In this document: positions 1 to 64,000 of the stretch, piece by piece
How positions within the stretch are numbered: position 1 is the stretch's first letter
How the letters are laid out: the number at the start of each line of letters is the position of its first letter
Assembly: GCA_012963885.1 (NCBI GenBank)
Contig: DTUY01000088.1
Span: 1-64,000 of the forward strand
Length of the DNA: 64,000 bases
DNA from: Candidatus Poribacteria bacterium
GTDB lineage: Bacteria; Poribacteria; WGA-4E; UBA9662
Reading direction: 5' to 3'
Translations under genes and position numbers: made by a program
The notes under the pieces: model-generated
What the model was told of the DNA's origin: nothing
Seen by the model: only the letters and a program-made list of their open reading frames with translations
The model's database searches: none

Positions 1-40
1 AAAAAATCCCGGTTGAGAATTAACTCAATCAGGATTTTTT
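1..40. terminator. Bidirectional rho-independent terminator
   Basis: Positions 1-9 (AAAAAATCC) pair with 32-40 (GGATTTTTT), and 11-17 pair with 24-30 with one G-T wobble, around a 6-nt loop (AATTAA). The A-run on one side and the T-run on the other let it terminate in both directions. It lies about 190 nt past the stop of the minus-strand ABC gene and could serve it or a gene left of the window. Confidence 0.75.
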
Positions 41-226
41 AACAGTTGCGTTGTTTGCTTAATATCTCCTGATGTAAGATCAACTTTTTGAAACTTTCCT
101 CAATTTGACCAGAGAACTTGACACCTTAATCGTCACCTCAACAGGCTGCTAGGATTGAATGAAGCAGCAACTGTCCTGACTGATTTAGGTAAGATAGGCT
201 AGGCCGATTCGAGAGTTGGGAATCTA

Positions 227-1880
227 TTAGAAAAGATCTCCCTCCATATTATCAAAACTCGGTATTTTCGGTTGGGTTCGTTGTTGAGGTCTTCTTTGTC
301 TTTTTGGTGGAAGTTCCGTAGGTTCTGCATCAACCGAGCGGAACTGCACCTCATGCAACTTGGTATAAAGCCCGTTCAACGCCAAAAGATCTCCATGTTT
401 ACCTGTTTCAACGATCCTGCCACTTTCCAAAACGACAATCAGATCAGCGTGTTGAATGGTGGACAATCGGTGTGCGATCACGAAAGTTGTGCAATCTTTT
501 ACAAGATTATCAATGGCTTGTTGAATGAGGATTTCCGTCTCCGTATCGACCGATGAAGTGGCTTCATCGAGGATTAGAATCTTTGGATCCGCTAGAATTG
601 CTCTCGCAATCGACAACCTTTGCTTTTGCCCTCCCGATAGTTTTACTCTGCGTTCGCCGACTCGTGTTTCGTACTGCTTGGGCAGTTCCATGATAAAATC
701 GTGAGCATTGGCGGCTTTTGTGGCGTTGATGACCTCTGCGTCGGTTGCGTTGAGTTTGACGTAAGTGATGTTTATTTTGATCGTGTTGTTGAAAAGGAAC
801 GGCTCTTGTTGCACAATGCCGATCTGTTTCCGTAACGGCTTTGCTTTGGTCTCTTTACAGATTATGTCCATCGATAAAAAGTTCGCCTTTTATGGGATCG
901 TAGAATCGCGGGATGAGATTGGTCAAAGTCGTTTTACCGGAACCACTTGGTCCGACGAATGCGATCATTTGTCCGGAATATGCTTTGATCTCGATATCTG
1001 ATAACACTTCGGTTTCATCGCCATAGCTAAAATGGACACCTCTAAATTCGACATCGCCCTTAACCGTCTCCAGATCGATCGCATCAGGTGCGTCCTGGAT
1101 CTCTGGTTCGGTGTCCAACACTTCAAAGACACGTTCACTCGAAGCCAGCGCCTGCTGAATATGGTTATAAAATCTGGAAAGCCCTGTGATCGGACCGTAG
1201 AGTCTGGGTAAATATCTGAAAAAGATCACGAAAATGCCCGGGCTTATTTCTCTGTTAAATACTAAAATACTTCCGTAACACAGGACAACAAGCGTTCCTC
1301 TCTGATTGAGAAAATCTATAATCGGTCGAAACACTCGAAAATAAACCCCCAGTCTCACTCGCACTTCGTAATTTTCACGACTGGATTTGTTGAATCGATC
1401 AAGTTCATAATCTTCTCTGGCAAATCCTTTGATCACCCTGATTCCGGAAAGATTATCTTGCAGCAAGCTGTTGAGTTTGCCGATCTTTTTCCGTAATTCG
1501 AGGGAGTTTTTGCGAAAAATTCTTGTAACCAAGATCAGGACAGGCGTGGCGATGAGAGCCAACAAAGTTAATTTCCAGCTCCAGGACAGACAAAAATAAA
1601 GAATGAAGAACAGACTACAAATATCAGCAACAAAGCCGACAACAGGACCGACGATTACCTCAGCAAGCGAATCGACATCGTTGACAACTCTGGACATGAC
1701 ATCGCCGGTTTGCCGATCTTCAAAATACTTGAGAGAGACGTTCTAAGTGCCGGTAAATCTGGCTTCGCATGTCATAAACTAAAGATTGACCAATATACAC
1801 CATGATCAATTCCTGCACGATTGAGACGCACTGACTGACAACGAATAGCGTTAAAAACGCCAAAGCCAAAGTAACCTATG
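227..1880 (-). pseudogene. Decayed MsbA-like ABC exporter (fused membrane + ATPase half-transporter)
   Basis: Three pieces in different frames together spell a half-size ABC exporter. The most upstream readable piece (about 1880-1740) encodes membrane-domain sequence including YIGQSLVYDMRSQIYRHLERLS. It runs out of frame at about 1740 and resumes as 1697-855 with the rest of the transmembrane region and Walker A (GPSGSGKTT). A second frameshift at about 855-870 moves the reading frame to 871-227, which holds the Q-loop (IGIVQQEPF), signature LSGGQKQR, Walker [11 protein letters not shown] and switch His (IAHRLS). The first transmembrane helices are missing: a TAG lies in frame immediately upstream of about 1880. 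Known family role is ATP-driven export of lipids or drugs across the inner membrane. Two frameshifts plus a missing 5' end make a functional product unlikely. The exact substrate cannot be told. Confidence 0.85.
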
Positions 1881-2043
1881 GGTTGTGCGTTGATTGAGAT
1901 GAATTCTCATCAAGGAATTTATGAATTGAGTAGGGTTATAGGAAGGATTGGTGAATCTATAGGGTAGTGGTCAGTAGTTTGGGATTACAAAAGTGATAAA
2001 TTGAGAAGATAATTAGACTTTTAAGTTTTGTGTGAGAGATCTA

Positions 2044-2075
2044 TTGAACAAATAATACCGATTTTATGCTATAAT
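2044..2075 (+). promoter_or_regulatory. Putative extended -10 promoter of the GGT gene
   Basis: TGCTATAAT at 2067-2075 is a textbook extended -10. A weak -35 (TTGAAC, 2044-2049) sits 20 nt upstream, longer than usual, so the extended -10 probably carries the activity. It is 23 nt upstream of the start codon, with AAAGGAG (2085-2091) between. Confidence 0.55.
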
Positions 2076-2098
2076 CCAAGTCGCAAAGGAGAGCGTCT

Positions 2099-3727
2099 AT
2101 GCTAAATACAGTTACGCAACAGATCGGTTGGAAGGCAGTTAGCAAAACAGGTGTGGTTACGGCCGGTGGGGCCAAGGCCGTCAAGGCAGGAATTGGGATT
2201 CTGGATGCGGGAGGCAATGCCGCAGACGCGGCAGTAGGAACCATTCTTGCTCTTAATGTTACGGATCACGGGGCTTGTTCTATTGGTGGAGAGGTACCAG
2301 TCCTCATTTTTGATGCGCAAAAGCGGGAAGTGAAAGCACTCTGTGGTCAGGGCCGAGCACCACTTTCGCAAACAGCCATTGATTGGTATATGAAAAATGG
2401 TATCCCTCAGGGCGATATTAAGATGGCACCCGTCCCCTCAGTTGTAGACCTGTGCATTACCACTCTCAAGCAATATGGCACCAAAACATTTGAGGAAGTC
2501 ATAGCTCCCACACTTGCCTTGCTAGACGCGGGAACGGAAGCGTGGCATCCTAAACTGGCAGTCACGCTGCTCCGGATGGTCGAGGAGGAACAGATCACAC
2601 CCGGTAGTCGTGAGGAAAAACTGCAAGCTGCAACCAACCGTTTTTATGGTCGAAATAAACTTCACCATGACATTGCGGATGATTTGGAAGATTTTTACAT
2701 CCAGAAGGGTGGGTTTCTTCGCAAAGCAGACTTAGCCAACCACAGCACCCTCATTGAAGACCCAGTGGTGGTGAATTACCGGGGGTACATGGTCTACAAG
2801 TGTGGCCCATGGACTCAAGGGCCTTATCTCTGTCAAGCTTTGCGTCTGCTGGAAGGCTTTGATCTTAAAGCCATGGGTAATTTCTCGGCAGATTATGTCC
2901 ATGTGGTCGCTGAAGCCACCAAACTGGCGATGGCCGATCGTGATGCGTATTATGGTGACCCAGAGTTTGTTGATGTGCCATTATCTGTGCTACTTTCTGA
3001 TACCTACACTGAGCTTCGTCGGCCACTGATCGATATGCAACGGGCCTCGCTCGAAGCCCGTCCAGGTGATCCGTATCATATGGAGCCTCTCAAGGGAGAG
3101 GGCACCTTTCAGCCAGGTGTAGGTGGAACGACAACTTGTGTGGTTGCTGATCGTTGGGGTAACGTGGTCGCGGCCACGCCTTCTGCCAATGTCTTCCGAG
3201 ATGAATCCAATGGTGGTCGGTCGGGCGTCACCTATGGTAATCGCCTACGTAGTCTGAATACAACTCCGGGTCATCCAAACTGTATCCAGGTTGGGAAGCG
3301 ACCCCGCATTACGCTTACCCCCACACTAGTTTTGAAGAATGGAAGCCCGATTTTAGCCATCAGTGTGGCGGGTGGTGATCTGCAAGATCAGGCGACGATG
3401 AATTTGCTTCTTAATTTCATTGAGTTTCAGATGTTGCCTGAAGCTGCTGTGACCGCGCCTCGCTTTGCCACGGCACATCACCAAGATTCGTTTGATCCCA
3501 ATCCGAACCGGACACAGGCGTTCAAGCAGGTGGGGTCGTTGACCATCAGCGACAACATAGACTTGAGTGTTCAACAAGAATTGGCTATGCGTGGGCATCA
3601 ACTTGAGGTAAAGTCATCTCCAATTGCGAACCCCGTCATGCTCTATATCGATCAAGAGAGTGGAACACTCTACGCCGCTGGTGATCCAGAGGCGGGCCGT
3701 CATGCGGCAGGTCTAGGCGAAAAATGA
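2099..3727 (+). CDS. Gamma-glutamyltransferase (Ntn-hydrolase)
   Basis: This 542-aa protein matches the gamma-glutamyltranspeptidase family, which cleaves or transfers the gamma-glutamyl group of glutathione and related amides and matures by self-cleavage into two subunits. The N-terminal region has the family pattern (GILDAGGNAADAAV, about residues 37-50). The self-processing Thr is most likely Thr344 in GGTTTCVVADRWGN, giving a large subunit of about 343 residues and a small one of about 199. The C-terminal AAGDPEAGRHAAG is also typical. The start is well supported by AAAGGAG at 2085-2091, 7 nt upstream. Unlike the periplasmic E. coli enzyme it shows no signal peptide, so a cytoplasmic acylase or cephalosporin-acylase-like role on another gamma-glutamyl or amide substrate is possible. 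The PhyH gene follows closely and may be co-transcribed. Confidence 0.88.
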   Translation: MLNTVTQQIGWKAVSKTGVVTAGGAKAVKAGIGILDAGGNAADAAVGTILALNVTDHGACSIGGEVPVLIFDAQKREVKALCGQGRAPLSQTAIDWYMKNGIPQGDIKMAPVPSVVDLCITTLKQYGTKTFEEVIAPTLALLDAGTEAWHPKLAVTLLRMVEEEQITPGSREEKLQAATNRFYGRNKLHHDIADDLEDFYIQKGGFLRKADLANHSTLIEDPVVVNYRGYMVYKCGPWTQGPYLCQALRLLEGFDLKAMGNFSADYVHVVAEATKLAMADRDAYYGDPEFVDVPLSVLLSDTYTELRRPLIDMQRASLEARPGDPYHMEPLKGEGTFQPGVGGTTTCVVADRWGNVVAATPSANVFRDESNGGRSGVTYGNRLRSLNTTPGHPNCIQVGKRPRITLTPTLVLKNGSPILAISVAGGDLQDQATMNLLLNFIEFQMLPEAAVTAPRFATAHHQDSFDPNPNRTQAFKQVGSLTISDNIDLSVQQELAMRGHQLEVKSSPIANPVMLYIDQESGTLYAAGDPEAGRHAAGLGEK

Positions 3728-3856
3728 TAATGCCAATTGACTTGGGAAGTGGGGGTCAATGGCCTTAGCGCTGAGCATGACAACGAAAACCTTCAAGTTG
3801 AAGCAAATGGGCCAACTGACAAAAGGCACCTGCTATCTGGAAAATATATAGTGAAG

Positions 3857-4696
3857 ATGATTCCCCGATTTCAACTCGATCCATTTGACTCGCAAGAGCT
3901 CGTTGATGCCTATATTGAAAACGGTTTTGTCTTGGTTGAAGACGTGATTTTACCAGAGGAGCAGGAGGAAATTAAGACCGATCTAGCCAAAATCAATCGT
4001 GGTGACTATTCCTGCCAGGTCATCGATCCCATAGGTTGGCCATTAGACGATGAAAGGTTGCTGGGTAGATACATGTATATCGGTCAACCTCACGCCTACA
4101 GTCCAACCATTCGCCAATACATTGCTCATTCAGGTTTATGCCAGATCCTAGACTTGATTGTTGGTGCCACGGTACCATTTTGGAATGGTGCTTACAAATG
4201 TATGCAGACCATGTTTGTGACCAAAAAGCCGGGTGGCAACGGTAGCCCTTGGCACCAAGACGAACATCCGATTCCGACACGGGATCGCTCGCTTACTGGG
4301 GTTTGGATTCCACTATCAGATACGGCTATTGATAACAGCTGTCTCTGGATCATCCCAGACAGCCATAAATCTGGCGTAATCTATCACCGTTATTCACACA
4401 ATCTACCCGATGTAGACAGCATGACCATTGCACGTGGATTTGACGATAGCAGTGCTATTCCAGTAGAGATGGGAGCGGGTAGTGTGTTGTTTTTTTCTGG
4501 ATATTTACTGCACAGTTCGAAAAAAAATTTGGGTAAGGCCTACCGACCAACGCTAACCATTCACTATTGCACCTCAACCTCCTGGCTCTCATGGCAAGGC
4601 GAACTTAATTATCGGGGCGTAGTCCAAGTTCGAGGTGAAGATCCGTATCAGGCCGAGGGATATATCTCTCCCAGAACTTGGGTAAAGGTCGAATAG
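3857..4696 (+). CDS. Phytanoyl-CoA dioxygenase (PhyH) family protein
   Basis: A 279-aa Fe(II)/2-oxoglutarate dioxygenase. The metal triad is visible: His133-x-Asp135 in PWHQDEHP and distal His219 in LLHSSKKN, followed by the 2-oxoglutarate-binding Arg in YRPTLTIHY. PhyH relatives hydroxylate aliphatic or small-molecule substrates; the substrate here is unknown. An open frame extends upstream to a TTG at 3737, but that extension is low-complexity and unlike the family. The ATG at 3857 gives the usual PhyH length and begins just before FQLDPFDSQELVDAYIENGF, a typical N-terminus. No strong Shine-Dalgarno precedes it. The gene lies about 130 nt after the GGT stop on the same strand. A second, only distantly similar PhyH gene lies at 12975. 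Confidence 0.85.
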   Translation: MIPRFQLDPFDSQELVDAYIENGFVLVEDVILPEEQEEIKTDLAKINRGDYSCQVIDPIGWPLDDERLLGRYMYIGQPHAYSPTIRQYIAHSGLCQILDLIVGATVPFWNGAYKCMQTMFVTKKPGGNGSPWHQDEHPIPTRDRSLTGVWIPLSDTAIDNSCLWIIPDSHKSGVIYHRYSHNLPDVDSMTIARGFDDSSAIPVEMGAGSVLFFSGYLLHSSKKNLGKAYRPTLTIHYCTSTSWLSWQGELNYRGVVQVRGEDPYQAEGYISPRTWVKVE

Positions 4697-4741
4697 CCTA
4701 ATCAATAAAGTCAGACTAGCTACCTAACGATTCGTTTCTCC

Positions 4742-4773
4742 TTACTCAGATATAGCACAATCATGAGTAGGAT
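4742..4773 (+). promoter_or_regulatory. Candidate promoter element, copy 1 of a three-copy motif
   Basis: TTACTC (4742-4747) and TAGGAT (4768-4773) lie in a block TCTCCTTACTCAGATA...ATCATGAGTAGGATGCTT. The block resembles those at 11661-11700 and 12788-12830. Spacing here is 20 nt and the TG is one base further from the -10, so this copy is the weakest of the three. Confidence 0.35.
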
Positions 4774-4956
4774 GCTTTATCCAGGTTCTTAGCATAATTG
4801 AAGCACAATGTGGCAAACCGGCACCTGATTCTGATTTTGATCTTATGTTTACTTATAGTTTGTCGCTTAACTACGCAATTTTATAACATCGACGGTAACT
4901 GTATTGAAAAAGAATTATACAAGAAAAAGCCCGAAATGAACCTTCACTTTTTGTGA

Positions 4957-5188
4957 ATCTCTTATTATATTGCAAATGGGGTTGTTATTCCTTTTGGTCT
5001 AAGGGCTGAAATGCGCACATCGGAGGAAAAGTACATCCCACATCTCCGCATGGAAATGTTTGAAGATATTAAGAGAGTGGGCATTGAGATATTAGAACGT
5101 AACGAAAGCTATAATGGTGCTTTATAAGCTAGTGAGAGGTTAAAGAAAGAGTTGGAGAACAAAAAACTTCTGGAGGAGCCTATAGATA
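4957..5188 (+). pseudogene. Decayed coding stretch, unrecognised
   Basis: One frame reads as protein-like sequence from about 4957: IANGVVIPFGLRAEM, then from the ATG at 5011 a hydrophilic helical segment including YIPHLRMEMFEDIKRVG and EILERNESYNGAL. A TAA at 5125 interrupts it, and the same frame continues with SERLKKELENKKLLEEP up to the next gene. Unbroken protein-like composition on both sides of one stop suggests a small gene remnant. The family is not recognised. It precedes the propeller lipoprotein gene and contains that gene's ribosome-binding site. Confidence 0.3.
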
Positions 5189-8100
5189 ATGATGATGCGA
5201 ATAAGTCTATTCAACCACGCTGCGCGGAATTTCCCCCGATCTCCGATCGGGACACGATCGACCTTACGTAACCTGTTGTTGTTATCATTGTTTGTGGTGG
5301 TCGGTTGCACTACATTTCTGTCCGATCATCAATCGGATGTACCATTCGAGGATTTGCGCTCCGGAAAGGCGCGGAGGGTGGAACGGACCCTGATCAGCAA
5401 CGAAGTCAGCTGTATTGCTGCCGACTCACGCAACGTGTGGATTGCAACGGCAGCTGGTGTTTCGCGCTGGGATGGTGAGCGTGGAAAATGGTTCTACTAT
5501 ACTAAGGAAGATGGTCTGGCGAACGATGCGGTGAATGCTGTTGCAGTTGATGGGCAATGGGTTTGGTTTGCCACGGATGAAGGGGTGAGCCGCTACGACC
5601 TGCAGACGAACGCCTTCAAGACCTTCCGGAGTTTTGATGGATTAGCGAGCGATCAAGTGTCATCCATTGCAGTGGACGGCAACTATATCTGGTTTGGCAC
5701 CTCCAATGGGCTAAACCGTTATGACAAAACCATTGACAGTTGGGCCGTGCGTACCCGTAGGGATGGCCTGATTAGCAAAAAGATTACAACGATTGCAGTC
5801 GAGGCTGAGTACGTGTGGGTTGGCATGGGTAAGGAAAAAGAACGGCGCGAGGACAGATGGAGTGAATCTAAGCGCGACGCTGGAGGGGTGAGCCGGTACC
5901 ACCGAGCCACCGATTCCTGGAATAACTACACGAAATCGGATGGCCTAGTAGACAATGAGATCTCCACCATTACGGTGGCTGAAGATAGTGTTTGGTTTGG
6001 CACTCAAAACGCAGGAATCAGTCAATACAATAAGGTGGACCAGACCTTCATCAAAACATTTACGAAAACCGACCTGCTCAAAAGCAATATGATCACTTCT
6101 ATCCACGCGGATGGATTCCAGATATGGTTTGGAACTGCCAATGCAGGTGTGCACCGTTTCATCAAGCCCGTCAATACCTGGATCCATTACACCAAAAATG
6201 ACGGGCTGGCAAGCAATCATGTGACCTGGATTACGGTACAGGGAGATGATGTATGGTTTGGAAGCAAAGAAGATGGTGTAAGCCGCTTCAATAAGGTAAG
6301 CGGCGAATGGATGATTTACGAGCAAGCCGATTTTCTCGCTGACAACGATATCCGAGATCTAGCCCGCGATACGGATGGAAATCTCTGGATGGCAACGGTA
6401 GCAGGAATCTCTATTTACCGCTCCCAGGCGCACAGTTGGGAGGTGATCTCCAGAGAAGATGGGCTGACGACGCCCTATATCATGTCGATGCATGTTGAGC
6501 GGAGCGAAATCCCAACCAGCGGGATGAATGGGCAGCAGGTCTGGATCGCTACCGATCGGGGGCTGGGTTCACGAGCTCTCAACGGCGGGGAGTGGACGTT
6601 TCATTCGCCTTCCCGAGGACAGGTTGAAGGAGAGTCCTTTGTGACGGCTCTCGATGCGGATGGGGATGTTTTCTGGCTTGGCACCAGTTCAGGCCCCGCT
6701 ATGTATGACACGACTTCTCAAAAATGGTCACAACTTGCTACGCCAGGCGGTAACCCAAATGCGCTTGTATTATCCGTACTTTCTCGAGACGGGATTGTCT
6801 GGTTTGGTGGGACGAGTGGTATCTGGCGATATTCGATTGCGGATGGGAGGATGCGTCATGACGCTGAAGGGTTACCCCACACCTACGTTAATGTGTTGCT
6901 GGACACAGGGAGTACACTTTGGGCAGGGACTCGCCAGGGCCTTGCACGATATGACAGCGCTCAGGAGCGCTGGACACCTTTGCCGTTCAATGAACAGTTG
7001 CCGTGTCCCAACGTCACCGCGCTTGCTTCTCGAGACGGCATCGTCTGGGTGGGTACGCCACACGGTCTGGGACGCTATGCGATTGCTGAGGATTCCTGGA
7101 GTTCTATGTCTGACGTGTCGTACAATATTCGCGACATCCTGTGTGATACGAGTGAAACTCTCTGGTTAGCGACATCCATCGGTCTCGTGGAATATCGCAC
7201 CCGAGATGGGAAAAAGGTGCTTTATCAATCCCGACCTGTGCGCGAGCCATTGTTAGAAACCACTGTTTCAAATATCGAATTTGATGGTGATTACGTCTGG
7301 TTCAATAACTGGGCCTCGTCACCGAACGGTTGCATCTTGCGTTATCACCGGCCTACGGGAATGTGGCGCCGTTTCACACGAATGGACATCCTCCAGTCTA
7401 CTCAGAAGAAGTCCATGACCGAGATCCGTTGGATCTATGTGGATGAAGACGCGGTATGGTTCACCACGGATTTAGGGGTGCTCCGGTACGATAAAAGAGG
7501 GGATATGTGGAAACACTTTACGGTACAAGATGGGCTCGCTACGAACGATCTGGACAAAATCGATGCCAGTTCACGTAGCATCTGGATAATTTCAATGATG
7601 GGCATCGAATTGAGCCGTTATGATAAAGCGACCGCAACGTGGAGCGTGATTGCCCCCAAAGAAAAAGTTCAGCTTGATCGGTTGAATTCTCTTGCAGTCG
7701 ATGGACCGGAGGTATGGTTTGGATCAAGTCGCAGCCTTCATCGTTACAATGAAATCACAGGTGAATGGTGGGACTTGACACCAAGGGATGGGCTGGCGGG
7801 CAGAGGAGCAGAATGGATTACCATAGATGACGATTTCATCTGGATTGCTCGTTCGGAATGGGACAGAGGTAGTAACCGCGCGTTATCACGATATGATAAA
7901 AAGGCAGAGAAGTGGACGACATTTTCAACCACTGACGTGCTTCTTGGAGACGATATTGAACGGATTATTGCGACAGGCGACGATGTGTGGATACTCTACA
8001 GACCCTGGGAGAACGCGGGGGTCACCCGATTCGACAGGCGTACCGGAGAGTGGTCCACAATCCGATCTGGCAGGGGGACCACCGAGCTTGCTATGGACGA

Positions 8101-9334
8101 AGATTATCTCTGGTTAGCAGCACCAAATGATGGGCTCAAGCGATTTCATTTCGCCTCTGGCACCTGGACATCATTTAGAGATCGGAACGGCCTGCTGCAT
8201 AACCATACGAATGAGCGCGCTCTCAAAGTCGATGAGAACTACGTATGGGTGGGTACGCTTAGCGGACTTTCCTGCTATGACAAACAGAAGGAATCCTGGA
8301 CCTCCTACACGGCTTTGCCAACCCTTCAGGGACGTGCTATCCGAACGGTGGATACAGATGAGCGTTTCGTGTGGATAGGCAGCGACAACGGTATGTCTCG
8401 CTACGATAAGGTAGTAGGTTCCTGGAAGAATTATCGCCAGAAGGGTGGCAGGCAGGAAATCCGAACCCACGGCGGCCGATGGGATGACTGGGAACCGGAA
8501 TCGGAAGGCAGTCTATCTGATAACGTGGTGAGTTCTATTATGGTAGATGAACAATACGTCTGGGTCGGAACCCGCGACGGGGCAAACCGCTTTGATAAGA
8601 TCGCCAATCGCTGGGATCAGTACAAAACCGAGCATGGGCTGCCCTCCGATAATGTGACTTCTGTCAGCAGTGATGGCAATAACATCTGGGTCGGTACCAA
8701 CTCCGGGATTGGCAAGTACCCCCGAGCCTCCGATGATCTCAACGCTTGGATTAGTTACACCTCCGGCACGGAGATCCAGCCATCAGCTGTATCCAAGGAG
8801 TTCGCAGAGTCATTGGTTGCGGATGAAGTCAGATGTATCGCCGCCAGCAAGAAAAATGTGTGGGTTGGTACACGGCGGGGGGTGAGCCAATACAACATCG
8901 GTAAGGACATTTGGAAGACAACCACAGCAGAAGATGGACTCGCTAGCGATGAAGTTAGCTGTATCGCCATTGATGACGCTTGGGTGTGGTTTGGAAGTGA
9001 CCGAGGTGTAACCGTTTACGATGAGGAGACGAAGGATTGGGTTACGTACACGGCTCAAGATGGGCTCGCCAGCGACCAGGTCACTACTATTGGTGTTGAT
9101 GAAACAGAGGTGTGGATCGGTACATACGATGCGGGAGTGAGTCGGTTCAACCGGGAGACGAATCGCTGGATAACTTACACCCGAGAAGACGGCCTTGCCC
9201 ATAATGGCATCCTCTCTATTGCTGTAGATGATCTTTACGTGTGGTTCGGCACCCATCGTGGCTTGAGCCGCTTGGATAAACGCACGGAAATCTGGACGAC
9301 TTTCACAGAGCACTACGGACCGGAAGATATTTGA
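5189..9334 (+). CDS. Lipoprotein with 29 ligand-sensor type beta-propeller blades
   Basis: The 1381-aa product starts with a basic region and a hydrophobic stretch ending in the lipobox VVGC (Cys about residue 40), so it should be a lipid-anchored envelope protein. The rest is a tandem array of about 45-residue blades, each with the pattern 'xxVWFGTxxGVSRYDxxxxxWxxYTxxDGLaSxxVxxI'. I count 29 copies of the central V-W-[FVI]-G-type motif, enough for about four seven-bladed propellers. This is the 'two-component regulator propeller' repeat found in the sensor part of hybrid kinases, but no transmembrane helix, kinase or DNA-binding domain follows. GGAGGAG at 5172-5178 sits 10 nt before the ATG. 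The next gene, a probable outer-membrane protein, begins within 40 nt, so the two probably act together. The ligand is unknown; a carbohydrate or surface-binding role is only a guess. Confidence 0.85.
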   Translation: MMMRISLFNHAARNFPRSPIGTRSTLRNLLLLSLFVVVGCTTFLSDHQSDVPFEDLRSGKARRVERTLISNEVSCIAADSRNVWIATAAGVSRWDGERGKWFYYTKEDGLANDAVNAVAVDGQWVWFATDEGVSRYDLQTNAFKTFRSFDGLASDQVSSIAVDGNYIWFGTSNGLNRYDKTIDSWAVRTRRDGLISKKITTIAVEAEYVWVGMGKEKERREDRWSESKRDAGGVSRYHRATDSWNNYTKSDGLVDNEISTITVAEDSVWFGTQNAGISQYNKVDQTFIKTFTKTDLLKSNMITSIHADGFQIWFGTANAGVHRFIKPVNTWIHYTKNDGLASNHVTWITVQGDDVWFGSKEDGVSRFNKVSGEWMIYEQADFLADNDIRDLARDTDGNLWMATVAGISIYRSQAHSWEVISREDGLTTPYIMSMHVERSEIPTSGMNGQQVWIATDRGLGSRALNGGEWTFHSPSRGQVEGESFVTALDADGDVFWLGTSSGPAMYDTTSQKWSQLATPGGNPNALVLSVLSRDGIVWFGGTSGIWRYSIADGRMRHDAEGLPHTYVNVLLDTGSTLWAGTRQGLARYDSAQERWTPLPFNEQLPCPNVTALASRDGIVWVGTPHGLGRYAIAEDSWSSMSDVSYNIRDILCDTSETLWLATSIGLVEYRTRDGKKVLYQSRPVREPLLETTVSNIEFDGDYVWFNNWASSPNGCILRYHRPTGMWRRFTRMDILQSTQKKSMTEIRWIYVDEDAVWFTTDLGVLRYDKRGDMWKHFTVQDGLATNDLDKIDASSRSIWIISMMGIELSRYDKATATWSVIAPKEKVQLDRLNSLAVDGPEVWFGSSRSLHRYNEITGEWWDLTPRDGLAGRGAEWITIDDDFIWIARSEWDRGSNRALSRYDKKAEKWTTFSTTDVLLGDDIERIIATGDDVWILYRPWENAGVTRFDRRTGEWSTIRSGRGTTELAMDEDYLWLAAPNDGLKRFHFASGTWTSFRDRNGLLHNHTNERALKVDENYVWVGTLSGLSCYDKQKESWTSYTALPTLQGRAIRTVDTDERFVWIGSDNGMSRYDKVVGSWKNYRQKGGRQEIRTHGGRWDDWEPESEGSLSDNVVSSIMVDEQYVWVGTRDGANRFDKIANRWDQYKTEHGLPSDNVTSVSSDGNNIWVGTNSGIGKYPRASDDLNAWISYTSGTEIQPSAVSKEFAESLVADEVRCIAASKKNVWVGTRRGVSQYNIGKDIWKTTTAEDGLASDEVSCIAIDDAWVWFGSDRGVTVYDEETKDWVTYTAQDGLASDQVTTIGVDETEVWIGTYDAGVSRFNRETNRWITYTREDGLAHNGILSIAVDDLYVWFGTHRGLSRLDKRTEIWTTFTEHYGPEDI

Positions 9335-9371
9335 GGTGGAGAAATCAAATTTCTTGCCTAAACGAGGTTCT

Positions 9372-11330
9372 ATGAAAATGAAGCCTGGCGATCGAAAGCG
9401 CCTGCTTTCTGCCTTTCTAGTTCTCTGGTCTTGCTGCTTTCTGGCTTTCCGAGCTGAAGCGGAGGATGTATATAGTCTACTAGGTAAGCTCTTCCTATCC
9501 GGGCGCGTCGAATACGATTTCACAAATCGACGAGACTTTCTCTCGGGTGCCGAAGAGGAGCTGGTTCGACAGAACGATTTCGACTTCGACCGCCTGTTTC
9601 GACGTGGGTTTCACAGCGTCATGGTCATTGAAGAGACTGCAGGCAATACCAAGAATATCCTTTCTTTGGGGGAAGTCCCCACCACGTTTACGAAGTTCAC
9701 TTTCGATTCCGTTGATCTGAACGGTGTCCGCTGGGAGGTTCGCTCAGAACGGTCCGATTGGACGTTCTTAATGCTCCCCGGCTTGCTCAATGGCGTGCCG
9801 AATCGAGGGAATTTAGAAGGGTCGGGGATCGGGTTGAGGGAAGTCACAAAATTCGGCAGGTCCAAGATCGGCGTTTCCTGGTACTTCCGCGAAACGCCTG
9901 TGTGGGCGTTGGATATGGAAACCAACTTCGCAAACTACGGGTTGAAGGCTGAATTGGCCGTCACTCCCAAGAGTGCCTTGAAAAAAGGTCTCGGTTCGCG
10001 TTTTGATACCATGACCACCGTATTCAAAGCCTTCCAAACCGTTGGAGACACGATCTTCCAGGCGGAAGCCTTCCGCGTCGGCCCTCGTTTCGACGCGTCC
10101 AGATCGGTCGGGGACAACGACGATGGAGACCGATACACTGATAACACACCGCTAGATCCTCCTTCCCTGATTATTCCCGGAGACTTGGATAAAAACAACA
10201 ACGGCACCTTCGACTATGAGGATGACATTCTGCTTTTTGATATTGATGAGGATTTTCTTGATGAAAGCGACCGGAACAATAATGGCATCCGGGACGAGGA
10301 GGAAAACGATAAAGACCCCAATTACGAATTCGATGTCGGGCTTCGGGGAATACGTCTACTCATGAAACGCAAGACGAGTCACCAAGCTAGCTTCATCGAT
10401 CTTGATGTTGGCCTGCAACTCGAAAAAAACCTCAAAGAGAAAAATCTAGGAGGCATATCATCTTCGACCAAGGCTTTCGCTAACCTGGTTTATAAGAAAG
10501 AACTGGCAAATGATGCTTCTATCGTGGTCGAGAATGAACTGAAGCTAGTGAAAGACCGCATTCCCGATGAGACTTGGTATTTTGCCGGTTTCCTGAGCGA
10601 AACAGAGGGGCGTCTCTATCGGGAGCAACCGAAGGTCAAGCAGCTGGAGGAGGAGGGCGATGTGCTGTTTTTCGATGTCGATGGCGGCGTTGAAGTCGAA
10701 AAACGACGCAAGGACACGCTGTTGATGCAGAACGACCTGATTAATACTGCCAGAATCACTTGGGAATATTCGGGGATTAAGCGTATGGTAACGACAGGTC
10801 GCGTCAAACTGCAATACGACTTCGATTTTGAGAGAGACTATGAACATTACGAAGTCGGTGTTTTCAAAACTATGTATCGCATGCGTCCTTCCAAACCGCT
10901 CGAAATAAGTCCGATGTTCAAGTACACTATCCGCAATGGTTTTCAAATGGCAGAAGACCGCCGTGAGGACCTCGCATTGGAGGCAGAAATCGATGGTGAG
11001 CAAGTCTCACGGCGTATCCAACTGCGCCAGATTGAACGGGCAGATGTGCGTGATATGGTTTCTGCATTCATCCTCAAAGTGGTCTATCAGTTCACCAAGA
11101 CCATCAAGATCACTGGGGGCGGACAGATCCTCCTCTTCAATGACATGCTTGAGAATGAGAACGATTTTTTCCGTCAAGCCCTATTGGCTGAGATGGAAAA
11201 GAGTTTTGTCGCCTACGAAAAGGCACTCTTTCTGCACATCGGCGCACGATATATTGATCAGCGGGCCACAGGGAACGTCAATGATCAGAACTTTATGGAA
11301 ACCTTCGTGCGTGTTTTTGGAAAGTTCTGA
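9372..11330 (+). CDS. Probable outer-membrane beta-barrel protein with thrombospondin type-3-like calcium repeats
   Basis: A 652-aa protein. The start at 9372 is preferred over a GTG at 9336 because it has GAGG 5 nt upstream and gives a clean signal peptide: basic MKMKPGDRKR, hydrophobic core, then FRAEA before EDVYSLLG. About residues 250-320 are a run of acidic calcium-loop motifs (DNDDGDRYTDN, DLDKNNNGTFDYEDD, DRNNNGIRDEEEND) like thrombospondin type-3 or EF-hand-like loops. The remainder alternates short charged and hydrophobic beta-strands and ends in ...FVRVFGKF; a terminal Phe is the usual outer-membrane barrel insertion signal. It follows the propeller lipoprotein with a gap of only 37 nt. 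No enzymatic motif was seen and no named family could be assigned. Confidence 0.7.
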   Translation: MKMKPGDRKRLLSAFLVLWSCCFLAFRAEAEDVYSLLGKLFLSGRVEYDFTNRRDFLSGAEEELVRQNDFDFDRLFRRGFHSVMVIEETAGNTKNILSLGEVPTTFTKFTFDSVDLNGVRWEVRSERSDWTFLMLPGLLNGVPNRGNLEGSGIGLREVTKFGRSKIGVSWYFRETPVWALDMETNFANYGLKAELAVTPKSALKKGLGSRFDTMTTVFKAFQTVGDTIFQAEAFRVGPRFDASRSVGDNDDGDRYTDNTPLDPPSLIIPGDLDKNNNGTFDYEDDILLFDIDEDFLDESDRNNNGIRDEEENDKDPNYEFDVGLRGIRLLMKRKTSHQASFIDLDVGLQLEKNLKEKNLGGISSSTKAFANLVYKKELANDASIVVENELKLVKDRIPDETWYFAGFLSETEGRLYREQPKVKQLEEEGDVLFFDVDGGVEVEKRRKDTLLMQNDLINTARITWEYSGIKRMVTTGRVKLQYDFDFERDYEHYEVGVFKTMYRMRPSKPLEISPMFKYTIRNGFQMAEDRREDLALEAEIDGEQVSRRIQLRQIERADVRDMVSAFILKVVYQFTKTIKITGGGQILLFNDMLENENDFFRQALLAEMEKSFVAYEKALFLHIGARYIDQRATGNVNDQNFMETFVRVFGKF

Positions 11331-11341
11331 TCCTGTGTGGA

Positions 11342-11593
11342 GTGTCCTTGCCCAAGAGGGTATCAAGTCAGATAGGTTTTCGGATGATCCGCTTTGGCCT
11401 GAATTGTTTGAACTGTAATGATTTCTTAAACTTATGGGGGGATCCAAACTTGGTTCTGCCTGTCCGCATCGGCAAGCAAAATTTTGTGGATGGCCAGATA
11501 GGCTATGATCCGATTTATCCTCCCTTCGACCAACAGATTCGAGAATGGGTTGATCTCTACGGCAGTATATGCAAAGCATCGGATAATTTCTAA
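11342..11593 (+). CDS. Short open frame, unrecognised (possibly not a gene)
   Basis: An 83-codon frame beginning 11 nt after the previous stop and ending in ...SICKASDNF. It has no clear ribosome-binding site. Its last 30 nt are one copy of a repeated sequence also found before the LamG pseudogene, so the frame may be a chance reading of a gene remnant or leader. Confidence 0.2.
   Translation: MSLPKRVSSQIGFRMIRFGLNCLNCNDFLNLWGDPNLVLPVRIGKQNFVDGQIGYDPIYPPFDQQIREWVDLYGSICKASDNF
11560..11589 (+). repeat. 30-bp dispersed repeat, copy 1
   Basis: CGGCAGTATATGCAAAGCATC followed by GGATAATTT; it matches 14854-14883 at 28 of 30 positions. A match this long is very unlikely by chance in 64 kb. Copy 2 immediately precedes the LamG pseudogene start, so this may mark the leader of a lost paralogue. 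Confidence 0.7.
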
Positions 11594-11663
11594 GTGGGAA
11601 GGATCCGATTCCCAAACTGTGTAACGTAGCATTCCCTCCAACGAAAAGCTAAGAGCCCATCTC

Positions 11664-11693
11664 TTTACCCCGATACATTAATCGTGATAGAGT
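11664..11693 (+). promoter_or_regulatory. Putative extended -10 promoter, copy 2 of the three-copy motif
   Basis: TTTACC (11664-11669), 18-nt spacer, then TGA-TAGAGT (11685-11693). It lies 43 nt upstream of the ATG of the decayed pentapeptide-repeat frame and is closely similar to 12791-12820. Confidence 0.45.
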
Positions 11694-11735
11694 GCTTTGT
11701 CTGAATTCTTATCGCGACTTAGTTAGGTGAACGAA

Positions 11736-12158
11736 ATGATAGTCAAAAGTAATGAAATAAAACCTGGAGCTAACTTGAGAGGCGCTGGCTTGGGTGGTGC
11801 CATTAGGAACGACGAGACTGTCTTTCCAGAAGGGGTTGAAATTCCTGAAAGTGGAGAAATAAAAAATTAGGTAGGAGGTGCGGCCGCTACCAATCAGGAT
11901 ACGCTCAAGCTAAGAAGTGATGGGAAAGTCACAGAAGACAAGGTGGCTGAAAACGGCGTCAAAGCGGGTGATAGAGTTGGGAAACTGATTTGGAGTCCAA
12001 CTAAGATTGCTGTAACTGGAGGGAATAACGTTAATCTTGTTGTTAACATCCTTAATTTTTGTGACGATGTCACTTTATACGCTCTTATCGAGATTGAAGT
12101 GACTACTGCTGGACACAGAACTATGAAGGTTAGTAGTGATGATTCAATTGAAGTTTGA
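11736..12158 (+). pseudogene. Pentapeptide-repeat protein remnant with in-frame stop
   Basis: The ATG at 11736 opens a 44-codon frame reading EIKPGANLRGAGLGGAIRND and then TVFPEGVEIPESGEI. The A(N/D)LRGA unit and the 'AIxxxETVFPEG' tail are typical of the end of bacterial pentapeptide-repeat proteins. A TAG at 11868 stops it. The same frame stays open to 12158 (KAGDRVGKLIWSPTKI, then beta-rich sequence), which I do not recognise and which may be an independent remnant. A promoter-like element precedes it. About 260 nt after 12158 contain short open frames in shifting registers and no convincing gene. Confidence 0.45.
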
Positions 12159-12420
12159 TTCAACGATAAGATGGTGTATAAGAATGCTGTTAACCGTGGG
12201 ATAAGTAATTTTCAAGATGTTTTTAAAGTGACAGTCCAAAAGGTGAAAACTTGCTTTTGGTCAAAGTCAGTGAATGTCGTGGAGGTCGGAGTATGTTCGT
12301 GGGTATGGAAGGCAAATTTACAACCGCAGGTTAAAAGAGTACCTAGGAGGGGGTGATGGTGATGTACGAATTGGGTTTATATGACCCTGATCTAGTAGGT
12401 GGTGGTGGCTGCAAACGAAA

Positions 12421-12573
12421 AAAGCTGAATCAGCTCGTTTCAGCATTCAATACACCGACTTCGCCGCTGACGCAGTCGACTTAGCTAAACATTAGATACT
12501 GGCACAATCAGCTACGGCTGTGTTGGCCCAAGACAACGCATTACCGCAGAATATCCTGTCGCTCTTGAGATAA
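12421..12573 (+). pseudogene. Flagellin C-terminal fragment (fossil)
   Basis: The frame from 12421 reads KAESARFSIQYTDFAADA, VDLAKH, a TAG stop at 12493-12495, then ILAQSATAVLAQDNALPQNI and LSLLR before a TAA at 12571. This matches the conserved C-terminal D0 helix of bacterial flagellins, whose usual form is 'AESRI.D.DFA.E...L...QIL.QA.TAVLAQAN.LPQ..LSLL'. The TAG stands exactly where the conserved Gln of 'QIL' is expected, consistent with a CAG to TAG change. The N-terminal flagellin domain is absent upstream: the same frame has TGA codons before 12400. This is a non-functional remnant. Confidence 0.85.
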
Positions 12574-12790
12574 ACTTTCCATTGAAAACTTGGCTTACAA
12601 AGTGAACCTTCACCTTTTGTCGGCCTTCCGCATGATTCATCGCGATGGCCCCTCTTATGAAAGTATTATATAGATAGCTATTGCCAGACATGGAAGTACA
12701 TCCTACCAGGAATGGCATAGCTTGAGATAGACCAGTTGGTCATCAACCAACTCGTCTGTCGTCATTGAGTGCTGTCAGTGAACTCACCTC

Positions 12791-12820
12791 TTTCCCCAAA
12801 TACGGTAATCATGTTAGAAT
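12791..12820 (+). promoter_or_regulatory. Putative extended -10 promoter of the PhyH-SDR operon
   Basis: TTTCCC (12791-12796), 18-nt spacer, TGT-TAGAAT (12812-12820). It is about 155 nt upstream of the PhyH start and is similar in sequence and spacing to 11664-11693, sharing the interior ATAC..TAATC.TG.TAGA.TGC. Confidence 0.45.
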
Positions 12821-12974
12821 GCATAAGCTAGTCTGGCAACGTGGCGCTCAGCAGGTTACTACGAACTTTATCAGCCTTTACAAGCTATAACGAGACTTTA
12901 GCTGGCTATGAAAATTGAGGGCTGCAGATTCGCCAGCCTTGTTACTAAATAAAGGTTCATCTTAAGGGGAAATT

Positions 12975-13802
12975 ATGTCGGAAGAAAGGATTAAGGGCAA
13001 CGACTATCTGTCTCAAGCCGAAATAGATCAGTTTAATGTGGAAGGCTATCTGATCTTTGATGGTTTTTTTGATAGGGACCTAAATAAACGGTTGAAAGAA
13101 GATGTTGATCAACTGATGATCAACCGTGCCAACAAAGGTGAAACCACTCTGATGGCTCTCCCCGCATTGGGACCACTGACCTCTGAACCAACAGTCGTCG
13201 ATCGAGTTGCCGATTTGATGAGAACGACCTTCACCCATCACCATATTCATGCTCGCTGGCAAGGAAAAGGGGAGTCTGGTGTCTCCTGGCATCACGACTA
13301 TGAACAGGTGCCGCAAACCAATCGTTCTCATTTGATGGTTCATGTGTTTATATATTTGGACGGATTGAACGGCGAAATCGGAGATCTACTAGTTTTGCCC
13401 AAATCGCATCAACGGGTTATGGCACGTGACGCCTATCGTCAATTCATGTATGAGGATCTGCTTGGTTCAGTCACAATTGATAACTTGTCTCCCGGATCAT
13501 TTGTTGTCGTTCATTCAGCTTTGCAACACGCTCGGCGTCCCAAACCGGGTGGAGAAACTTTCCGACGTTACTTTATCGATACTTCTTATTGTCAGCATGG
13601 GATTCTCTGGCCTGCCAGTCGACGACTTTGGCAGCTCAACCAGATGGCATTAGATCTAGGCTGGGACCGTGACGGCAAGTATGCGTTCTTGTACGATAAC
13701 AGTTGCTTTTTCGATCCGCACGACTACATGGAACAATTCAATATCCAAAATCAAGGTAGCCTAGCAGTTCGCTTAATGGCAGAAACCGATTCAACGTCAT
13801 GA
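12975..13802 (+). CDS. Phytanoyl-CoA dioxygenase (PhyH) family protein
   Basis: A 275-aa Fe(II)/2-oxoglutarate oxygenase. Metal ligands: His106-x-Asp108 in SWHHDYEQ and distal His185 in ALQHARRPKPGG, with a following Arg in RRYFIDTSY for 2-oxoglutarate. The opening SQAEIDQFNVEGYLIFDGFF is the standard PhyH N-terminus. AAGGGG lies just before the ATG. The SDR gene starts 12 nt after the stop, so the two form an operon; an oxygenase followed by an NAD(P)-dependent reductase/epimerase suggests successive oxidation steps on one small molecule. It differs clearly from the PhyH at 3857 (different spacing and active-site context), so they probably do not share a substrate. Confidence 0.87.
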   Translation: MSEERIKGNDYLSQAEIDQFNVEGYLIFDGFFDRDLNKRLKEDVDQLMINRANKGETTLMALPALGPLTSEPTVVDRVADLMRTTFTHHHIHARWQGKGESGVSWHHDYEQVPQTNRSHLMVHVFIYLDGLNGEIGDLLVLPKSHQRVMARDAYRQFMYEDLLGSVTIDNLSPGSFVVVHSALQHARRPKPGGETFRRYFIDTSYCQHGILWPASRRLWQLNQMALDLGWDRDGKYAFLYDNSCFFDPHDYMEQFNIQNQGSLAVRLMAETDSTS

Positions 13803-13814
13803 AGGAGTAAGAGG

Positions 13815-14789
13815 ATGAAAATACTGGTTACAGGGGCAACTGGTAAGGTCGGCCAGGCATTTATCCGACGCTTCCTTGCCGAACGAGGTGATGGCACCCT
13901 ACGAGCCTTCTGTCATAATCGGATGCTGGAATCAACGGATAGACTAGAAGTAGTTCGAGGGAATTTGGCTAATCGAGCAGACATAGATACTGCTATGGAA
14001 GAGATCACCCACATTTTGCATCTGGCGACCTGTAAAGAGACACCAGAAGACGTTATTGATGTCACTGTGAAAGGTCTGTTTTGGTTATTGGAAAATTGTC
14101 GTCAAAACCCTAGTTTTCAACAGTTTCTGATGGTCGGTGGAGATGCAGCGGTGGGACACTTTGTGTATCCCCATCCTGAGCCTGTTACCGAACAGCAGAA
14201 GCACATGTCCTATCAGGGATGTTATGCGCTGTCCAAGGTGCTGGAGGAGGTAATGCTGGGACAATACTATATCCAATACAATTTGAACGGTTGTTGCCTG
14301 CGTGCCCCTTGGATTATGGAGAAGGACGATTTCAAGTTCTCTCTGTCATTTGGAGAGGATGTCTTTGGTGGTCCTCGCTGGATAGAACTGGTTGGTACCA
14401 AGAAAGCAAATCAATATGTGAAGTCACAGACGATTCCTATTTTGTTAGATATTGAGGGGCAGCCTGTTAAGCGCAACTTTGTGCATGTGGAAGACCTGGT
14501 CTCATCCATTCTGAAAGCTGTCGATCATCCAAAGGCCTTTCAACAGTTGTTCAACGTTTGCATGGACCGGCCTGTTGATTATGGCCAAGTGGCTGAACAT
14601 CTGCAACAAAGCCGTGGCCTGCCGAGTGTTGGTGTTCAGGCTGAGTATCATAGCACTTGGATGGATAACACGAAAGCCAAGTTTCTGCTGGATTGGCGAC
14701 CGGACTATGATCTGGTTCGTTTGATCGATGGAGCTTGGGACTATAAAAGGTCTGCCGATGATCCTAGAAAAATTTGGTATCCAGGTTAA
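13815..14789 (+). CDS. NAD(P)-dependent epimerase/dehydratase (extended SDR)
   Basis: A 324-aa Rossmann-fold protein. It has the N-terminal dinucleotide motif GATGKVGQ (residues 7-14), the catalytic Tyr137-x-x-x-Lys141 pair in CYALSK, and the late motif RNFVHVEDLV typical of extended SDRs such as nucleotide-sugar epimerases. GGAG lies upstream of the ATG. It is the second gene of the PhyH operon with a 12-nt gap. The substrate is unknown: either a sugar derivative or the product of the neighbouring dioxygenase. Confidence 0.88.
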   Translation: MKILVTGATGKVGQAFIRRFLAERGDGTLRAFCHNRMLESTDRLEVVRGNLANRADIDTAMEEITHILHLATCKETPEDVIDVTVKGLFWLLENCRQNPSFQQFLMVGGDAAVGHFVYPHPEPVTEQQKHMSYQGCYALSKVLEEVMLGQYYIQYNLNGCCLRAPWIMEKDDFKFSLSFGEDVFGGPRWIELVGTKKANQYVKSQTIPILLDIEGQPVKRNFVHVEDLVSSILKAVDHPKAFQQLFNVCMDRPVDYGQVAEHLQQSRGLPSVGVQAEYHSTWMDNTKAKFLLDWRPDYDLVRLIDGAWDYKRSADDPRKIWYPG

Positions 14790-14853
14790 CCCCGTATTTG
14801 ATGTAGTTTCGTCAACTTCATGTCATCCAACTCCAAGACAAAATCATCCGACA

Positions 14854-14883
14854 CGGCAGTACATACAAAGCATCGGATAATTT
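14854..14883 (+). repeat. 30-bp dispersed repeat, copy 2
   Basis: CGGCAGTACATACAAAGCATC followed by GGATAATTT. Two mismatches against 11560-11589. It ends 5 nt before the ATG of the LamG pseudogene. Confidence 0.7.
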
Positions 14884-14887
14884 TCCA

Positions 14888-15656
14888 ATGGCGGCTTTGA
14901 ATTTAATCTGCTTTGCCCTGATACTTATTTCTTTTACTCAGGCTGAAATTGAGCCCGAAAACATCGTTGGTATCTGGTTCTTTAATCAAGGAACAGGTAA
15001 GGTCGTTAAGGATTCTTCTGACAATAGAGTTGATGGCGAACTCAAAGGGGGCGTAAGATGGGTTAATGGGAAATTCGGCAAGGCTCTCCTTCTTTTCTGG
15101 TATCGATCAGGATTTTGTCGAAGTGCCACATGACGATTCTTTAAATCTTACCTCCTCCTCTTTCACTTTCTAGATCAAGATTGAAGCAACCGGAAACTAT
15201 CAAGCTACTTTTATTAAGACCGCTAATGGACTGTTGGAAAATTACAGCGGGTATATCTATGCTGGTAGAAAGGTTTTCTGGACTCGATTTACCAGTGGTG
15301 GAAACACCAAGTGGGGGTTCCAAAAATTTGGAATCCCCATAATTACTGATGATAAATGGCGTCATCTAGCTGGAACGTATGACATGAAATCTGTCAAGTC
15401 ATACGTAGACGGTGTGGTGGAAGCAGAGGCTCCATTTGATGGAAAACCAGACTTTAGCCCTGGGCCATTAAATATTGAGGATTGTCCTGGGTTCGCATAC
15501 CCTGTTAAAGGCATTATGGATGAGGTTGCCTTGTTCAATGTGGCCTTTGATAAGGAGACTATTAACATTATTATGACCAAGGGACTTGAAGGAGCACTTG
15601 CTATTTTATCTGTAGGGAAATCAGCCTCTTTCTGGTCAAACATCAGATCCAGGTAA
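14888..15656 (+). pseudogene. LamG/concanavalin-like jellyroll protein, broken
   Basis: The frame starts with a short signal peptide (ALILISFTQA) followed by EIEPENIVGIWFF, the usual opening of secreted LamG domain proteins. It runs in frame to GKFGKAL and then shifts by one base near 15090. The shifted frame continues correctly as SGIDQDFVEVPHDDSLNLT, then meets a TAG at 15171-15173 where a conserved Trp is expected. The rest of the jellyroll follows (DDKWRHLAGTYDMKSVKSYV, GIMDEVALFN). The family binds glycans or displays on the surface. One frameshift plus one nonsense codon means no full-length product. Confidence 0.85.
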
Positions 15657-15880
15657 ATCAACATGGCACCTAAAACAGGCAACAAGCCGTTGAGGTACTC
15701 GAGACTTACGTTCGACTCCATTCTAATACTTTTGATATTCTCAACTGATATACTATTCTTAGAACCTGTTTGGGAAAAAGAAGGGGTTGAAATAGTAAGA
15801 AGTTCCATGTGACACTGATGGATAAGAAAAGCCTGAGTCAACCATGGAACAGAAGAATGCTAACGCCGATATGATAGATC

Positions 15881-16084
15881 AACAATTGGCAATGCCTACA
15901 GCTCTATCTACCAAGTGCTGACCCACCAAGAGCTCATCTGGTCCGATGGGATCAACCACTGATTCTCAATGCCATCTGCTATCTGGTTGCCACCAGTTGT
16001 CAATGGCGGATGTTGCCCAAGGGTTTCCTGCCTTGGAAAAGTGTCTACTCCCACTATTGCAAATGGCGTCAGCAGGAAAGATGG
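15881..16084 (+). mobile_element. IS5-family (IS4/IS5 superfamily) transposase N-terminal fragment
   Basis: The frame from 15881 reads NNWQCLQLYLPSA, then HLVRWDQPLILNAICYLVAT and SCQWRMLPKGF...WKSVYSHYCKWRQQERW. This is the conserved N-terminal block of IS5-type transposases ('..LNAI.YL..TGCQWR.LP..FP.W..VY.....W'). The catalytic DDE part is missing: homology stops at about 16084, exactly where antisense PhoX homology begins. No terminal inverted repeats were identified, so it is an inactive relic. Confidence 0.82.
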
Positions 16085-16085
16085 T

Positions 16086-16860
16086 TCCTAGTCCATCCAT
16101 CCTATCTTCGGTTTGGTAAACAATCTCTGTTCAACTGTCAACTGCCACTGCTTCATGATTAAAACGCCCCATTGCTTTCAAAGGAATAATTTTTGTCAAT
16201 CCTGTTATTGACCGAGCAGTGACCTCAAAATTATAACCGTGGTCTTCATCGAAATTATCACCTGATGTAAGAGTATCTTTGTCACAGGTTATCCAGGTGC
16301 TCCAAGGGGTTGGACCACCAGCACAGTTATTGTTAGTACCCACGAGACTCATAAAATGCTTTTCTAACCTATTCGTTTTCGTATTGTAGACCAAATTAGT
16401 TGTTCCACCAATAGCTGGTCGATTGTTTAGTCTAGAGTCATATAAATGATCACTGTTGATTCTTTTCAGTAAACGGTTATCTTCGCCAAATCCAGATTTT
16501 TCTAGATCTTTACTTGGTAGCTCCTTTTTGTAGGCTCTGATTTCATGGTTGCGAACTAAGATGGTCGTATCCTTAGTTATTCCAGGAAACGCAGCCATGC
16601 CATCGTGTCCTCCGGGAACCAATAGCCCATCGTCCATCATCTCGCCGGTTTTGGAAAAAGTCTGATATGAAAATTCTTTGGGCAAATCAATTATACTATT
16701 CGGATCTAGAAGAATCTTACCAAATGGAATAATTCGAAGTTCATCAAATGATATTTTAAGTATCTTCTTAAACTCCGAAATCCTAGTGCAACAGATCCGC
16801 CTGTGATAGCCAAAGCAGGGGCACTATATCTTATAAAATTCCTTCGATTTATCTTTATGG
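16086..16860 (-). pseudogene. PhoX-type alkaline phosphatase (DUF839), truncated
   Basis: The minus strand opens with a twin-arginine signal (INRRNFIRYSAPALAITGG, about 16855-16800), so the ancestor was Tat-exported. At about 16790-16745 the frame shifts and continues through IIPFGKILLDPNSI and then FSYQTFSKTGEMMDDGL. PhoX landmarks follow: VRNHEIR, GGTTNLVYN, NNCAGGPTPWSTWITC and GRFNHEAVAVD. A TGA at 16131-16133 interrupts the frame; reading through gives TEIVYQTEDRMDGL, the normal PhoX continuation. Homology then ends at the transposase fragment at about 16086, so the C-terminal half is lost. The family hydrolyses phosphomonoesters in the periplasm with Ca/Fe. Confidence 0.85.
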
Positions 16861-16925
16861 TGGGTAGGTTTATCCATACCAATTTTTCTGGTTATTCTAA
16901 TGCAGGCCAGCAACCAAGCAATTGT

Positions 16926-16961
16926 GTAAAGCTCTGATAAAATGAATCACCAGAGCTTTAC
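16926..16961. repeat. Inverted repeat (possible terminator or RNA hairpin)
   Basis: GTAAAGCTCTG (16926-16936) and CAGAGCTTTAC (16951-16961) form a perfect 11-bp stem with a 14-nt loop. There is no T-run directly after it in either direction, so termination is uncertain. Confidence 0.5.
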
Positions 16962-17138
16962 CTAAGGGGGATTCTAGAACGACTTAAATATAGCGATAAG
17001 GTTATACATTTATATCAAGAAAATCTCACCTATTTACAAAATGCTGGCCAAACCACATTTCCGTTACAGATTAAGATATAATTTGATTTAGATAAAGTGA
17101 AAAACTCCAATATCCTCCGTAAAGCCTATAATCTTTAA
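16962..17138 (+). pseudogene. Decayed coding stretch, unrecognised
   Basis: One frame reads ILERLKYSDKVIHLYQENL then YLQNAGQTTFPLQIKI, a TAA at 17079-17081, then FDLDKVKNSNILRKAYNL before a TAA at 17136. Amphipathic protein-like sequence on both sides of one stop suggests a gene remnant. No family was recognised and there is no start codon. Confidence 0.25.
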
Positions 17139-17191
17139 CGGTTCGGGGTTGATAGTATGGGCTCGGCAAAAGTTGGACAAGAATCACGTAA

Positions 17192-19150
17192 ATGAGGAAC
17201 AAGACACCAATACAAGCACTCGTGAGAAACAACAAACTTCCAATAACAGCTAGATCTGTTATTATTGGTTTTATCTTAATTCCCTTTAATAGCTATTGGA
17301 TTCTGCATCTCAGTTATGTTTGGGATTCTAACCGTCCAACGAGCCTCTCACTTCTCTTCAACGTTTTATTCACCTTAATCGTTCTTATTGCTGTTAACGA
17401 ACTCTTATACTGTTTAAATCCCAAGTTGGTTTTCAGCCAAACGGAGCTGATTACCATCTACGTTATGCTTTGTCAGGCGTCCGTTTTTGCCGGGCGTGAT
17501 ATGGTTCAAGTCCTGATTCCATTGATGAGCAATGGTTTCTGGTATGCAACCAGCGAAAACGAATGGAGTCAGCTTTTTCACCGTCATTTGCCTCCTTGGT
17601 TAGTGGTAGAAGACAGGGAACTTTTACGCGGTTTTTATCAAGGACAATCGACCTTGTATTTGATTTCACATATCTTTGCTTGGATCAAACCGGTACTTAT
17701 CTGGTTGGGGTTCTGCTTGATTCTGGGCATTACCATGTTCTGTCTGAATGTGCTATTGCGAAAACAGTGGCAGGAGTATGAAAAGCTAACGTATCCTATC
17801 ATTCAACTTCCATACGAAATCACACTGTCGTACGGAGCCAATACTGGATATGTTAATGACAGCCGGCGTTTCTTTTTCAGTCGACTTGTATGGTTGGGAG
17901 TAGTGATATCCGGCGTTTTAAACCTGCTTTATAGTTTGAATCAGATTGATCCGTCTTTTCCCTCTATTCCACTATACCGATCATTCCACTTGGTTGAAAG
18001 GCCATGGAGTGCAATGAATAATCCTGGATTTCGAATCAGTTTTTTTCCGTTTGCAATTGGAGTTGGATTTCTCATTCCCCTTGATCTTGGTTTCTCTTGT
18101 TGGTTTTTCCATCTGTTCTGGCATTTTGAGAGGATAGTAGGTGATGTATTCGGTTGGCGTAGCGCAATTGGATTTCCGAGAGAGATGGCACAAATCCGCG
18201 GCACATGGATTGGGATCTTTGTTTTCACTATGTGGATGGGACGTCATCATTTTAAAACTGTATTCTCTAGAATACTGACAAGTCAAACGGGAGTTCAGGA
18301 GGAAGCGTTAAGTTATCATACAGCAATTATAGGTGCAGTCACCGGCTTATTTTTAATTATCTTATTTTGTTATCAAGCAGGTATGTTGGTTTGGATCGCT
18401 TTACTGTTTTTTATTATTTATTTTGCTATGTCAATTACAATCACACGAATACGAGCCGAACTCGGGCCACCAGCGCATGATTTCTATAATGCTGGGCCAG
18501 ATTTATTCTTAATTGAGACTTTCGGTACCCGTCGAATCAATGCCCAAAACCTTTCTGTGATGTCATTGTTTTTTTGGCTGAACCACTTGTCATACCGGGC
18601 ACATCCGATGCCACATCAACTGGAGGCTCTTAAACTCTCTCATCAAACCAGAATTAACCAATTCCACATTTTTCTGGTCATCATCCTGGCCATCGTAATT
18701 GGCGCTTTTTCAGCTATGTGGGGACATTTACACATTTCTTATGAAATCGGATTGGAACAGGCCAGATCGTGGTATGCTCGATCCGCCTTCACCAGATTGG
18801 CAGGGTGGCTCTATAATCCAAGCGAAACACAGGCAAGTGGTTTGATCTTTACCCTGGGTGGGTTCGTCGTCTCAATTGCACTCTTGGTCTTGCGTCTGAG
18901 GTTCGTTCAGTGGCCGTTACATCCTGTTGGCTATGTAGTATCCAGCTGGTGGACATTTACAGGCCTTTGGTTTCCAATTCTGATAAGTTGGACTATCAAA
19001 CGTCTTCTTCTCTCTTATGGTGGAGTTCGAAATTATCGACGTGTCGTACCATTTTTTCTGGGATTAATCGTTGGCGACGTTGTTGTCGCGTCAACCATCA
19101 GCATTTTAGGGCTTATTTTTAACTTTAGCGTTCGTTATTTGAGCTGGTAA
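17192..19150 (+). CDS. Polytopic membrane protein, DUF6784/DUF6785-like
   Basis: A 652-aa integral membrane protein with about 12-14 hydrophobic segments spread over the whole length (for example around residues 25-75, 155-190, 230-255, 275-305, 375-430, 485-510, 545-570, 600-650). It contains the loop motif RIRAELGPPAHDF (about residues 425-437), which I associate with the DUF6785 group, permease-like proteins common in Poribacteria and Planctomycetes-type genomes. Function is unknown; transport is plausible from topology only. It ends right at a strong bidirectional terminator and converges with the sugar ABC operon. Confidence 0.75.
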   Translation: MRNKTPIQALVRNNKLPITARSVIIGFILIPFNSYWILHLSYVWDSNRPTSLSLLFNVLFTLIVLIAVNELLYCLNPKLVFSQTELITIYVMLCQASVFAGRDMVQVLIPLMSNGFWYATSENEWSQLFHRHLPPWLVVEDRELLRGFYQGQSTLYLISHIFAWIKPVLIWLGFCLILGITMFCLNVLLRKQWQEYEKLTYPIIQLPYEITLSYGANTGYVNDSRRFFFSRLVWLGVVISGVLNLLYSLNQIDPSFPSIPLYRSFHLVERPWSAMNNPGFRISFFPFAIGVGFLIPLDLGFSCWFFHLFWHFERIVGDVFGWRSAIGFPREMAQIRGTWIGIFVFTMWMGRHHFKTVFSRILTSQTGVQEEALSYHTAIIGAVTGLFLIILFCYQAGMLVWIALLFFIIYFAMSITITRIRAELGPPAHDFYNAGPDLFLIETFGTRRINAQNLSVMSLFFWLNHLSYRAHPMPHQLEALKLSHQTRINQFHIFLVIILAIVIGAFSAMWGHLHISYEIGLEQARSWYARSAFTRLAGWLYNPSETQASGLIFTLGGFVVSIALLVLRLRFVQWPLHPVGYVVSSWWTFTGLWFPILISWTIKRLLLSYGGVRNYRRVVPFFLGLIVGDVVVASTISILGLIFNFSVRYLSW

Positions 19151-19180
19151 CTTTCAGATCTATGGACAGATCTGAAAGTT
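19149..19180. terminator. Bidirectional hairpin terminator between convergent units
   Basis: AACTTTCAGATCT (19149-19161) and AGATCTGAAAGTT (19168-19180) make a perfect 13-bp stem with loop ATGGAC. It overlaps the stop codon of the plus-strand membrane gene and lies 6 nt beyond the minus-strand permease stop. It has no long U-tract, but its placement between convergent genes fits termination. Confidence 0.65.
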
Positions 19181-19185
19181 GTTCG

Positions 19186-20172
19186 CTATCGATAACGCTT
19201 GGTACTGTATCGATGGGCGAGCAATGATAAAATAATAAGCAGTCCTTTAAAAAATTGAATGTAGAATCCTGTCAAACCCGCGGCAACAACCCCTGTTTCC
19301 ATAAAAGAGACAATGATGGCACCAAGCGCCCCACCAACAACTGTACCGACACCTCCCCAAGTTGGTGTCCCACCTACAAATACAGAAGCTAACGCAGTGA
19401 GCAGATAACCATCACCAGTCGTTGGCCACCAAGAAAAATTAACCAGAACAGAGAAAACACCTGCTAAGGCTGATCCCAAACCAACAAGAATAAAAAAAGA
19501 AATCCTGACCCGTTTAACATCAATTCCCATCTGTGCTGCACTTTCGGGGTTGTCCCCAACGCAGTGTACCCAAGCCCCGTAACTATGCTGATTAAATACG
19601 AAAGCAAAAAATATAGTGAACAGTAGTACCCACATCGTTTGCACAGGAAGTCCCAAGAAGGTTCCAGCTAAAGCATTATGAAACAGACTGTCCTGTAATT
19701 CTAGTATAGTAATTGATCTACCTTCAGTGAAAATCATAATAAAACCGCGCAAGAGGAAGTTGAAACCAAGTGTACAGACCAATGAGGACAGATTCCCATA
19801 GACGACAATTGTGCCGATAACAGCGCCAATCGCCATTCCCACAACCACAGCCAAGATTAAACCCAAAATCGGTGGTAGTCCTTTTTGGATCGCTAGTGAA
19901 AAAATCCACGAGGACATTGCCATATTGGATGGAAACGATAGATCTATTTCTCCACCTGTAACAGTGAAGACTAAAGGTACAACCAAGAAGATGGCAACCG
20001 GAAGGGTAACAAACACAGCATTGTAGATTATGGGGTTGGTAAATACCTTAGGGTTGGCAATCAAAAAGCAGGTCATCATCACTGTAAAAAAAAACAGAGT
20101 ACTTAAACTTGCCCTGTTTTCACCAATAAATAATGCAAATGGTGTCACGCTTTTCGTTGTTTTGACCATCAT
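19186..20172 (-). CDS. Sugar ABC transporter permease (RbsC/FrcC type)
   Basis: A 328-aa membrane protein of the BPD_transp_2 group. It has about eight to ten hydrophobic helices and the conserved central glycine-rich stretch (TEGRSI...LGLPVQTMWVLLFTI), and ends with SVFVGGTPTWGGVGTVVGG, a hallmark of ribose/xylose-type permeases. It forms the inner-membrane channel for the binding protein and ATPase encoded upstream. It is the last gene of the minus-strand operon (31 nt after the ATPase stop) and runs into the terminator. No clear Shine-Dalgarno was seen. Confidence 0.88.
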   Translation of the reverse strand: MMVKTTKSVTPFALFIGENRASLSTLFFFTVMMTCFLIANPKVFTNPIIYNAVFVTLPVAIFLVVPLVFTVTGGEIDLSFPSNMAMSSWIFSLAIQKGLPPILGLILAVVVGMAIGAVIGTIVVYGNLSSLVCTLGFNFLLRGFIMIFTEGRSITILELQDSLFHNALAGTFLGLPVQTMWVLLFTIFFAFVFNQHSYGAWVHCVGDNPESAAQMGIDVKRVRISFFILVGLGSALAGVFSVLVNFSWWPTTGDGYLLTALASVFVGGTPTWGGVGTVVGGALGAIIVSFMETGVVAAGLTGFYIQFFKGLLIILSLLAHRYSTKRYR

Positions 20173-20203
20173 CTATTACTTAGACAAATCAGAGTTTGTT
20201 TCC

Positions 20204-20953
20204 TCATTGAGACCGTGCAACTTGCTGCATGAATCTGATTAGTTCTTCGGGGGTCCCGTAGGTCTCTCTCGTGCATTTCAGGACAACTTTTCCTCGATCT
20301 AAAACAACAAACCGATCTGCTATACCAAAAACATGATAGATATTATGACCAATAAACACAACCGACCGTCCCGATTCCCGCACATTCCTGACGAAGCTAA
20401 AGACCTTTTCCGTTTCTGTTAAAGAGAGGGCGGTTGTCGGCTCGTCCAGAACAATCAGTTTCGCATTGAAATATAAAGCCCTGGCAATGGCGACGCCTTG
20501 GCGTTCCCCGCCAGAAAGTGTTCCAACAATTGAATCAGGTGTGAATACTTCGGAAGTAAACCCAATATCTCGCATTAAACGTTCGGCTTCGGTATACTGC
20601 CTTTTATTATCGATAAAACCTATAAAGGTTTTTATCTCTCGCCCCATGAAAATATTACGGGAAATTGTTTGTTGAACAGCGAGTGCCCGATCTTGAAATA
20701 CCGTTTCTATTCCTGCCTGACGGGATTTGCTGGCATTCCAATGATTGGCTTTCTGGTCATGTAAGAAAATATCGCCTGTATCGGGAACATACACACCAGC
20801 AAGAATCTTAATCAGAGTGGATTTACCCGCACCGTTATCACCAATTAGCCCCACTACCTCGCCAGCGTTGACGTGAAAAGAAACCGAATCCAAAGCGTAG
20901 ACATTACCAAACGATTTCGAAATGCTTTGTAACGAGATAATGGGCGGTTTCAT
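20204..20953 (-). CDS. Sugar ABC transporter ATP-binding protein (single-domain)
   Basis: A 249-aa ATPase with Walker A GDNGAGKST (38-46), signature LSGGERQGVA, Walker B LIVLDEPTTALS and switch His in VVFIGHNI. It carries only one nucleotide-binding domain, unlike two-domain RbsA, and resembles FrcA-type ATPases that act as homodimers. It lies between the binding protein (31 nt upstream) and the permease (31 nt downstream), so the three genes encode a complete carbohydrate-family importer. Confidence 0.9.
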   Translation of the reverse strand: MKPPIISLQSISKSFGNVYALDSVSFHVNAGEVVGLIGDNGAGKSTLIKILAGVYVPDTGDIFLHDQKANHWNASKSRQAGIETVFQDRALAVQQTISRNIFMGREIKTFIGFIDNKRQYTEAERLMRDIGFTSEVFTPDSIVGTLSGGERQGVAIARALYFNAKLIVLDEPTTALSLTETEKVFSFVRNVRESGRSVVFIGHNIYHVFGIADRFVVLDRGKVVLKCTRETYGTPEELIRFMQQVARSQ

Positions 20954-20984
20954 AACAGCATCTGTAAGTGTCGTCTATTGAAAC

Positions 20985-21995
20985 TTAACGATAGCCGTCC
21001 CTCGCTAGTTTGGCGACCAGCGTATAATTTTGCGGTGTGACAAAACCAGCACCTGTGTCAACATTCAGCGGTTCAAATCCGTAGACTTTTTGCAAGCAGA
21101 GGCTGAGGACTGGCAGATATCCTTGGAGGAAAGGTTGCTGATCTGAGGTTAAATGTATCCACCCTTCATCGAAAGCGTCCATGATTTGTGGACTGGTATC
21201 GAACCCAATGATGAAAATGTCGCCCGGTTTTTTTCTGGCTGCTTTTAAATAGGTGGGAGCATTCCCCAAAGCTTGTCCTCCTGGATATGCAATTAGCTTG
21301 GTATCTGGATTATTGAGTAAAGCCGAAGTGTGTACTGGAATAAGTAAGTTTGGATCTTTGGCTACATCAGGCCCGGCAAATATCTTGATGACCTTCATAC
21401 CGATGTCTTCAAATGCCTTAACTGTCCCTAGCTCGCGCAATGCTCTGTTCATTTCGTTCCACGGCCCAAAAATGATGGCTTTATCGCCTGATTTTAATTT
21501 GAATTGCTTAATCGCTTCTACTCCTAGAGCATATCCTTGTGGGCTTAGATCAGCTCCAATATATCCTCCCCCATAGCTGGAGCGGACGACTGGTACATCA
21601 ACATTAAGATAGATCATCAAGACACCCAATTTTTTGGCGTGAGCGGCCAGTGGCATAATTGCATCGTCCGCTGGATGTCCCATCATGGCGATACCATCTG
21701 GTTTGGTTGCAATTGATTCTCTTAACTGCTGTGTCATTTTTTCCATCGACCAATCTGAAAACAAACATTCGACGTTTGCTCCGGTATCTTTCGCTGCTTG
21801 TAATGCGCCAGCATATACAATAGAACCGAACGCATCACCTTCAGCACCACCGGTAAAGAACCGAATTCTGATAGCTGAAGCCCATTTATTTTTGACACCC
21901 TGCCCATAGCTGGGTGAAACAAATGTGTTGGTTGATCCAATTATCATTAAGAAAAAAATAAGCTGTAAAACAGAGGTGAGTCGTTCATTCCCCAT
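20985..21995 (-). CDS. Periplasmic sugar-binding protein (ribose/AI-2 family)
   Basis: A 336-aa substrate-binding protein. The N-terminal hydrophobic segment (LQLIFFLMIIGSTNTF) with SYGQG afterwards is a signal peptide. The body matches periplasmic-binding-protein type 1: FFTGGAEGDAFGSIVYAGAL, IATKPDGIAMMGHPADDAI, VVRSSYGGGYIGADL, then KPGDIFIIGFDTSPQIMDA. AAGGA lies about 7 nt upstream of the ATG. It is the first gene of the ABC operon, transcribed leftwards. The ligand cannot be read from sequence; sulfatase and cupin genes immediately upstream on the same strand suggest a role with host- or matrix-derived saccharides. Confidence 0.88.
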   Translation of the reverse strand: MGNERLTSVLQLIFFLMIIGSTNTFVSPSYGQGVKNKWASAIRIRFFTGGAEGDAFGSIVYAGALQAAKDTGANVECLFSDWSMEKMTQQLRESIATKPDGIAMMGHPADDAIMPLAAHAKKLGVLMIYLNVDVPVVRSSYGGGYIGADLSPQGYALGVEAIKQFKLKSGDKAIIFGPWNEMNRALRELGTVKAFEDIGMKVIKIFAGPDVAKDPNLLIPVHTSALLNNPDTKLIAYPGGQALGNAPTYLKAARKKPGDIFIIGFDTSPQIMDAFDEGWIHLTSDQQPFLQGYLPVLSLCLQKVYGFEPLNVDTGAGFVTPQNYTLVAKLARDGYR

Positions 21996-22217
21996 ATCTA
22001 TTCCTTTATATTTAAAACCACAACCAAGGTTATGATTTAATCATGCGGCTAAGTGTCACAAACAACATATCCATCTGTCCTGTGTAATTACTACTTCATA
22101 TCAAGAAAATCAATGGTTTGGCTGAAACTGTTTATTGAGTTGAATGGCTGCAACATTGGAAATCAAATAAATTATCTATTATTAATAAACTGTGTGTGCC
22201 AAACTGACTGGAACTAC

Positions 22218-23669
22218 CTAAACTTCAGGGAAAACATTACAATCATCTGGGGCCGTCCAACGATCCGGAATATCATCCATGGAAAGACTCGCGTGCTGAT
22301 TATATTCGGCCAGTATCTTTTGATCTTGACCTGCCGTTTCCAGTGTGTTCAGTACAGTTTCTCCTGACCAGCCTTTTAATACTTCGGCTAGTAGTTCTTT
22401 CCGAATAGATGCATAGGCCTGGTCCTGTCCTAGATCGTTCCATTCGTCCGGATCTTGATCTAAGTTAAACAGTTGTGGATGATCGTAAGAGTGGTAATGA
22501 CTCAGTTTCCAAGGTCCACGCCGAATCATTCTCCCTGGCGCGTCGCCGGATAACCCCCCAAGTTCAGCCAAGATGGTATCTGGCCAACTGTCGTTATCAA
22601 AAATATCAGGCTGAAGAAAACGATACAAACTTCGACCACGCACATTCTGCATTGGAGAACCACCGGCGATCTCTACCAGTGTTGGTCCAATGTCAAGCAG
22701 ACTAGTTGCCTGTTGGATGGTTTGTCCTTCAGCTACTTGTCCTGGTTGGGAAAAAATCAGCGGCACGCCAACCGATCCTTGGTAAAAACTTGACTTCCAC
22801 CACATTCTATGATCACCTGCCATCTCGCCATGATCAGAGGTATAGATAACGAGTGTATTCTTCCCAAACTGAGTTTGTGCCAGCGTTTCTAAGATATGTC
22901 CGATAAGCTCATCCATGAAGGTTACCAAACCATAGTAGGCGGCACGTGCCGTCTTTACTTCCTCATCCGTCAGTCGATCCACCTGTCGTTTGTTTCGCCA
23001 AGCCTGCATAAATGGATGTAACGTGTTTAGGTAGTCTTTGGGTAGTGACGTCGCATCAATCTGATCGAAGTACTCCTCAAACAACCGCTTCGGCACAATA
23101 AAGGGACAATGGGGCAATACGAAACCAACAGTTAGTAGGAATGGACGATCAGGGGGAAGTCTATCCATCTCCAACAGAAATTTGTTGCAGGCCTGTGTGA
23201 CTTCCTGATCATATCGTGTATAAGCTGTTCGACCCGCACCAGCTACCTTGACACCAGCAGCAGTTTGCCCCGTGGTTGAAAGCGGAATATGTTCTAGTTT
23301 TGCATGGACGTCGCCGATAATCCTTCGTTCAAAACCATGACGCTGATCAGTACCAGAAAAATGCATGCGGCCACAAAGGGCTGTCTGGTAACCAGAATTG
23401 ACAAGATAATGGACAAATGTGGGGATCTCTGATGACAAACGACAACGGTTGGTCCAAACCCTAATGTCTGAACTGTGGCGGCTGGTGAGGAAAGTCATAC
23501 GTGAAGGTACACATAACGGGTTAGCACAGTACGTATTTTCGAACCTAGTTCCCTGTTCTGCCAGTTGATCTAACACTGGTGTTCTCACTACTGGATCTCC
23601 AGCACATCCCAGCAAACGCGCACTGTGTTGATCAGACATGATCAATAAAATGTTTGGTTGTTCGCTCAT
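22218..23669 (-). CDS. Type I sulfatase
   Basis: A 483-aa alkaline-phosphatase-superfamily sulfatase. It opens with NILLIMSDQHSARLLG, where the Asp ligates calcium. The formylglycine motif is Cys53-V-P-S-R, a Cys-type site that needs a formylglycine-generating enzyme or anaerobic maturase encoded elsewhere. Later landmarks are IYTSDHGEMAGDHRMWWKSS (metal and active-site residues) and the C-terminal GPWKLSHYHSYDHPQLFNL. No signal peptide is visible, so it is cytoplasmic or exported by other means. The family removes sulfate esters from polysaccharides or steroids; choline-sulfatase-like relatives are also possible. The sugar ABC operon lies about 220 nt downstream on the same strand. Confidence 0.92.
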   Translation of the reverse strand: MSEQPNILLIMSDQHSARLLGCAGDPVVRTPVLDQLAEQGTRFENTYCANPLCVPSRMTFLTSRHSSDIRVWTNRCRLSSEIPTFVHYLVNSGYQTALCGRMHFSGTDQRHGFERRIIGDVHAKLEHIPLSTTGQTAAGVKVAGAGRTAYTRYDQEVTQACNKFLLEMDRLPPDRPFLLTVGFVLPHCPFIVPKRLFEEYFDQIDATSLPKDYLNTLHPFMQAWRNKRQVDRLTDEEVKTARAAYYGLVTFMDELIGHILETLAQTQFGKNTLVIYTSDHGEMAGDHRMWWKSSFYQGSVGVPLIFSQPGQVAEGQTIQQATSLLDIGPTLVEIAGGSPMQNVRGRSLYRFLQPDIFDNDSWPDTILAELGGLSGDAPGRMIRRGPWKLSHYHSYDHPQLFNLDQDPDEWNDLGQDQAYASIRKELLAEVLKGWSGETVLNTLETAGQDQKILAEYNQHASLSMDDIPDRWTAPDDCNVFPEV

Positions 23670-23826
23670 CAGAAATGTACAGGAATGCGGATTACTGACT
23701 CCTTTAAATCTATAGGCACCACGGATGTGCCAAAATTATATCATGAATTTTCAATTGAAAATCCAAACATTCCACTGAATGTCTTGATAATGTTTTACCT
23801 TATCCACTTTAAAGCAAAGACCATAA

Positions 23827-24408
23827 TTAGTATTTCCAGTATTTTAAGAGTGGCCCGTTTCTTCCATAAACCGGATCTGTTGATGGCAAATTCACACGTT
23901 TGATGTTCCGAATGGCCTTCAATCTATCACCTGAGTTGGATGTCGCCCTATCGTCACAGAGGTCAGGCGTTTGATTAGGTGGATAAGCTCCAACGACGCA
24001 TAGATCCGAACTGGCACCCAAGTTTTTATGTCCTACTCCCGCTGGAATGACCACGACATCACCCGACGAAACGGAGAATATTATACCTCTTCTGCCGCCG
24101 AATTGCACTTTGGCGGTGCCCATGCAAATACCGAGGACTTCGTGCGCCGTGCTATGGTAATGATGATAGCTAAAAATACCGTTCCTCCAACATCCCTGCC
24201 AGCTATTTGCAGTGAATAATGACTGACACATCGATATCGGATCGTTGCCCAAGACGCTAAATGCCTTTGGGTAAACCAAAAGCGGCAGTTTTTGGTTGTT
24301 GGGAATTCGACCATCACCCGTTAATATTTCACATATCACATTGGAAGCATTGACAAACTCATTGAAATCGGGTTCCAAGTTTAAGGCAATATAAGCTTGA
24401 TCGTTCAT
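23827..24408 (-). CDS. Cupin-domain protein (YjlB-like)
   Basis: A 193-aa protein with one cupin barrel. WRNGIFSYHHYHSTAHEVLG (about residues 74-93) supplies the metal-binding His and Glu, and GDVVVIPAGVGHKNL supplies the second cupin motif with its His. The 'NGIxxYHHYHSTAHEVLG' form is characteristic of the YjlB group of unknown function. It precedes the sulfatase by about 160 nt on the minus strand. A possible FNR/CRP-like palindrome lies about 75 nt upstream of its start. Confidence 0.82.
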   Translation of the reverse strand: MNDQAYIALNLEPDFNEFVNASNVICEILTGDGRIPNNQKLPLLVYPKAFSVLGNDPISMCQSLFTANSWQGCWRNGIFSYHHYHSTAHEVLGICMGTAKVQFGGRRGIIFSVSSGDVVVIPAGVGHKNLGASSDLCVVGAYPPNQTPDLCDDRATSNSGDRLKAIRNIKRVNLPSTDPVYGRNGPLLKYWKY

Positions 24409-24482
24409 GTTTAATTACTTTCTAGGCATGATATCTGTATTGACTTTATACAATGAAGCAACTTTCCAGTAGGGTTACAAAA

Positions 24483-24496
24483 GTGATTTTTATCAC
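24483..24496. promoter_or_regulatory. Possible CRP/FNR-family operator
   Basis: GTGAT-TTTT-ATCAC is a perfect 5+5 palindrome with 4-nt spacing, resembling the FNR-type TGAT-N4-ATCA core. It lies 75-88 nt upstream of the minus-strand cupin start. Short motif, so chance is possible. Confidence 0.3.
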
Positions 24497-24558
24497 CAAT
24501 TTTGGCTATGAATAGCGTATCATACTTCCACCTGCGGTTGACATTTCGAACGTTGATT

Positions 24559-24654
24559 TTAAAAAGCTATTATATCTCTTGTATCGAAAAGAGGCCAGTC
24601 GCAGCCATCATCTTCGTAATAAGCCATTGCTAATACTTCTTTGATAGATCTCAT
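24559..24654 (-). CDS. Short open frame, unrecognised
   Basis: A 31-codon minus-strand frame with protein-like composition: MRSIKEVLAMAYYEDD, then CDWPLFDTRDIIAF. No ribosome-binding site was found and the family is unknown; it could be the tail of a lost gene. The rest of 24497-25004 shows nothing else convincing apart from the leader of the following gene. Confidence 0.2.
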   Translation of the reverse strand: MRSIKEVLAMAYYEDDGCDWPLFDTRDIIAF

Positions 24655-25004
24655 TTGGTAGCTAACCAGCGATGAAAACTAACACAGGAATTTCGATCGA
24701 TTATTTCAATATGTTGGGATGGTTCACCGTTTTGACATTTGAACGGCAGATGATAAAATCATTAGAACTTTTGCCTCTGGCAGAAAAAGGCATCAAGTGC
24801 TAATGAAATAAGCGTGATAAAAGAACTGGACTTTAGTAACTTAGTCCACTGAGTTTCTAAAGCTGAAAATTATTGCTTGGCAAATAAAGCTAGTTGTCAC
24901 TAAGTTTTAGGGCCTATAAAACTTTATGGAATAAAATATGATTGAATGGGCGCACCAGACACTTTTCAGCTCATTCATTTCAAGCTTAATAATGTGGGAA
25001 AAAT

Positions 25005-26137
25005 ATGAATATAATTACTTCAAATAAAGATAAAGTACTATTCACACCGGGGCCATTGACAACAAGTTGTACGGTTAAACAAGCGATGCTAACTGATCTT
25101 GGTTCGCGGGATGTTGCCTTCATCGAGATTGTCCGTCAAATTCGCCAGAAGTTATTGGAAATAGGGGCATGTTCCCCAAATAGATATACTGCGATACCCA
25201 TGCAAGGCAGCGGTACTTTTGGAATTGAGGCTGTCGTTTCTTCAACAATTCCATCAGATGGAAAATTGCTGGTGATTGCCAACGGCGCATATGGAGAACG
25301 GATTGCTAAAATAGCGGATGTGTTGAATATTAGTTGTCATGTTCTTAGGGGGCCTGAGGATAAAACTCCCGATCTTGACAGGGTCAAAAAAGTTCTTGAA
25401 GCAAACTTGGGATTTACCCATGTAGCAGTTGTACACTGCGAAACGACTACTGGTATTATCAATCCAATTCAGGAAATCGGGGAAATTTCCAACGACTTCG
25501 ATTGCAAGTTTTTTGTTGACGCCATGAGCAGTTTTGGTGCTGTTACTATGAATTTCCATGATTGCTATATTGACTATTTAGTATCATCAGCCAATAAGTG
25601 TATTGAAGGTGTCCCAGGATTTTCGTTTGTAGTTGCTAGAACTAGGTACCTTAGAACAAACTCAAGGAATATGCCCGAAGCCTAAGCTTAGATCTATTCA
25701 ATCAGTGGCAAGGGCTAGAGCAAAACGGGCAGTTTCGGTTTACTCCGCCGACACACGCACTGATGTCTTTTCACCAAGACTTAATTGAACTTGAAGTTGA
25801 AGGTGGAGTTGTCGGGCGTGCTATGCGTTACCGCCGGAATCATGAAATATTAGTTGAAGGTATGAAGAATATTGGTTTTGAGCTGTATCTGCAATCTGCT
25901 AATCGAAGTTATATCATTACATCTTTTATTTCACCCAGTCATCCCAATTTTAATTTTAACGATTTTTATCAACATTTAAGCAATTGTGGTTATCTAATTT
26001 ACCCAGGTAAAGTAAGTAATGAAGATTGCTTTCGAATTGGATCTATTGGTCGCATCTTTGAGCCGAACATACGCGCACTTCTATCTGCTATTCAGAAAAC
26101 TTTAACTAAGATGCAAGTTGACTTGTCAGGAACCTGA
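25005..26137 (+). pseudogene. phnW: 2-aminoethylphosphonate-pyruvate transaminase, frameshifted
   Basis: Two frames together make a full PhnW, a PLP enzyme converting 2-aminoethylphosphonate plus pyruvate to phosphonoacetaldehyde and alanine. The first part (226 codons from 25005) has FTPGPLTTSCTVKQAML, YTAIPMQGSGTFGIEA, the cofactor Asp172 in FVDAMSSFGA and the PLP Lys198 in SSANKCIEGVPG. At about 25670 the frame shifts by one base. The other frame immediately continues with the expected SLSLDLFNQWQGLEQNGQFR and FTPPTHALM, and runs to 26137 with YPGKVSNEDCFRIGSIG. GTGGGAAAA precedes the ATG. Only one lesion is visible, so either recent inactivation or a sequencing error is possible. No other phosphonate genes (phnX, phnA/Y) are nearby. 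Confidence 0.88.
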
Positions 26138-26235
26138 AATTATTTGCAAATGCTGAGCCCTACTTTTAATCGAATTCCCCTTCGAAATAATCTTCAAAAT
26201 TATCTGAATATTGTATACCATCTTTTTTAAATCCC

Positions 26236-26244
26236 TGCTATAAT
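26236..26244 (+). promoter_or_regulatory. Putative extended -10 promoter
   Basis: TGCTATAAT, identical to the element at 2067-2075. No good -35 is seen; TACCAT lies 17 nt upstream. It is about 120 nt before the start of the large secreted protein. Confidence 0.5.
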
Positions 26245-26362
26245 ACTGGGCTGAAGATAGGCATATGCGCTATTGTTAATTTAAGAAAGTTTTTCCAAAC
26301 ACCTGATAGTCATAGCGTCTCCAAATTTGGTCAAGGTTTAAAAGGTCTTTCCCCAAAGTTAA

Positions 26363-29300
26363 GTGTTTTCTAGAGCAAAAATACTATCCCTCATTTTTCT
26401 TGTACTCGCATTCTTTCCGTTTGCATCAATTGCACAAAATAACACCTTTATTTTTGCAGTTACTGGCGAAGTAAAACAACCTGATGGGACTCCTGCGGCA
26501 AAAGGGTTAACCGTTGCTGTTACAAATGCAACTAGAAACCTGACCCGCACCACAACATTGGGAAAACGTATCGAAGGTGAATATATTGTTCACTTCCTCA
26601 GCACAACAGGGACTCCTGTCGCCAAGACCGGCGATTTACTAAAGATACGAATCACAAATCCTGATGGTGGTCTGCCTGATGGTGGTCTGATTGTTGAAGG
26701 AAGTCATAAAATTGTAAGTGCTGAAATACAGGTTTCGAGTGCCATAGTTAATCTGCAAATTAAGCTTCAAGGTGTATCATTGTCGCGAGCACTTTCGAAA
26801 GTTGAGCTTGTTCCCCTCAAGTCAGTTGTCGCTGATGGTAAAACAACTGCAGAAATATATGTGACTTTGAAAGATATTCGAAATATTCCAGTGGCAGGAC
26901 AACGCTTTCTGGTGACTGCAACTGGATCAGATAATATAATTTCTCCAACTTCTCCTACCAATGTAAGTGGTGAAGCTGTTGCAGAGATTAGCTCGATAAA
27001 AGCAGAAAAAAAAATCGTTACGGTCACCATTGGCGACATTGCTTTGGTGCCAATCACTATCCAATTTGCCGCTGGAGATCCGCATCCTGAGAAATCGATG
27101 GTTCGCGTTAACGAAGTCCAAGTACCTGCTGACAATAAATCTGTGGCTAACATTGAGGTTCAGCTAATAGATCTATATGAAAATCCAGTTACTGGCAGAA
27201 CTATCGAAGTTATAAGTACTGGAACTGATAATACAATTACGATGGATGAACAAACAAATATTAATGGACGTGTCAAAGGAACGATCACCAGTAAAAAAGC
27301 GGAAATCAAAATTCTGACTATCAGAGATGCCCACAGTGGCATTTCCCTGATAGAAAAACCTCATATTGATTTCATCGCTGGAAAGCTCAGCCAAAGCCAA
27401 TCGTTAATTACTGCCTCATCACCGATCGTTGCTGATGGAAAAGCTAAAAGCTTGGTGACGATTACTCTTATGGATCAATTCGTTAATCCAATCAGTGATG
27501 AAGAAGCAAAGATAAACGTCAGTGGGTCAAATAATGAAGTAATGCAATCTACAGCCTTGACTGATTCATATGGTAAAACGGTAGCGCAGATTACATCAAC
27601 TAAAGCCGAAACCAAATACATTACTGCAGATGTGCGAGGTGTTCCTCTCGTAGCTACGGCAAAAGTGGAGTTCTTACCAACATTTTTAGATACTACAACT
27701 GTGACATTAGATCCGGACACTTTGCCTGCAGATGGCGTATCAACTTCAGTGGTAGTGGTAAGCGTTATTGATACTTTTGGCAATCGTATTGATTCCCACA
27801 AACCCACTCTAAAAGTCACAGACGGCACAGTCAGCGAAGCCCAATTCCAACCGGATGAAGGAGTGTGGCTAGCCATGTATACAGCAGGTAGAGTGCCCGG
27901 CTCCAATGTGGTAAGCGCCTTGATTGATAACGTGGTTCAGACTAGTATGACTATTACTCTGACTAAGCCTGATCAAACAAGCCAGCGAATTAATTCTACA
28001 TCGACCTTACCTGCATCTGGGGTTACTAATGACGTTATAGTTTTTCAACTGGTTGGAACAAGCGGTGGTAAGGCAACTGTTTCGATCAATGGAATTGAAG
28101 GCGTGAGCGATCTCCCGATGGCTGAAAGCACAACTTCACCCGGCATATACACTATACCATACACAATCAAGGAAGGAGACCAAGTTTCGAATGTGCCTGT
28201 CATTTTTAGGCTCAACACAGCGATAGATCAATCTAAGATTGTCTATATCAATGCAAGTGGGGTCTCGGTCAAAATCGAGTTTTTGGGTGAAAAAACCGCA
28301 CGGCTTGGGATTGTAAAGAAAATTCGGGGTAAGCTTATCCCAGAGATTCCTGATCAGTTGCTACAATTTGCAATTAATAAACCAGATGGCAGTGATACCT
28401 CTATTAAGGATGTCAAAACAGATAGATCTGGGCAATTTTCATTCAACTTGGCATTTGATCTGTCAGGTGGTTGGTTCATTAACGCTAATTATGGTGGAAA
28501 TGCCATCTACCTGCCAGCGTCAGGATCTGCTGTATATGTTTCCATTATGAATGTTGGTAAGGCAATTATTGTTCTTGGTGGTAATCCGCAGACCAATCCG
28601 ATTTGGGATGCCTTCAGAATAAACGCGGAATTTGTCCATCACACTTTTATTACTCGCGGGCTTGACCCTGATAATGACATTAAATTTTTCTCTTCGGATC
28701 CAAATCGCACGGCTAACGCTGATGATTTCTCTACGCTTGCTAATCTTGAGGAGGCAATCGATATCTGGGCCAAACCACAATTGGGTTTACAGTCACCTCT
28801 TTTTCTTTACCTCATCTCTTCAAACCTTGGTCCTGATTTCCTGGTAAATGATAAAAACATCTTAACACCTGATCTCCTTGATAATTGGTTGGATGTAGTC
28901 CCAGATGGAACGCCGATATTCATCGTGGTTGAAGCAAGTTATAGTGGTAATTTTATCACTCAGTCACGTGATGGTATGTCTGTACTCTCAACTCCAAACC
29001 GCACAATCGTAACCAGCGCACACAGTAGCCGACAAAACCGGATTATGGTAAATGGTTACTCTTTTTCGCGCCTTTTCTTTAATCAGATTCGAGCAAATAA
29101 AGCTATTGGTGAGGCCTTTATCACCGCCCGTAGCACCATGCAATCCACACCAGTTTACCAACTACAGTATCCCCAGATTGATAGCAACAGCAATGGTTTG
29201 GCCAATGAAGCACGAGACCTAACCGTCGCATCCTCGCTATATATCCCTGTGCCTATAGAAGTCAAATCTACGGCCCCTATTCTGGTAGAGATGATATCGA

Positions 29301-30685
29301 AAAATCGCACTTTACCACCTGATACCAGATTACTAACCGTCGAAGTAGTGGCATCAAATCCTGATACTATTGAGGTGAGAGCAACTATCATTCCTCCTTC
29401 ATTTGACCCTAACGAGAAAATTGATCAATGGTCAGATTTGAAGTTTGATCAAATCTCGCTGGTAACAGGCGGCAGCGAAGTATATAGTGGCATCTACGAT
29501 AATCTTTCTGATCCGGGTGATTACATTATTTATGCCCATGCCGTACGAACTGACGGGGTTGTTTTTTATGCTGATTCACCTATTAAGATTAGGCTGAAAG
29601 CAGCTATAGATCCCTCCAAACCAACTGTTTTGTTAGATAGATGCTACACTACCAGCCAAGCCTGCGATCAGCCAGTCGAAGTTGGAAGTGTCTTTGAATT
29701 AGTGATGCGGGTTGAAAATATTGCAGGGCTTCAAGGTTTTGGCACCACAGTCCAGTATAATCCAAGTCAGGTTGATGCAATTTCCGTTTCCGAAGGTGAA
29801 TTCCTAAAGCGCGGAGGTACAGATACACGACCTGCCCAGTTAATTATTGATGAAGTGAATGATAATATTAAAATTACAATTTATCGACTCGGCGAAAATG
29901 GTATGAGTGGTGACGGGATATTGGCCAACATTAAGTTCCGCACCAAAGATGTAGATGCGGCAGAAATTACCTTTGAGAAAGCGGATTTTTCTGATGTTAA
30001 TGCAAATTCCATCTCTGTTAACTTGGTTGATGCTTTGATCCCAATTAAGGGTTTCTTGCCACCATGGGATATTAATCAGGATGGTACTATTAACATCTTC
30101 GATTTGGTCCTGGCTGGCAACCAAATGGGTCAAAAGGGAAAAGGGTTGACGGGGGATGTAAATCAAGACAATCAAGTTGATATTTTCGATATTGTTTTAA
30201 TTGGTAACCACTTGGGAGAAGACAGTATGCTTTCCTCACCTGAGATTATCCACTCGCTACCAATTACTTCACTGCCTATTCTTAGGGAAATACAGTCTGA
30301 ACTTCGGCTTAAATTGGCACTGTCCGAATCGGATCGTGGTTTTCTTACAACACAGAATATAGTCGACTATCTCATTGCTTCCCTTGAAAATCAGAATCCA
30401 AATACAGTGCTTTACCAGAATTATCCGAATCCTTTCAATCCGGAAACTTGGATACCATTTGAGATAGCAGAAAATTACCTGGTATTAATACAGATCTACA
30501 ACGCAAACGGAAATTTTATTCGTCAGCTCAATCTAGGTTTTTGTTCAAAAGGAATCTATACGAGTAAAGGCAGGGCGGCATATTGGGATGGCTGTAACCA
30601 GCATGGCGAAAGAGTATCGAGTGGCATGTACTTCTACTTGCTTAATAATTCGGATCAGCTTCGGAAAATGATAATCTTGAAATAG
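26363..30685 (+). CDS. Secreted Ig-like repeat protein with inactive caspase/C13-like domain, cohesin-like and dockerin modules
   Basis: A 1440-aa protein. The GTG at 26363 is the only possible start because a TAA directly precedes it; it gives a good signal peptide (LSLIFLVLAFFPFASIA). About residues 145-520 hold four Big_1/invasin-type Ig repeats (VADGKTTAEIYVTLKD and similar). About residues 735-965 resemble the C13/legumain-like caspase fold found in secreted bacterial proteins, but the catalytic His is Ser820 (LFLYLISSNLG where 'LFIYLVDHGG' is expected) and the catalytic Cys is Ser859 (VEASYSGNF versus 'DACESGSF'). A cohesin-like beta-sandwich follows (about 1090-1230). Next comes a two-loop type I dockerin at about 1236-1289 (DINQDGTINIFDLV, DVNQDNQVDIFDIV). 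The tail NYPNPFNPETWIPFEIAE...GERVSSGMYFYLL is the lineage's C-terminal sorting/FlgD-like module. It is probably a surface or extracellular scaffold, not a protease. Confidence 0.82.
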   Translation: MFSRAKILSLIFLVLAFFPFASIAQNNTFIFAVTGEVKQPDGTPAAKGLTVAVTNATRNLTRTTTLGKRIEGEYIVHFLSTTGTPVAKTGDLLKIRITNPDGGLPDGGLIVEGSHKIVSAEIQVSSAIVNLQIKLQGVSLSRALSKVELVPLKSVVADGKTTAEIYVTLKDIRNIPVAGQRFLVTATGSDNIISPTSPTNVSGEAVAEISSIKAEKKIVTVTIGDIALVPITIQFAAGDPHPEKSMVRVNEVQVPADNKSVANIEVQLIDLYENPVTGRTIEVISTGTDNTITMDEQTNINGRVKGTITSKKAEIKILTIRDAHSGISLIEKPHIDFIAGKLSQSQSLITASSPIVADGKAKSLVTITLMDQFVNPISDEEAKINVSGSNNEVMQSTALTDSYGKTVAQITSTKAETKYITADVRGVPLVATAKVEFLPTFLDTTTVTLDPDTLPADGVSTSVVVVSVIDTFGNRIDSHKPTLKVTDGTVSEAQFQPDEGVWLAMYTAGRVPGSNVVSALIDNVVQTSMTITLTKPDQTSQRINSTSTLPASGVTNDVIVFQLVGTSGGKATVSINGIEGVSDLPMAESTTSPGIYTIPYTIKEGDQVSNVPVIFRLNTAIDQSKIVYINASGVSVKIEFLGEKTARLGIVKKIRGKLIPEIPDQLLQFAINKPDGSDTSIKDVKTDRSGQFSFNLAFDLSGGWFINANYGGNAIYLPASGSAVYVSIMNVGKAIIVLGGNPQTNPIWDAFRINAEFVHHTFITRGLDPDNDIKFFSSDPNRTANADDFSTLANLEEAIDIWAKPQLGLQSPLFLYLISSNLGPDFLVNDKNILTPDLLDNWLDVVPDGTPIFIVVEASYSGNFITQSRDGMSVLSTPNRTIVTSAHSSRQNRIMVNGYSFSRLFFNQIRANKAIGEAFITARSTMQSTPVYQLQYPQIDSNSNGLANEARDLTVASSLYIPVPIEVKSTAPILVEMISKNRTLPPDTRLLTVEVVASNPDTIEVRATIIPPSFDPNEKIDQWSDLKFDQISLVTGGSEVYSGIYDNLSDPGDYIIYAHAVRTDGVVFYADSPIKIRLKAAIDPSKPTVLLDRCYTTSQACDQPVEVGSVFELVMRVENIAGLQGFGTTVQYNPSQVDAISVSEGEFLKRGGTDTRPAQLIIDEVNDNIKITIYRLGENGMSGDGILANIKFRTKDVDAAEITFEKADFSDVNANSISVNLVDALIPIKGFLPPWDINQDGTINIFDLVLAGNQMGQKGKGLTGDVNQDNQVDIFDIVLIGNHLGEDSMLSSPEIIHSLPITSLPILREIQSELRLKLALSESDRGFLTTQNIVDYLIASLENQNPNTVLYQNYPNPFNPETWIPFEIAENYLVLIQIYNANGNFIRQLNLGFCSKGIYTSKGRAAYWDGCNQHGERVSSGMYFYLLNNSDQLRKMIILK

Positions 30686-30688
30686 ATC

Positions 30689-30704
30689 TATTCAAATTTG
30701 AATA
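30689..30704. repeat. 16-bp perfect palindrome after the secreted-protein gene
   Basis: TATTCAAATTTGAATA, directly downstream of the stop codon and abutting the terminator hairpin. Function unknown; it could extend the 3' RNA structure. Confidence 0.5.
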
Positions 30705-30732
30705 TGCGTGTTGCTGCGCGCATAATTTTTTT
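30703..30732 (+). terminator. Rho-independent terminator
   Basis: TATGCGTG (30703-30710) pairs with CGCGCATA (30717-30724) with one G-T wobble and a 6-nt loop. A run of seven T's follows (30726-30732). It ends the secreted-protein transcript. Confidence 0.65.
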
Positions 30733-30741
30733 GCTTTTCTT

Positions 30742-30776
30742 TTAACATTTGTGAAGTTTTCTTTCACAAATGTTAA
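30742..30776. promoter_or_regulatory. 35-bp palindrome upstream of the restriction-modification gene
   Basis: TTAACATTTGTGAA (30742-30755) and TTCACAAATGTTAA (30763-30776) are perfect 14-bp arms around GTTTTCT. No T-run follows on either strand, so it does not look like a terminator. It ends 34 nt before the start codon of the restriction-modification gene, a position expected for an operator or attenuating hairpin. Confidence 0.55.
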
Positions 30777-30810
30777 CGGCGCCCAAAATCATAACCGCTA
30801 GCAATATTAT

Positions 30811-33800
30811 ATGACAAGTTATGTTATAAATCGAGCTCTTTTTTCAGATTATTATCTGGATTTTGTTGTTCCAGATCTATTTGATCAAAGAAACTCCCTT
30901 GAAATTGAATTCGTATTCAACGAAATTCGACGGCTGTATAAAAAGATTCGATTGATCAAGTCAAATCTCCTTGAGGCACAAACTGAAGGGAATTTTATCC
31001 GTCCGGTGCTAGAATTGCTTGGACACCATTTTGCAGTTCAACCAACGCTTCGAACATCCCAAGGAGTAAAGAGACCCGATTATGTGTTTTTTCCCAACTC
31101 GGATGCGTTTGAATTTTCCCAACCCCGCATAAACACAAAATCTTTTTTTAAAACAGCAGTTGCTATTGGTGACGCAAAGGCATGGTCAAGAGATCTCGAC
31201 CGCAAGTACAAGAGCAGTTCAGACGCTTTCACCAATATGAATCCAAGTTTCCAAATTGATTTCTATCTACGTGAAACCGATAGAGTTTGGGGAATTCTGA
31301 CCAATGGGCGCCAATGGCGACTTTACCACCGAAATACCAGTTATCGGTTGGATCAATTCTACCAATTCAATTTGGAAGATATACTGGAGTCAGACAAATA
31401 TGACCTCGATTCATTCTGCTATTTCTATTACTTTTTCCGGCGCGAAGCCCTTGTTATCAATCATAATGGGAAATCTTTCCTTGATCAGATTTATGAAGAA
31501 AGCAAAGAACACACAGTAGGGGTTTCCGAGGACCTTGAGATTCGTGTCTATAAGGCGTTAAAGATCTTGATGCAAGGTTTCCTAGACTTCTCACGAAACC
31601 GACTTGAAGCCTCACCAGAATTAGTCCAACAAGTGCACGAAAATAGCTTAATCCTGTTATACCGGATCCTGTTTGTCCTTCATTCAGAAGTCCGGAACCT
31701 CCTGCCAATTGATAACCCTCATTATGCCAATGATCATAGTTTGTCCAAACTGGCGGCGGATGCGCATCAACGTATTGAGGAACAACGGTATATTTTGCCA
31801 ACAATGAATGACTACTGGTCACGTCTGCGAGGATTGTTCCAACTAATTAATGATGGCTGGGAAGAATTTATTCCCCAGTATAATGGTGGCTTGTTTTGTC
31901 CAAAACGTTATCCTTTTCTGGAAACATATGAAATTGGAAATCAAGCATTGACTAAGGCTTTGGATCTTGTAACTTACACTAAAGATGGCGAACGAATTGC
32001 CTACCGGGATCTAGATGCTCGCCATTTGTGGAACGTTTATCAAAGCCTACTTGACCTAAAACCTTCCTTTGAAGATAGCACCATTGATTTCATCCAACCA
32101 AAGGCCAAAAAGCGTAGCGCCAAAAATGGTCAGACCCCTGACTATATTAGTCGATATATTGTTGAACAGACTCTCGAACCGTTGTGTAAAGAAAAGGATG
32201 TTGAGGATATCTTGCAGCTTAAAGTCCTTGATCCAGCTGTTGGTAGTGGGTACTTCTTAATCGAGGTCGTTGATTTCTTGGCCGAGGAGATTGTCAAACG
32301 TGTGGACACACCGTTACCTTCTGACGTTGATTCAGAAATCAGTTACTGGCGCCGGCGCGTTGTGGAATCTTGTGTTTACGGTGTCAGTCTTGATCCCGCT
32401 GCAGTTGAGTTGGCTAAACTTTCTCTCTGGTTACATACAGTGGCAAAAAACGAGCCACTTTCGTTTCTAGATCACCATGTTCGTTGTGGGAACTCCTTAC
32501 TTGGTGCTGAAATAGTAGATTTGGCCAATCCTCCAGTTGTTGAAGATAGGCGAAGAAGAATTACATCGAGTAGTGCGCTTCAAGTCGAGCTGAATCTTTC
32601 CTTCGATTTCACGGATACCGCTGCGCGTGCGATTCAAAATTATTTGGAAATTGAGGAAACAGAGAGTAGCCACGCAATTCACATAGACCTAAAAGAACAG
32701 AGGCTTGACAGCGCCGAAGTTATGCTTCACCCCTACAAAGAAATCGCCAATCTATGGTTGAGTTGTTATTTTGGAAACGAAGTTACCAGATCTGATTATC
32801 ATTCAGTCCTCGACATGTTACAAACCAATGGATTAGAAAAAATCAAGTCCATACCCTGCTTTGCAGTAGCTCAGGAGATTGCAGAGAAAAGCTGTTTCTT
32901 TCATTGGGAGATAGAGTTTCCTGAAGTCTTCCGCGATAGATCTGGGCGGCTAAAGGAAAATGGCGGTTTTTCAGCAGTGGTGGGAAATCCTCCCTGCCTC
33001 AGACAAGAAGAAATTGGTGAGGAGAAAAAATACTTAGCGACTTATAAAACGTATAACGGTGTGGCAGATCTGTATGTGTATTTCATAGAAAGATCACATT
33101 ATCTGTTAAAGAATCGTGGGCGTTTTGGCATGGTAACCTCCAATAAGTTTATTCGCTCAAAGTACGGAAGAAATTTACGGAGATACCTTGAAACTGATGT
33201 ACAACTCTGTCAAATCATTGATTTTGGGGACTTACCTGTTTTTGAAAATACTGCGTTGATGGCTTCTATTATTTTGACAGAAAATGTGCCGTCGAAGGAA
33301 AATTTTCTGCCTCAGTATACGGAGATTGAGAGTCTTGAATTTGATTCCTTTGATACAGAGGTAAATCGCGTCTCTCGTCTTCTGGATAGCAACGCCCTGC
33401 AAGACGGAAACTGGATAGCATCACGTGTTAACGACATAGATTTTGATATTCAAGCTCGTACACTTCCACTAGGCGATTACTGTCAGGCCAAGATTCGGCG
33501 TGGCGTTATGACAGGACTAAATCAGGCATTTGTGATCAATGCCGAAACACGAAAAAAACTTATCGCTCAAGATGGGAATTCTGTTGATATACTGAAACCA
33601 CTTGTGGCAGGAAATAATATTCGGGAATATTATGTTAAATTTGAAGATTATTATTTAATCTGGGCGGTAAACGGCGTGGATATTCAGAGATATCCAGCAG
33701 TTTTTGAGCATCTCAATCGTTTCAAGGATTCGCTGGAGAACAGACGAGATAAGGGAGATCATTGGTGGGAAATAAGAAGTTGCCGTTACGCGGTAGAGTT

Positions 33801-34566
33801 TGAGATGTCAAAGATCATGTTCCCTGACTTGGGAGCAAATTGTCGATTCTGTCTGGATAAAAGTGGACTCTTTCTAATCAACAACGCCTATTTTATTGCT
33901 GAAGACGATTATTATTTGCTAGCCCTATTAAATTCTCAATTTGCTTGGGAGTATTTGAAACGAATTTGTACTAGGTTTAGGGGTAAGACTTTGCGGTTCA
34001 GCAAGCAGTATTTGGAGAAGGTGCCAATTTGCGTCATAGATTTCACGATGCCGACAAAGGAACGGAGACTTTTACTTGAAAAGGCAAAATGGCTTTATAA
34101 TAGGTGCTTGGAAAAGAATGATATTGCTTGTTTGCTTGGATTTGTAGATTATCATATTTCAGAAAAACAAGCGGATATAGTCTATGACCTTTTATCATTC
34201 CTTGCTAAAAAAATGAGCGCTGATAATTTAGCTTTATACCAGGAAAAATCTGGATTCCTCAAATGGTTGGAACGCAAGATCGGTTTTTCGGTTGATGAAC
34301 TTAAAAACAAAAGAATTATCGAAAACTATCAGCATATCAGCTTATCAGAGGTAATTTCAGTTCTCAAAAAAAATCAGAAGATGATCCCAATAGAAGTGTC
34401 AAGTCGCAATTTTCAGGAATCGGTTGAGACCGAATTCTGTATCAGTTGTGAAAGGTTACATCCCCTTTCACTCCGAGTTGTAAAAACAGATCAGCTGATC
34501 AATGAAATCGTTTTTAAGCTTTACGGCTTGACAAGTGGTCAGTTTGAAAAATCTAAAACAAAGTAG
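30811..34566 (+). CDS. Single-polypeptide restriction-modification enzyme (Type IIG, Eco57I-like)
   Basis: A 1251-aa fusion. The N-terminus has a PD-(D/E)xK nuclease pattern: RPD90YVFFP followed by AVAIGD121AK123AW. A long helical connector follows. The N6-adenine methyltransferase has motif I VLDPAVGSGYFLIEV (about 472-486) for S-adenosylmethionine and motif IV N726-P-P-C729 in VVGNPPCLRQEEIG. The usual fourth residue is Tyr, Phe or Trp, so Cys is unusual. The C-terminal third carries a TaqI-type specificity domain (RRGVMTGLNQAFVIN...ILKPLVAGNNIREY). One protein would recognise, methylate and cut DNA. No separate methylase or specificity gene is adjacent. A PglX-like phage-defence methylase was considered, but the N-terminal nuclease and lack of other BREX genes argue against it. 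It converges with folD, overlapping by 14 nt. Confidence 0.85.
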   Translation: MTSYVINRALFSDYYLDFVVPDLFDQRNSLEIEFVFNEIRRLYKKIRLIKSNLLEAQTEGNFIRPVLELLGHHFAVQPTLRTSQGVKRPDYVFFPNSDAFEFSQPRINTKSFFKTAVAIGDAKAWSRDLDRKYKSSSDAFTNMNPSFQIDFYLRETDRVWGILTNGRQWRLYHRNTSYRLDQFYQFNLEDILESDKYDLDSFCYFYYFFRREALVINHNGKSFLDQIYEESKEHTVGVSEDLEIRVYKALKILMQGFLDFSRNRLEASPELVQQVHENSLILLYRILFVLHSEVRNLLPIDNPHYANDHSLSKLAADAHQRIEEQRYILPTMNDYWSRLRGLFQLINDGWEEFIPQYNGGLFCPKRYPFLETYEIGNQALTKALDLVTYTKDGERIAYRDLDARHLWNVYQSLLDLKPSFEDSTIDFIQPKAKKRSAKNGQTPDYISRYIVEQTLEPLCKEKDVEDILQLKVLDPAVGSGYFLIEVVDFLAEEIVKRVDTPLPSDVDSEISYWRRRVVESCVYGVSLDPAAVELAKLSLWLHTVAKNEPLSFLDHHVRCGNSLLGAEIVDLANPPVVEDRRRRITSSSALQVELNLSFDFTDTAARAIQNYLEIEETESSHAIHIDLKEQRLDSAEVMLHPYKEIANLWLSCYFGNEVTRSDYHSVLDMLQTNGLEKIKSIPCFAVAQEIAEKSCFFHWEIEFPEVFRDRSGRLKENGGFSAVVGNPPCLRQEEIGEEKKYLATYKTYNGVADLYVYFIERSHYLLKNRGRFGMVTSNKFIRSKYGRNLRRYLETDVQLCQIIDFGDLPVFENTALMASIILTENVPSKENFLPQYTEIESLEFDSFDTEVNRVSRLLDSNALQDGNWIASRVNDIDFDIQARTLPLGDYCQAKIRRGVMTGLNQAFVINAETRKKLIAQDGNSVDILKPLVAGNNIREYYVKFEDYYLIWAVNGVDIQRYPAVFEHLNRFKDSLENRRDKGDHWWEIRSCRYAVEFEMSKIMFPDLGANCRFCLDKSGLFLINNAYFIAEDDYYLLALLNSQFAWEYLKRICTRFRGKTLRFSKQYLEKVPICVIDFTMPTKERRLLLEKAKWLYNRCLEKNDIACLLGFVDYHISEKQADIVYDLLSFLAKKMSADNLALYQEKSGFLKWLERKIGFSVDELKNKRIIENYQHISLSEVISVLKKNQKMIPIEVSSRNFQESVETEFCISCERLHPLSLRVVKTDQLINEIVFKLYGLTSGQFEKSKTK

Positions 34567-35401
34567 TTGCCAACTTCAAGGTATTTTCAAGCAAGATGGC
34601 ACGCGTCATCGGTCCGACTCCCCCAGGTACCGGTGTGATAAAACCAGCGACTTTGGATACTGTCTCGAAATCGATGTCTCCGATCAGGGCGTTATCAACA
34701 CGGTTAATGCCCACATCGATGACAATGGCTTCTGGTTTTACCATCTTCTCAGTAATGAACTTTGGCTCTCCTACCGCGACGACAAGAATATCAGCTTTGC
34801 TGGTCTCTGAACCAAGATTCGCCGTTCGGGAATGACAGAATGTGACAGTTGCGTTTCGGTTCAGTAGAAGCAAACCAATTGGTTTGCCTACAAGTCTGCT
34901 GCGTCCAACACAAACGACGCGCTTTCCTTCAGTTTCCACTTCTGTTTTTTCAATCAAGCGCAGAATCCCTCCTGGTGTGCAAGGCAATACACGTTCTTGT
35001 CCAATCAGCAAGTTACCCAGGTTTATCGTTCCCAACCCATCCGCGTCTTTTTGGGGCAAAATTGAATCAATTACTATTTGTTCATCAATATGATTAGGCA
35101 TTGGCATCTGCACCAAAATACCATGAATTTGGCTTGATTGGTTTAATTGTTTAACGAGATCAATGACCTGTTTCTGTGAGGTATTTGATGGCAATCGGAT
35201 TACTTCAGAATGGAACCCAACATGCTCGCAATCCTTCTGTTTATGGTTGACATAAATCGTTGAAGCGGGATCGGTTCCAATCTGTATAACAGCCAATCCG
35301 GGTCTGAAATCAAGTTTTTTCACTTGGCAGCGTATATGATTTCGAATCGATTTTGCGATTTGCTTGCCGTCAATAATCTGTGATGACATATTATCTTTCA
35401 C
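34553..35401 (-). CDS. folD: Bifunctional methylenetetrahydrofolate dehydrogenase/cyclohydrolase
   Basis: A 282-aa protein of standard FolD length. It interconverts 5,10-methylene-, 5,10-methenyl- and 10-formyl-tetrahydrofolate in the cytoplasm, supplying one-carbon units for purines. Key residues are Tyr50-x-x-x-Lys54 in YVNHKQKDC, GILVQMPMP, the Asp of PQKDADG, PCTPGG, the NADP site VGRSRLVGKP and the C-terminal TPVPGGVGPMT. A second Met four residues in (MSSQIIDGK) is an equally good start. The end overlaps the restriction-modification gene tail by 14 nt on the opposite strand. purD, another purine gene, is 1.2 kb away. Confidence 0.95.
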   Translation of the reverse strand: MKDNMSSQIIDGKQIAKSIRNHIRCQVKKLDFRPGLAVIQIGTDPASTIYVNHKQKDCEHVGFHSEVIRLPSNTSQKQVIDLVKQLNQSSQIHGILVQMPMPNHIDEQIVIDSILPQKDADGLGTINLGNLLIGQERVLPCTPGGILRLIEKTEVETEGKRVVCVGRSRLVGKPIGLLLLNRNATVTFCHSRTANLGSETSKADILVVAVGEPKFITEKMVKPEAIVIDVGINRVDNALIGDIDFETVSKVAGFITPVPGGVGPMTRAILLENTLKLATTLF

Positions 35402-35474
35402 TACAAGTTTTTGCCTGATTTTCTATCTTTAAATTCTGTGTTTCAATCTGCAATAGGCAAGAACTTGTCTAACT

Positions 35475-36386
35475 TTACCTAACTACGCTAACAAAAATAT
35501 CTTCCAAAGATCGTTCTACCAAACCAAGATGGCGAATCTGAACACCTGTTTCGACCGCTAATTGAAAGAATAGATTCTGACTGATTGGGATTGTGTCTTG
35601 AGAGGTAACACGAATTTCCACACCAGATCGCACCTCCACTTCACAGTTATTTTCTCTCAAGGCAAAAATAAAAGCTCTTTGATTGCCTTTAATCTTTAGC
35701 TCATAACTGAGTCGATGTTCCAATTTCAATTGCTTCATGTTCCCTTCAAGAACAACTTGACCTTGATCCAAAGCAATTACGTCTTTACATACATATTCAA
35801 CATCATCCAGAATATGCGAGGATAAAATGACGTCTATTTCTTTATAAGTTGAAATCTCACGGATCAGTTCAAGCATCTCTTGACGACCAATTGGATCCAT
35901 ACCATTAGTCGGTTCATCAAGCAACAAAACCATTGGATCATGAATCAGTGCTTGTGCGAGTTTGACTCGCTGTTTCATACCTATTGAGTATGTTTCAACT
36001 TTTCGATATCGTGCTTCACCGAGATTGACGTATTGCAGTACTTCATGTGCCCGTTGTATGGCATCAGCTTTGGGCATACCTGCTAATTCCCCCATATAGG
36101 CGATAAAATTGAGACCGTTTATATCAGGAATATAGCAATCGTTTTCAGGCATGTAACCAATCTGCTGCCGGATTTTAATTGGGTTTTTATGGACAGGTAA
36201 ATCAAAGATTCTGACAGAACCACTGCTAGGGATTAAAAAGCCAAGAAGTGTTTTAATTAATGTGCTTTTTCCCGCACCATTTGGACCCAGCAGTCCGGTG
36301 GATTTACTATCAATAGACAAATTGATGTTGTTCAGAGCTCGCGATTTGCCGTAAAAGACGGAGAGATTCTCAATTTGAACAAGCAC
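35475..36386 (-). CDS. ABC-2 type transporter ATP-binding protein
   Basis: A 303-aa ATPase with Walker A GPNGAGKST (34-42), a degenerate signature (YSIGMKQRVKLAQAL), Walker B VLLLDEPTNGMD and switch His in ILSSHILDDV. About 80 C-terminal residues form a small extra domain typical of drug, lipid or sodium exporter ATPases (CcmA/NatA-like). No permease gene is adjacent, so the partner is encoded elsewhere. It diverges from purD across about 245 nt. Confidence 0.88.
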   Translation of the reverse strand: MLVQIENLSVFYGKSRALNNINLSIDSKSTGLLGPNGAGKSTLIKTLLGFLIPSSGSVRIFDLPVHKNPIKIRQQIGYMPENDCYIPDINGLNFIAYMGELAGMPKADAIQRAHEVLQYVNLGEARYRKVETYSIGMKQRVKLAQALIHDPMVLLLDEPTNGMDPIGRQEMLELIREISTYKEIDVILSSHILDDVEYVCKDVIALDQGQVVLEGNMKQLKLEHRLSYELKIKGNQRAFIFALRENNCEVEVRSGVEIRVTSQDTIPISQNLFFQLAVETGVQIRHLGLVERSLEDIFVSVVR

Positions 36387-36563
36387 GATTCATGCTCACA
36401 ACAAACATTAAAAAGCCACCAAAATCAGAAATCCAAGAGATTTTCTGCTTTTATCATAACCGTTGAGATTAAATCTTGAGTGAGGTTCATGTAGGAAAGC
36501 TATCATCAACATCGAAAGCAATATAGCACAATAACGAAATAAATTCAAAACTATTATCTTTAA

Positions 36564-36592
36564 TTGTGTTACGATTTCAAACTGTGTATAAT
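36564..36592 (+). promoter_or_regulatory. Putative sigma-70-type promoter of purD
   Basis: TTGTGT (36564-36569), 17-nt spacer, perfect TATAAT (36587-36592). It lies 38 nt upstream of the purD ATG, with GGAG at 36620-36623. Confidence 0.6.
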
Positions 36593-36630
36593 CTGGAATA
36601 TCAGGTTCTCTCTAAAGTTGGAGAAAATGT

Positions 36631-37908
36631 ATGAAGATTCTCGTGATTGGCATGGGTGGACGTGAACATGCAATTGTATGGAAAATTGCCCAGAGTCCGC
36701 TGGTTGAGCTGATATATTGTGTCCCTGGAAATCCAGGAATATCAGACATAGCGGAGTGCCCGCACATTTCGTTGGAAGATGACTTTAGCCATCTCGCTGA
36801 TTTCGCTGAAACCCGTCAGATTGATTTGGCCATTGTTGGCCCAGAAGCTCACCTGGCCAACGGGTTAGTTAACGTTTTTCAAGCACGTGGTCTTCGTGTG
36901 TTCGGCCCAACCCAGCAAGCAGCAATAATTGAAGCGAGCAAGGATTTCGCTAAGAACTTGATGATTAAGAATTCTATTCCAACGGCTGATCATCAAACAT
37001 TCGTAGATGCTGATGCTGCAATTAGTTACGTGAAATCTTTAAACCAACCGGTCTTTGTCAAAGCAGATGGCCTTGCAGCTGGAAAAGGTGCGATTCCTGG
37101 CAGAACAGTCGAAGAAGCAGTTACAGCCATAAACCGCATTCTGGTACACGGCGACTTTGGAATTGCAGGTAGTAAAGTTATTATTGAGGAATTAATGGTG
37201 GGTGAAGAAGCGTCATTTACTGTGCTGACCGATGGTGACTACTGCCTGCCATTAGCCACTGCCCAAGATCACAAGATGTCCCATGACGGGGATCAGGGCG
37301 AAAATACTGGTGGAATGGGTGCTTATTCACCCACCCCTGTTATTACAAAGTCAATTGAACAGGAAATAATGGAAACAATTGTGTACCCGACAATCCACTC
37401 CATGAAGACAGAAGGAAGGGAATTCAAAGGGGTGCTTTACGTCGGGTTGATGATTACCAAAACCGGGCCAAAGGTTGTTGAATTCAATGTTCGACTCGGA
37501 GATCCTGAGACCCAGGTTCTCTTACCAAGACTAGCAAGTGATTTAGTGCCATTACTGAATGCTTGTGTTGATGGAAACCTGAATCTTTGCATGACTGAGT
37601 GGAAGCCGGAAACAGCAGTTTGCACAATTATGGCTTCTGGAGGATATCCCAGCAACTATGAAACAGGAAAAGTCATTCGCGGAATTGATGACGCGGACGC
37701 ACTAAATGATGTGGTGGTCTTTCAGGCAGGGACAAAACGCATTAATGATAAAATTGTTACGGATGGAGGTAGGGTCTTGGGAGTGACTGCACTTGGCATA
37801 GATGTGAAATCCTCAATCGATTTGTCATATCAGGGGGTGGAAAAAATCAACTTCGATCGGGCACATTACCGTCGTGACATCGGGTATCATGCAATTAATC
37901 GGAAATAG
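36631..37908 (+). CDS. purD: Phosphoribosylamine-glycine ligase (GAR synthetase)
   Basis: A 425-aa ATP-grasp enzyme catalysing phosphoribosylamine + glycine + ATP to GAR, the second step of purine synthesis. N-terminal MKILVIGMGGREHAIVWKI and PGNPGI are diagnostic. ATP-grasp landmarks are KADGLAAGKGAI, VIIEELMVGEEASFTVL, QDHKMSHDGDQGENTGGMGA and VEFNVRLGDPETQVLLPRL. GGAG 7 nt before the ATG and a clear promoter support the start. Full length for the family; no lesion. Confidence 0.97.
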   Translation: MKILVIGMGGREHAIVWKIAQSPLVELIYCVPGNPGISDIAECPHISLEDDFSHLADFAETRQIDLAIVGPEAHLANGLVNVFQARGLRVFGPTQQAAIIEASKDFAKNLMIKNSIPTADHQTFVDADAAISYVKSLNQPVFVKADGLAAGKGAIPGRTVEEAVTAINRILVHGDFGIAGSKVIIEELMVGEEASFTVLTDGDYCLPLATAQDHKMSHDGDQGENTGGMGAYSPTPVITKSIEQEIMETIVYPTIHSMKTEGREFKGVLYVGLMITKTGPKVVEFNVRLGDPETQVLLPRLASDLVPLLNACVDGNLNLCMTEWKPETAVCTIMASGGYPSNYETGKVIRGIDDADALNDVVVFQAGTKRINDKIVTDGGRVLGVTALGIDVKSSIDLSYQGVEKINFDRAHYRRDIGYHAINRK

Positions 37909-37926
37909 TTGTCCAATACAGCTTTC

Positions 37927-39336
37927 TTAGCGATCGAAAATATCGTCAATCCATTCCTCAAGTACTTTTCTTGTGTCCTTGTGAACCCGATCAACATCCG
38001 GCATACTTTTTCGTGAATCAGATAGCCAGATCTGTTGACATATCGATCTCCATTCTCTAAGTTCCTGATCAGACACCCCTACGATATATTGTTTAACACA
38101 TAGTAGTATTCTTTCGCCTTTTCTAACTAGATCTTCATCTTCAGTATCCATTAGTTGTCCAATTCCATTAATGAAACTTCGGCAGATCTGTAAATGGCAA
38201 TTCCTGTCGAAGTCAAGTGGCAAAAGTATGTCAAATACGGCGGTCAGTGAACGAAACGAGATTTCTTCGGGGGACGTAAGTAACTGCCAAGCATCAACGG
38301 TCACTTTTATCTTTGAACGTGGTATATAACGAATAACCGGTGCTAATATCAACCAAACACTAATTATCAAGCGAGATTTCAGCCTCAGCGTACTATTGAA
38401 TTCCCCCGATTGCTCATGAAGGATAGAATGGATGTAGTCAACGTCTGTCTGTGTTTCCGAGATTTTTAGCAGTCCTCTTACGTATGTTAATTGAAGTGTT
38501 TCGTGATCCTCAATGTATGTGTCTGGGATTTGGTGACTATACTCAATTAGATGCAGCAGGAAATCGTAAATTTCAGGCGCATAATACAGATCCTCGACAG
38601 AGAGTTCCTGTTGCAATAAAGTAATAAGATGCGCTTTAAAAGGCTCAACTTCGTGCCTAAAGCTGTCAACAATTAAACCTAAAGCGCTATTTAAATCCTT
38701 AGATCTACTGACGAACGACATCATTTTCTCTGCACAGGGGCGGGGTAATTCCTCCTGGAGTGCAGGTTGCGAAATCATCAAATCAAAAATTGCTTCGTAG
38801 GCAGAAAATGTCAAGTTGCGGTCTGTGATATGATCTAGGAGCTGACGACATAGAAAAGTGAGACCGTCGTCTGTCATCCGGATACAGACCCAGTGGATCA
38901 AGTTAATCGTGTCATCGCAATTGTAAGAATTGCGTAAATACGGAACCAGTTTAGAGAGTATTTCCTTTTCCAATTTCTCCTTATGGGGAGAAGGAAGTTC
39001 CGGCACCGAAATTGCTGTCTCAATGACTTTTTTCAGGTCTTGAAATGACTCACACTGACGAACTGAGTTTTGCAACCCCTTAGCGATAGATTCGCGTGTT
39101 GACCAATCAATATCAGAGGCATCATAGAGTTTAATGATTAACTCAGAAGCGCGATGATCTTCCTGGTGTAACTTTAGCTCGGAAACAAAATTGGCCGCCT
39201 GATCAATTTTTTCTCTGAACAATCGTTTTTGTATTGATTTGGCTTGGTTAACTGCGTCTTCCGTTTGACTGTCCACATGAAGTAGACTGTTGATTTGTTT
39301 TTCAACTTCTTCAAGTGTAGTTGTGAGTTCACCCAT
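37927..39336 (-). CDS. Helical protein of unknown function
   Basis: A 469-aa soluble protein, almost entirely predicted alpha-helix by composition, with repeated Leu-rich amphipathic segments that could be HEAT/ARM-like. There is no signal peptide, transmembrane segment or catalytic motif. The first 60 residues (TTTLEEVEKQINSLLH onwards) could form a coiled coil. It ends 18 nt from the convergent purD stop and diverges from the DUF362 gene. I do not recognise the family. Confidence 0.7.
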   Translation of the reverse strand: MGELTTTLEEVEKQINSLLHVDSQTEDAVNQAKSIQKRLFREKIDQAANFVSELKLHQEDHRASELIIKLYDASDIDWSTRESIAKGLQNSVRQCESFQDLKKVIETAISVPELPSPHKEKLEKEILSKLVPYLRNSYNCDDTINLIHWVCIRMTDDGLTFLCRQLLDHITDRNLTFSAYEAIFDLMISQPALQEELPRPCAEKMMSFVSRSKDLNSALGLIVDSFRHEVEPFKAHLITLLQQELSVEDLYYAPEIYDFLLHLIEYSHQIPDTYIEDHETLQLTYVRGLLKISETQTDVDYIHSILHEQSGEFNSTLRLKSRLIISVWLILAPVIRYIPRSKIKVTVDAWQLLTSPEEISFRSLTAVFDILLPLDFDRNCHLQICRSFINGIGQLMDTEDEDLVRKGERILLCVKQYIVGVSDQELREWRSICQQIWLSDSRKSMPDVDRVHKDTRKVLEEWIDDIFDR

Positions 39337-39499
39337 AATTATATTCTACTTGCCTTCAGTAATTATGTCAATCCGCTAACGGTTGATGTTTGTCATCAAA
39401 AATTTTGTCCTGCCAATGTTTAAGTTAATTCTGCTTGACAATAGGCAGAACCTTAGTCACAATATTTTTATTAAGAACGCAGAGATACAGGATTTTTAT

Positions 39500-40714
39500 A
39501 TGGATAAGGATTATAAAGTAAGAGCTTCATATTGCAATCACAGAGTTTCAGAAGAGGAAATTTATCAGACCTTAAAACGTACAACGGATTCATTAACGAG
39601 ATCATGGCAACAGATTGAGAAAGCAAGAAAAGTCGTTATTAAGTTCAATATGATGAAGCTCCCAGAACGAATTGAGTATTTTCAAGGACGGCGTCGTGAA
39701 TTAGTAGATGACGCTTTCTGCCGAGCAACCTTACGTTTGATTAAAGAGCATACTACCGCTCAATTGATTGCCACTGATACTAATCCTTACAATAATGGGA
39801 ATGTGATGCCAGCTGGATTCAACTATGAACATTACCTCAAAGAATTTGATGTCCAGTTTGTGGATTCAAGTCTGCCACCGTTCAGTGACTATGAAGTACC
39901 AAATGGCGGCTTGATGTTTAATCGATATACTTTGAGCAAGTGTTTTAAGGAATCCGATGCAATGGTGTCAGTTGCCAAAATGAAAAACCATGCTTTTATG
40001 GGAATTACACTTTGTACTAAGAATCTTTTTGGGCTTCCACCAATAATTCCACCCGAAGGGCGCGCAAGAAGCTATTATCATCATTTGGTCAGGCTTTCCT
40101 ATGTGTTGCCGGATCTCGCTCTAATTACCAAACCTTGTCTCAACATTATTGATGCTTTAACAGGACAATCGGGACGTGAATGGGGTGGAGAAGGTCGGGT
40201 TTGTAACGCAATGATTGCAGGAGATCATCCGATTGCGACAGATGCATGCGGCATGTACCTGATGGGAACTGATCCGAAGTCGGATTGGCCAACCCCACCG
40301 TTCAAGCGAGATCGAAACCATATTTTAATTGCCGCCCAACGCGGCTTTGGTACAGTTGATCTGGAGCAGATTGATTTTGAGAGTGAAGTCGCCCCTCCTC
40401 TGGCTGATTTTGACTCGGTTGAAACGGATTCACCTGAAATGGTTCGCAACTGGAGACTAACAACTTGTCAACAAGGCATGGCGTATCTTGAAAATCAAAA
40501 GCAATTGATCGATAAATACCGCGGCCAGTTCATCTATATGCAGGCAGGTGAAGTCGTCTGGAATGGTCCAGACCCATCGGATTTGGGAAGTCGCCGTCAA
40601 TTAAGCGGTGGAAAAAAGGACAGCGCACTTTGGCTCAAATTAGTTGATCCTGAGGAACATGAAGGCGAAAATTTTAATGTCTATGAAAGACTCTTATCAG
40701 ATTTTGCCGCTTAA
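39500..40714 (+). CDS. DUF362 domain protein
   Basis: A 404-aa protein matching the DUF362 family. The characteristic central block is VSVAKMKNHAFMGITLCTKN then LFGLPP, followed by CLNIIDALTGQSGREWGG and GDHPIATDACGMYLMG. An upstream ATG at 39385 or so is in frame, but the ATG at 39500 (MDKDYKVRASY) has AGGA about 8 nt before it and removes a poorly conserved N-terminus. Family members sometimes carry ferredoxin domains; none is seen here. Function is unknown; proposed as a redox or cofactor-dependent protein. The next gene overlaps its 3' end by 32 nt, so they are translationally coupled. Confidence 0.78.
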   Translation: MDKDYKVRASYCNHRVSEEEIYQTLKRTTDSLTRSWQQIEKARKVVIKFNMMKLPERIEYFQGRRRELVDDAFCRATLRLIKEHTTAQLIATDTNPYNNGNVMPAGFNYEHYLKEFDVQFVDSSLPPFSDYEVPNGGLMFNRYTLSKCFKESDAMVSVAKMKNHAFMGITLCTKNLFGLPPIIPPEGRARSYYHHLVRLSYVLPDLALITKPCLNIIDALTGQSGREWGGEGRVCNAMIAGDHPIATDACGMYLMGTDPKSDWPTPPFKRDRNHILIAAQRGFGTVDLEQIDFESEVAPPLADFDSVETDSPEMVRNWRLTTCQQGMAYLENQKQLIDKYRGQFIYMQAGEVVWNGPDPSDLGSRRQLSGGKKDSALWLKLVDPEEHEGENFNVYERLLSDFAA

Positions 40715-43328
40715 AGCGCACACAATTCTTCTGATTTCCATCTTCATTTTGGCCCAGTCCGGACTCGCCAGTAACCAAGCACTGATCGTTGGTGGTGCTG
40801 GTGGCGATAAGTCTTTTTATGATCGTTTCTGGAAGGCGACTTCCAGTTTCTATAATCTGCTTGTCCAAAGATATAGTTACTATCCTGACCAGATTACCTT
40901 CCTGTTTGAAGACAATGGTGAAGATCCTGCTATAGTCGATGGTAAATCGACGAAACTCAACATCGAGAATGCACTCGGCCAAATTGCTAATAATATTAAT
41001 GAGTCCGACCGGTTTACAATGTTTTGGGTTGGGCATGCCAACAAATCTGATACGAATCTCAGACTGAACCTGCCGGGTCGTGATCTTTCCCTGCCAGTTT
41101 GTACTCAACTCATCAATAATATCATTGCTAAGGAAATGGTATTAATCTTTGATTTTCCGTTTAGTGGCCTAATAATTCCATTGCTAGAACGGGAAAATCG
41201 ATTGGTTGTCACCTCATGTACCGCACGTGAACGGCACGCGCGATCTAGATTTTCCAATCTTTTTATCGAGACACTTGAAAGTAAACTCCCAACTATCTCA
41301 TTAATGGATGTCTTTACAGCAACACAAGATCTAGTGAAGACATGGTATGAAAATGATGGTGCATATCAATCTGAACATCCACAGATCAGTAGCAGCGGAT
41401 TGATGATCTCACTTGGCGACGCTGCGACTACACTACAGTTGGTTGGAGCACCTGGTGAGGACAGAATTGATAATATTATCAAGAATGCCAGAAATCAAGA
41501 GTATCCGCCTGGTTTAATGGCGGTTGTTTTATGGGAGTCCGACACTTTTGATGTCAATGAGGATTCAAGCTATGAACATAGAAGGCGCCGCATCGTGCAG
41601 ATTCTGAATAAAGATGGGGAGAAGTTTGGCACAGTCTCTATTCCTTACACGCGCAATAATGATGATATTACTATTCACCACGCTTGGACTCTGCAAATGA
41701 ACGAGGATAAGATCAATCTTGACGACTCAAGCATCACCAAGGATCTAGTGCCACCGGAAGCGGTTGAGGCAGGCATGTTCGTCGATGCTAGATTGCAGCA
41801 ATTCACCATGCCGGAAATGTCAGAGAGATGTGTTATCGATTACGAATATTCGTCAAGGGCTCGCGATCAGCTACTGCGGGGCGATTTTTGGAATCAAATC
41901 TATTTTCAGGCCGAGGTGCCAATCAAAAATTATCGGTTAATTGTGAAAATACCGAGCAAAAAGAGATTACATTATGCAATACATGGACCGAATATTGAGC
42001 CAAGTATCGTTGAAACTAAACATTCACGAACTTATACTTTTGAGAGTGCCGATATACCTGCCTTATACAAGGAACCATTAATGCCGGCAATCAAGGATGT
42101 CGCATATTCTATTAGCCTATCTTCACTTGATTCTTGGGATAGGTTGATTAAATGGTATCTGACATTAATCCGTGAACAGGATCAAGCCACTCCGGAAATT
42201 GAGGAGAAAACCAAGATGTTGGTATCTGGCGCGTTTACTCAAGAAGAAAAAATTAAACGTCTCTACCAATTTGTAGCCGCCAACATTAGGTATGTAGCAA
42301 TTGAGCTCGGTATATGGGCTATTAAACCCCATACAGCATCACGCATCTTGGAAGAAGGATATGGCGATTGTAAAGATAAATCGACACTACTCCGTACTAT
42401 GCTAGCAGTGGCTGGTATTAAGTCGTATCCAGTACTTATTTCCGCTGGAGAATCAAGACGTATCGTTCGCGAAATCCCATCACTTTCTTATTTCAACCAT
42501 ATGATTTTGGCGGTAGAAGAAGATGGGAATGGAGATCTAATCTGGTTAGATCCGACAGCGGAGACATGCGCCTATGGGGATTTGCCCTCCGGGGACCAAG
42601 ACCGCTGGACCCTTGTACTGGACCTTTCTGCCAACAACTCAAGTCAAGATCGAGAATCATATCGGTTTTTGAAAAGTCCAGCAGCTACGGCGGATCGAAA
42701 TTTGAAGCGAATTAAAACTGAAATCCGTGTAGCGGGTGATTTGTCGATTAAAGTGAGTCAGGAAATAACACTGACAGGAGACTTTAATACCAGAGTTCGA
42801 AACCGATTGAAACATAGTGATCATCAAGTATTTTTACGTGAGTTTATAAACTTTAACGATCGAGCGGAGCTAATTCGGTTTGATACGTCTAATTTGAGCG
42901 AAGTATCACCACAATTCAAAATCTGGTTAGAATGGAATTGTGCTGATTATGTATTTGCTATTGGACGACAATTTGTATTGAATTTTCCATTTGTTGATTT
43001 GCCCCATGCTGAGCTGGTAGGAAACGATCAACGTGTAAATCCAGTTTTGCTTGGCGAAGCCGCTACTTTTGAAGAAGATATTTCTCTTAGTCTAGCACAT
43101 CAATTTCAGATTGAAAGTTTCCCCGACGACCTCCAGATTCGAAATCAAATCGGGGCTCTGAATGTTTCCGTATCGAAACAAAGACGAAGTGCATCTATCA
43201 AGCGTACAATCCAGTTTGATAACTCGATGATACCTGCGAATCAGTTCAGCAAAATGATCGCAATTCTCAAAGCAGCATCGGGAAAAGAAAACACGCGAGC
43301 ATTGCTAAGCAAAAATATGGGAAAGTGA
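40683..43328 (+). CDS. Secreted fusion: caspase-like domain lacking the nucleophile + DUF3857 + transglutaminase
   Basis: An 881-aa protein from the ATG at 40683 (earlier in-frame starts exist at 40644 and 40677). It opens with a signal peptide (AHTILLISIFILAQSGLA) and then a C13/caspase-like domain (NQALIVGGAGGDKSFYDR onwards). His118 in FWVGHAN is kept, but the nucleophile position reads FDFPFSG with Pro159 in place of the Cys of 'DACYSG', so protease activity is not expected. About residues 290-480 are DUF3857-like. A transglutaminase-like domain follows with an intact triad: Cys563 (GYGDCKDKS), His606 (YFNHMIL) and Asp623 (WLDPTAE). It overlaps the DUF362 gene by 32 nt and is followed 9 nt later by MoxR. 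Likely an envelope protein acting on a peptide or protein bond. Confidence 0.83.
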   Translation: MKDSYQILPLKAHTILLISIFILAQSGLASNQALIVGGAGGDKSFYDRFWKATSSFYNLLVQRYSYYPDQITFLFEDNGEDPAIVDGKSTKLNIENALGQIANNINESDRFTMFWVGHANKSDTNLRLNLPGRDLSLPVCTQLINNIIAKEMVLIFDFPFSGLIIPLLERENRLVVTSCTARERHARSRFSNLFIETLESKLPTISLMDVFTATQDLVKTWYENDGAYQSEHPQISSSGLMISLGDAATTLQLVGAPGEDRIDNIIKNARNQEYPPGLMAVVLWESDTFDVNEDSSYEHRRRRIVQILNKDGEKFGTVSIPYTRNNDDITIHHAWTLQMNEDKINLDDSSITKDLVPPEAVEAGMFVDARLQQFTMPEMSERCVIDYEYSSRARDQLLRGDFWNQIYFQAEVPIKNYRLIVKIPSKKRLHYAIHGPNIEPSIVETKHSRTYTFESADIPALYKEPLMPAIKDVAYSISLSSLDSWDRLIKWYLTLIREQDQATPEIEEKTKMLVSGAFTQEEKIKRLYQFVAANIRYVAIELGIWAIKPHTASRILEEGYGDCKDKSTLLRTMLAVAGIKSYPVLISAGESRRIVREIPSLSYFNHMILAVEEDGNGDLIWLDPTAETCAYGDLPSGDQDRWTLVLDLSANNSSQDRESYRFLKSPAATADRNLKRIKTEIRVAGDLSIKVSQEITLTGDFNTRVRNRLKHSDHQVFLREFINFNDRAELIRFDTSNLSEVSPQFKIWLEWNCADYVFAIGRQFVLNFPFVDLPHAELVGNDQRVNPVLLGEAATFEEDISLSLAHQFQIESFPDDLQIRNQIGALNVSVSKQRRSASIKRTIQFDNSMIPANQFSKMIAILKAASGKENTRALLSKNMGK

Positions 43329-43337
43329 AGAGAAAAC

Positions 43338-44345
43338 ATGTCGGTAACAGAAGAAATTCAAGCTATTGATAAATTAATGTTAGGGAAAGAAGCAATCTTG
43401 AAGCAAATGAGGAAAGTGATTGTTGGTCAAGAAGACACGATAGATCAAATCCTAATGGCATTTTTCGCTGGCGGACATTGTTTATTGGAAGGTGTGCCTG
43501 GATTAGCTAAGACTTTAATAATTAAGACAATTGCCAATATTATTGATCTGGATTTCAAGCGAGTACAATTCACCCCAGACTTAATGCCAACGGATATTAC
43601 CGGTACAGATATACTTGAAGAAGATAAAGCTACAGGTCGGCGTGAAATTCGTTTTATTCGCGGCCCGATATTTTGCAATATTTTGCTAGCTGACGAGATT
43701 AACCGGACACCTCCAAAAACACAAGCCGCTTTACTGGAAGCGATGCAGGAATTCCATGTAACTGTCGGTGGAAATATGCTTGAATTAGACAAACCTTTTT
43801 TTGTGTTGGCTACACAAAATCCGATTGAACAAGAGGGAACATATTCGTTACCAGAAGCCCAATTGGATCGCTTTATGTTCAAGATCGTCATCGACTATCC
43901 TGAGGAGAAAGAAGAAATCCAAATCATTTCATCCACAACTGGCATTGAGCAGCCGAATCCCGAACGTGTGATGTCTGGGGAAGACATTATTAGCCTCAAT
44001 CAGGTTGTGCGACGAGTACCAGTTGCTGAAAATGTTGTCCAGTATGCCGTTAAAATAGTACGAGCAACGCGTTCTGGAAACAATTATGTGCCTGATTTCG
44101 TCACCAAATGGGTGCGTTGGGGCGCTGGACCACGGGCGGGGCAGTATTTAATTCTTGGTGCCAAAGCTCGGGCAATTATGCTTGGTCGATTCAATGCTTC
44201 GTGCGAAGATATTCGATCCGTGGCTCACTCGGTTTTACGACATCGGATCCTCACAAATTTTAATGCGGAAGCCGAAGGCATCGATTCAGATGCCGTAATT
44301 GATATGCTTCTTGAGGCTATAGAGGAGCCGTCTGCCCAATGGTAA
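43338..44345 (+). CDS. MoxR-family AAA+ ATPase
   Basis: A 335-aa AAA+ chaperone-like ATPase. Walker A GVPGLAKT (52-59), Walker B ILLADEINRTPPKTQAALLE, sensor 1 in VLATQNPIEQEGTYSLPEAQ and arginine-finger region LDRFMF are all present. MoxR proteins help mature extracellular or metal-containing proteins and usually sit beside DUF58, VWA and transglutaminase (TgpA-like) genes. Here the transglutaminase fusion is 9 nt upstream, but no DUF58 or VWA gene follows. Confidence 0.93.
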   Translation: MSVTEEIQAIDKLMLGKEAILKQMRKVIVGQEDTIDQILMAFFAGGHCLLEGVPGLAKTLIIKTIANIIDLDFKRVQFTPDLMPTDITGTDILEEDKATGRREIRFIRGPIFCNILLADEINRTPPKTQAALLEAMQEFHVTVGGNMLELDKPFFVLATQNPIEQEGTYSLPEAQLDRFMFKIVIDYPEEKEEIQIISSTTGIEQPNPERVMSGEDIISLNQVVRRVPVAENVVQYAVKIVRATRSGNNYVPDFVTKWVRWGAGPRAGQYLILGAKARAIMLGRFNASCEDIRSVAHSVLRHRILTNFNAEAEGIDSDAVIDMLLEAIEEPSAQW

Positions 44346-44481
44346 AGTTACCAATTATTAATTGACGATTGACTCATTGTTTGGTAAACTCTATATTAGA
44401 AGAACGAGTCAGAAAAATAGTATTTCTTGACCACTATCTTAACCACTGGATTTTTATTTATGTGAATATATGAGGCAAGAA

Positions 44482-44565
44482 ATGGTTGTACGCTGGATTT
44501 GTTCTATTATTTTGATTCTCATCCCTGTTGCATTTGAAAGTAGAGCCATCGATTCTCGTGATTGA
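44482..44565 (+). CDS. 27-residue hydrophobic peptide ORF (possible signal-peptide remnant)
   Basis: From the ATG at 44482 the frame reads MVVRWICSIILILIPVAFES then RAIDSRD and stops. It has a short basic N-terminus and a strong hydrophobic core like a signal peptide or small membrane peptide. GAGG at 44472-44475 is 6 nt upstream. TTGACC at 44427-44432 with a T-rich -10 region could be a promoter, and a strong terminator starts 25 nt after the stop. It may be a real small membrane peptide or what is left of a secreted-protein gene. Confidence 0.4.
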   Translation: MVVRWICSIILILIPVAFESRAIDSRD

Positions 44566-44589
44566 TTGCTGACTCGAATGGAGATTTGT

Positions 44590-44625
44590 ACCCACTTTCG
44601 CAGACTTGCGAAAGTGGGTTTTTTT
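44590..44625 (+). terminator. Strong rho-independent terminator
   Basis: ACCCACTTTCGCA (44590-44602) and TGCGAAAGTGGGT (44607-44619) form a perfect 13-bp stem with a GACT tetraloop, followed by a run of seven T's (44619-44625). The stretch from here to 44978 shows no convincing gene; it holds only the leader of the next gene. Confidence 0.92.
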
Positions 44626-44978
44626 GTTCTCGGATATCAGGATATAAGTTTGAATCAGCCATTTCCTTCAATACAATGCATCGGCAATAGCCAATGTGGT
44701 CAATCTAATTGGCATGTTATATGTTATTCAACAAATAATCCCTGTGGATCGTTAGTAGAATACGCAACTTTATTGGGAGCATCACCGTTTTGTATGTGTT
44801 GTCACTCAGGGGGGTAATTTGGTTCAATTGGACTTCTAACTAACCATTGAATTATTCAGGACGGTTTGAGAACTGTGTTTAATTAGCTAGCAGGCAAAAA
44901 TGACTGCGATCGAAATTCTATTTGGAACTTAAATATTCATATCAACAGGCAAAAAATGGAAAGTCAAGGATAAACAGC

Positions 44979-46589
44979 ATGATCGAGCTTTACGATACAA
45001 CACTAAGAGACGGAAGCCAGGGCGAAAGTGTTACTTTCTCTATCAAGGACAAGATGCTTATTATTTCTGAACTAGATCAACTAGGCATTCATTTCATTGA
45101 AGGAGGATATCCCGGATCTAATCCCAAAGATGTTGATTTTTTTCAACAGGTAAAGTCCAGGCAACTACAAAATGCGCAGGTTGTTCCATTTGGATCAACC
45201 CATCACCCGCGCTTCAAACCGAGCGAAGATCCGAATCTAATGGCGCTACTTGAGACAGAAATGCAAACAGTGACAATCTTTGGAAAAACTTGGGAGTTGC
45301 ATGCGAGAGATGTCCTGCGTGTTGAACCAGAAGAAAACCTCGATTTAATTGAAAGTTCAATCGAATTTCTGGTAGAGCATGGATGTGAAGTTATTTACGA
45401 TGCTGAGCATTTTTTCGATGGTTACTACGACAATTCCAGATATGCTATGGAAACACTCAAAGCTGCAGGGAGAGCCAAGGCAAAATGTCTGGTTTTATGT
45501 GACACCAATGGCGGACGATTGCCGTTAGAGATACAAGAAGCAATACGTGCTGTGAAGTCAGAGATAAATTTACCATTTGGTATCCATGCACATAATGATT
45601 CTGGGGTTGCTGTCGCCAACTCGGTTCTTAGCATCCAAGCGGGGGCGACACATGTACAAGGAACATTTAACGGATATGGTGAACGCTGCGGCAATGCGAA
45701 TCTATCGGCTATAATTCCGAACTTAAAATTGAAATTGGGAATCGATTGTATTGAAGATGAACAACTTCAGCGTTTGACCAGTGTCTCACGGTTGATTAGT
45801 GAATTAGCTAACTTGCCGCATGACGAACGACAAGCATATGTAGGCAGATCCGCCTTTGCTCATAAAGGAGGACTCCATACCGACGCGATTCACAAAAATC
45901 GGCTGACCTATGAGCATATTGATCCTGTGACTGTTGGAAACGAACAGCGAATCCTCGTCTCTGAGCAGGCGGGTAGAGGAACACTAATTAAGAAAATTGA
46001 GCGTGAATATTCTGGTTACGACAAAGACTCCCCCGAGATTGTTTCCCTTTTTAACAAATTGAAAGAGGCTGAAAATGAAGGATATCAATATGAAGCTGCA
46101 GAAGGATCGTTTGAGCTTTTAACTCATAAGATTTTCAACGAACACCTGTCTTTCTTTGATCTACTTGGGTTTCGCGTGATTATAGAAAAATCCCAGAATA
46201 ATAGTATATACACAGAAGCAACCATCAAGCTCGTGGATCGAGAAGGTAGGACCGTTCATACCGCGGCTGATGGTGATGGTCCTGTTAATGCACTTGATAA
46301 TGCTCTACGAAAGGCGTTAGAGCAGTTTTATCCTGTACTGAAAGAGATCCATTTAGTGGACTACAAGGTACGGGTTTTAGACACCAAAGCAGGCACTGGT
46401 GCAAAGGTACGCGTGCTACTTGAAGCAAGTGATGGCAAGGATATATGGGGTACGGTTGGTGTCTCCGAAAATATTATCCAGGCTAGCTGGGACGCGTTGA
46501 CTGACAGTATGGAATACAAACTCTACAAAGATCAGAGGCGGATTGAGAGGGATTTGATAGGTCCTGCCTTGGAATCAACTGGCAAATAG
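44979..46589 (+). CDS. cimA: (R)-citramalate synthase
   Basis: A 536-aa enzyme condensing pyruvate and acetyl-CoA to citramalate, the entry of the threonine-independent isoleucine pathway. The ATG at 44979 follows AAGGA and gives the family's exact N-terminus IELYDTTLRDGSQGESV. The metal-binding HAHND (about residue 205) and NGYGERCGNANL are conserved, as is FAHKGGLHTDAIHKN. The C-terminal third is the LeuA-type regulatory dimer domain (VRVLDTKAGTGAKVRVLLEA). The length and the IEGGYPGSNPKD segment favour CimA over 2-isopropylmalate synthase or homocitrate synthase. No other branched-chain amino-acid gene is in the window. Confidence 0.92.
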   Translation: MIELYDTTLRDGSQGESVTFSIKDKMLIISELDQLGIHFIEGGYPGSNPKDVDFFQQVKSRQLQNAQVVPFGSTHHPRFKPSEDPNLMALLETEMQTVTIFGKTWELHARDVLRVEPEENLDLIESSIEFLVEHGCEVIYDAEHFFDGYYDNSRYAMETLKAAGRAKAKCLVLCDTNGGRLPLEIQEAIRAVKSEINLPFGIHAHNDSGVAVANSVLSIQAGATHVQGTFNGYGERCGNANLSAIIPNLKLKLGIDCIEDEQLQRLTSVSRLISELANLPHDERQAYVGRSAFAHKGGLHTDAIHKNRLTYEHIDPVTVGNEQRILVSEQAGRGTLIKKIEREYSGYDKDSPEIVSLFNKLKEAENEGYQYEAAEGSFELLTHKIFNEHLSFFDLLGFRVIIEKSQNNSIYTEATIKLVDREGRTVHTAADGDGPVNALDNALRKALEQFYPVLKEIHLVDYKVRVLDTKAGTGAKVRVLLEASDGKDIWGTVGVSENIIQASWDALTDSMEYKLYKDQRRIERDLIGPALESTGK

Positions 46590-46609
46590 AAACACGGTGG
46601 GAGGTAAAA

Positions 46610-47155
46610 ATGAGAGCTTTTCAAAATATTGAAGCGTCCGCTCAGAAAATTATTGAGATATGTGGCAAGAGCCAGTTAAAAAAAAGTGACAAAGATCATC
46701 TTCTCAAGCTACAAGCTGAGATGCATACTAGCATCGAAAACCTTCTAGAATGTGAGATATGTGGTTGCATCGTCAGTTTTTTGGTCGAGATCAAAATTGG
46801 TAATGTTAGTGCTAAGACCTGTAGAGACTGTGGTATTAAAGCACTTGAAGCTGGTGAAGTTAAGAAGACATCACCACGTCGAAAATCAAGCAGGACTCGC
46901 AATACAACAGCGGGAGCTAAGCGCACTAATATCACGCCTGTGGAGAAGAGTCTACCAGAAATCCATGCCAAAATTGAAAGTCAAACCGATCTCAAAAAAA
47001 CAGAAATCCGTAAAATTCAAAAGCTTATTGATGAAATTCCAACACCAATGAATCTGACAAACACCGTAGACTATGTTTCAAGAGAAGCAGAAATTGCAAG
47101 ATTGAAAGTCGATTCAGATGCTTTGAAAAAAGCCATTAAACTAATAATGGCATAA
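46610..47155 (+). CDS. Small zinc-ribbon protein with basic linker and C-terminal coiled coil
   Basis: A 181-aa cytoplasmic protein. Cysteine pairs in ECEICGC and CRDCG (about residues 48-78, spaced 23 apart) form a likely zinc ribbon. A Lys/Arg/Ser/Thr-rich linker follows (TSPRRKSSRTRNTTAGAK), then a helical C-terminus (DLKKTEIRKIQKLIDEIP). GGGAGG precedes the ATG. It lies 20 nt after cimA and 18 nt before the large cohesin protein, so these may be one transcript. Function unknown; nucleic-acid binding is plausible from the basic linker. Confidence 0.7.
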   Translation: MRAFQNIEASAQKIIEICGKSQLKKSDKDHLLKLQAEMHTSIENLLECEICGCIVSFLVEIKIGNVSAKTCRDCGIKALEAGEVKKTSPRRKSSRTRNTTAGAKRTNITPVEKSLPEIHAKIESQTDLKKTEIRKIQKLIDEIPTPMNLTNTVDYVSREAEIARLKVDSDALKKAIKLIMA

Positions 47156-47173
47156 TTTTATGAGGAAGAACTC

Positions 47174-50100
47174 ATGCCAACGATTCGAATTTTACCAATC
47201 CTTATCTTAGTTTTCGTTGGTTCCGCAAACGCTGTTACCGTTTCCTTGCGCGGCAATGAATCTCAAAGCTCGACTTTTAAAACGCAGATTGGCGAACTGT
47301 TTAAGGTTGATATTTTTGTTGAACCGAAAGGTAAATCAATTGCTGGATTTTCCATATTTCTTTCTTTTGACAATCAATTTCTTGACATAGTTGATTCGGA
47401 TCCTGTTAGGGTGGGAACGCAACCGGTGAAAATAAGCCGAGAGGTTCCGGAAAACTGGAGGGTGTTCGATAACGATACCCATGCTGATCCAGGTAATGGC
47501 ATAGATCTATTTCAAATTGACTACGTCCAAACCTCAATTGGCGGTGGCGATTTGATCACAGATCCGACTGTTATTGGACAACTAACCTTCAAACCTAGTC
47601 TAGCAACATCATCGACTTCCATAGTGTTCGATGCCGACATATCTATATCGCGTGTTACTGAGATTACCTTTGTCAATGCGGAGAACAATCAACAGCAAGC
47701 CGCATTCTCAAAAGTGTCGCCTGCTGTGATATCAGTCGGTGGTGGACCGTTGCTTACTAAGACTTTCCCCCCAATTCGTCTTTTGTTAGGGGAAAGCGAT
47801 AAGTCACTTAATCTCAATGATTACGTCACCGATTCTAACGACTCTAATGATCTTCTCACATGGTCAGCTGAAGGTGACCACATAGCGATTGAGATTAATC
47901 AGTCAACGCATCTAGCAATACTTTCCGTCAGTGATAAGTTTGTTGGCACAACCGAAGTACTATTTACGGTAAAAGACCCCAAAGGTAATAGCGCTTTTGG
48001 CATAGCACAGGTCACGGTTGTGTCGGCCCCCCAAATTTTGCCGTTTCCAAAGATTAATTCTCGGGTTGGAAAAACTAAGTCGATTAATCTTGGTAATTAT
48101 GTGGTTGATCATGATTCGCCAGATCTTAAAGGTTTAAGTTGGGAAATTAGTCAGGGATCAAAGCTCCTCGATCTCAACTTAAGCCGTGGTATCCTGACTG
48201 TGCGTGGTAAAGTAATACAAATTGATCCAGCTGTAGCAATTGCTTTGAAGGCAACTGACGCAGATCAACACAGTACCATAGCGCCACTTTTTATCTCCAT
48301 TTTTTCAGATCAGGAGGCGTTAGTAATCAAAGAAATACCGGAGGTCATTGTAACCAATGTGGGGCAAATGATTACGCCAGTCACGGGTATAATACTTGAC
48401 GATTATGTTTTCGATATCGAATTTCCTTCCAATCGCATGAGTTGGACATTCGATCAAAGTCAGAATTTGGTACTTGACATTAATCTGGAAAGCCGAAGAT
48501 TCCATATATTGAAATCGAAAAATGGTTGGATTGGTACCGAGAAGGTAACGCTCCGCGCGACTAATCCAAGTGGGAAGGCAGTTGCCACTTCAATAGATGT
48601 AAGAGTAATCGAAGCTGGTGCACCTCCAATTCTATCTGAAATTCCTGCTATGAAACTGCTAGTTAATGATGGAAGTAAGGTTGCGGAAAATCTGAAAACT
48701 CTTCAACTTAATTTAAAGAAGTATGTTTTAGACTATAACCATACTCCTAAAGAGATGAAATGGGAATCTAGTGATCATCAATTAGTTAAGGTCAACATTA
48801 ATCCACAGGGAATAGCAACAATCTCTGCTGATCAAGAAACAACAGAGATGATCAGAGTCTACGCTGTAGATCCAGACGGGAATCGGGACAGTACTAGATT
48901 CATCGTCACAGTTATTAACCCGGCTACACCCACTATTAAAGCTTTGCCTGCAATTCGGCTCAGGTCGGGTGAAAGCATCCAACCATTTGATCTTGATGAT
49001 TTTGTAACAGATATCTTTACACCGGATGAACGGATCATATGGAAATCTGAAGGTTTTGATCCAAGGAACCTACTTGTTGAGATTGATAAGCAAAGACGAG
49101 TGAAATTTACGGCTAAATCGACATGGCACGGCACAGAAACTGTCAAGTTGACAGCAACCAACGAAGCAACCTTATTTCAAACTGTGCCAATTAGCGTAGT
49201 TGGCACGGCTAGACCGAAAATCACCTTTAAAACTGACAAACTCGAGATTGGTGAAGGGTGGCGAGTCATAATTAATCTGGACACAATTGTTAATGATCCG
49301 GATACTGAGAAAGATAAACTCAATTGGAAAATCGAACCGATTAAAATCTTATCGGCTCTCGTTAATCCAGTCAGCCGAACCTTAGTTATTGAAGCACCGA
49401 AAAAATCAGCAGGCAATTACAAATTGAACCTCTCCGTTATCGATCCGGACGATAATAATGACGCAGCCCCTTTTTCGGTAGCAGTCGTTAATTATAGCAA
49501 GTCAAAGCCAGTAATTACTGAACTCAACAAAATCTCCTTCCGGAGCGATCAGACATATTCACTTCCATTGGATAAAGTTATCGTTGATAAGGATACACAG
49601 CTCGACCGAATCGCTTGGAGGATATTGGGTAATAAAAAAGTCAAGGTAAGTATCGATCCGGGGAGACAGATATCTTTCTCGGCTCTTTCCAAGGATTTCG
49701 AAGGGACAGAACTAATTACCTTGATAGCAACAGATCCGGAGGAGCAATCGGATAAAAAAAGTGTTCTTATTACTGTCGTTCTGCCACCGCAAACACCTAT
49801 AATTAAAGAATTTCCGGAAATCAATATTCACCAAAAAGAGATAGATAACAGTCTTAAGTTGCCAGATTACGTTTCGGATCGTGACACACCGTTTGAAAAA
49901 CTCAAGTTCACAATTGTCAACCAAGTTCATACTGCCGTTAAGCTCGATTTGGAATCGAAGACTTTGGTTATTACTTCTGCCGACAAAGAAGTGGGTAAGG
50001 AGGAAGTAACGTTGGTGGCGGAAGATCCTGAAAAGAATCGGGCAAGTCAAACAATTGTCATTAATGTTGCCAAATCTCCGCCTATTGAACCGCCCACGTT

Positions 50101-51610
50101 GCTAGAGTTTCCTGTGCTGTCTATTAAGCTATCCGAGTTGCTGGACGCTAAACCATTTACTATAAAACTTGATGATTTTGTTCAGGACAAAGACACAGAT
50201 AAGAAAAGTCTAAACTGGAGTATCAATGAAGGATCGGATAATGTCAAAGGAGAGATTGAATCGAAAACTCGGGTCGCGACAATTACGATTCTTAAAAAAG
50301 ATTTTACTGGGGATGAAGGATTATCGATCAAAGTCAGCGATCCAGAAGGGAAAGAGGCCAAAGGCAAAATTCAGGTGACCGTGATTGATGATAGTCCCAA
50401 GCCCCCCCAAATTGTTGATTTGCCAAGTCAGATCACCTTCAAATGCGGTATTCCAGAGGTGTCCCTAGATCTTAGTAAGTACGTGAAGGATCCGGATAGC
50501 CCAATGGACAGCCTAAAACTAACATTGAGTTCAGAGTCAAAAAAGATATTGATTGAGGATATAGATCCATTATCGCAAATCGTTAAAATTGCACCGGTAT
50601 CGGATTTTACTGGAGCTGAAGTTCTTACCTTTACTGTCACAGACCCAGGTGGGTTAACTGCTACAGATCAGTTACCTGTCTTCATTGAGGCGACTGGTGT
50701 TGATAGCAATCCGCCTGTTTTACCTGCTTCGATATCAATTGAAATCACGCCAGACAAACCTCAATCTGTCAATCTAAATGAAATAGTCTTTGACGCTGAC
50801 ACTCCAACATCGCGGATTAGTTGGTCTTGGGAAAGTAACGAGAAATTTGACTTTGAGGTCAACGAGGAAACAAAAATCGGACAACTCACGCTCAAAAACA
50901 TGTATCAAGACTTCCGTGGTACTGAATCAATTCCGTTATCAGCAGAAGATCAGGAATGTGGAAGTGCTTCAACTATACTGAGAGTCACAGTTCTGGATCC
51001 TCCGGATACAACACCTCCGAGTTTCACAATTTACTTACTGCCGAATCCCATTCAACCCGATTTTTTGACTGTAAACGTACAAGCATCCGAGCAACTCAAA
51101 ACAAGACCTAAACTGAAGATCAACGATGAAAACGTGCCCATTCAGCCGAACGGAGATGTGCCACTAACATGGAGTAGTATCTACATCGTGCCGAAAGACT
51201 TCGTAGGATTGATTGAATTCATCGTCACCGGTGAAGATACCGCAGGGTTAAGCAAGACAGAATCAAAAATCCTTGAACGCAGCGCGTTACCATCAGCACC
51301 TAAAGAACCACGGGTAAGATTGACAAAACTGTTCCCGAACTATCCAAATCCGTTTAATCCTGAAACTTGGATTCCCTACCAGCTAGCTGAATCATCAAAT
51401 GTGATAATCAAAATATACTCCGATTCTGGATTCTTAGTTAGGGAGCTCAACCTCGGGTATCAACATGCTGGATGCTACATTGACCGCAACAAGGCTATCC
51501 ACTGGGATGGTCGAAACAGTTTGGGGGAAGTTGTCGCCGCCGGTCTTTATTTCTATCAACTGATAGCTGATGACTTCACCAAAACTCGACCTGCCTTGAT
51601 TGTTAAGTGA
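47174..51610 (+). CDS. Large secreted protein: cohesin-like domain plus eleven beta-sandwich repeats and sorting tail
   Basis: A 1478-aa protein with a signal peptide (IRILPILILVFVGSANA) and GAGGAAGA just upstream. About residues 20-190 form a cohesin-like domain (ELFKVDIFVEPKGKSIAGFS, IDLFQIDYV). Eleven repeats of about 100 residues follow, each of the form 'P.I...P.I.L..G....L.L..YV.D.D.P...L.W......V.......L.......GTE.V.L.A.DP.G', a cadherin/Ig-like unit. The C-terminus has LFPNYPNPFNPETWIPYQLA, then the FlgD-like sandwich ending GLYFYQLIADD...ALIVK. This tail is nearly identical to that of the protein at 26363. It probably forms a long extracellular rod that presents the cohesin-like head. 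No catalytic motif was seen. Confidence 0.82.
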   Translation: MPTIRILPILILVFVGSANAVTVSLRGNESQSSTFKTQIGELFKVDIFVEPKGKSIAGFSIFLSFDNQFLDIVDSDPVRVGTQPVKISREVPENWRVFDNDTHADPGNGIDLFQIDYVQTSIGGGDLITDPTVIGQLTFKPSLATSSTSIVFDADISISRVTEITFVNAENNQQQAAFSKVSPAVISVGGGPLLTKTFPPIRLLLGESDKSLNLNDYVTDSNDSNDLLTWSAEGDHIAIEINQSTHLAILSVSDKFVGTTEVLFTVKDPKGNSAFGIAQVTVVSAPQILPFPKINSRVGKTKSINLGNYVVDHDSPDLKGLSWEISQGSKLLDLNLSRGILTVRGKVIQIDPAVAIALKATDADQHSTIAPLFISIFSDQEALVIKEIPEVIVTNVGQMITPVTGIILDDYVFDIEFPSNRMSWTFDQSQNLVLDINLESRRFHILKSKNGWIGTEKVTLRATNPSGKAVATSIDVRVIEAGAPPILSEIPAMKLLVNDGSKVAENLKTLQLNLKKYVLDYNHTPKEMKWESSDHQLVKVNINPQGIATISADQETTEMIRVYAVDPDGNRDSTRFIVTVINPATPTIKALPAIRLRSGESIQPFDLDDFVTDIFTPDERIIWKSEGFDPRNLLVEIDKQRRVKFTAKSTWHGTETVKLTATNEATLFQTVPISVVGTARPKITFKTDKLEIGEGWRVIINLDTIVNDPDTEKDKLNWKIEPIKILSALVNPVSRTLVIEAPKKSAGNYKLNLSVIDPDDNNDAAPFSVAVVNYSKSKPVITELNKISFRSDQTYSLPLDKVIVDKDTQLDRIAWRILGNKKVKVSIDPGRQISFSALSKDFEGTELITLIATDPEEQSDKKSVLITVVLPPQTPIIKEFPEINIHQKEIDNSLKLPDYVSDRDTPFEKLKFTIVNQVHTAVKLDLESKTLVITSADKEVGKEEVTLVAEDPEKNRASQTIVINVAKSPPIEPPTLLEFPVLSIKLSELLDAKPFTIKLDDFVQDKDTDKKSLNWSINEGSDNVKGEIESKTRVATITILKKDFTGDEGLSIKVSDPEGKEAKGKIQVTVIDDSPKPPQIVDLPSQITFKCGIPEVSLDLSKYVKDPDSPMDSLKLTLSSESKKILIEDIDPLSQIVKIAPVSDFTGAEVLTFTVTDPGGLTATDQLPVFIEATGVDSNPPVLPASISIEITPDKPQSVNLNEIVFDADTPTSRISWSWESNEKFDFEVNEETKIGQLTLKNMYQDFRGTESIPLSAEDQECGSASTILRVTVLDPPDTTPPSFTIYLLPNPIQPDFLTVNVQASEQLKTRPKLKINDENVPIQPNGDVPLTWSSIYIVPKDFVGLIEFIVTGEDTAGLSKTESKILERSALPSAPKEPRVRLTKLFPNYPNPFNPETWIPYQLAESSNVIIKIYSDSGFLVRELNLGYQHAGCYIDRNKAIHWDGRNSLGEVVAAGLYFYQLIADDFTKTRPALIVK

Positions 51611-51840
51611 TACACCTCCCCAGATTGACATCCCCCTTCATTTTGGATAAAATATTCAAGTTAAACTGAAAAATTCTCCTGCTAAATTTCTGCAATAAGG
51701 GGACAGTTGTCCTCAACTTGATTGGGGAATAGCTAAATCCATATAGTAGTAAATGAAGGGTAAAGTAGGAAGTCTCCAATTTTGCTATCCCTATTTCTAA
51801 TTTTTTACATCTTCAGTATTATTTAAGATTATCCAGAACC

Positions 51841-54800
51841 ATGTTAGGCTCCAAAAGATTATTTCTAAGTGTCCTTTTTCTTGTTTTGATCCCTTTTTTT
51901 GCATATGCACAGCAAACTCCGGAAACTAGAATTATTAGCGGTGTCAGCGGAACAGTTTCACACGGAGATGTTGTTTTTATGTGGATGGGACAATCTACGG
52001 ATAGACCTATTCTTGGCTATTACTACACCTTGGGAAATGCTGAGCCTGTCTTTACTGATGCAACTCAGGTTACTTTCTTCGATCTGTTCGATGGCATTTA
52101 CTCTTTTTCTATCAGTGCAATTGATATTGATGGGGTTATTGATCCGACACCAGCTTTTGAAAACTTCCAAGTTAGTCGTAACGTCCAACTGGAAGTTGAA
52201 TTTAATGGACAGAGCAATTTCGCAAATTACCTTCAGAGCGGCAGAATTCTGCAAGGTATGAGTCTGAATCAGCATGATGACGATTGGTATAAATTCGATG
52301 TTTCCAACGTAGGTGCCATTACTGTCAGTTTAAAACGAGTGGGAGGCACTGGATTAGCTACGGCAAAGATTTATCAAAAGATTGCTTCCGACGCTAACAA
52401 GATAGCAGAATTTCATATTGATCAGCAGAATGCCCAGCGTCAGATAATGACCATCGGTGTTGCTGAGGGTAGCTATTTTATTCAGATCCAGCCGGGTATT
52501 GTTGATTTCGATTTTACGGGTTATACGCTTGCTGTTTCACCAAACAAACTGGGAGATGGCGTAGCTTGGGATGTTGAAAATAATGATACATTTGCTGATG
52601 CGTCCCCTTTGAAGTTTCCTGCGAATCAGCAACTTACCCTTATCGGCAGTCAAAATAGCATAGGTGATCTCGATTGGTTTACACTTCAGATTTTGCGACG
52701 ACAGAAACTCAAGGTTATCTTTGAGCGTCTCGGGGCATCCAGCCAAACAATGACCTATCTATACCGATCACCAGTGGGGAACGAGGTCAGTCGACAGGTC
52801 GGTCTACTGGAAGCGACTACCCTGAACGGGCATTTTGCTCAACTTGAAACCTACGTTGCTCCGGGTAACTACCTCTTCAAAATAGACAATGGGACTTTCC
52901 AAGAAGCTATAAACTATATTGTTCTGCTCCAGTTGGAAGAAATAGGAGTGGGAATGATCACCGAGTTTGAACCGAATAATATCTCTCCTTTATTGAATCC
53001 GAACAGTGCTGATCGTATTAGTTTGGGAAAAACGCTTGTCGGGTCAAGTTGGAATGGGAATGAAGACATAGATTGGTTCCAGATCAGCATACCAAATCTA
53101 GATCGTTTAGATCAGAGTATTCTCCATATTAGTTTTGAGCGTTCGCTAGGAATTGGTTCAACACGATTAGAGGTTTTTAGTCACAGCGGTATCAAAGTCG
53201 GTGAACTGAAGATTTCTGCCCAAAACGATCAAAGCGGTCAACTTTCGGTGCCAGTAAACAACCGGACGCTAATTCTTCGGTTGACTCCAACTCATGAATC
53301 AGCTATGGCAGACTATAGGCTTCGACCAACATTGATCAAATCTGCTCGTCATTTGGCAGAAAAGGCACTGGTCCTAGATGAAAAGTTGATAGTTGAAGTC
53401 AAGTTAAGCCAATCTGTGAGTGCAGCAACTTTTGACCTAATCGGTGATTTCACCTCGCCTTCCGCAGATTTTCGGACGAAAAATATCCCGTTGATTGCAA
53501 CAGAATCCTCTGGTAATGACACCGCTCTAACAGGTAGTTACCAAATGTTATTAGGTGATGATGCTACTTCGGTGACTGTTATGGTTAAACTCACGGACTC
53601 GGATAATCGAATCCTCAATATCAATTTGCCCAATCAGATTGAAATCGATACAACCGTCCCTGAAATTAAGCTTTTAGAACATAATGGACGTGGAGTTCTT
53701 ATAGCTGGGGACCAATTGGAAGTTGTGCTTCACGGTGATGTTGAAGATGTAGAAGCCTCTGTCGAAATTATCGATGCTGAAACCGGATTTAAAGCCGTAA
53801 AGATCCCGATGAAACGAATAGATAACAACTGGCAGGCTATCTACCAGGTGAAGCCCAGCGACACCATTAAGAATGGGATTGTTGTCGCCCGGTTAACTGA
53901 TGATGCCGGAAATACGGCAACAGTACAGACCCAGCGACAAGTGAATTTAATAGGGAAATCTCCCAAAATTATATCGGCAGATCACGACGCAGACCTGCCA
54001 TTGGGACTTGGTCAAACGTTAACAGTCACAATGGTTGCGACGACTAATGGAACTGCTACGTTTTCGATTAATGACCCAATTTCTATGACCGGCGATGGAC
54101 AAGGCGTTTACGTGGGCAGGTATATTGTGCAGGAAGGGGATCAACTGAAAGACGCAAAGATTAGCATCGGTTTTGTTGATCAAAGCGGTCAAAGGGTTGA
54201 CATCGAAGTTTCTAAATCACTGACCATCGACGGCAATTTGCCTGAATCTGTCCGTGTGCTGGAAGCAGTGGATGTGCCAGACGATCAAGGATTTAGGATA
54301 TATCTTAAGTGGGAACCTTCTGTCGATCCGACACTTTCACACTATAACGTTTACTTGTCAGACCGACCAATCCGAGAGGTTGGTAAACCCATACTTGGAA
54401 ACCTCAAGACAACAAGTACTGTCCTAAGTGTTCCATTAAATAATGTTCCGTTTTACATAGCCATCACGGCTACCGACAGTGTGGGTAACGTGTCTCGTAT
54501 ATCTGCTGAATCTGTGGTGAATAGAGTCAAGACAATTGACAATCTACCACCTAATCCTGTCGTGCTAGTATCTGCTATCGACACGCCAGATGATGCGGGC
54601 AAGAGTGTTACTGTGTCTTGGACACATCCGAGTTTTGATTCCGATTTTCATAAATATAGAATTTACGCTTCTGAACTATCTCCAACCAATTCCTCCGCGG
54701 TTCTTGAACTCCAATCTGAAATCTTTAACGTCGCCTTAACTTCAGTTGACGTGTCAACTGTTATTGATAACAAAGACCAGTTTTTTTTAGTCACTGCTAT

Positions 54801-57800
54801 TGATAAATCTGGCAATGAATCGGCTATTGTTGAGGGTGCCATCTCCGCAGCGACACATTCGACTGCTAATGTTATTTTAGATTCCGATGGATTGCTTCGT
54901 TTTCAGACAGCGCCGATCGGCCTCATTCATTACAATTCTCCCTCTTTCCGATGGAGTTCGTTTCGGTCTGAGACGAAGTACCGTTATCAATTGGATCAGC
55001 ACTCGCCCCGGATCATAAACGCCACCAAACTTCTGCTCAGGGATCTAGCACCAGGTAGTCACCAATTGCGGGTCGAAACCCTAGACGGAAAGCAATCGGT
55101 AATCAGACGATTTTCTGTTTCTGATTCATTGCTTAGTGAAAACGAGCCCAACAATAATTCTGATCAAGCTAATAATCTGCCACTCAACTGGGAAATTCGA
55201 GCTGATGCAGCTGATATCGATTTTTATCAGATTCAAGTAGAACATAAGGGGGTCTTAGACATCTATCTCGGTCGAAACATCTCCCCATTAACAATCACTG
55301 TTTATCGAGGGCAGCAACCTATTGCCGTTGGTCAAGTCCAGCCGAACAAGTTAAGTCCTATCAGCATCGGCGTGTTGCCCGAATCCTATCTAGTAGTTGT
55401 AGAGAATGATAGTCAAGCTGTTAGTCTCTACAGTTTAAGCACGCAGTTTACAATCAGCGAAGTGTGGGAAACTGAGCCCAATGATCAGGTTGCTTCCCCA
55501 ATGCCAATTGACACTGTCATCAGAGGCTCTCAGACCAGACAAGGAGATCGGGATCTTCATCGGCTTCAGCTGAACCAAGCCGGTTTGCTGGTTGTCAACG
55601 TAACCAGTGAAGATGAGAACCCAAACATGGAACTCATTCTCAAAGATGAGACAGGTGTTGTTGGCCGATCCAAGGAATCTGTCATGACTGCAGAGGTAAA
55701 AAGTGGAACATACTTTTTAGAGATTACTCCCGAAAGCGAATATCGTTTGATAGCCACACTTGTTGAGCGTGCCAATTTCTGGATTGATGATGGAACCAAA
55801 AACCCACCCAGGAACCTGCTACGATCTGGCGATAGTCTAGTTGTTGATATCAGCTGGCATGGTGAAACCAGTTTTTCACTTGACGGGGTAACATCAGAGG
55901 TCGCACTAAAAAATCCCGCCAGCATCAAGATTCCTAACAATCTGGACATTTCGGATGTGTCAATTGGGGTTACACTGGTAAACAGCCGTCAAAACGCTAT
56001 TCATTTTGAACTTTCACCGCCTCTTGAGATTCATACAACTACCCCAAATAGCATTCAAAACCTTGTAGCCTTTGATACGCCGGACGACGCTGGAGGGAAT
56101 GTTACGCTGTCATGGGCACGTCCTGGCGACCTAGCTAATCTAGCAGGATACAAAATCTACCTGTTTGATGAAGGTCCAGAAGAAGATCCATCAGCATCCA
56201 GGCTTGAATCTGAAGTAAATGATCCGTTAATAACCCAAATTAGCATTTCAACGGATGTTGATGACATTGATCTTTTTTTTGCTGTAATCGCTGTGGATTT
56301 GTACGGCAACGAGTCTAAAATCACAGATTCATCAACCGATGGTCCAGTGCGATCCACCAATAACAAGATGCCACCGAACATTATTTCTGCCCGCCATAAC
56401 GCAACTAAAACTTTGGTTAATGGTGACATTTTAAATGTCGAATTAACTGGTGATAGATCTAAGACTGCTAGTTTCTCAATTACAGGTGTTGTTGAAAACA
56501 TAAAGTTGTTTGACGATGGCAAACATGACGATAAAGAAGCTAACGATGGTCATTATGCTGGGAGTTATCAGGTAAAACCGAAAGATCTTGCCATCAATAC
56601 ACTGGTTGAAGTGACATTGAATGACGGTAAAGGGAATCATGCGACTCAAGCTGTAGCACCTACGATATCTGTCGATGCAATACCACCGCGAATTAAAGAA
56701 TTGGCTCATGATGCTAAAACGCCATTGAAAGCTGGAGATACCCTCAGTATCAGTTTACTTGCTGAATCGAATATAATCGTGAAGTTTGAAATTGTTGATA
56801 AGGACAGAATAGTAATTGACACCAATCGGTTTAGTCTCGTCCAAAACATTCAACTTGAAGACAACCAGAAACCGGATGGGGATAAAGCCTTTACAATGCC
56901 GATGATAGATTTCCGCTCATCATTGGTTATTCAAGAAGGGGATGATTTAACAGACGGACATGTACGGGCTACGGTGCAGAAACTTACTGGCAAGGCGATC
57001 ATTTTGATGTCAACCACGGCGCTGACCGTCGATACAATTTCTCCGGACAAGGTTGCCGATCTGACTGCTGTTGATCGGCCGAGTGATCAAGGGTATGTTG
57101 TTCGTCTCTCTTGGCAGGCAAATCAAAATTCGGATTTTGACCACTACCGAATCTATCTGAGCAACACCCCAATTTCTCCCTATTCCCTAGAGTCAATCAA
57201 ATTTTTAACTACTAAAACCGAATCTGAAATGGTTAAGGTCGAACAGAATAATGCTGATATTTACTTGGCTGTAACAGCAGTTGATGTAGCAGGTAACATC
57301 CAACAAGACCTGTCTATGGTAACAACGCAAGCGATTGATAATATTCCGCCGGTACCAGTACAGATTGTTCTAGCAACGGACAGTCCAAACGATTTTGGAG
57401 GTCAGGTAACCTTAGCACTGCGATCGCCTAACTTCGAACCCGATTTTGCTGGTTACCGTGTCTACGTTTCAGGAGATAAGATTGCGGCAACTCAAGGGTT
57501 GAGACCTATTCTGACCATTCCTGATCGAAACCTGGTTAACATAGATGTACCGTCACCAAGTGATAAGCAACCCTATTTTTATGCCATTACAGCTATCGAT
57601 ACCTCAGCCAACGAATCGCAACTTAACACCGGTTCTGTGACACTAGCTATTCAATCTGCTAACAACATCGGACGTGAGATAGAAAATCCTGTCCAGATTG
57701 TCAGTGGACCGATTGGTACTGTACGACGAAAAGCGGTCACTTTCCACCTTTTTAGTATGGCTGAGTCACCAATCGTATTTAGTTTGAATAACCAACCGCT

Positions 57801-60800
57801 GAGAAGCGCTAGATTAAATCAGTTAACTTTCCACAATTTAAAGGTTGGTAGCCACACATTTTCAGCAAAATTGACTAATGATTCACGCACCACAGTTCGC
57901 AATTTCACAATAGTACCAACTTTCACTGTAGAGATTGAGCCAAACAATTCTCCTTTTACTGCTACGCCTTTGACGAGTAACGGAATTATGCTCGGGTCAA
58001 CAAATGCTGAGCTTGATATTGATTGGTTTCAGGTAACGCTAAATAGGGAAACAAGCAGCCAACTCGATCTACATTTTGATCGGTCACAGGGAATTGGTCG
58101 AACCAATATAACTGTTCTATCATCAGATCTACAGGTTCTAAGCGAAATAGCGGCTGATCCATCGACACGCCAACGGATTCAGATAAGTCTTGGTATTGGA
58201 TTTGGGACCGACGATCTGCTGATAAAAGTGCAAGCGTCAGGAGAGAATCCAGCTGCTACCTACAATCTGTCCATAGCAAAGATACGGAGATTACCAGTAT
58301 CTATATTGGAAATTGAACCCAACGATACACTTGAAGTAACGCAATCTATTGACCTAGGCAATCAGGTTTTCGAAATTGTGGGGCGTGCGGATCGACCTCA
58401 GGACATTGATTATTTTGAACTTAATGTTCCTCTTCAGAAACTATTGACCATTAATTTCCAGTCTACTCCGAAAGCAACTGTACAGATATTGTCGGAAAAA
58501 GAGCAAATTGGTCAACTTGATAGCAAAAACAAGAATTGGGAAACAATGCTAACAACCGGCAGATATAAACTGCGAGTAGCGAATGCAAATGGTACTTATC
58601 GAATTGCCATCAAACCAAAAGAGGTCTTATTGGACAAATGGGAACTCGAACCCAACGGTGACATCAGATTTGCTACTTTAATCAAGTCCAATACGGTAGT
58701 CAACGGTTCGCTATCATTAACCGATCGAGATTGGTTCAAGCTAGTTACTAATGAGCGTGGTATTCTTAGTGTGGCGCTTTCTGGTGAATCGATACAAGAG
58801 GCAAAATTGACTCTGCATTCTGTGGTTGGCGGAACAATCAAACCCAAGATTCTATCAGCCACCAACACCACTACTTTTTCAATCGATGCTTTTCCAGGTA
58901 CCTATTACCTGAAGATCGAGGCCAACGCTTCGTTTAGCAAATACCAGCTGACGCCCGTTTTGGTTACCAAGGTTTCTCATAATGCCGTTGATCGGATTTT
59001 GGGAACAAACGAGACCCTAACTGTCCAGTTTGATTGGATTCCTGATCAGCAAGCTAACCTTCGGATCGTAAAAGCTGAACAGGTTATTGACATTCGTCCG
59101 ATGACCCATCAGGGTAATGGTCACTATGTGAGTCAGCTAAAAATGACTGACAATCTGGCTGTCGTAAAAGGCAGTCTTATCGTCGATCTAGCCATATCAA
59201 ACCATCCAGATCTTATCAACAGCTTTCTGATTGAAGATTCCATTCACATTGATACTCTACCACCTAAAATCGAGCGAATTTCCCATAAATCTGTCAGGCC
59301 TAACGGCACAGTGCTGCCGGTTGGCCTCGACCAAAATTTGATTATTCGTATGGTTGGTGAAGCTAGATCAATGGCTAGGTTTCGCATTGAAGCCGACAAC
59401 TTCTCTGTCATCGGAGAGATGTTCGATGATGGTAAACATGATGATCAGAAAATAGACGATGGGATCTATAGTGGCTTCTACACCGTTAGCCCGGGTGACA
59501 ACGTTAGCCGAGGGAAACTCATTGGTCTCCTAAAAGATTCTGCAGATAACACTAGTCAATTAGTCAGTAACATGCCGGTTGTTCTTGATACGGATCCTCC
59601 AGAAATTCAAAGCATTGCTTATACTGTCAAACGTCCGCAACAGGGATTTATTACCACCACTACGCTTCTAGCCGGAGATATTTTGACAATTACGTTGACG
59701 GGAACCCCGAATTGCAAAGCCACTTTCCATCTAGATGATATGGCAAAAGATCTGTCGCTCTTTGATGATGGCACCCATAGCGACCTAACACCAAATGATG
59801 GAATCTATACTAATTTTTATGTCGTACGGAAAGAGAACCAGACGAAGAGTGTTGCTGTCATTACCCAATTAACGGATTTAGCTGGCAACGAAAACGAGCA
59901 GATACTTTCTGAGACACTGAATATTGATACCGACCCGCCAGAAATCAAGTCAATCAGACATAGCGCTGGCAGTATAGCCTTAGTACAAGGTGATAAACTT
60001 ATCGTATATATGGAAGGCGAACCTGGCGGTACAGCCATATTTGACATCGGTTCCTTAAAAACCGATCTGCCGCTCTTCGACGATGGATCCGGTGAGGACA
60101 GCGAACCGAATGACGGAACCTACACCGGCCTGTACCAGATTGTGGCTGGCGACTCTGTCCATAACGCCATGATATCTGCCAGACTCATCGATCAAAATGG
60201 AAACAGCCAAATGATTCGTGCCGGTTCCCGTCTAACAATCGATGCTGTTCCACCAGATCCAATTAGAAATATCAAGGTGACTGATCAGCCTGATGATCAA
60301 GGTAATGTCTTGATCATCACTTGGGATCTGCTTGATCAAACAGACGATTTTGCCAGGTACCAGATATACCGCGAAACAGCGCCTATCCGATCAACGTTCA
60401 GTCTTATTCCTATCCCAATTAATCTGTTGTCGGCAAACCGAATCGAGGCAAAAGTGAACGTGCCGCGCAATAATTTCAACTATTACGTTGCTGTGACAGT
60501 GGTCGATCTGGCTGGAAACGAATCACTGACAGAAGAACGTCAGTCCATATTTGGACCGGTACAGGCGACTGATGATCTACCACCGCCATCAGTCACCAAT
60601 GTAACCGCCTCGGACAAACCGAGTGACAATGGCAAAACGTTGGTTGTCCACTGGGCGCCTGTCTTGGTAGAGGATTTTGCGCGTGTTGACATCTATGTTG
60701 AGTCGAATCAGATTAAAAAAACCAATGACCTGAAACCGGTTTTGAGTATTACTGATCCAAATGTAATCGAAGCCGAGCTGACAATTGAGCTGGATAATAC

Positions 60801-61947
60801 CAATTATTTTGTAGCTGTGATTGCGGCAGATGAAAACCAAAACAACTCGACAATAGGTACCGGCTCCATCGCTGGTCCGGTGCAAACTAAAGATGAAATT
60901 CCTCCTCTACCTGTTGTAGGTGTATCTGCTATCGATACCCTCTCTGATAATGGGAAGAGTCTCACCGTTTCCTGGACGCTGCTGGAGGAAGTTGATGTCT
61001 ATCAGGTTTACCTTTCCCTCACGCCCATTGGCACTAAAGATATACGGGGACTGAAACCGGTCATCGTTAAAGATGACAAGGAAAGAGAAAAACAGATTGA
61101 TACTCCGGCAGATGGAATTGATCTATTCGTGGCGGTAACGGCAGCTGATGTAGCCGGTAACAGATCTGAACTTGATGAAGCCAGCGTTGCTGGGCCAGTA
61201 CAATCAGTATCTAACCTGATTGTACCCAATATTCCAACGACTATTACTGCCGGGTTTGATCCTAAAACACAAATTGCTGTACCCGCGAATGAGGTCGGTA
61301 GCAGGACAACAGTCATTGATATCGTTCTGCCGACTGATGCAGACATCATTTCTCAGATCGAGGAAGCCAACTACTTTTTGGAACAAGCCCATATTGATGA
61401 CACAACAGACATTGCACTTCAAAATACAACTCGGCAATTTATTCTCAATGGTGAAAAGGGTTCTTCGTTCCAAATTACAATGTCATATGATGGGAGAGAA
61501 GTCCCTCAGGATGTTGAGAGTAAGCTACGTATTTTCAGCCTGAATCCTTACGGCCGAATTATACTGTGGGAGCTTGTCTCAGGATCTCAATTTATTGATT
61601 TTGAAAATAAGACCATTACTGCTAGTACGAATCGACTTTCCGTTTTTCGCATCGCGCGTTTACAACTGCCTAACAATCTTAACAATGTTGTTGTTCATCC
61701 CAATCCATTTAGACCCAACATCACGGAAAGCAAGGAAATAACTTTTGAGAAATTAACAGAAAACTCAATCATAGACATATTTACTTTGAACGGGGAGTTG
61801 GTGAAATCAGACATCGAAGGCAGGTCCGGTTACGCCATATGGGATGGTCGTAACGATGGTGGATCAGAGGTAGTGAGTGGACTGTATGTCTATTTGATCC
61901 GTAGTGACATCGATAAGGCTGTGGGTAAAATTCTGATTATTCGGTGA
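51841..61947 (+). CDS. Giant secreted protein (3368 aa) with PPC, FN3 and acidic-loop repeats
   Basis: Begins with a clear signal peptide (LFLSVLFLVLIPFFAYAQ). Two main modules alternate. Eight bacterial pre-peptidase C-terminal (PPC)-like domains are marked by E.EPN(N/D) and (D/L)DW(F/Y) (for example FEPNNISPLLNPNSAD, EIEPNNSPFTATPLTSNG). Eight FN3-like domains are marked by 'P..V..V.A.D.PDD.G..V.LSW' (for example VSAIDTPDDAGKSVTVSW). Four further domains have FDDGKHDDKEANDGHY-like acidic loops that resemble calcium sites. The C-terminus (VHPNPFRPNITESKEITFEK ... VVSGLYVYLIRSD) is a FlgD-like beta-sandwich similar in position to the sorting tails of the other two large proteins. It likely works as an adhesin or surface fibre. 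No protease catalytic domain was found. The 230-nt gap upstream holds no gene. Confidence 0.82.
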   Translation: MLGSKRLFLSVLFLVLIPFFAYAQQTPETRIISGVSGTVSHGDVVFMWMGQSTDRPILGYYYTLGNAEPVFTDATQVTFFDLFDGIYSFSISAIDIDGVIDPTPAFENFQVSRNVQLEVEFNGQSNFANYLQSGRILQGMSLNQHDDDWYKFDVSNVGAITVSLKRVGGTGLATAKIYQKIASDANKIAEFHIDQQNAQRQIMTIGVAEGSYFIQIQPGIVDFDFTGYTLAVSPNKLGDGVAWDVENNDTFADASPLKFPANQQLTLIGSQNSIGDLDWFTLQILRRQKLKVIFERLGASSQTMTYLYRSPVGNEVSRQVGLLEATTLNGHFAQLETYVAPGNYLFKIDNGTFQEAINYIVLLQLEEIGVGMITEFEPNNISPLLNPNSADRISLGKTLVGSSWNGNEDIDWFQISIPNLDRLDQSILHISFERSLGIGSTRLEVFSHSGIKVGELKISAQNDQSGQLSVPVNNRTLILRLTPTHESAMADYRLRPTLIKSARHLAEKALVLDEKLIVEVKLSQSVSAATFDLIGDFTSPSADFRTKNIPLIATESSGNDTALTGSYQMLLGDDATSVTVMVKLTDSDNRILNINLPNQIEIDTTVPEIKLLEHNGRGVLIAGDQLEVVLHGDVEDVEASVEIIDAETGFKAVKIPMKRIDNNWQAIYQVKPSDTIKNGIVVARLTDDAGNTATVQTQRQVNLIGKSPKIISADHDADLPLGLGQTLTVTMVATTNGTATFSINDPISMTGDGQGVYVGRYIVQEGDQLKDAKISIGFVDQSGQRVDIEVSKSLTIDGNLPESVRVLEAVDVPDDQGFRIYLKWEPSVDPTLSHYNVYLSDRPIREVGKPILGNLKTTSTVLSVPLNNVPFYIAITATDSVGNVSRISAESVVNRVKTIDNLPPNPVVLVSAIDTPDDAGKSVTVSWTHPSFDSDFHKYRIYASELSPTNSSAVLELQSEIFNVALTSVDVSTVIDNKDQFFLVTAIDKSGNESAIVEGAISAATHSTANVILDSDGLLRFQTAPIGLIHYNSPSFRWSSFRSETKYRYQLDQHSPRIINATKLLLRDLAPGSHQLRVETLDGKQSVIRRFSVSDSLLSENEPNNNSDQANNLPLNWEIRADAADIDFYQIQVEHKGVLDIYLGRNISPLTITVYRGQQPIAVGQVQPNKLSPISIGVLPESYLVVVENDSQAVSLYSLSTQFTISEVWETEPNDQVASPMPIDTVIRGSQTRQGDRDLHRLQLNQAGLLVVNVTSEDENPNMELILKDETGVVGRSKESVMTAEVKSGTYFLEITPESEYRLIATLVERANFWIDDGTKNPPRNLLRSGDSLVVDISWHGETSFSLDGVTSEVALKNPASIKIPNNLDISDVSIGVTLVNSRQNAIHFELSPPLEIHTTTPNSIQNLVAFDTPDDAGGNVTLSWARPGDLANLAGYKIYLFDEGPEEDPSASRLESEVNDPLITQISISTDVDDIDLFFAVIAVDLYGNESKITDSSTDGPVRSTNNKMPPNIISARHNATKTLVNGDILNVELTGDRSKTASFSITGVVENIKLFDDGKHDDKEANDGHYAGSYQVKPKDLAINTLVEVTLNDGKGNHATQAVAPTISVDAIPPRIKELAHDAKTPLKAGDTLSISLLAESNIIVKFEIVDKDRIVIDTNRFSLVQNIQLEDNQKPDGDKAFTMPMIDFRSSLVIQEGDDLTDGHVRATVQKLTGKAIILMSTTALTVDTISPDKVADLTAVDRPSDQGYVVRLSWQANQNSDFDHYRIYLSNTPISPYSLESIKFLTTKTESEMVKVEQNNADIYLAVTAVDVAGNIQQDLSMVTTQAIDNIPPVPVQIVLATDSPNDFGGQVTLALRSPNFEPDFAGYRVYVSGDKIAATQGLRPILTIPDRNLVNIDVPSPSDKQPYFYAITAIDTSANESQLNTGSVTLAIQSANNIGREIENPVQIVSGPIGTVRRKAVTFHLFSMAESPIVFSLNNQPLRSARLNQLTFHNLKVGSHTFSAKLTNDSRTTVRNFTIVPTFTVEIEPNNSPFTATPLTSNGIMLGSTNAELDIDWFQVTLNRETSSQLDLHFDRSQGIGRTNITVLSSDLQVLSEIAADPSTRQRIQISLGIGFGTDDLLIKVQASGENPAATYNLSIAKIRRLPVSILEIEPNDTLEVTQSIDLGNQVFEIVGRADRPQDIDYFELNVPLQKLLTINFQSTPKATVQILSEKEQIGQLDSKNKNWETMLTTGRYKLRVANANGTYRIAIKPKEVLLDKWELEPNGDIRFATLIKSNTVVNGSLSLTDRDWFKLVTNERGILSVALSGESIQEAKLTLHSVVGGTIKPKILSATNTTTFSIDAFPGTYYLKIEANASFSKYQLTPVLVTKVSHNAVDRILGTNETLTVQFDWIPDQQANLRIVKAEQVIDIRPMTHQGNGHYVSQLKMTDNLAVVKGSLIVDLAISNHPDLINSFLIEDSIHIDTLPPKIERISHKSVRPNGTVLPVGLDQNLIIRMVGEARSMARFRIEADNFSVIGEMFDDGKHDDQKIDDGIYSGFYTVSPGDNVSRGKLIGLLKDSADNTSQLVSNMPVVLDTDPPEIQSIAYTVKRPQQGFITTTTLLAGDILTITLTGTPNCKATFHLDDMAKDLSLFDDGTHSDLTPNDGIYTNFYVVRKENQTKSVAVITQLTDLAGNENEQILSETLNIDTDPPEIKSIRHSAGSIALVQGDKLIVYMEGEPGGTAIFDIGSLKTDLPLFDDGSGEDSEPNDGTYTGLYQIVAGDSVHNAMISARLIDQNGNSQMIRAGSRLTIDAVPPDPIRNIKVTDQPDDQGNVLIITWDLLDQTDDFARYQIYRETAPIRSTFSLIPIPINLLSANRIEAKVNVPRNNFNYYVAVTVVDLAGNESLTEERQSIFGPVQATDDLPPPSVTNVTASDKPSDNGKTLVVHWAPVLVEDFARVDIYVESNQIKKTNDLKPVLSITDPNVIEAELTIELDNTNYFVAVIAADENQNNSTIGTGSIAGPVQTKDEIPPLPVVGVSAIDTLSDNGKSLTVSWTLLEEVDVYQVYLSLTPIGTKDIRGLKPVIVKDDKEREKQIDTPADGIDLFVAVTAADVAGNRSELDEASVAGPVQSVSNLIVPNIPTTITAGFDPKTQIAVPANEVGSRTTVIDIVLPTDADIISQIEEANYFLEQAHIDDTTDIALQNTTRQFILNGEKGSSFQITMSYDGREVPQDVESKLRIFSLNPYGRIILWELVSGSQFIDFENKTITASTNRLSVFRIARLQLPNNLNNVVVHPNPFRPNITESKEITFEKLTENSIIDIFTLNGELVKSDIEGRSGYAIWDGRNDGGSEVVSGLYVYLIRSDIDKAVGKILIIR

Positions 61948-62034
61948 GAGATTCATCCTCCCTATCTTCATTGAGACGACATCAAGTACTTCCAAACACG
62001 TTCTTAGGGATTCGGGTAGTAGCCTATTCTTTCT

Positions 62035-63606
62035 TCAAGGAACGGGGTTATAAGGATCTTCTTGCCCGGCTTTTTGGTACCAATAGCTAATGGTGTCATA
62101 AAGACAGTAATTCCCTTCTCCCCAGCGATTGACTTTGTACTTTTCTAATACACCTTCGAAGGACATGGTGAAAGGGACATTATCGCAAATATGAAAGCGG
62201 TTGACCGAAGTATGACCATTGCCGTCAAAGGCTACATAAGGCTGACAGGCAAAAGCGCTATCGAAAGTTGGGAACGGAGGTTCGGCTGACCAGGCATAAC
62301 CGATATAATCTTCCGATCCTGTGCCAAAAGTAGAAGGGAATTTTTCTCCATCGACGAAGAATTTCTCGTCACCTTCTCCCCACCACCAATCGATATTTTT
62401 CTCTCCCCAAGCTCCATACCATCAACTTTCAGCTGGCTGATCTGGTTCCTTCCAGCAATTCCACACGTGTAGATGCATTTCGCAAAAACGTCCCTCTCCT
62501 CCAATAATCAAAAAAGGCCAATCGATATCCCTGCCATTTTGTTGAGATGATTCAAGCAAGGCGTCACGATGCCATTTGGCGTGAAACCGAAGCAGTTGGT
62601 TAGGATCCTGATACAATGGCACATGATGAAGTTGAAAATCCAACGTATAAGTTTTTTCCCCTTCATTTTTGAGCTCAATCTGTGCTTGATTAAAAGGCAT
62701 GTACCAATTGCTGTAGAAACCACCATCTGTCATGCCAACTGGGAGCGACCGAAAATGATTAATGCCAGGTACTGTGGCAAAAAAATCACCTAAAGGGGAC
62801 CAAACGCTGGGTTCTGTTTGACCATCCCATCTGACGCTGAATGTGATCTCTCGTAAAGCGTCCTGTTCGGTTGCACGATCTAAGTGCGGAACGACCTTGA
62901 GCCGATGAATAGCACGCGCTTCCTTGATTTCACAGACCTGAATGGTTTCGCCGGACGACAGATTAAGACTGAAGTTTTCAGTTATGCTGTCTTTTTTCTT
63001 AACAAATTGCCAACCTCTTTAGGACAGATATCGGTCTGCTTCAGCTAAAGCGATACACGTATTCCTGTCGAAAGTTCCATCAAATTTGGGCAAGATGGTA
63101 TCTGTCGAGAAGGTAGTGTAGGTGAAATGATAGTATCTGCCCCAGCCCGAATCAAACACGACTTTACAGTGCTGATTGAAAGGGATTGGAATAAAACGGT
63201 TACGTCCTCGGGACAGTGTTGGCATGAGTTCCAGGAAGTTCATGGGCGGAATGTCGTGATTGAACCGTTCAAAAAAATCCCGAAAAGGTATATTCACCAC
63301 CGGTTCCTGTTGATAATCTATAAAGATTCGAATATGTCCTGGTTCTGGCAATGCTGACCAGACTCTCCAAATGACGCCCGGACCCTCTTTTTCAAAGGCA
63401 ACGATTTTGTCTCCCTCTTTGTATAGATAACCACTTCCATCTGAATTAGCATCCCAATCCTGATACTGCCCAGTTTCAGCATCGTACCGAGAACGGCAGT
63501 CATAGCTGGAAAAAGCACCCGATCTTTCTCCACTTGCTGGTGGTGTCGCCAAATATTCAAGATCGTAAAGTCTCTGGACCAAGTCTCTATAGCTCAATAT
63601 CTTCAC
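62035..63606 (-). pseudogene. GH172/DUF2961 glycoside hydrolase-like gene with two in-frame stops
   Basis: A single 524-codon minus-strand frame (GTG start at 63606, GAGG about 8 nt upstream, TGA at 62035) encodes a complete DUF2961 protein but contains a TAA at 63019-63021 and a TGA at 62422-62424. Landmarks are [80 protein letters not shown] and [17 protein letters not shown]172 enzymes act on difructose anhydrides or arabinan-type substrates. No frameshift is present, only nonsense codons. It could be a pseudogene, or produce a truncated 195-aa N-terminal product. Confidence 0.85.
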
Positions 63607-64000
63607 TAATGATACCTCTTTATCTTTCTAAAATCTTATGTTATTAATAACGAACGACTCCACTCCGGCCAGATCAACAGAATACCCAAAAGTAGGCGTC
63701 AAATTTGCTTCAATGGCAATACAGCCTTGATGTCGTCCGATACCTTTCTGGACCTGTTATGAATCTCCAGCAGATACTAGCGATTGGCTTGCCCACCACG
63801 TGATCTCTAGTCAGCGAGAAAGGCTTCAGGTGTATTTCCCTCTGCATAAGTAGGGATCCCGCGTCATCATTGGAGATGATAATGCGGTGTTGACGATGGG
63901 TTGTTTTCTGATGACCAACGCCCATGTCTTAATGTTCCTGTTTCGGTATTTAATTTCCAAAATTTGTGGGGTAACCCTTGATGTCCATAATAATACGCCA
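63607..64000 (-). pseudogene. Decayed coding stretch, unrecognised
   Basis: On the minus strand one frame reads HRIIISNDDAGSLLMQRE (about 63910-63840). Another frame then gives GNTPEAFLAD before a stop, so the sequence looks like a frameshifted gene with its end near 63660. The family cannot be named. The gene may continue beyond the window. Confidence 0.25.

Follow-up and report, generated by a model that had tools for sequence, protein, structure and literature searches.

A Cys-less clan CD domain fused to a transglutaminase-type enzyme beside a MoxR ATPase gene in Poribacteria

In Candidatus Poribacteria, a gene that encodes a transglutaminase-superfamily protein fused to a caspase-like domain without its catalytic cysteine is followed by a gene for a MoxR ATPase (here named MoxR-A), and this fusion–MoxR pair is conserved over much of the phylum, in sponge-associated as well as related members. 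The locus was analysed in a stretch of 64,000 nucleotides (the window), corresponding to contig C88 of a 6.8 Mb assembly. The preferred interpretation, for and against which the case is evenly balanced, is that of an envelope module resembling the Bat and TgpA systems, composed of an exported thiol enzyme and a dead binding domain that share a pathway with MoxR-A. The initial annotation had proposed an envelope system linking a DUF362 protein, the fusion, and MoxR; the dead protease domain and the conserved MoxR neighbourhood stood up to analysis, but the DUF362 partnership did not.

Gene layout and the conserved neighbourhood

Three genes on the same strand, encoding in order the DUF362 protein, the fusion, and MoxR-A, overlap or lie 9 bp apart, and their coordinates (Table 1) confirm the near-touching arrangement described initially. 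The 5' end of the fusion gene lies within DUF362, the overlap being 11–38 nt according to the start codon chosen. The residues that were first named, Pro159, Cys563, His606, and Asp623, are exact when counted from the ATG at 40683 and become Pro161, Cys565, His608, and Asp625 when counted from the ATG at 40677. Because of the gene overlap, the 9 bp gap, the promoter-like site, and the strong terminator-like hairpin, DUF362, the fusion, and MoxR-A are likely to form a single transcription unit in the window genome; promoter-like sites as a whole are not clearly more numerous than in shuffled sequences, and the site at 39435–39463 is a consensus match only.

Table 1. Features of the DUF362–fusion–MoxR-A locus (positions in the window)
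Feature	Position	Strand	Details
Promoter-like site TTGACA-17-CACAAT, 5' of DUF362	39435..39463	+	consensus match 10/12
DUF362 protein, 404 aa	39500..40714	+	ATG 39500, stop 40714; PF04015 E 8.6e-26
Fusion protein, 883 aa from ATG 40677	40677..43328	+	alternative starts ATG 40683, TTG 40704
Signal peptide of fusion	40677..40772	+	read from sequence by eye; no lipobox Cys
Cys-less clan CD (C13/caspase-like) domain, ~residues 34-236 of fusion	40776..41384	+	profile, predicted fold, alignment
His120, pseudo-active-site His	41034..41036	+	52/52 orthologues (numbering from ATG 40677)
Pro161 at catalytic Cys position	41157..41159	+	Pro 46, Gln 6, Cys 0 among 52
Flexible linker of fusion	41385..41481	+	pLDDT <50 at model residues 212-231
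DUF3857 domain of fusion	41562..42062	+	E 9.4e-26
Transglutaminase core with Cys565, His608, Asp625	42219..42551	+	Transglut_core E 5.7e-6; each residue 53/53
DUF3858 domain of fusion	43023..43286	+	E 1.8e-6
MoxR ATPase (MoxR-A)	43338..44345	+	AAA_3 E 2.4e-62; 9 bp 3' of fusion
Intrinsic-terminator-like hairpin	44590..44619	+	13 pairs, 7 GC, then TTTTTT

Elsewhere in the window, a 1251-aa protein (30811–34566) reads like a fused restriction-modification enzyme with an NPPCLRQ methyltransferase-like motif, and two apparently secreted proteins of great length, 1478 and 3368 aa, are encoded at 47174–51610 and 51841–61947, respectively; the C-terminal tail of the former, starting NYPNPFNPETWIPYQL, is of a kind seen in sorting domains.

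The first protein of the locus belongs to the DUF362 family, and its orthologues align over residues 1 to 404. Adjacency of DUF362 to the fusion is confined to the window genus, where it recurs in the one other genome (L037/L008); in nearly all other genomes the orthologue (77–81% identical) is unlinked to the fusion, lying elsewhere on the chromosome near PhyH, ArsR, and ferredoxin genes. In the large family f4, the orthologue is near-universal (76–80% identical) but far from the fusion. A conserved third member was thus rejected as a general rule, and DUF362 is mostly a local neighbour of the pair. In genome G024 of the sister genus, MoxR-A, an SQHop/TED-like alpha-toroid gene, and DUF362 stand in a row (L125 5551–8796, contig C476), the fusion being located on a different contig; this arrangement hints weakly at an older cluster in the family. 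As a separate observation, a recurrent cluster of ArsR-like regulator, ferredoxin, and DUF4381-like genes adjoins DUF362 in family f4 (L155 8923–10815) and MoxR-A in genome G015 (L126 2308–4511). A literature search on DUF362 turned up only its clan relation to LarA.

The identity of the third protein as a MoxR ATPase is given by its AAA_3 and AAA_lid_2 (E 9e-14) matches, together with the Walker A (GVPGLAKT) and Walker B (LLADE) motifs read in the sequence. MoxR-A, whose members share at least 70% identity, forms a group distinct from the four other MoxR paralogues of the window genome, and its tree follows the species groups; the node uniting the whole group has moderate support. A search with the full-length fusion matched 82 of the 85 Poribacteria genomes; a true fusion is present in about 67 of them and only a paralogue at ~30% identity in the others. 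MoxR is the next gene 3' of the fusion in 42 of the 49 orthologous loci, across a gap of 10–371 bp (median 113); the adjacency is beyond chance, and the survey of relatives suggested in the initial annotation therefore finds the neighbourhood conserved as far as fusion and MoxR are concerned. The genes upstream are unrelated, namely DUF362 in the window genus and an FGGY-type kinase and MoaC in family f4, with MoxR located 3' in both. The loci outside this pattern belong to family f3, where 109 and 257 kb lie between the fusion and MoxR-A, to the sister genus (L043/G024), to the lineage that lacks the N-terminal domain, and to a single short contig.

Across the 85 genomes, 65 contain both genes, 16 contain neither, and 4 are mixed, for which the Fisher p of 3e-13 is overstated because the states are clustered in the phylogeny (mostly in one clade) and the events are not independent. 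MoxR-A was not detected in G019 and G005, which carry the fusion, nor was the fusion detected in G018, which carries MoxR-A; the joint absence in G047 was rejected as evidence of co-loss, since the neighbouring MoaC is missing there too. Both genes have the appearance of core genes passed on by vertical descent. No such fusion was found in a plasmid collection, and a contig scan with the full fusion, the reach of which is limited to close relatives, gave 49 of 49 matches in Poribacteria.

A somewhat improbable alternative to a shared envelope pathway is that the fusion and MoxR-A are only conserved or co-transcribed neighbours with no common mechanism, the fusion being a stand-alone periplasmic protein of the DUF3857 type. 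The unlinked genes of f3 and G024 fit such an arrangement, as do the different compartments predicted for the two proteins, the wide occurrence of DUF3857-transglutaminase proteins elsewhere, and a paralogue in the same genome (L121) that has no MoxR nearby. However, the adjacency is held in two families despite their differing upstream genes, transglutaminases and MoxR are established operon partners, and the family of the N-terminal domain also occurs in a MoxR-DUF58-BatA operon of another phylum, all of which speak for a functional connection.

The fusion protein and its dead N-terminal domain

Pfam alone does not detect a clan CD domain in the window fusion, with C14 scoring 16.6 bits against a cut-off of 21.4 and C13 reaching a best E of 9e-4 and matching 2 of 51 members. 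The domain was recognized by other means; the AlphaFold2 model of the N-terminal domain (pLDDT 91, pTM 0.91) matches legumain, metacaspase, and PIGK in Foldseek (E 4.5e-10, TM ~0.73), and a profile of 51 orthologues finds metacaspase-1 in the PDB (E 8e-5). The region is accordingly predicted to adopt the caspase/legumain fold of clan CD cysteine peptidases, as had been presumed from the sequence. It differs from those peptidases in its catalytic dyad, of which the histidine is kept in all 52 orthologues covering the site and the cysteine in none, having given way to proline in 46 and glutamine in 6; the missing cysteine thus turns out to be a stronger feature than first claimed, and the domain is not an active member of the clan. 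The model places the invariant Gly-His pair and the proline each after a core strand, in the order of the catalytic His and Cys of the fold. The alignment at this position was checked independently against remote clan CD members from the phylum, whose own cysteine falls here, within EACYSG (L161, L162) or DCCFSG (L163). A sequencing or assembly artefact is ruled out by the 52 orthologues from many assemblies, and decay of a useless domain is ruled out by the dN/dS of 0.15 obtained when the window is compared with its nearest relative, the other domains of the fusion giving 0.09–0.20 by the same method. Because the cysteine is absent and the histidine kept throughout under purifying selection, the N-terminal domain is an old, fixed pseudoenzyme with a clan CD (legumain/metacaspase) fold.

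Several variants of this domain were encountered. The lineage L045/G016 has lost it, providing a natural deletion (L130 6293–8596) in which MoxR-A and the DUF362 orthologue are also missing; at L056 7971–11848, it is partly duplicated in tandem over two consecutive open reading frames, possibly through an assembly effect. In family f4, a second exported caspase-like protein of ~550 aa (L159 6426–8087 and L160 967–2598) is likewise Cys-less and adjoins a sulfatase-like gene, with a PEGA domain in L159. A literature search on Poribacteria and caspases gave nothing relevant.

The C-terminal half consists of DUF3857, Transglut_core, and DUF3858 domains, all over the Pfam cut-off, and the complete transglutaminase triad that had been noted is intact in 53 of 53 orthologues. 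Its sole solved relative, the uncharacterised putative protease BDI_1141 (PDB 3kd4; Foldseek E 1.3e-35, TM 0.71 on the target), shares the DUF3857-transglutaminase arrangement and is devoid of a clan CD domain; NCBIfam returned no name for the fusion, and no paper on DUF3857 combined with transglutaminase was found. Judging from the sequence, crosslinking, peptidase, and amidase chemistries may all be compatible with this half. A hydrophobic leader, which stops just before strand 1 in the orthologues with the N-terminal domain, and the lack of a lipobox indicate that the fusion is probably exported.

The linker that joins the two halves spans ~100 aa in most relatives and is shorter in the window protein. 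In the full-length model (pTM 0.62), the packing of the domains is not firmly defined, and the Foldseek matches of this model to OST48/Wbp1 (E 1e-9) were dropped at a TM of 0.14 and an rmsd of ~19 Å. The paralogue L121 of the same genome is a TPR-DUF3857-transglutaminase protein, and, since TPR stands where the fusion has its dead domain, the N-terminal module appears to be an exchangeable interaction part. The same exchangeable position, along with the presence of both domains on one chain, could be taken to mean that the dead domain is a pro-domain or lid regulating the transglutaminase domain intramolecularly instead of binding a substrate; this is considered quite unlikely in view of the flexible, low-confidence linker, which is longer in most relatives, and of the ill-defined domain packing in the full-length model. 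It is very unlikely that the domain, instead of being inert, retains a role other than proteolysis at its former active site, such as ligand or calcium binding; the invariant His and Ser136 and the EF-hand-like DxNxDG motifs of most relatives would suit this function, but the DDNGDG tail is absent from the window protein and L037.

Relation to known MoxR systems and proposed role

MoxR-centred envelope systems such as Bat and TgpA are widespread, and MoxR and transglutaminases are known as operon partners in the MoxR-DUF58-transglutaminase (TgpA) arrangement. The Bat-type relation emerged from a tblastn search with the Poribacteria N-terminal domain, which gave one plasmid homologue in Gemmatirosa kalamazoonensis (NZ_CP007129, E 2e-18) that has the whole domain in common, including a DDNGDG-type tail, with serine in place of the cysteine. 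The genes there are arranged as VWA - dead C13 - TPR - DUF4159 - MoxR - DUF58 - BatA (the TPR label was read from the sequence); the pseudo-C13 gene (L086 9044–10911) spans two frames, and the record may hold a frameshift. This operon resembles the Poribacteria pair in its MoxR ATPase and the same Cys-less C13-like family, whereas its dead domain is encoded by a separate gene with no DUF3857-transglutaminase attached. In neither the window nor the examined Poribacteria loci was a DUF58 or VWA gene found next to the pair. The window genome also possesses a separate Bat-type operon (L117; C14:1–12832) with MoxR, DUF58, VWA-like, VWA/TPR-like, BatD-like, and TPR-like genes, the MoxR of which is 46% identical to MoxR-A.

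In the TgpA operon of Pseudomonas aeruginosa, PA2875 is a MoxR ATPase and PA2874 a DUF58 protein. PA2875-PA2874-PA2873 are reported to be co-transcribed, the Transglut_core triad is intact, the periplasmic transglutaminase domain of TgpA is active in vitro, and tgpA is critical for viability (PMC3507681). The fusion locus is alike in having a periplasmic-type Transglut_core domain with an intact triad; in contrast, TgpA is a six-helix membrane protein with neither DUF3857 nor a caspase-like domain, and the Poribacteria pair has no adjacent DUF58 gene. The fusion, therefore, combines two kinds of partner known from MoxR operons, namely a dead C13 domain and a transglutaminase.

MoxR also occurs with caspase domains, many of the effectors being inactive, in the MoxR-vWA ternary conflict systems (Kaur et al. 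2020, PMC7159879), and a conflict or immune module of this sort is hardly credible here: the gene lists of the examined loci contain no vWA, VMAP, or iSTAND partner, the ternary set being a vWA partner plus a VMAP, iSTAND, FtsH, or propeller component, the fusion carries an export signal, the genes appear to be vertically inherited core genes, and PADLOC gave no match, so a defence system was rejected.

Returning to the envelope module that is preferred here, we infer a catalytic activity, a binding role, an envelope location, and a functional coupling to MoxR as follows. The fusion would belong to the transglutaminase superfamily as an exported thiol enzyme with peptidase or acyl transferase activity in the cell envelope, and its dead clan CD domain, tethered to the enzyme domain, would bind a protein or peptide and direct or regulate that domain. 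The fusion and the cytoplasmic MoxR-A would then share one pathway, a variant derived from the MoxR envelope-maturation modules (Bat and MoxR-DUF58-TgpA). Because the fusion has a signal peptide and MoxR has none, direct contact between the two after export is unlikely; coupling may instead proceed through a membrane or VWA/DUF58-type intermediary, before export, or on a common client. The separate predicted compartments count against this interpretation, as do the non-adjacent genes of f3 and G024 and the lack of a DUF58 or VWA gene beside the pair. A bolder proposal, regarded as fairly improbable, is that the catalytic cysteine was lost before the Poribacteria families split and that the domain was retained to aim an exported transglutaminase-type enzyme, fusing the periplasmic partners of both types of MoxR operon (the dead C13 of Bat and the TgpA-like transglutaminase), so that the MoxR machine would govern the crosslinking or processing of envelope proteins.

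The natural fusion of two periplasmic parts of MoxR systems suggests that dead C13 and transglutaminase domains act on the same thing. Moreover, the N-terminal domain of the fusion offers an example, open to testing, of how a protease fold has turned into a non-catalytic module and is kept so across a phylum.
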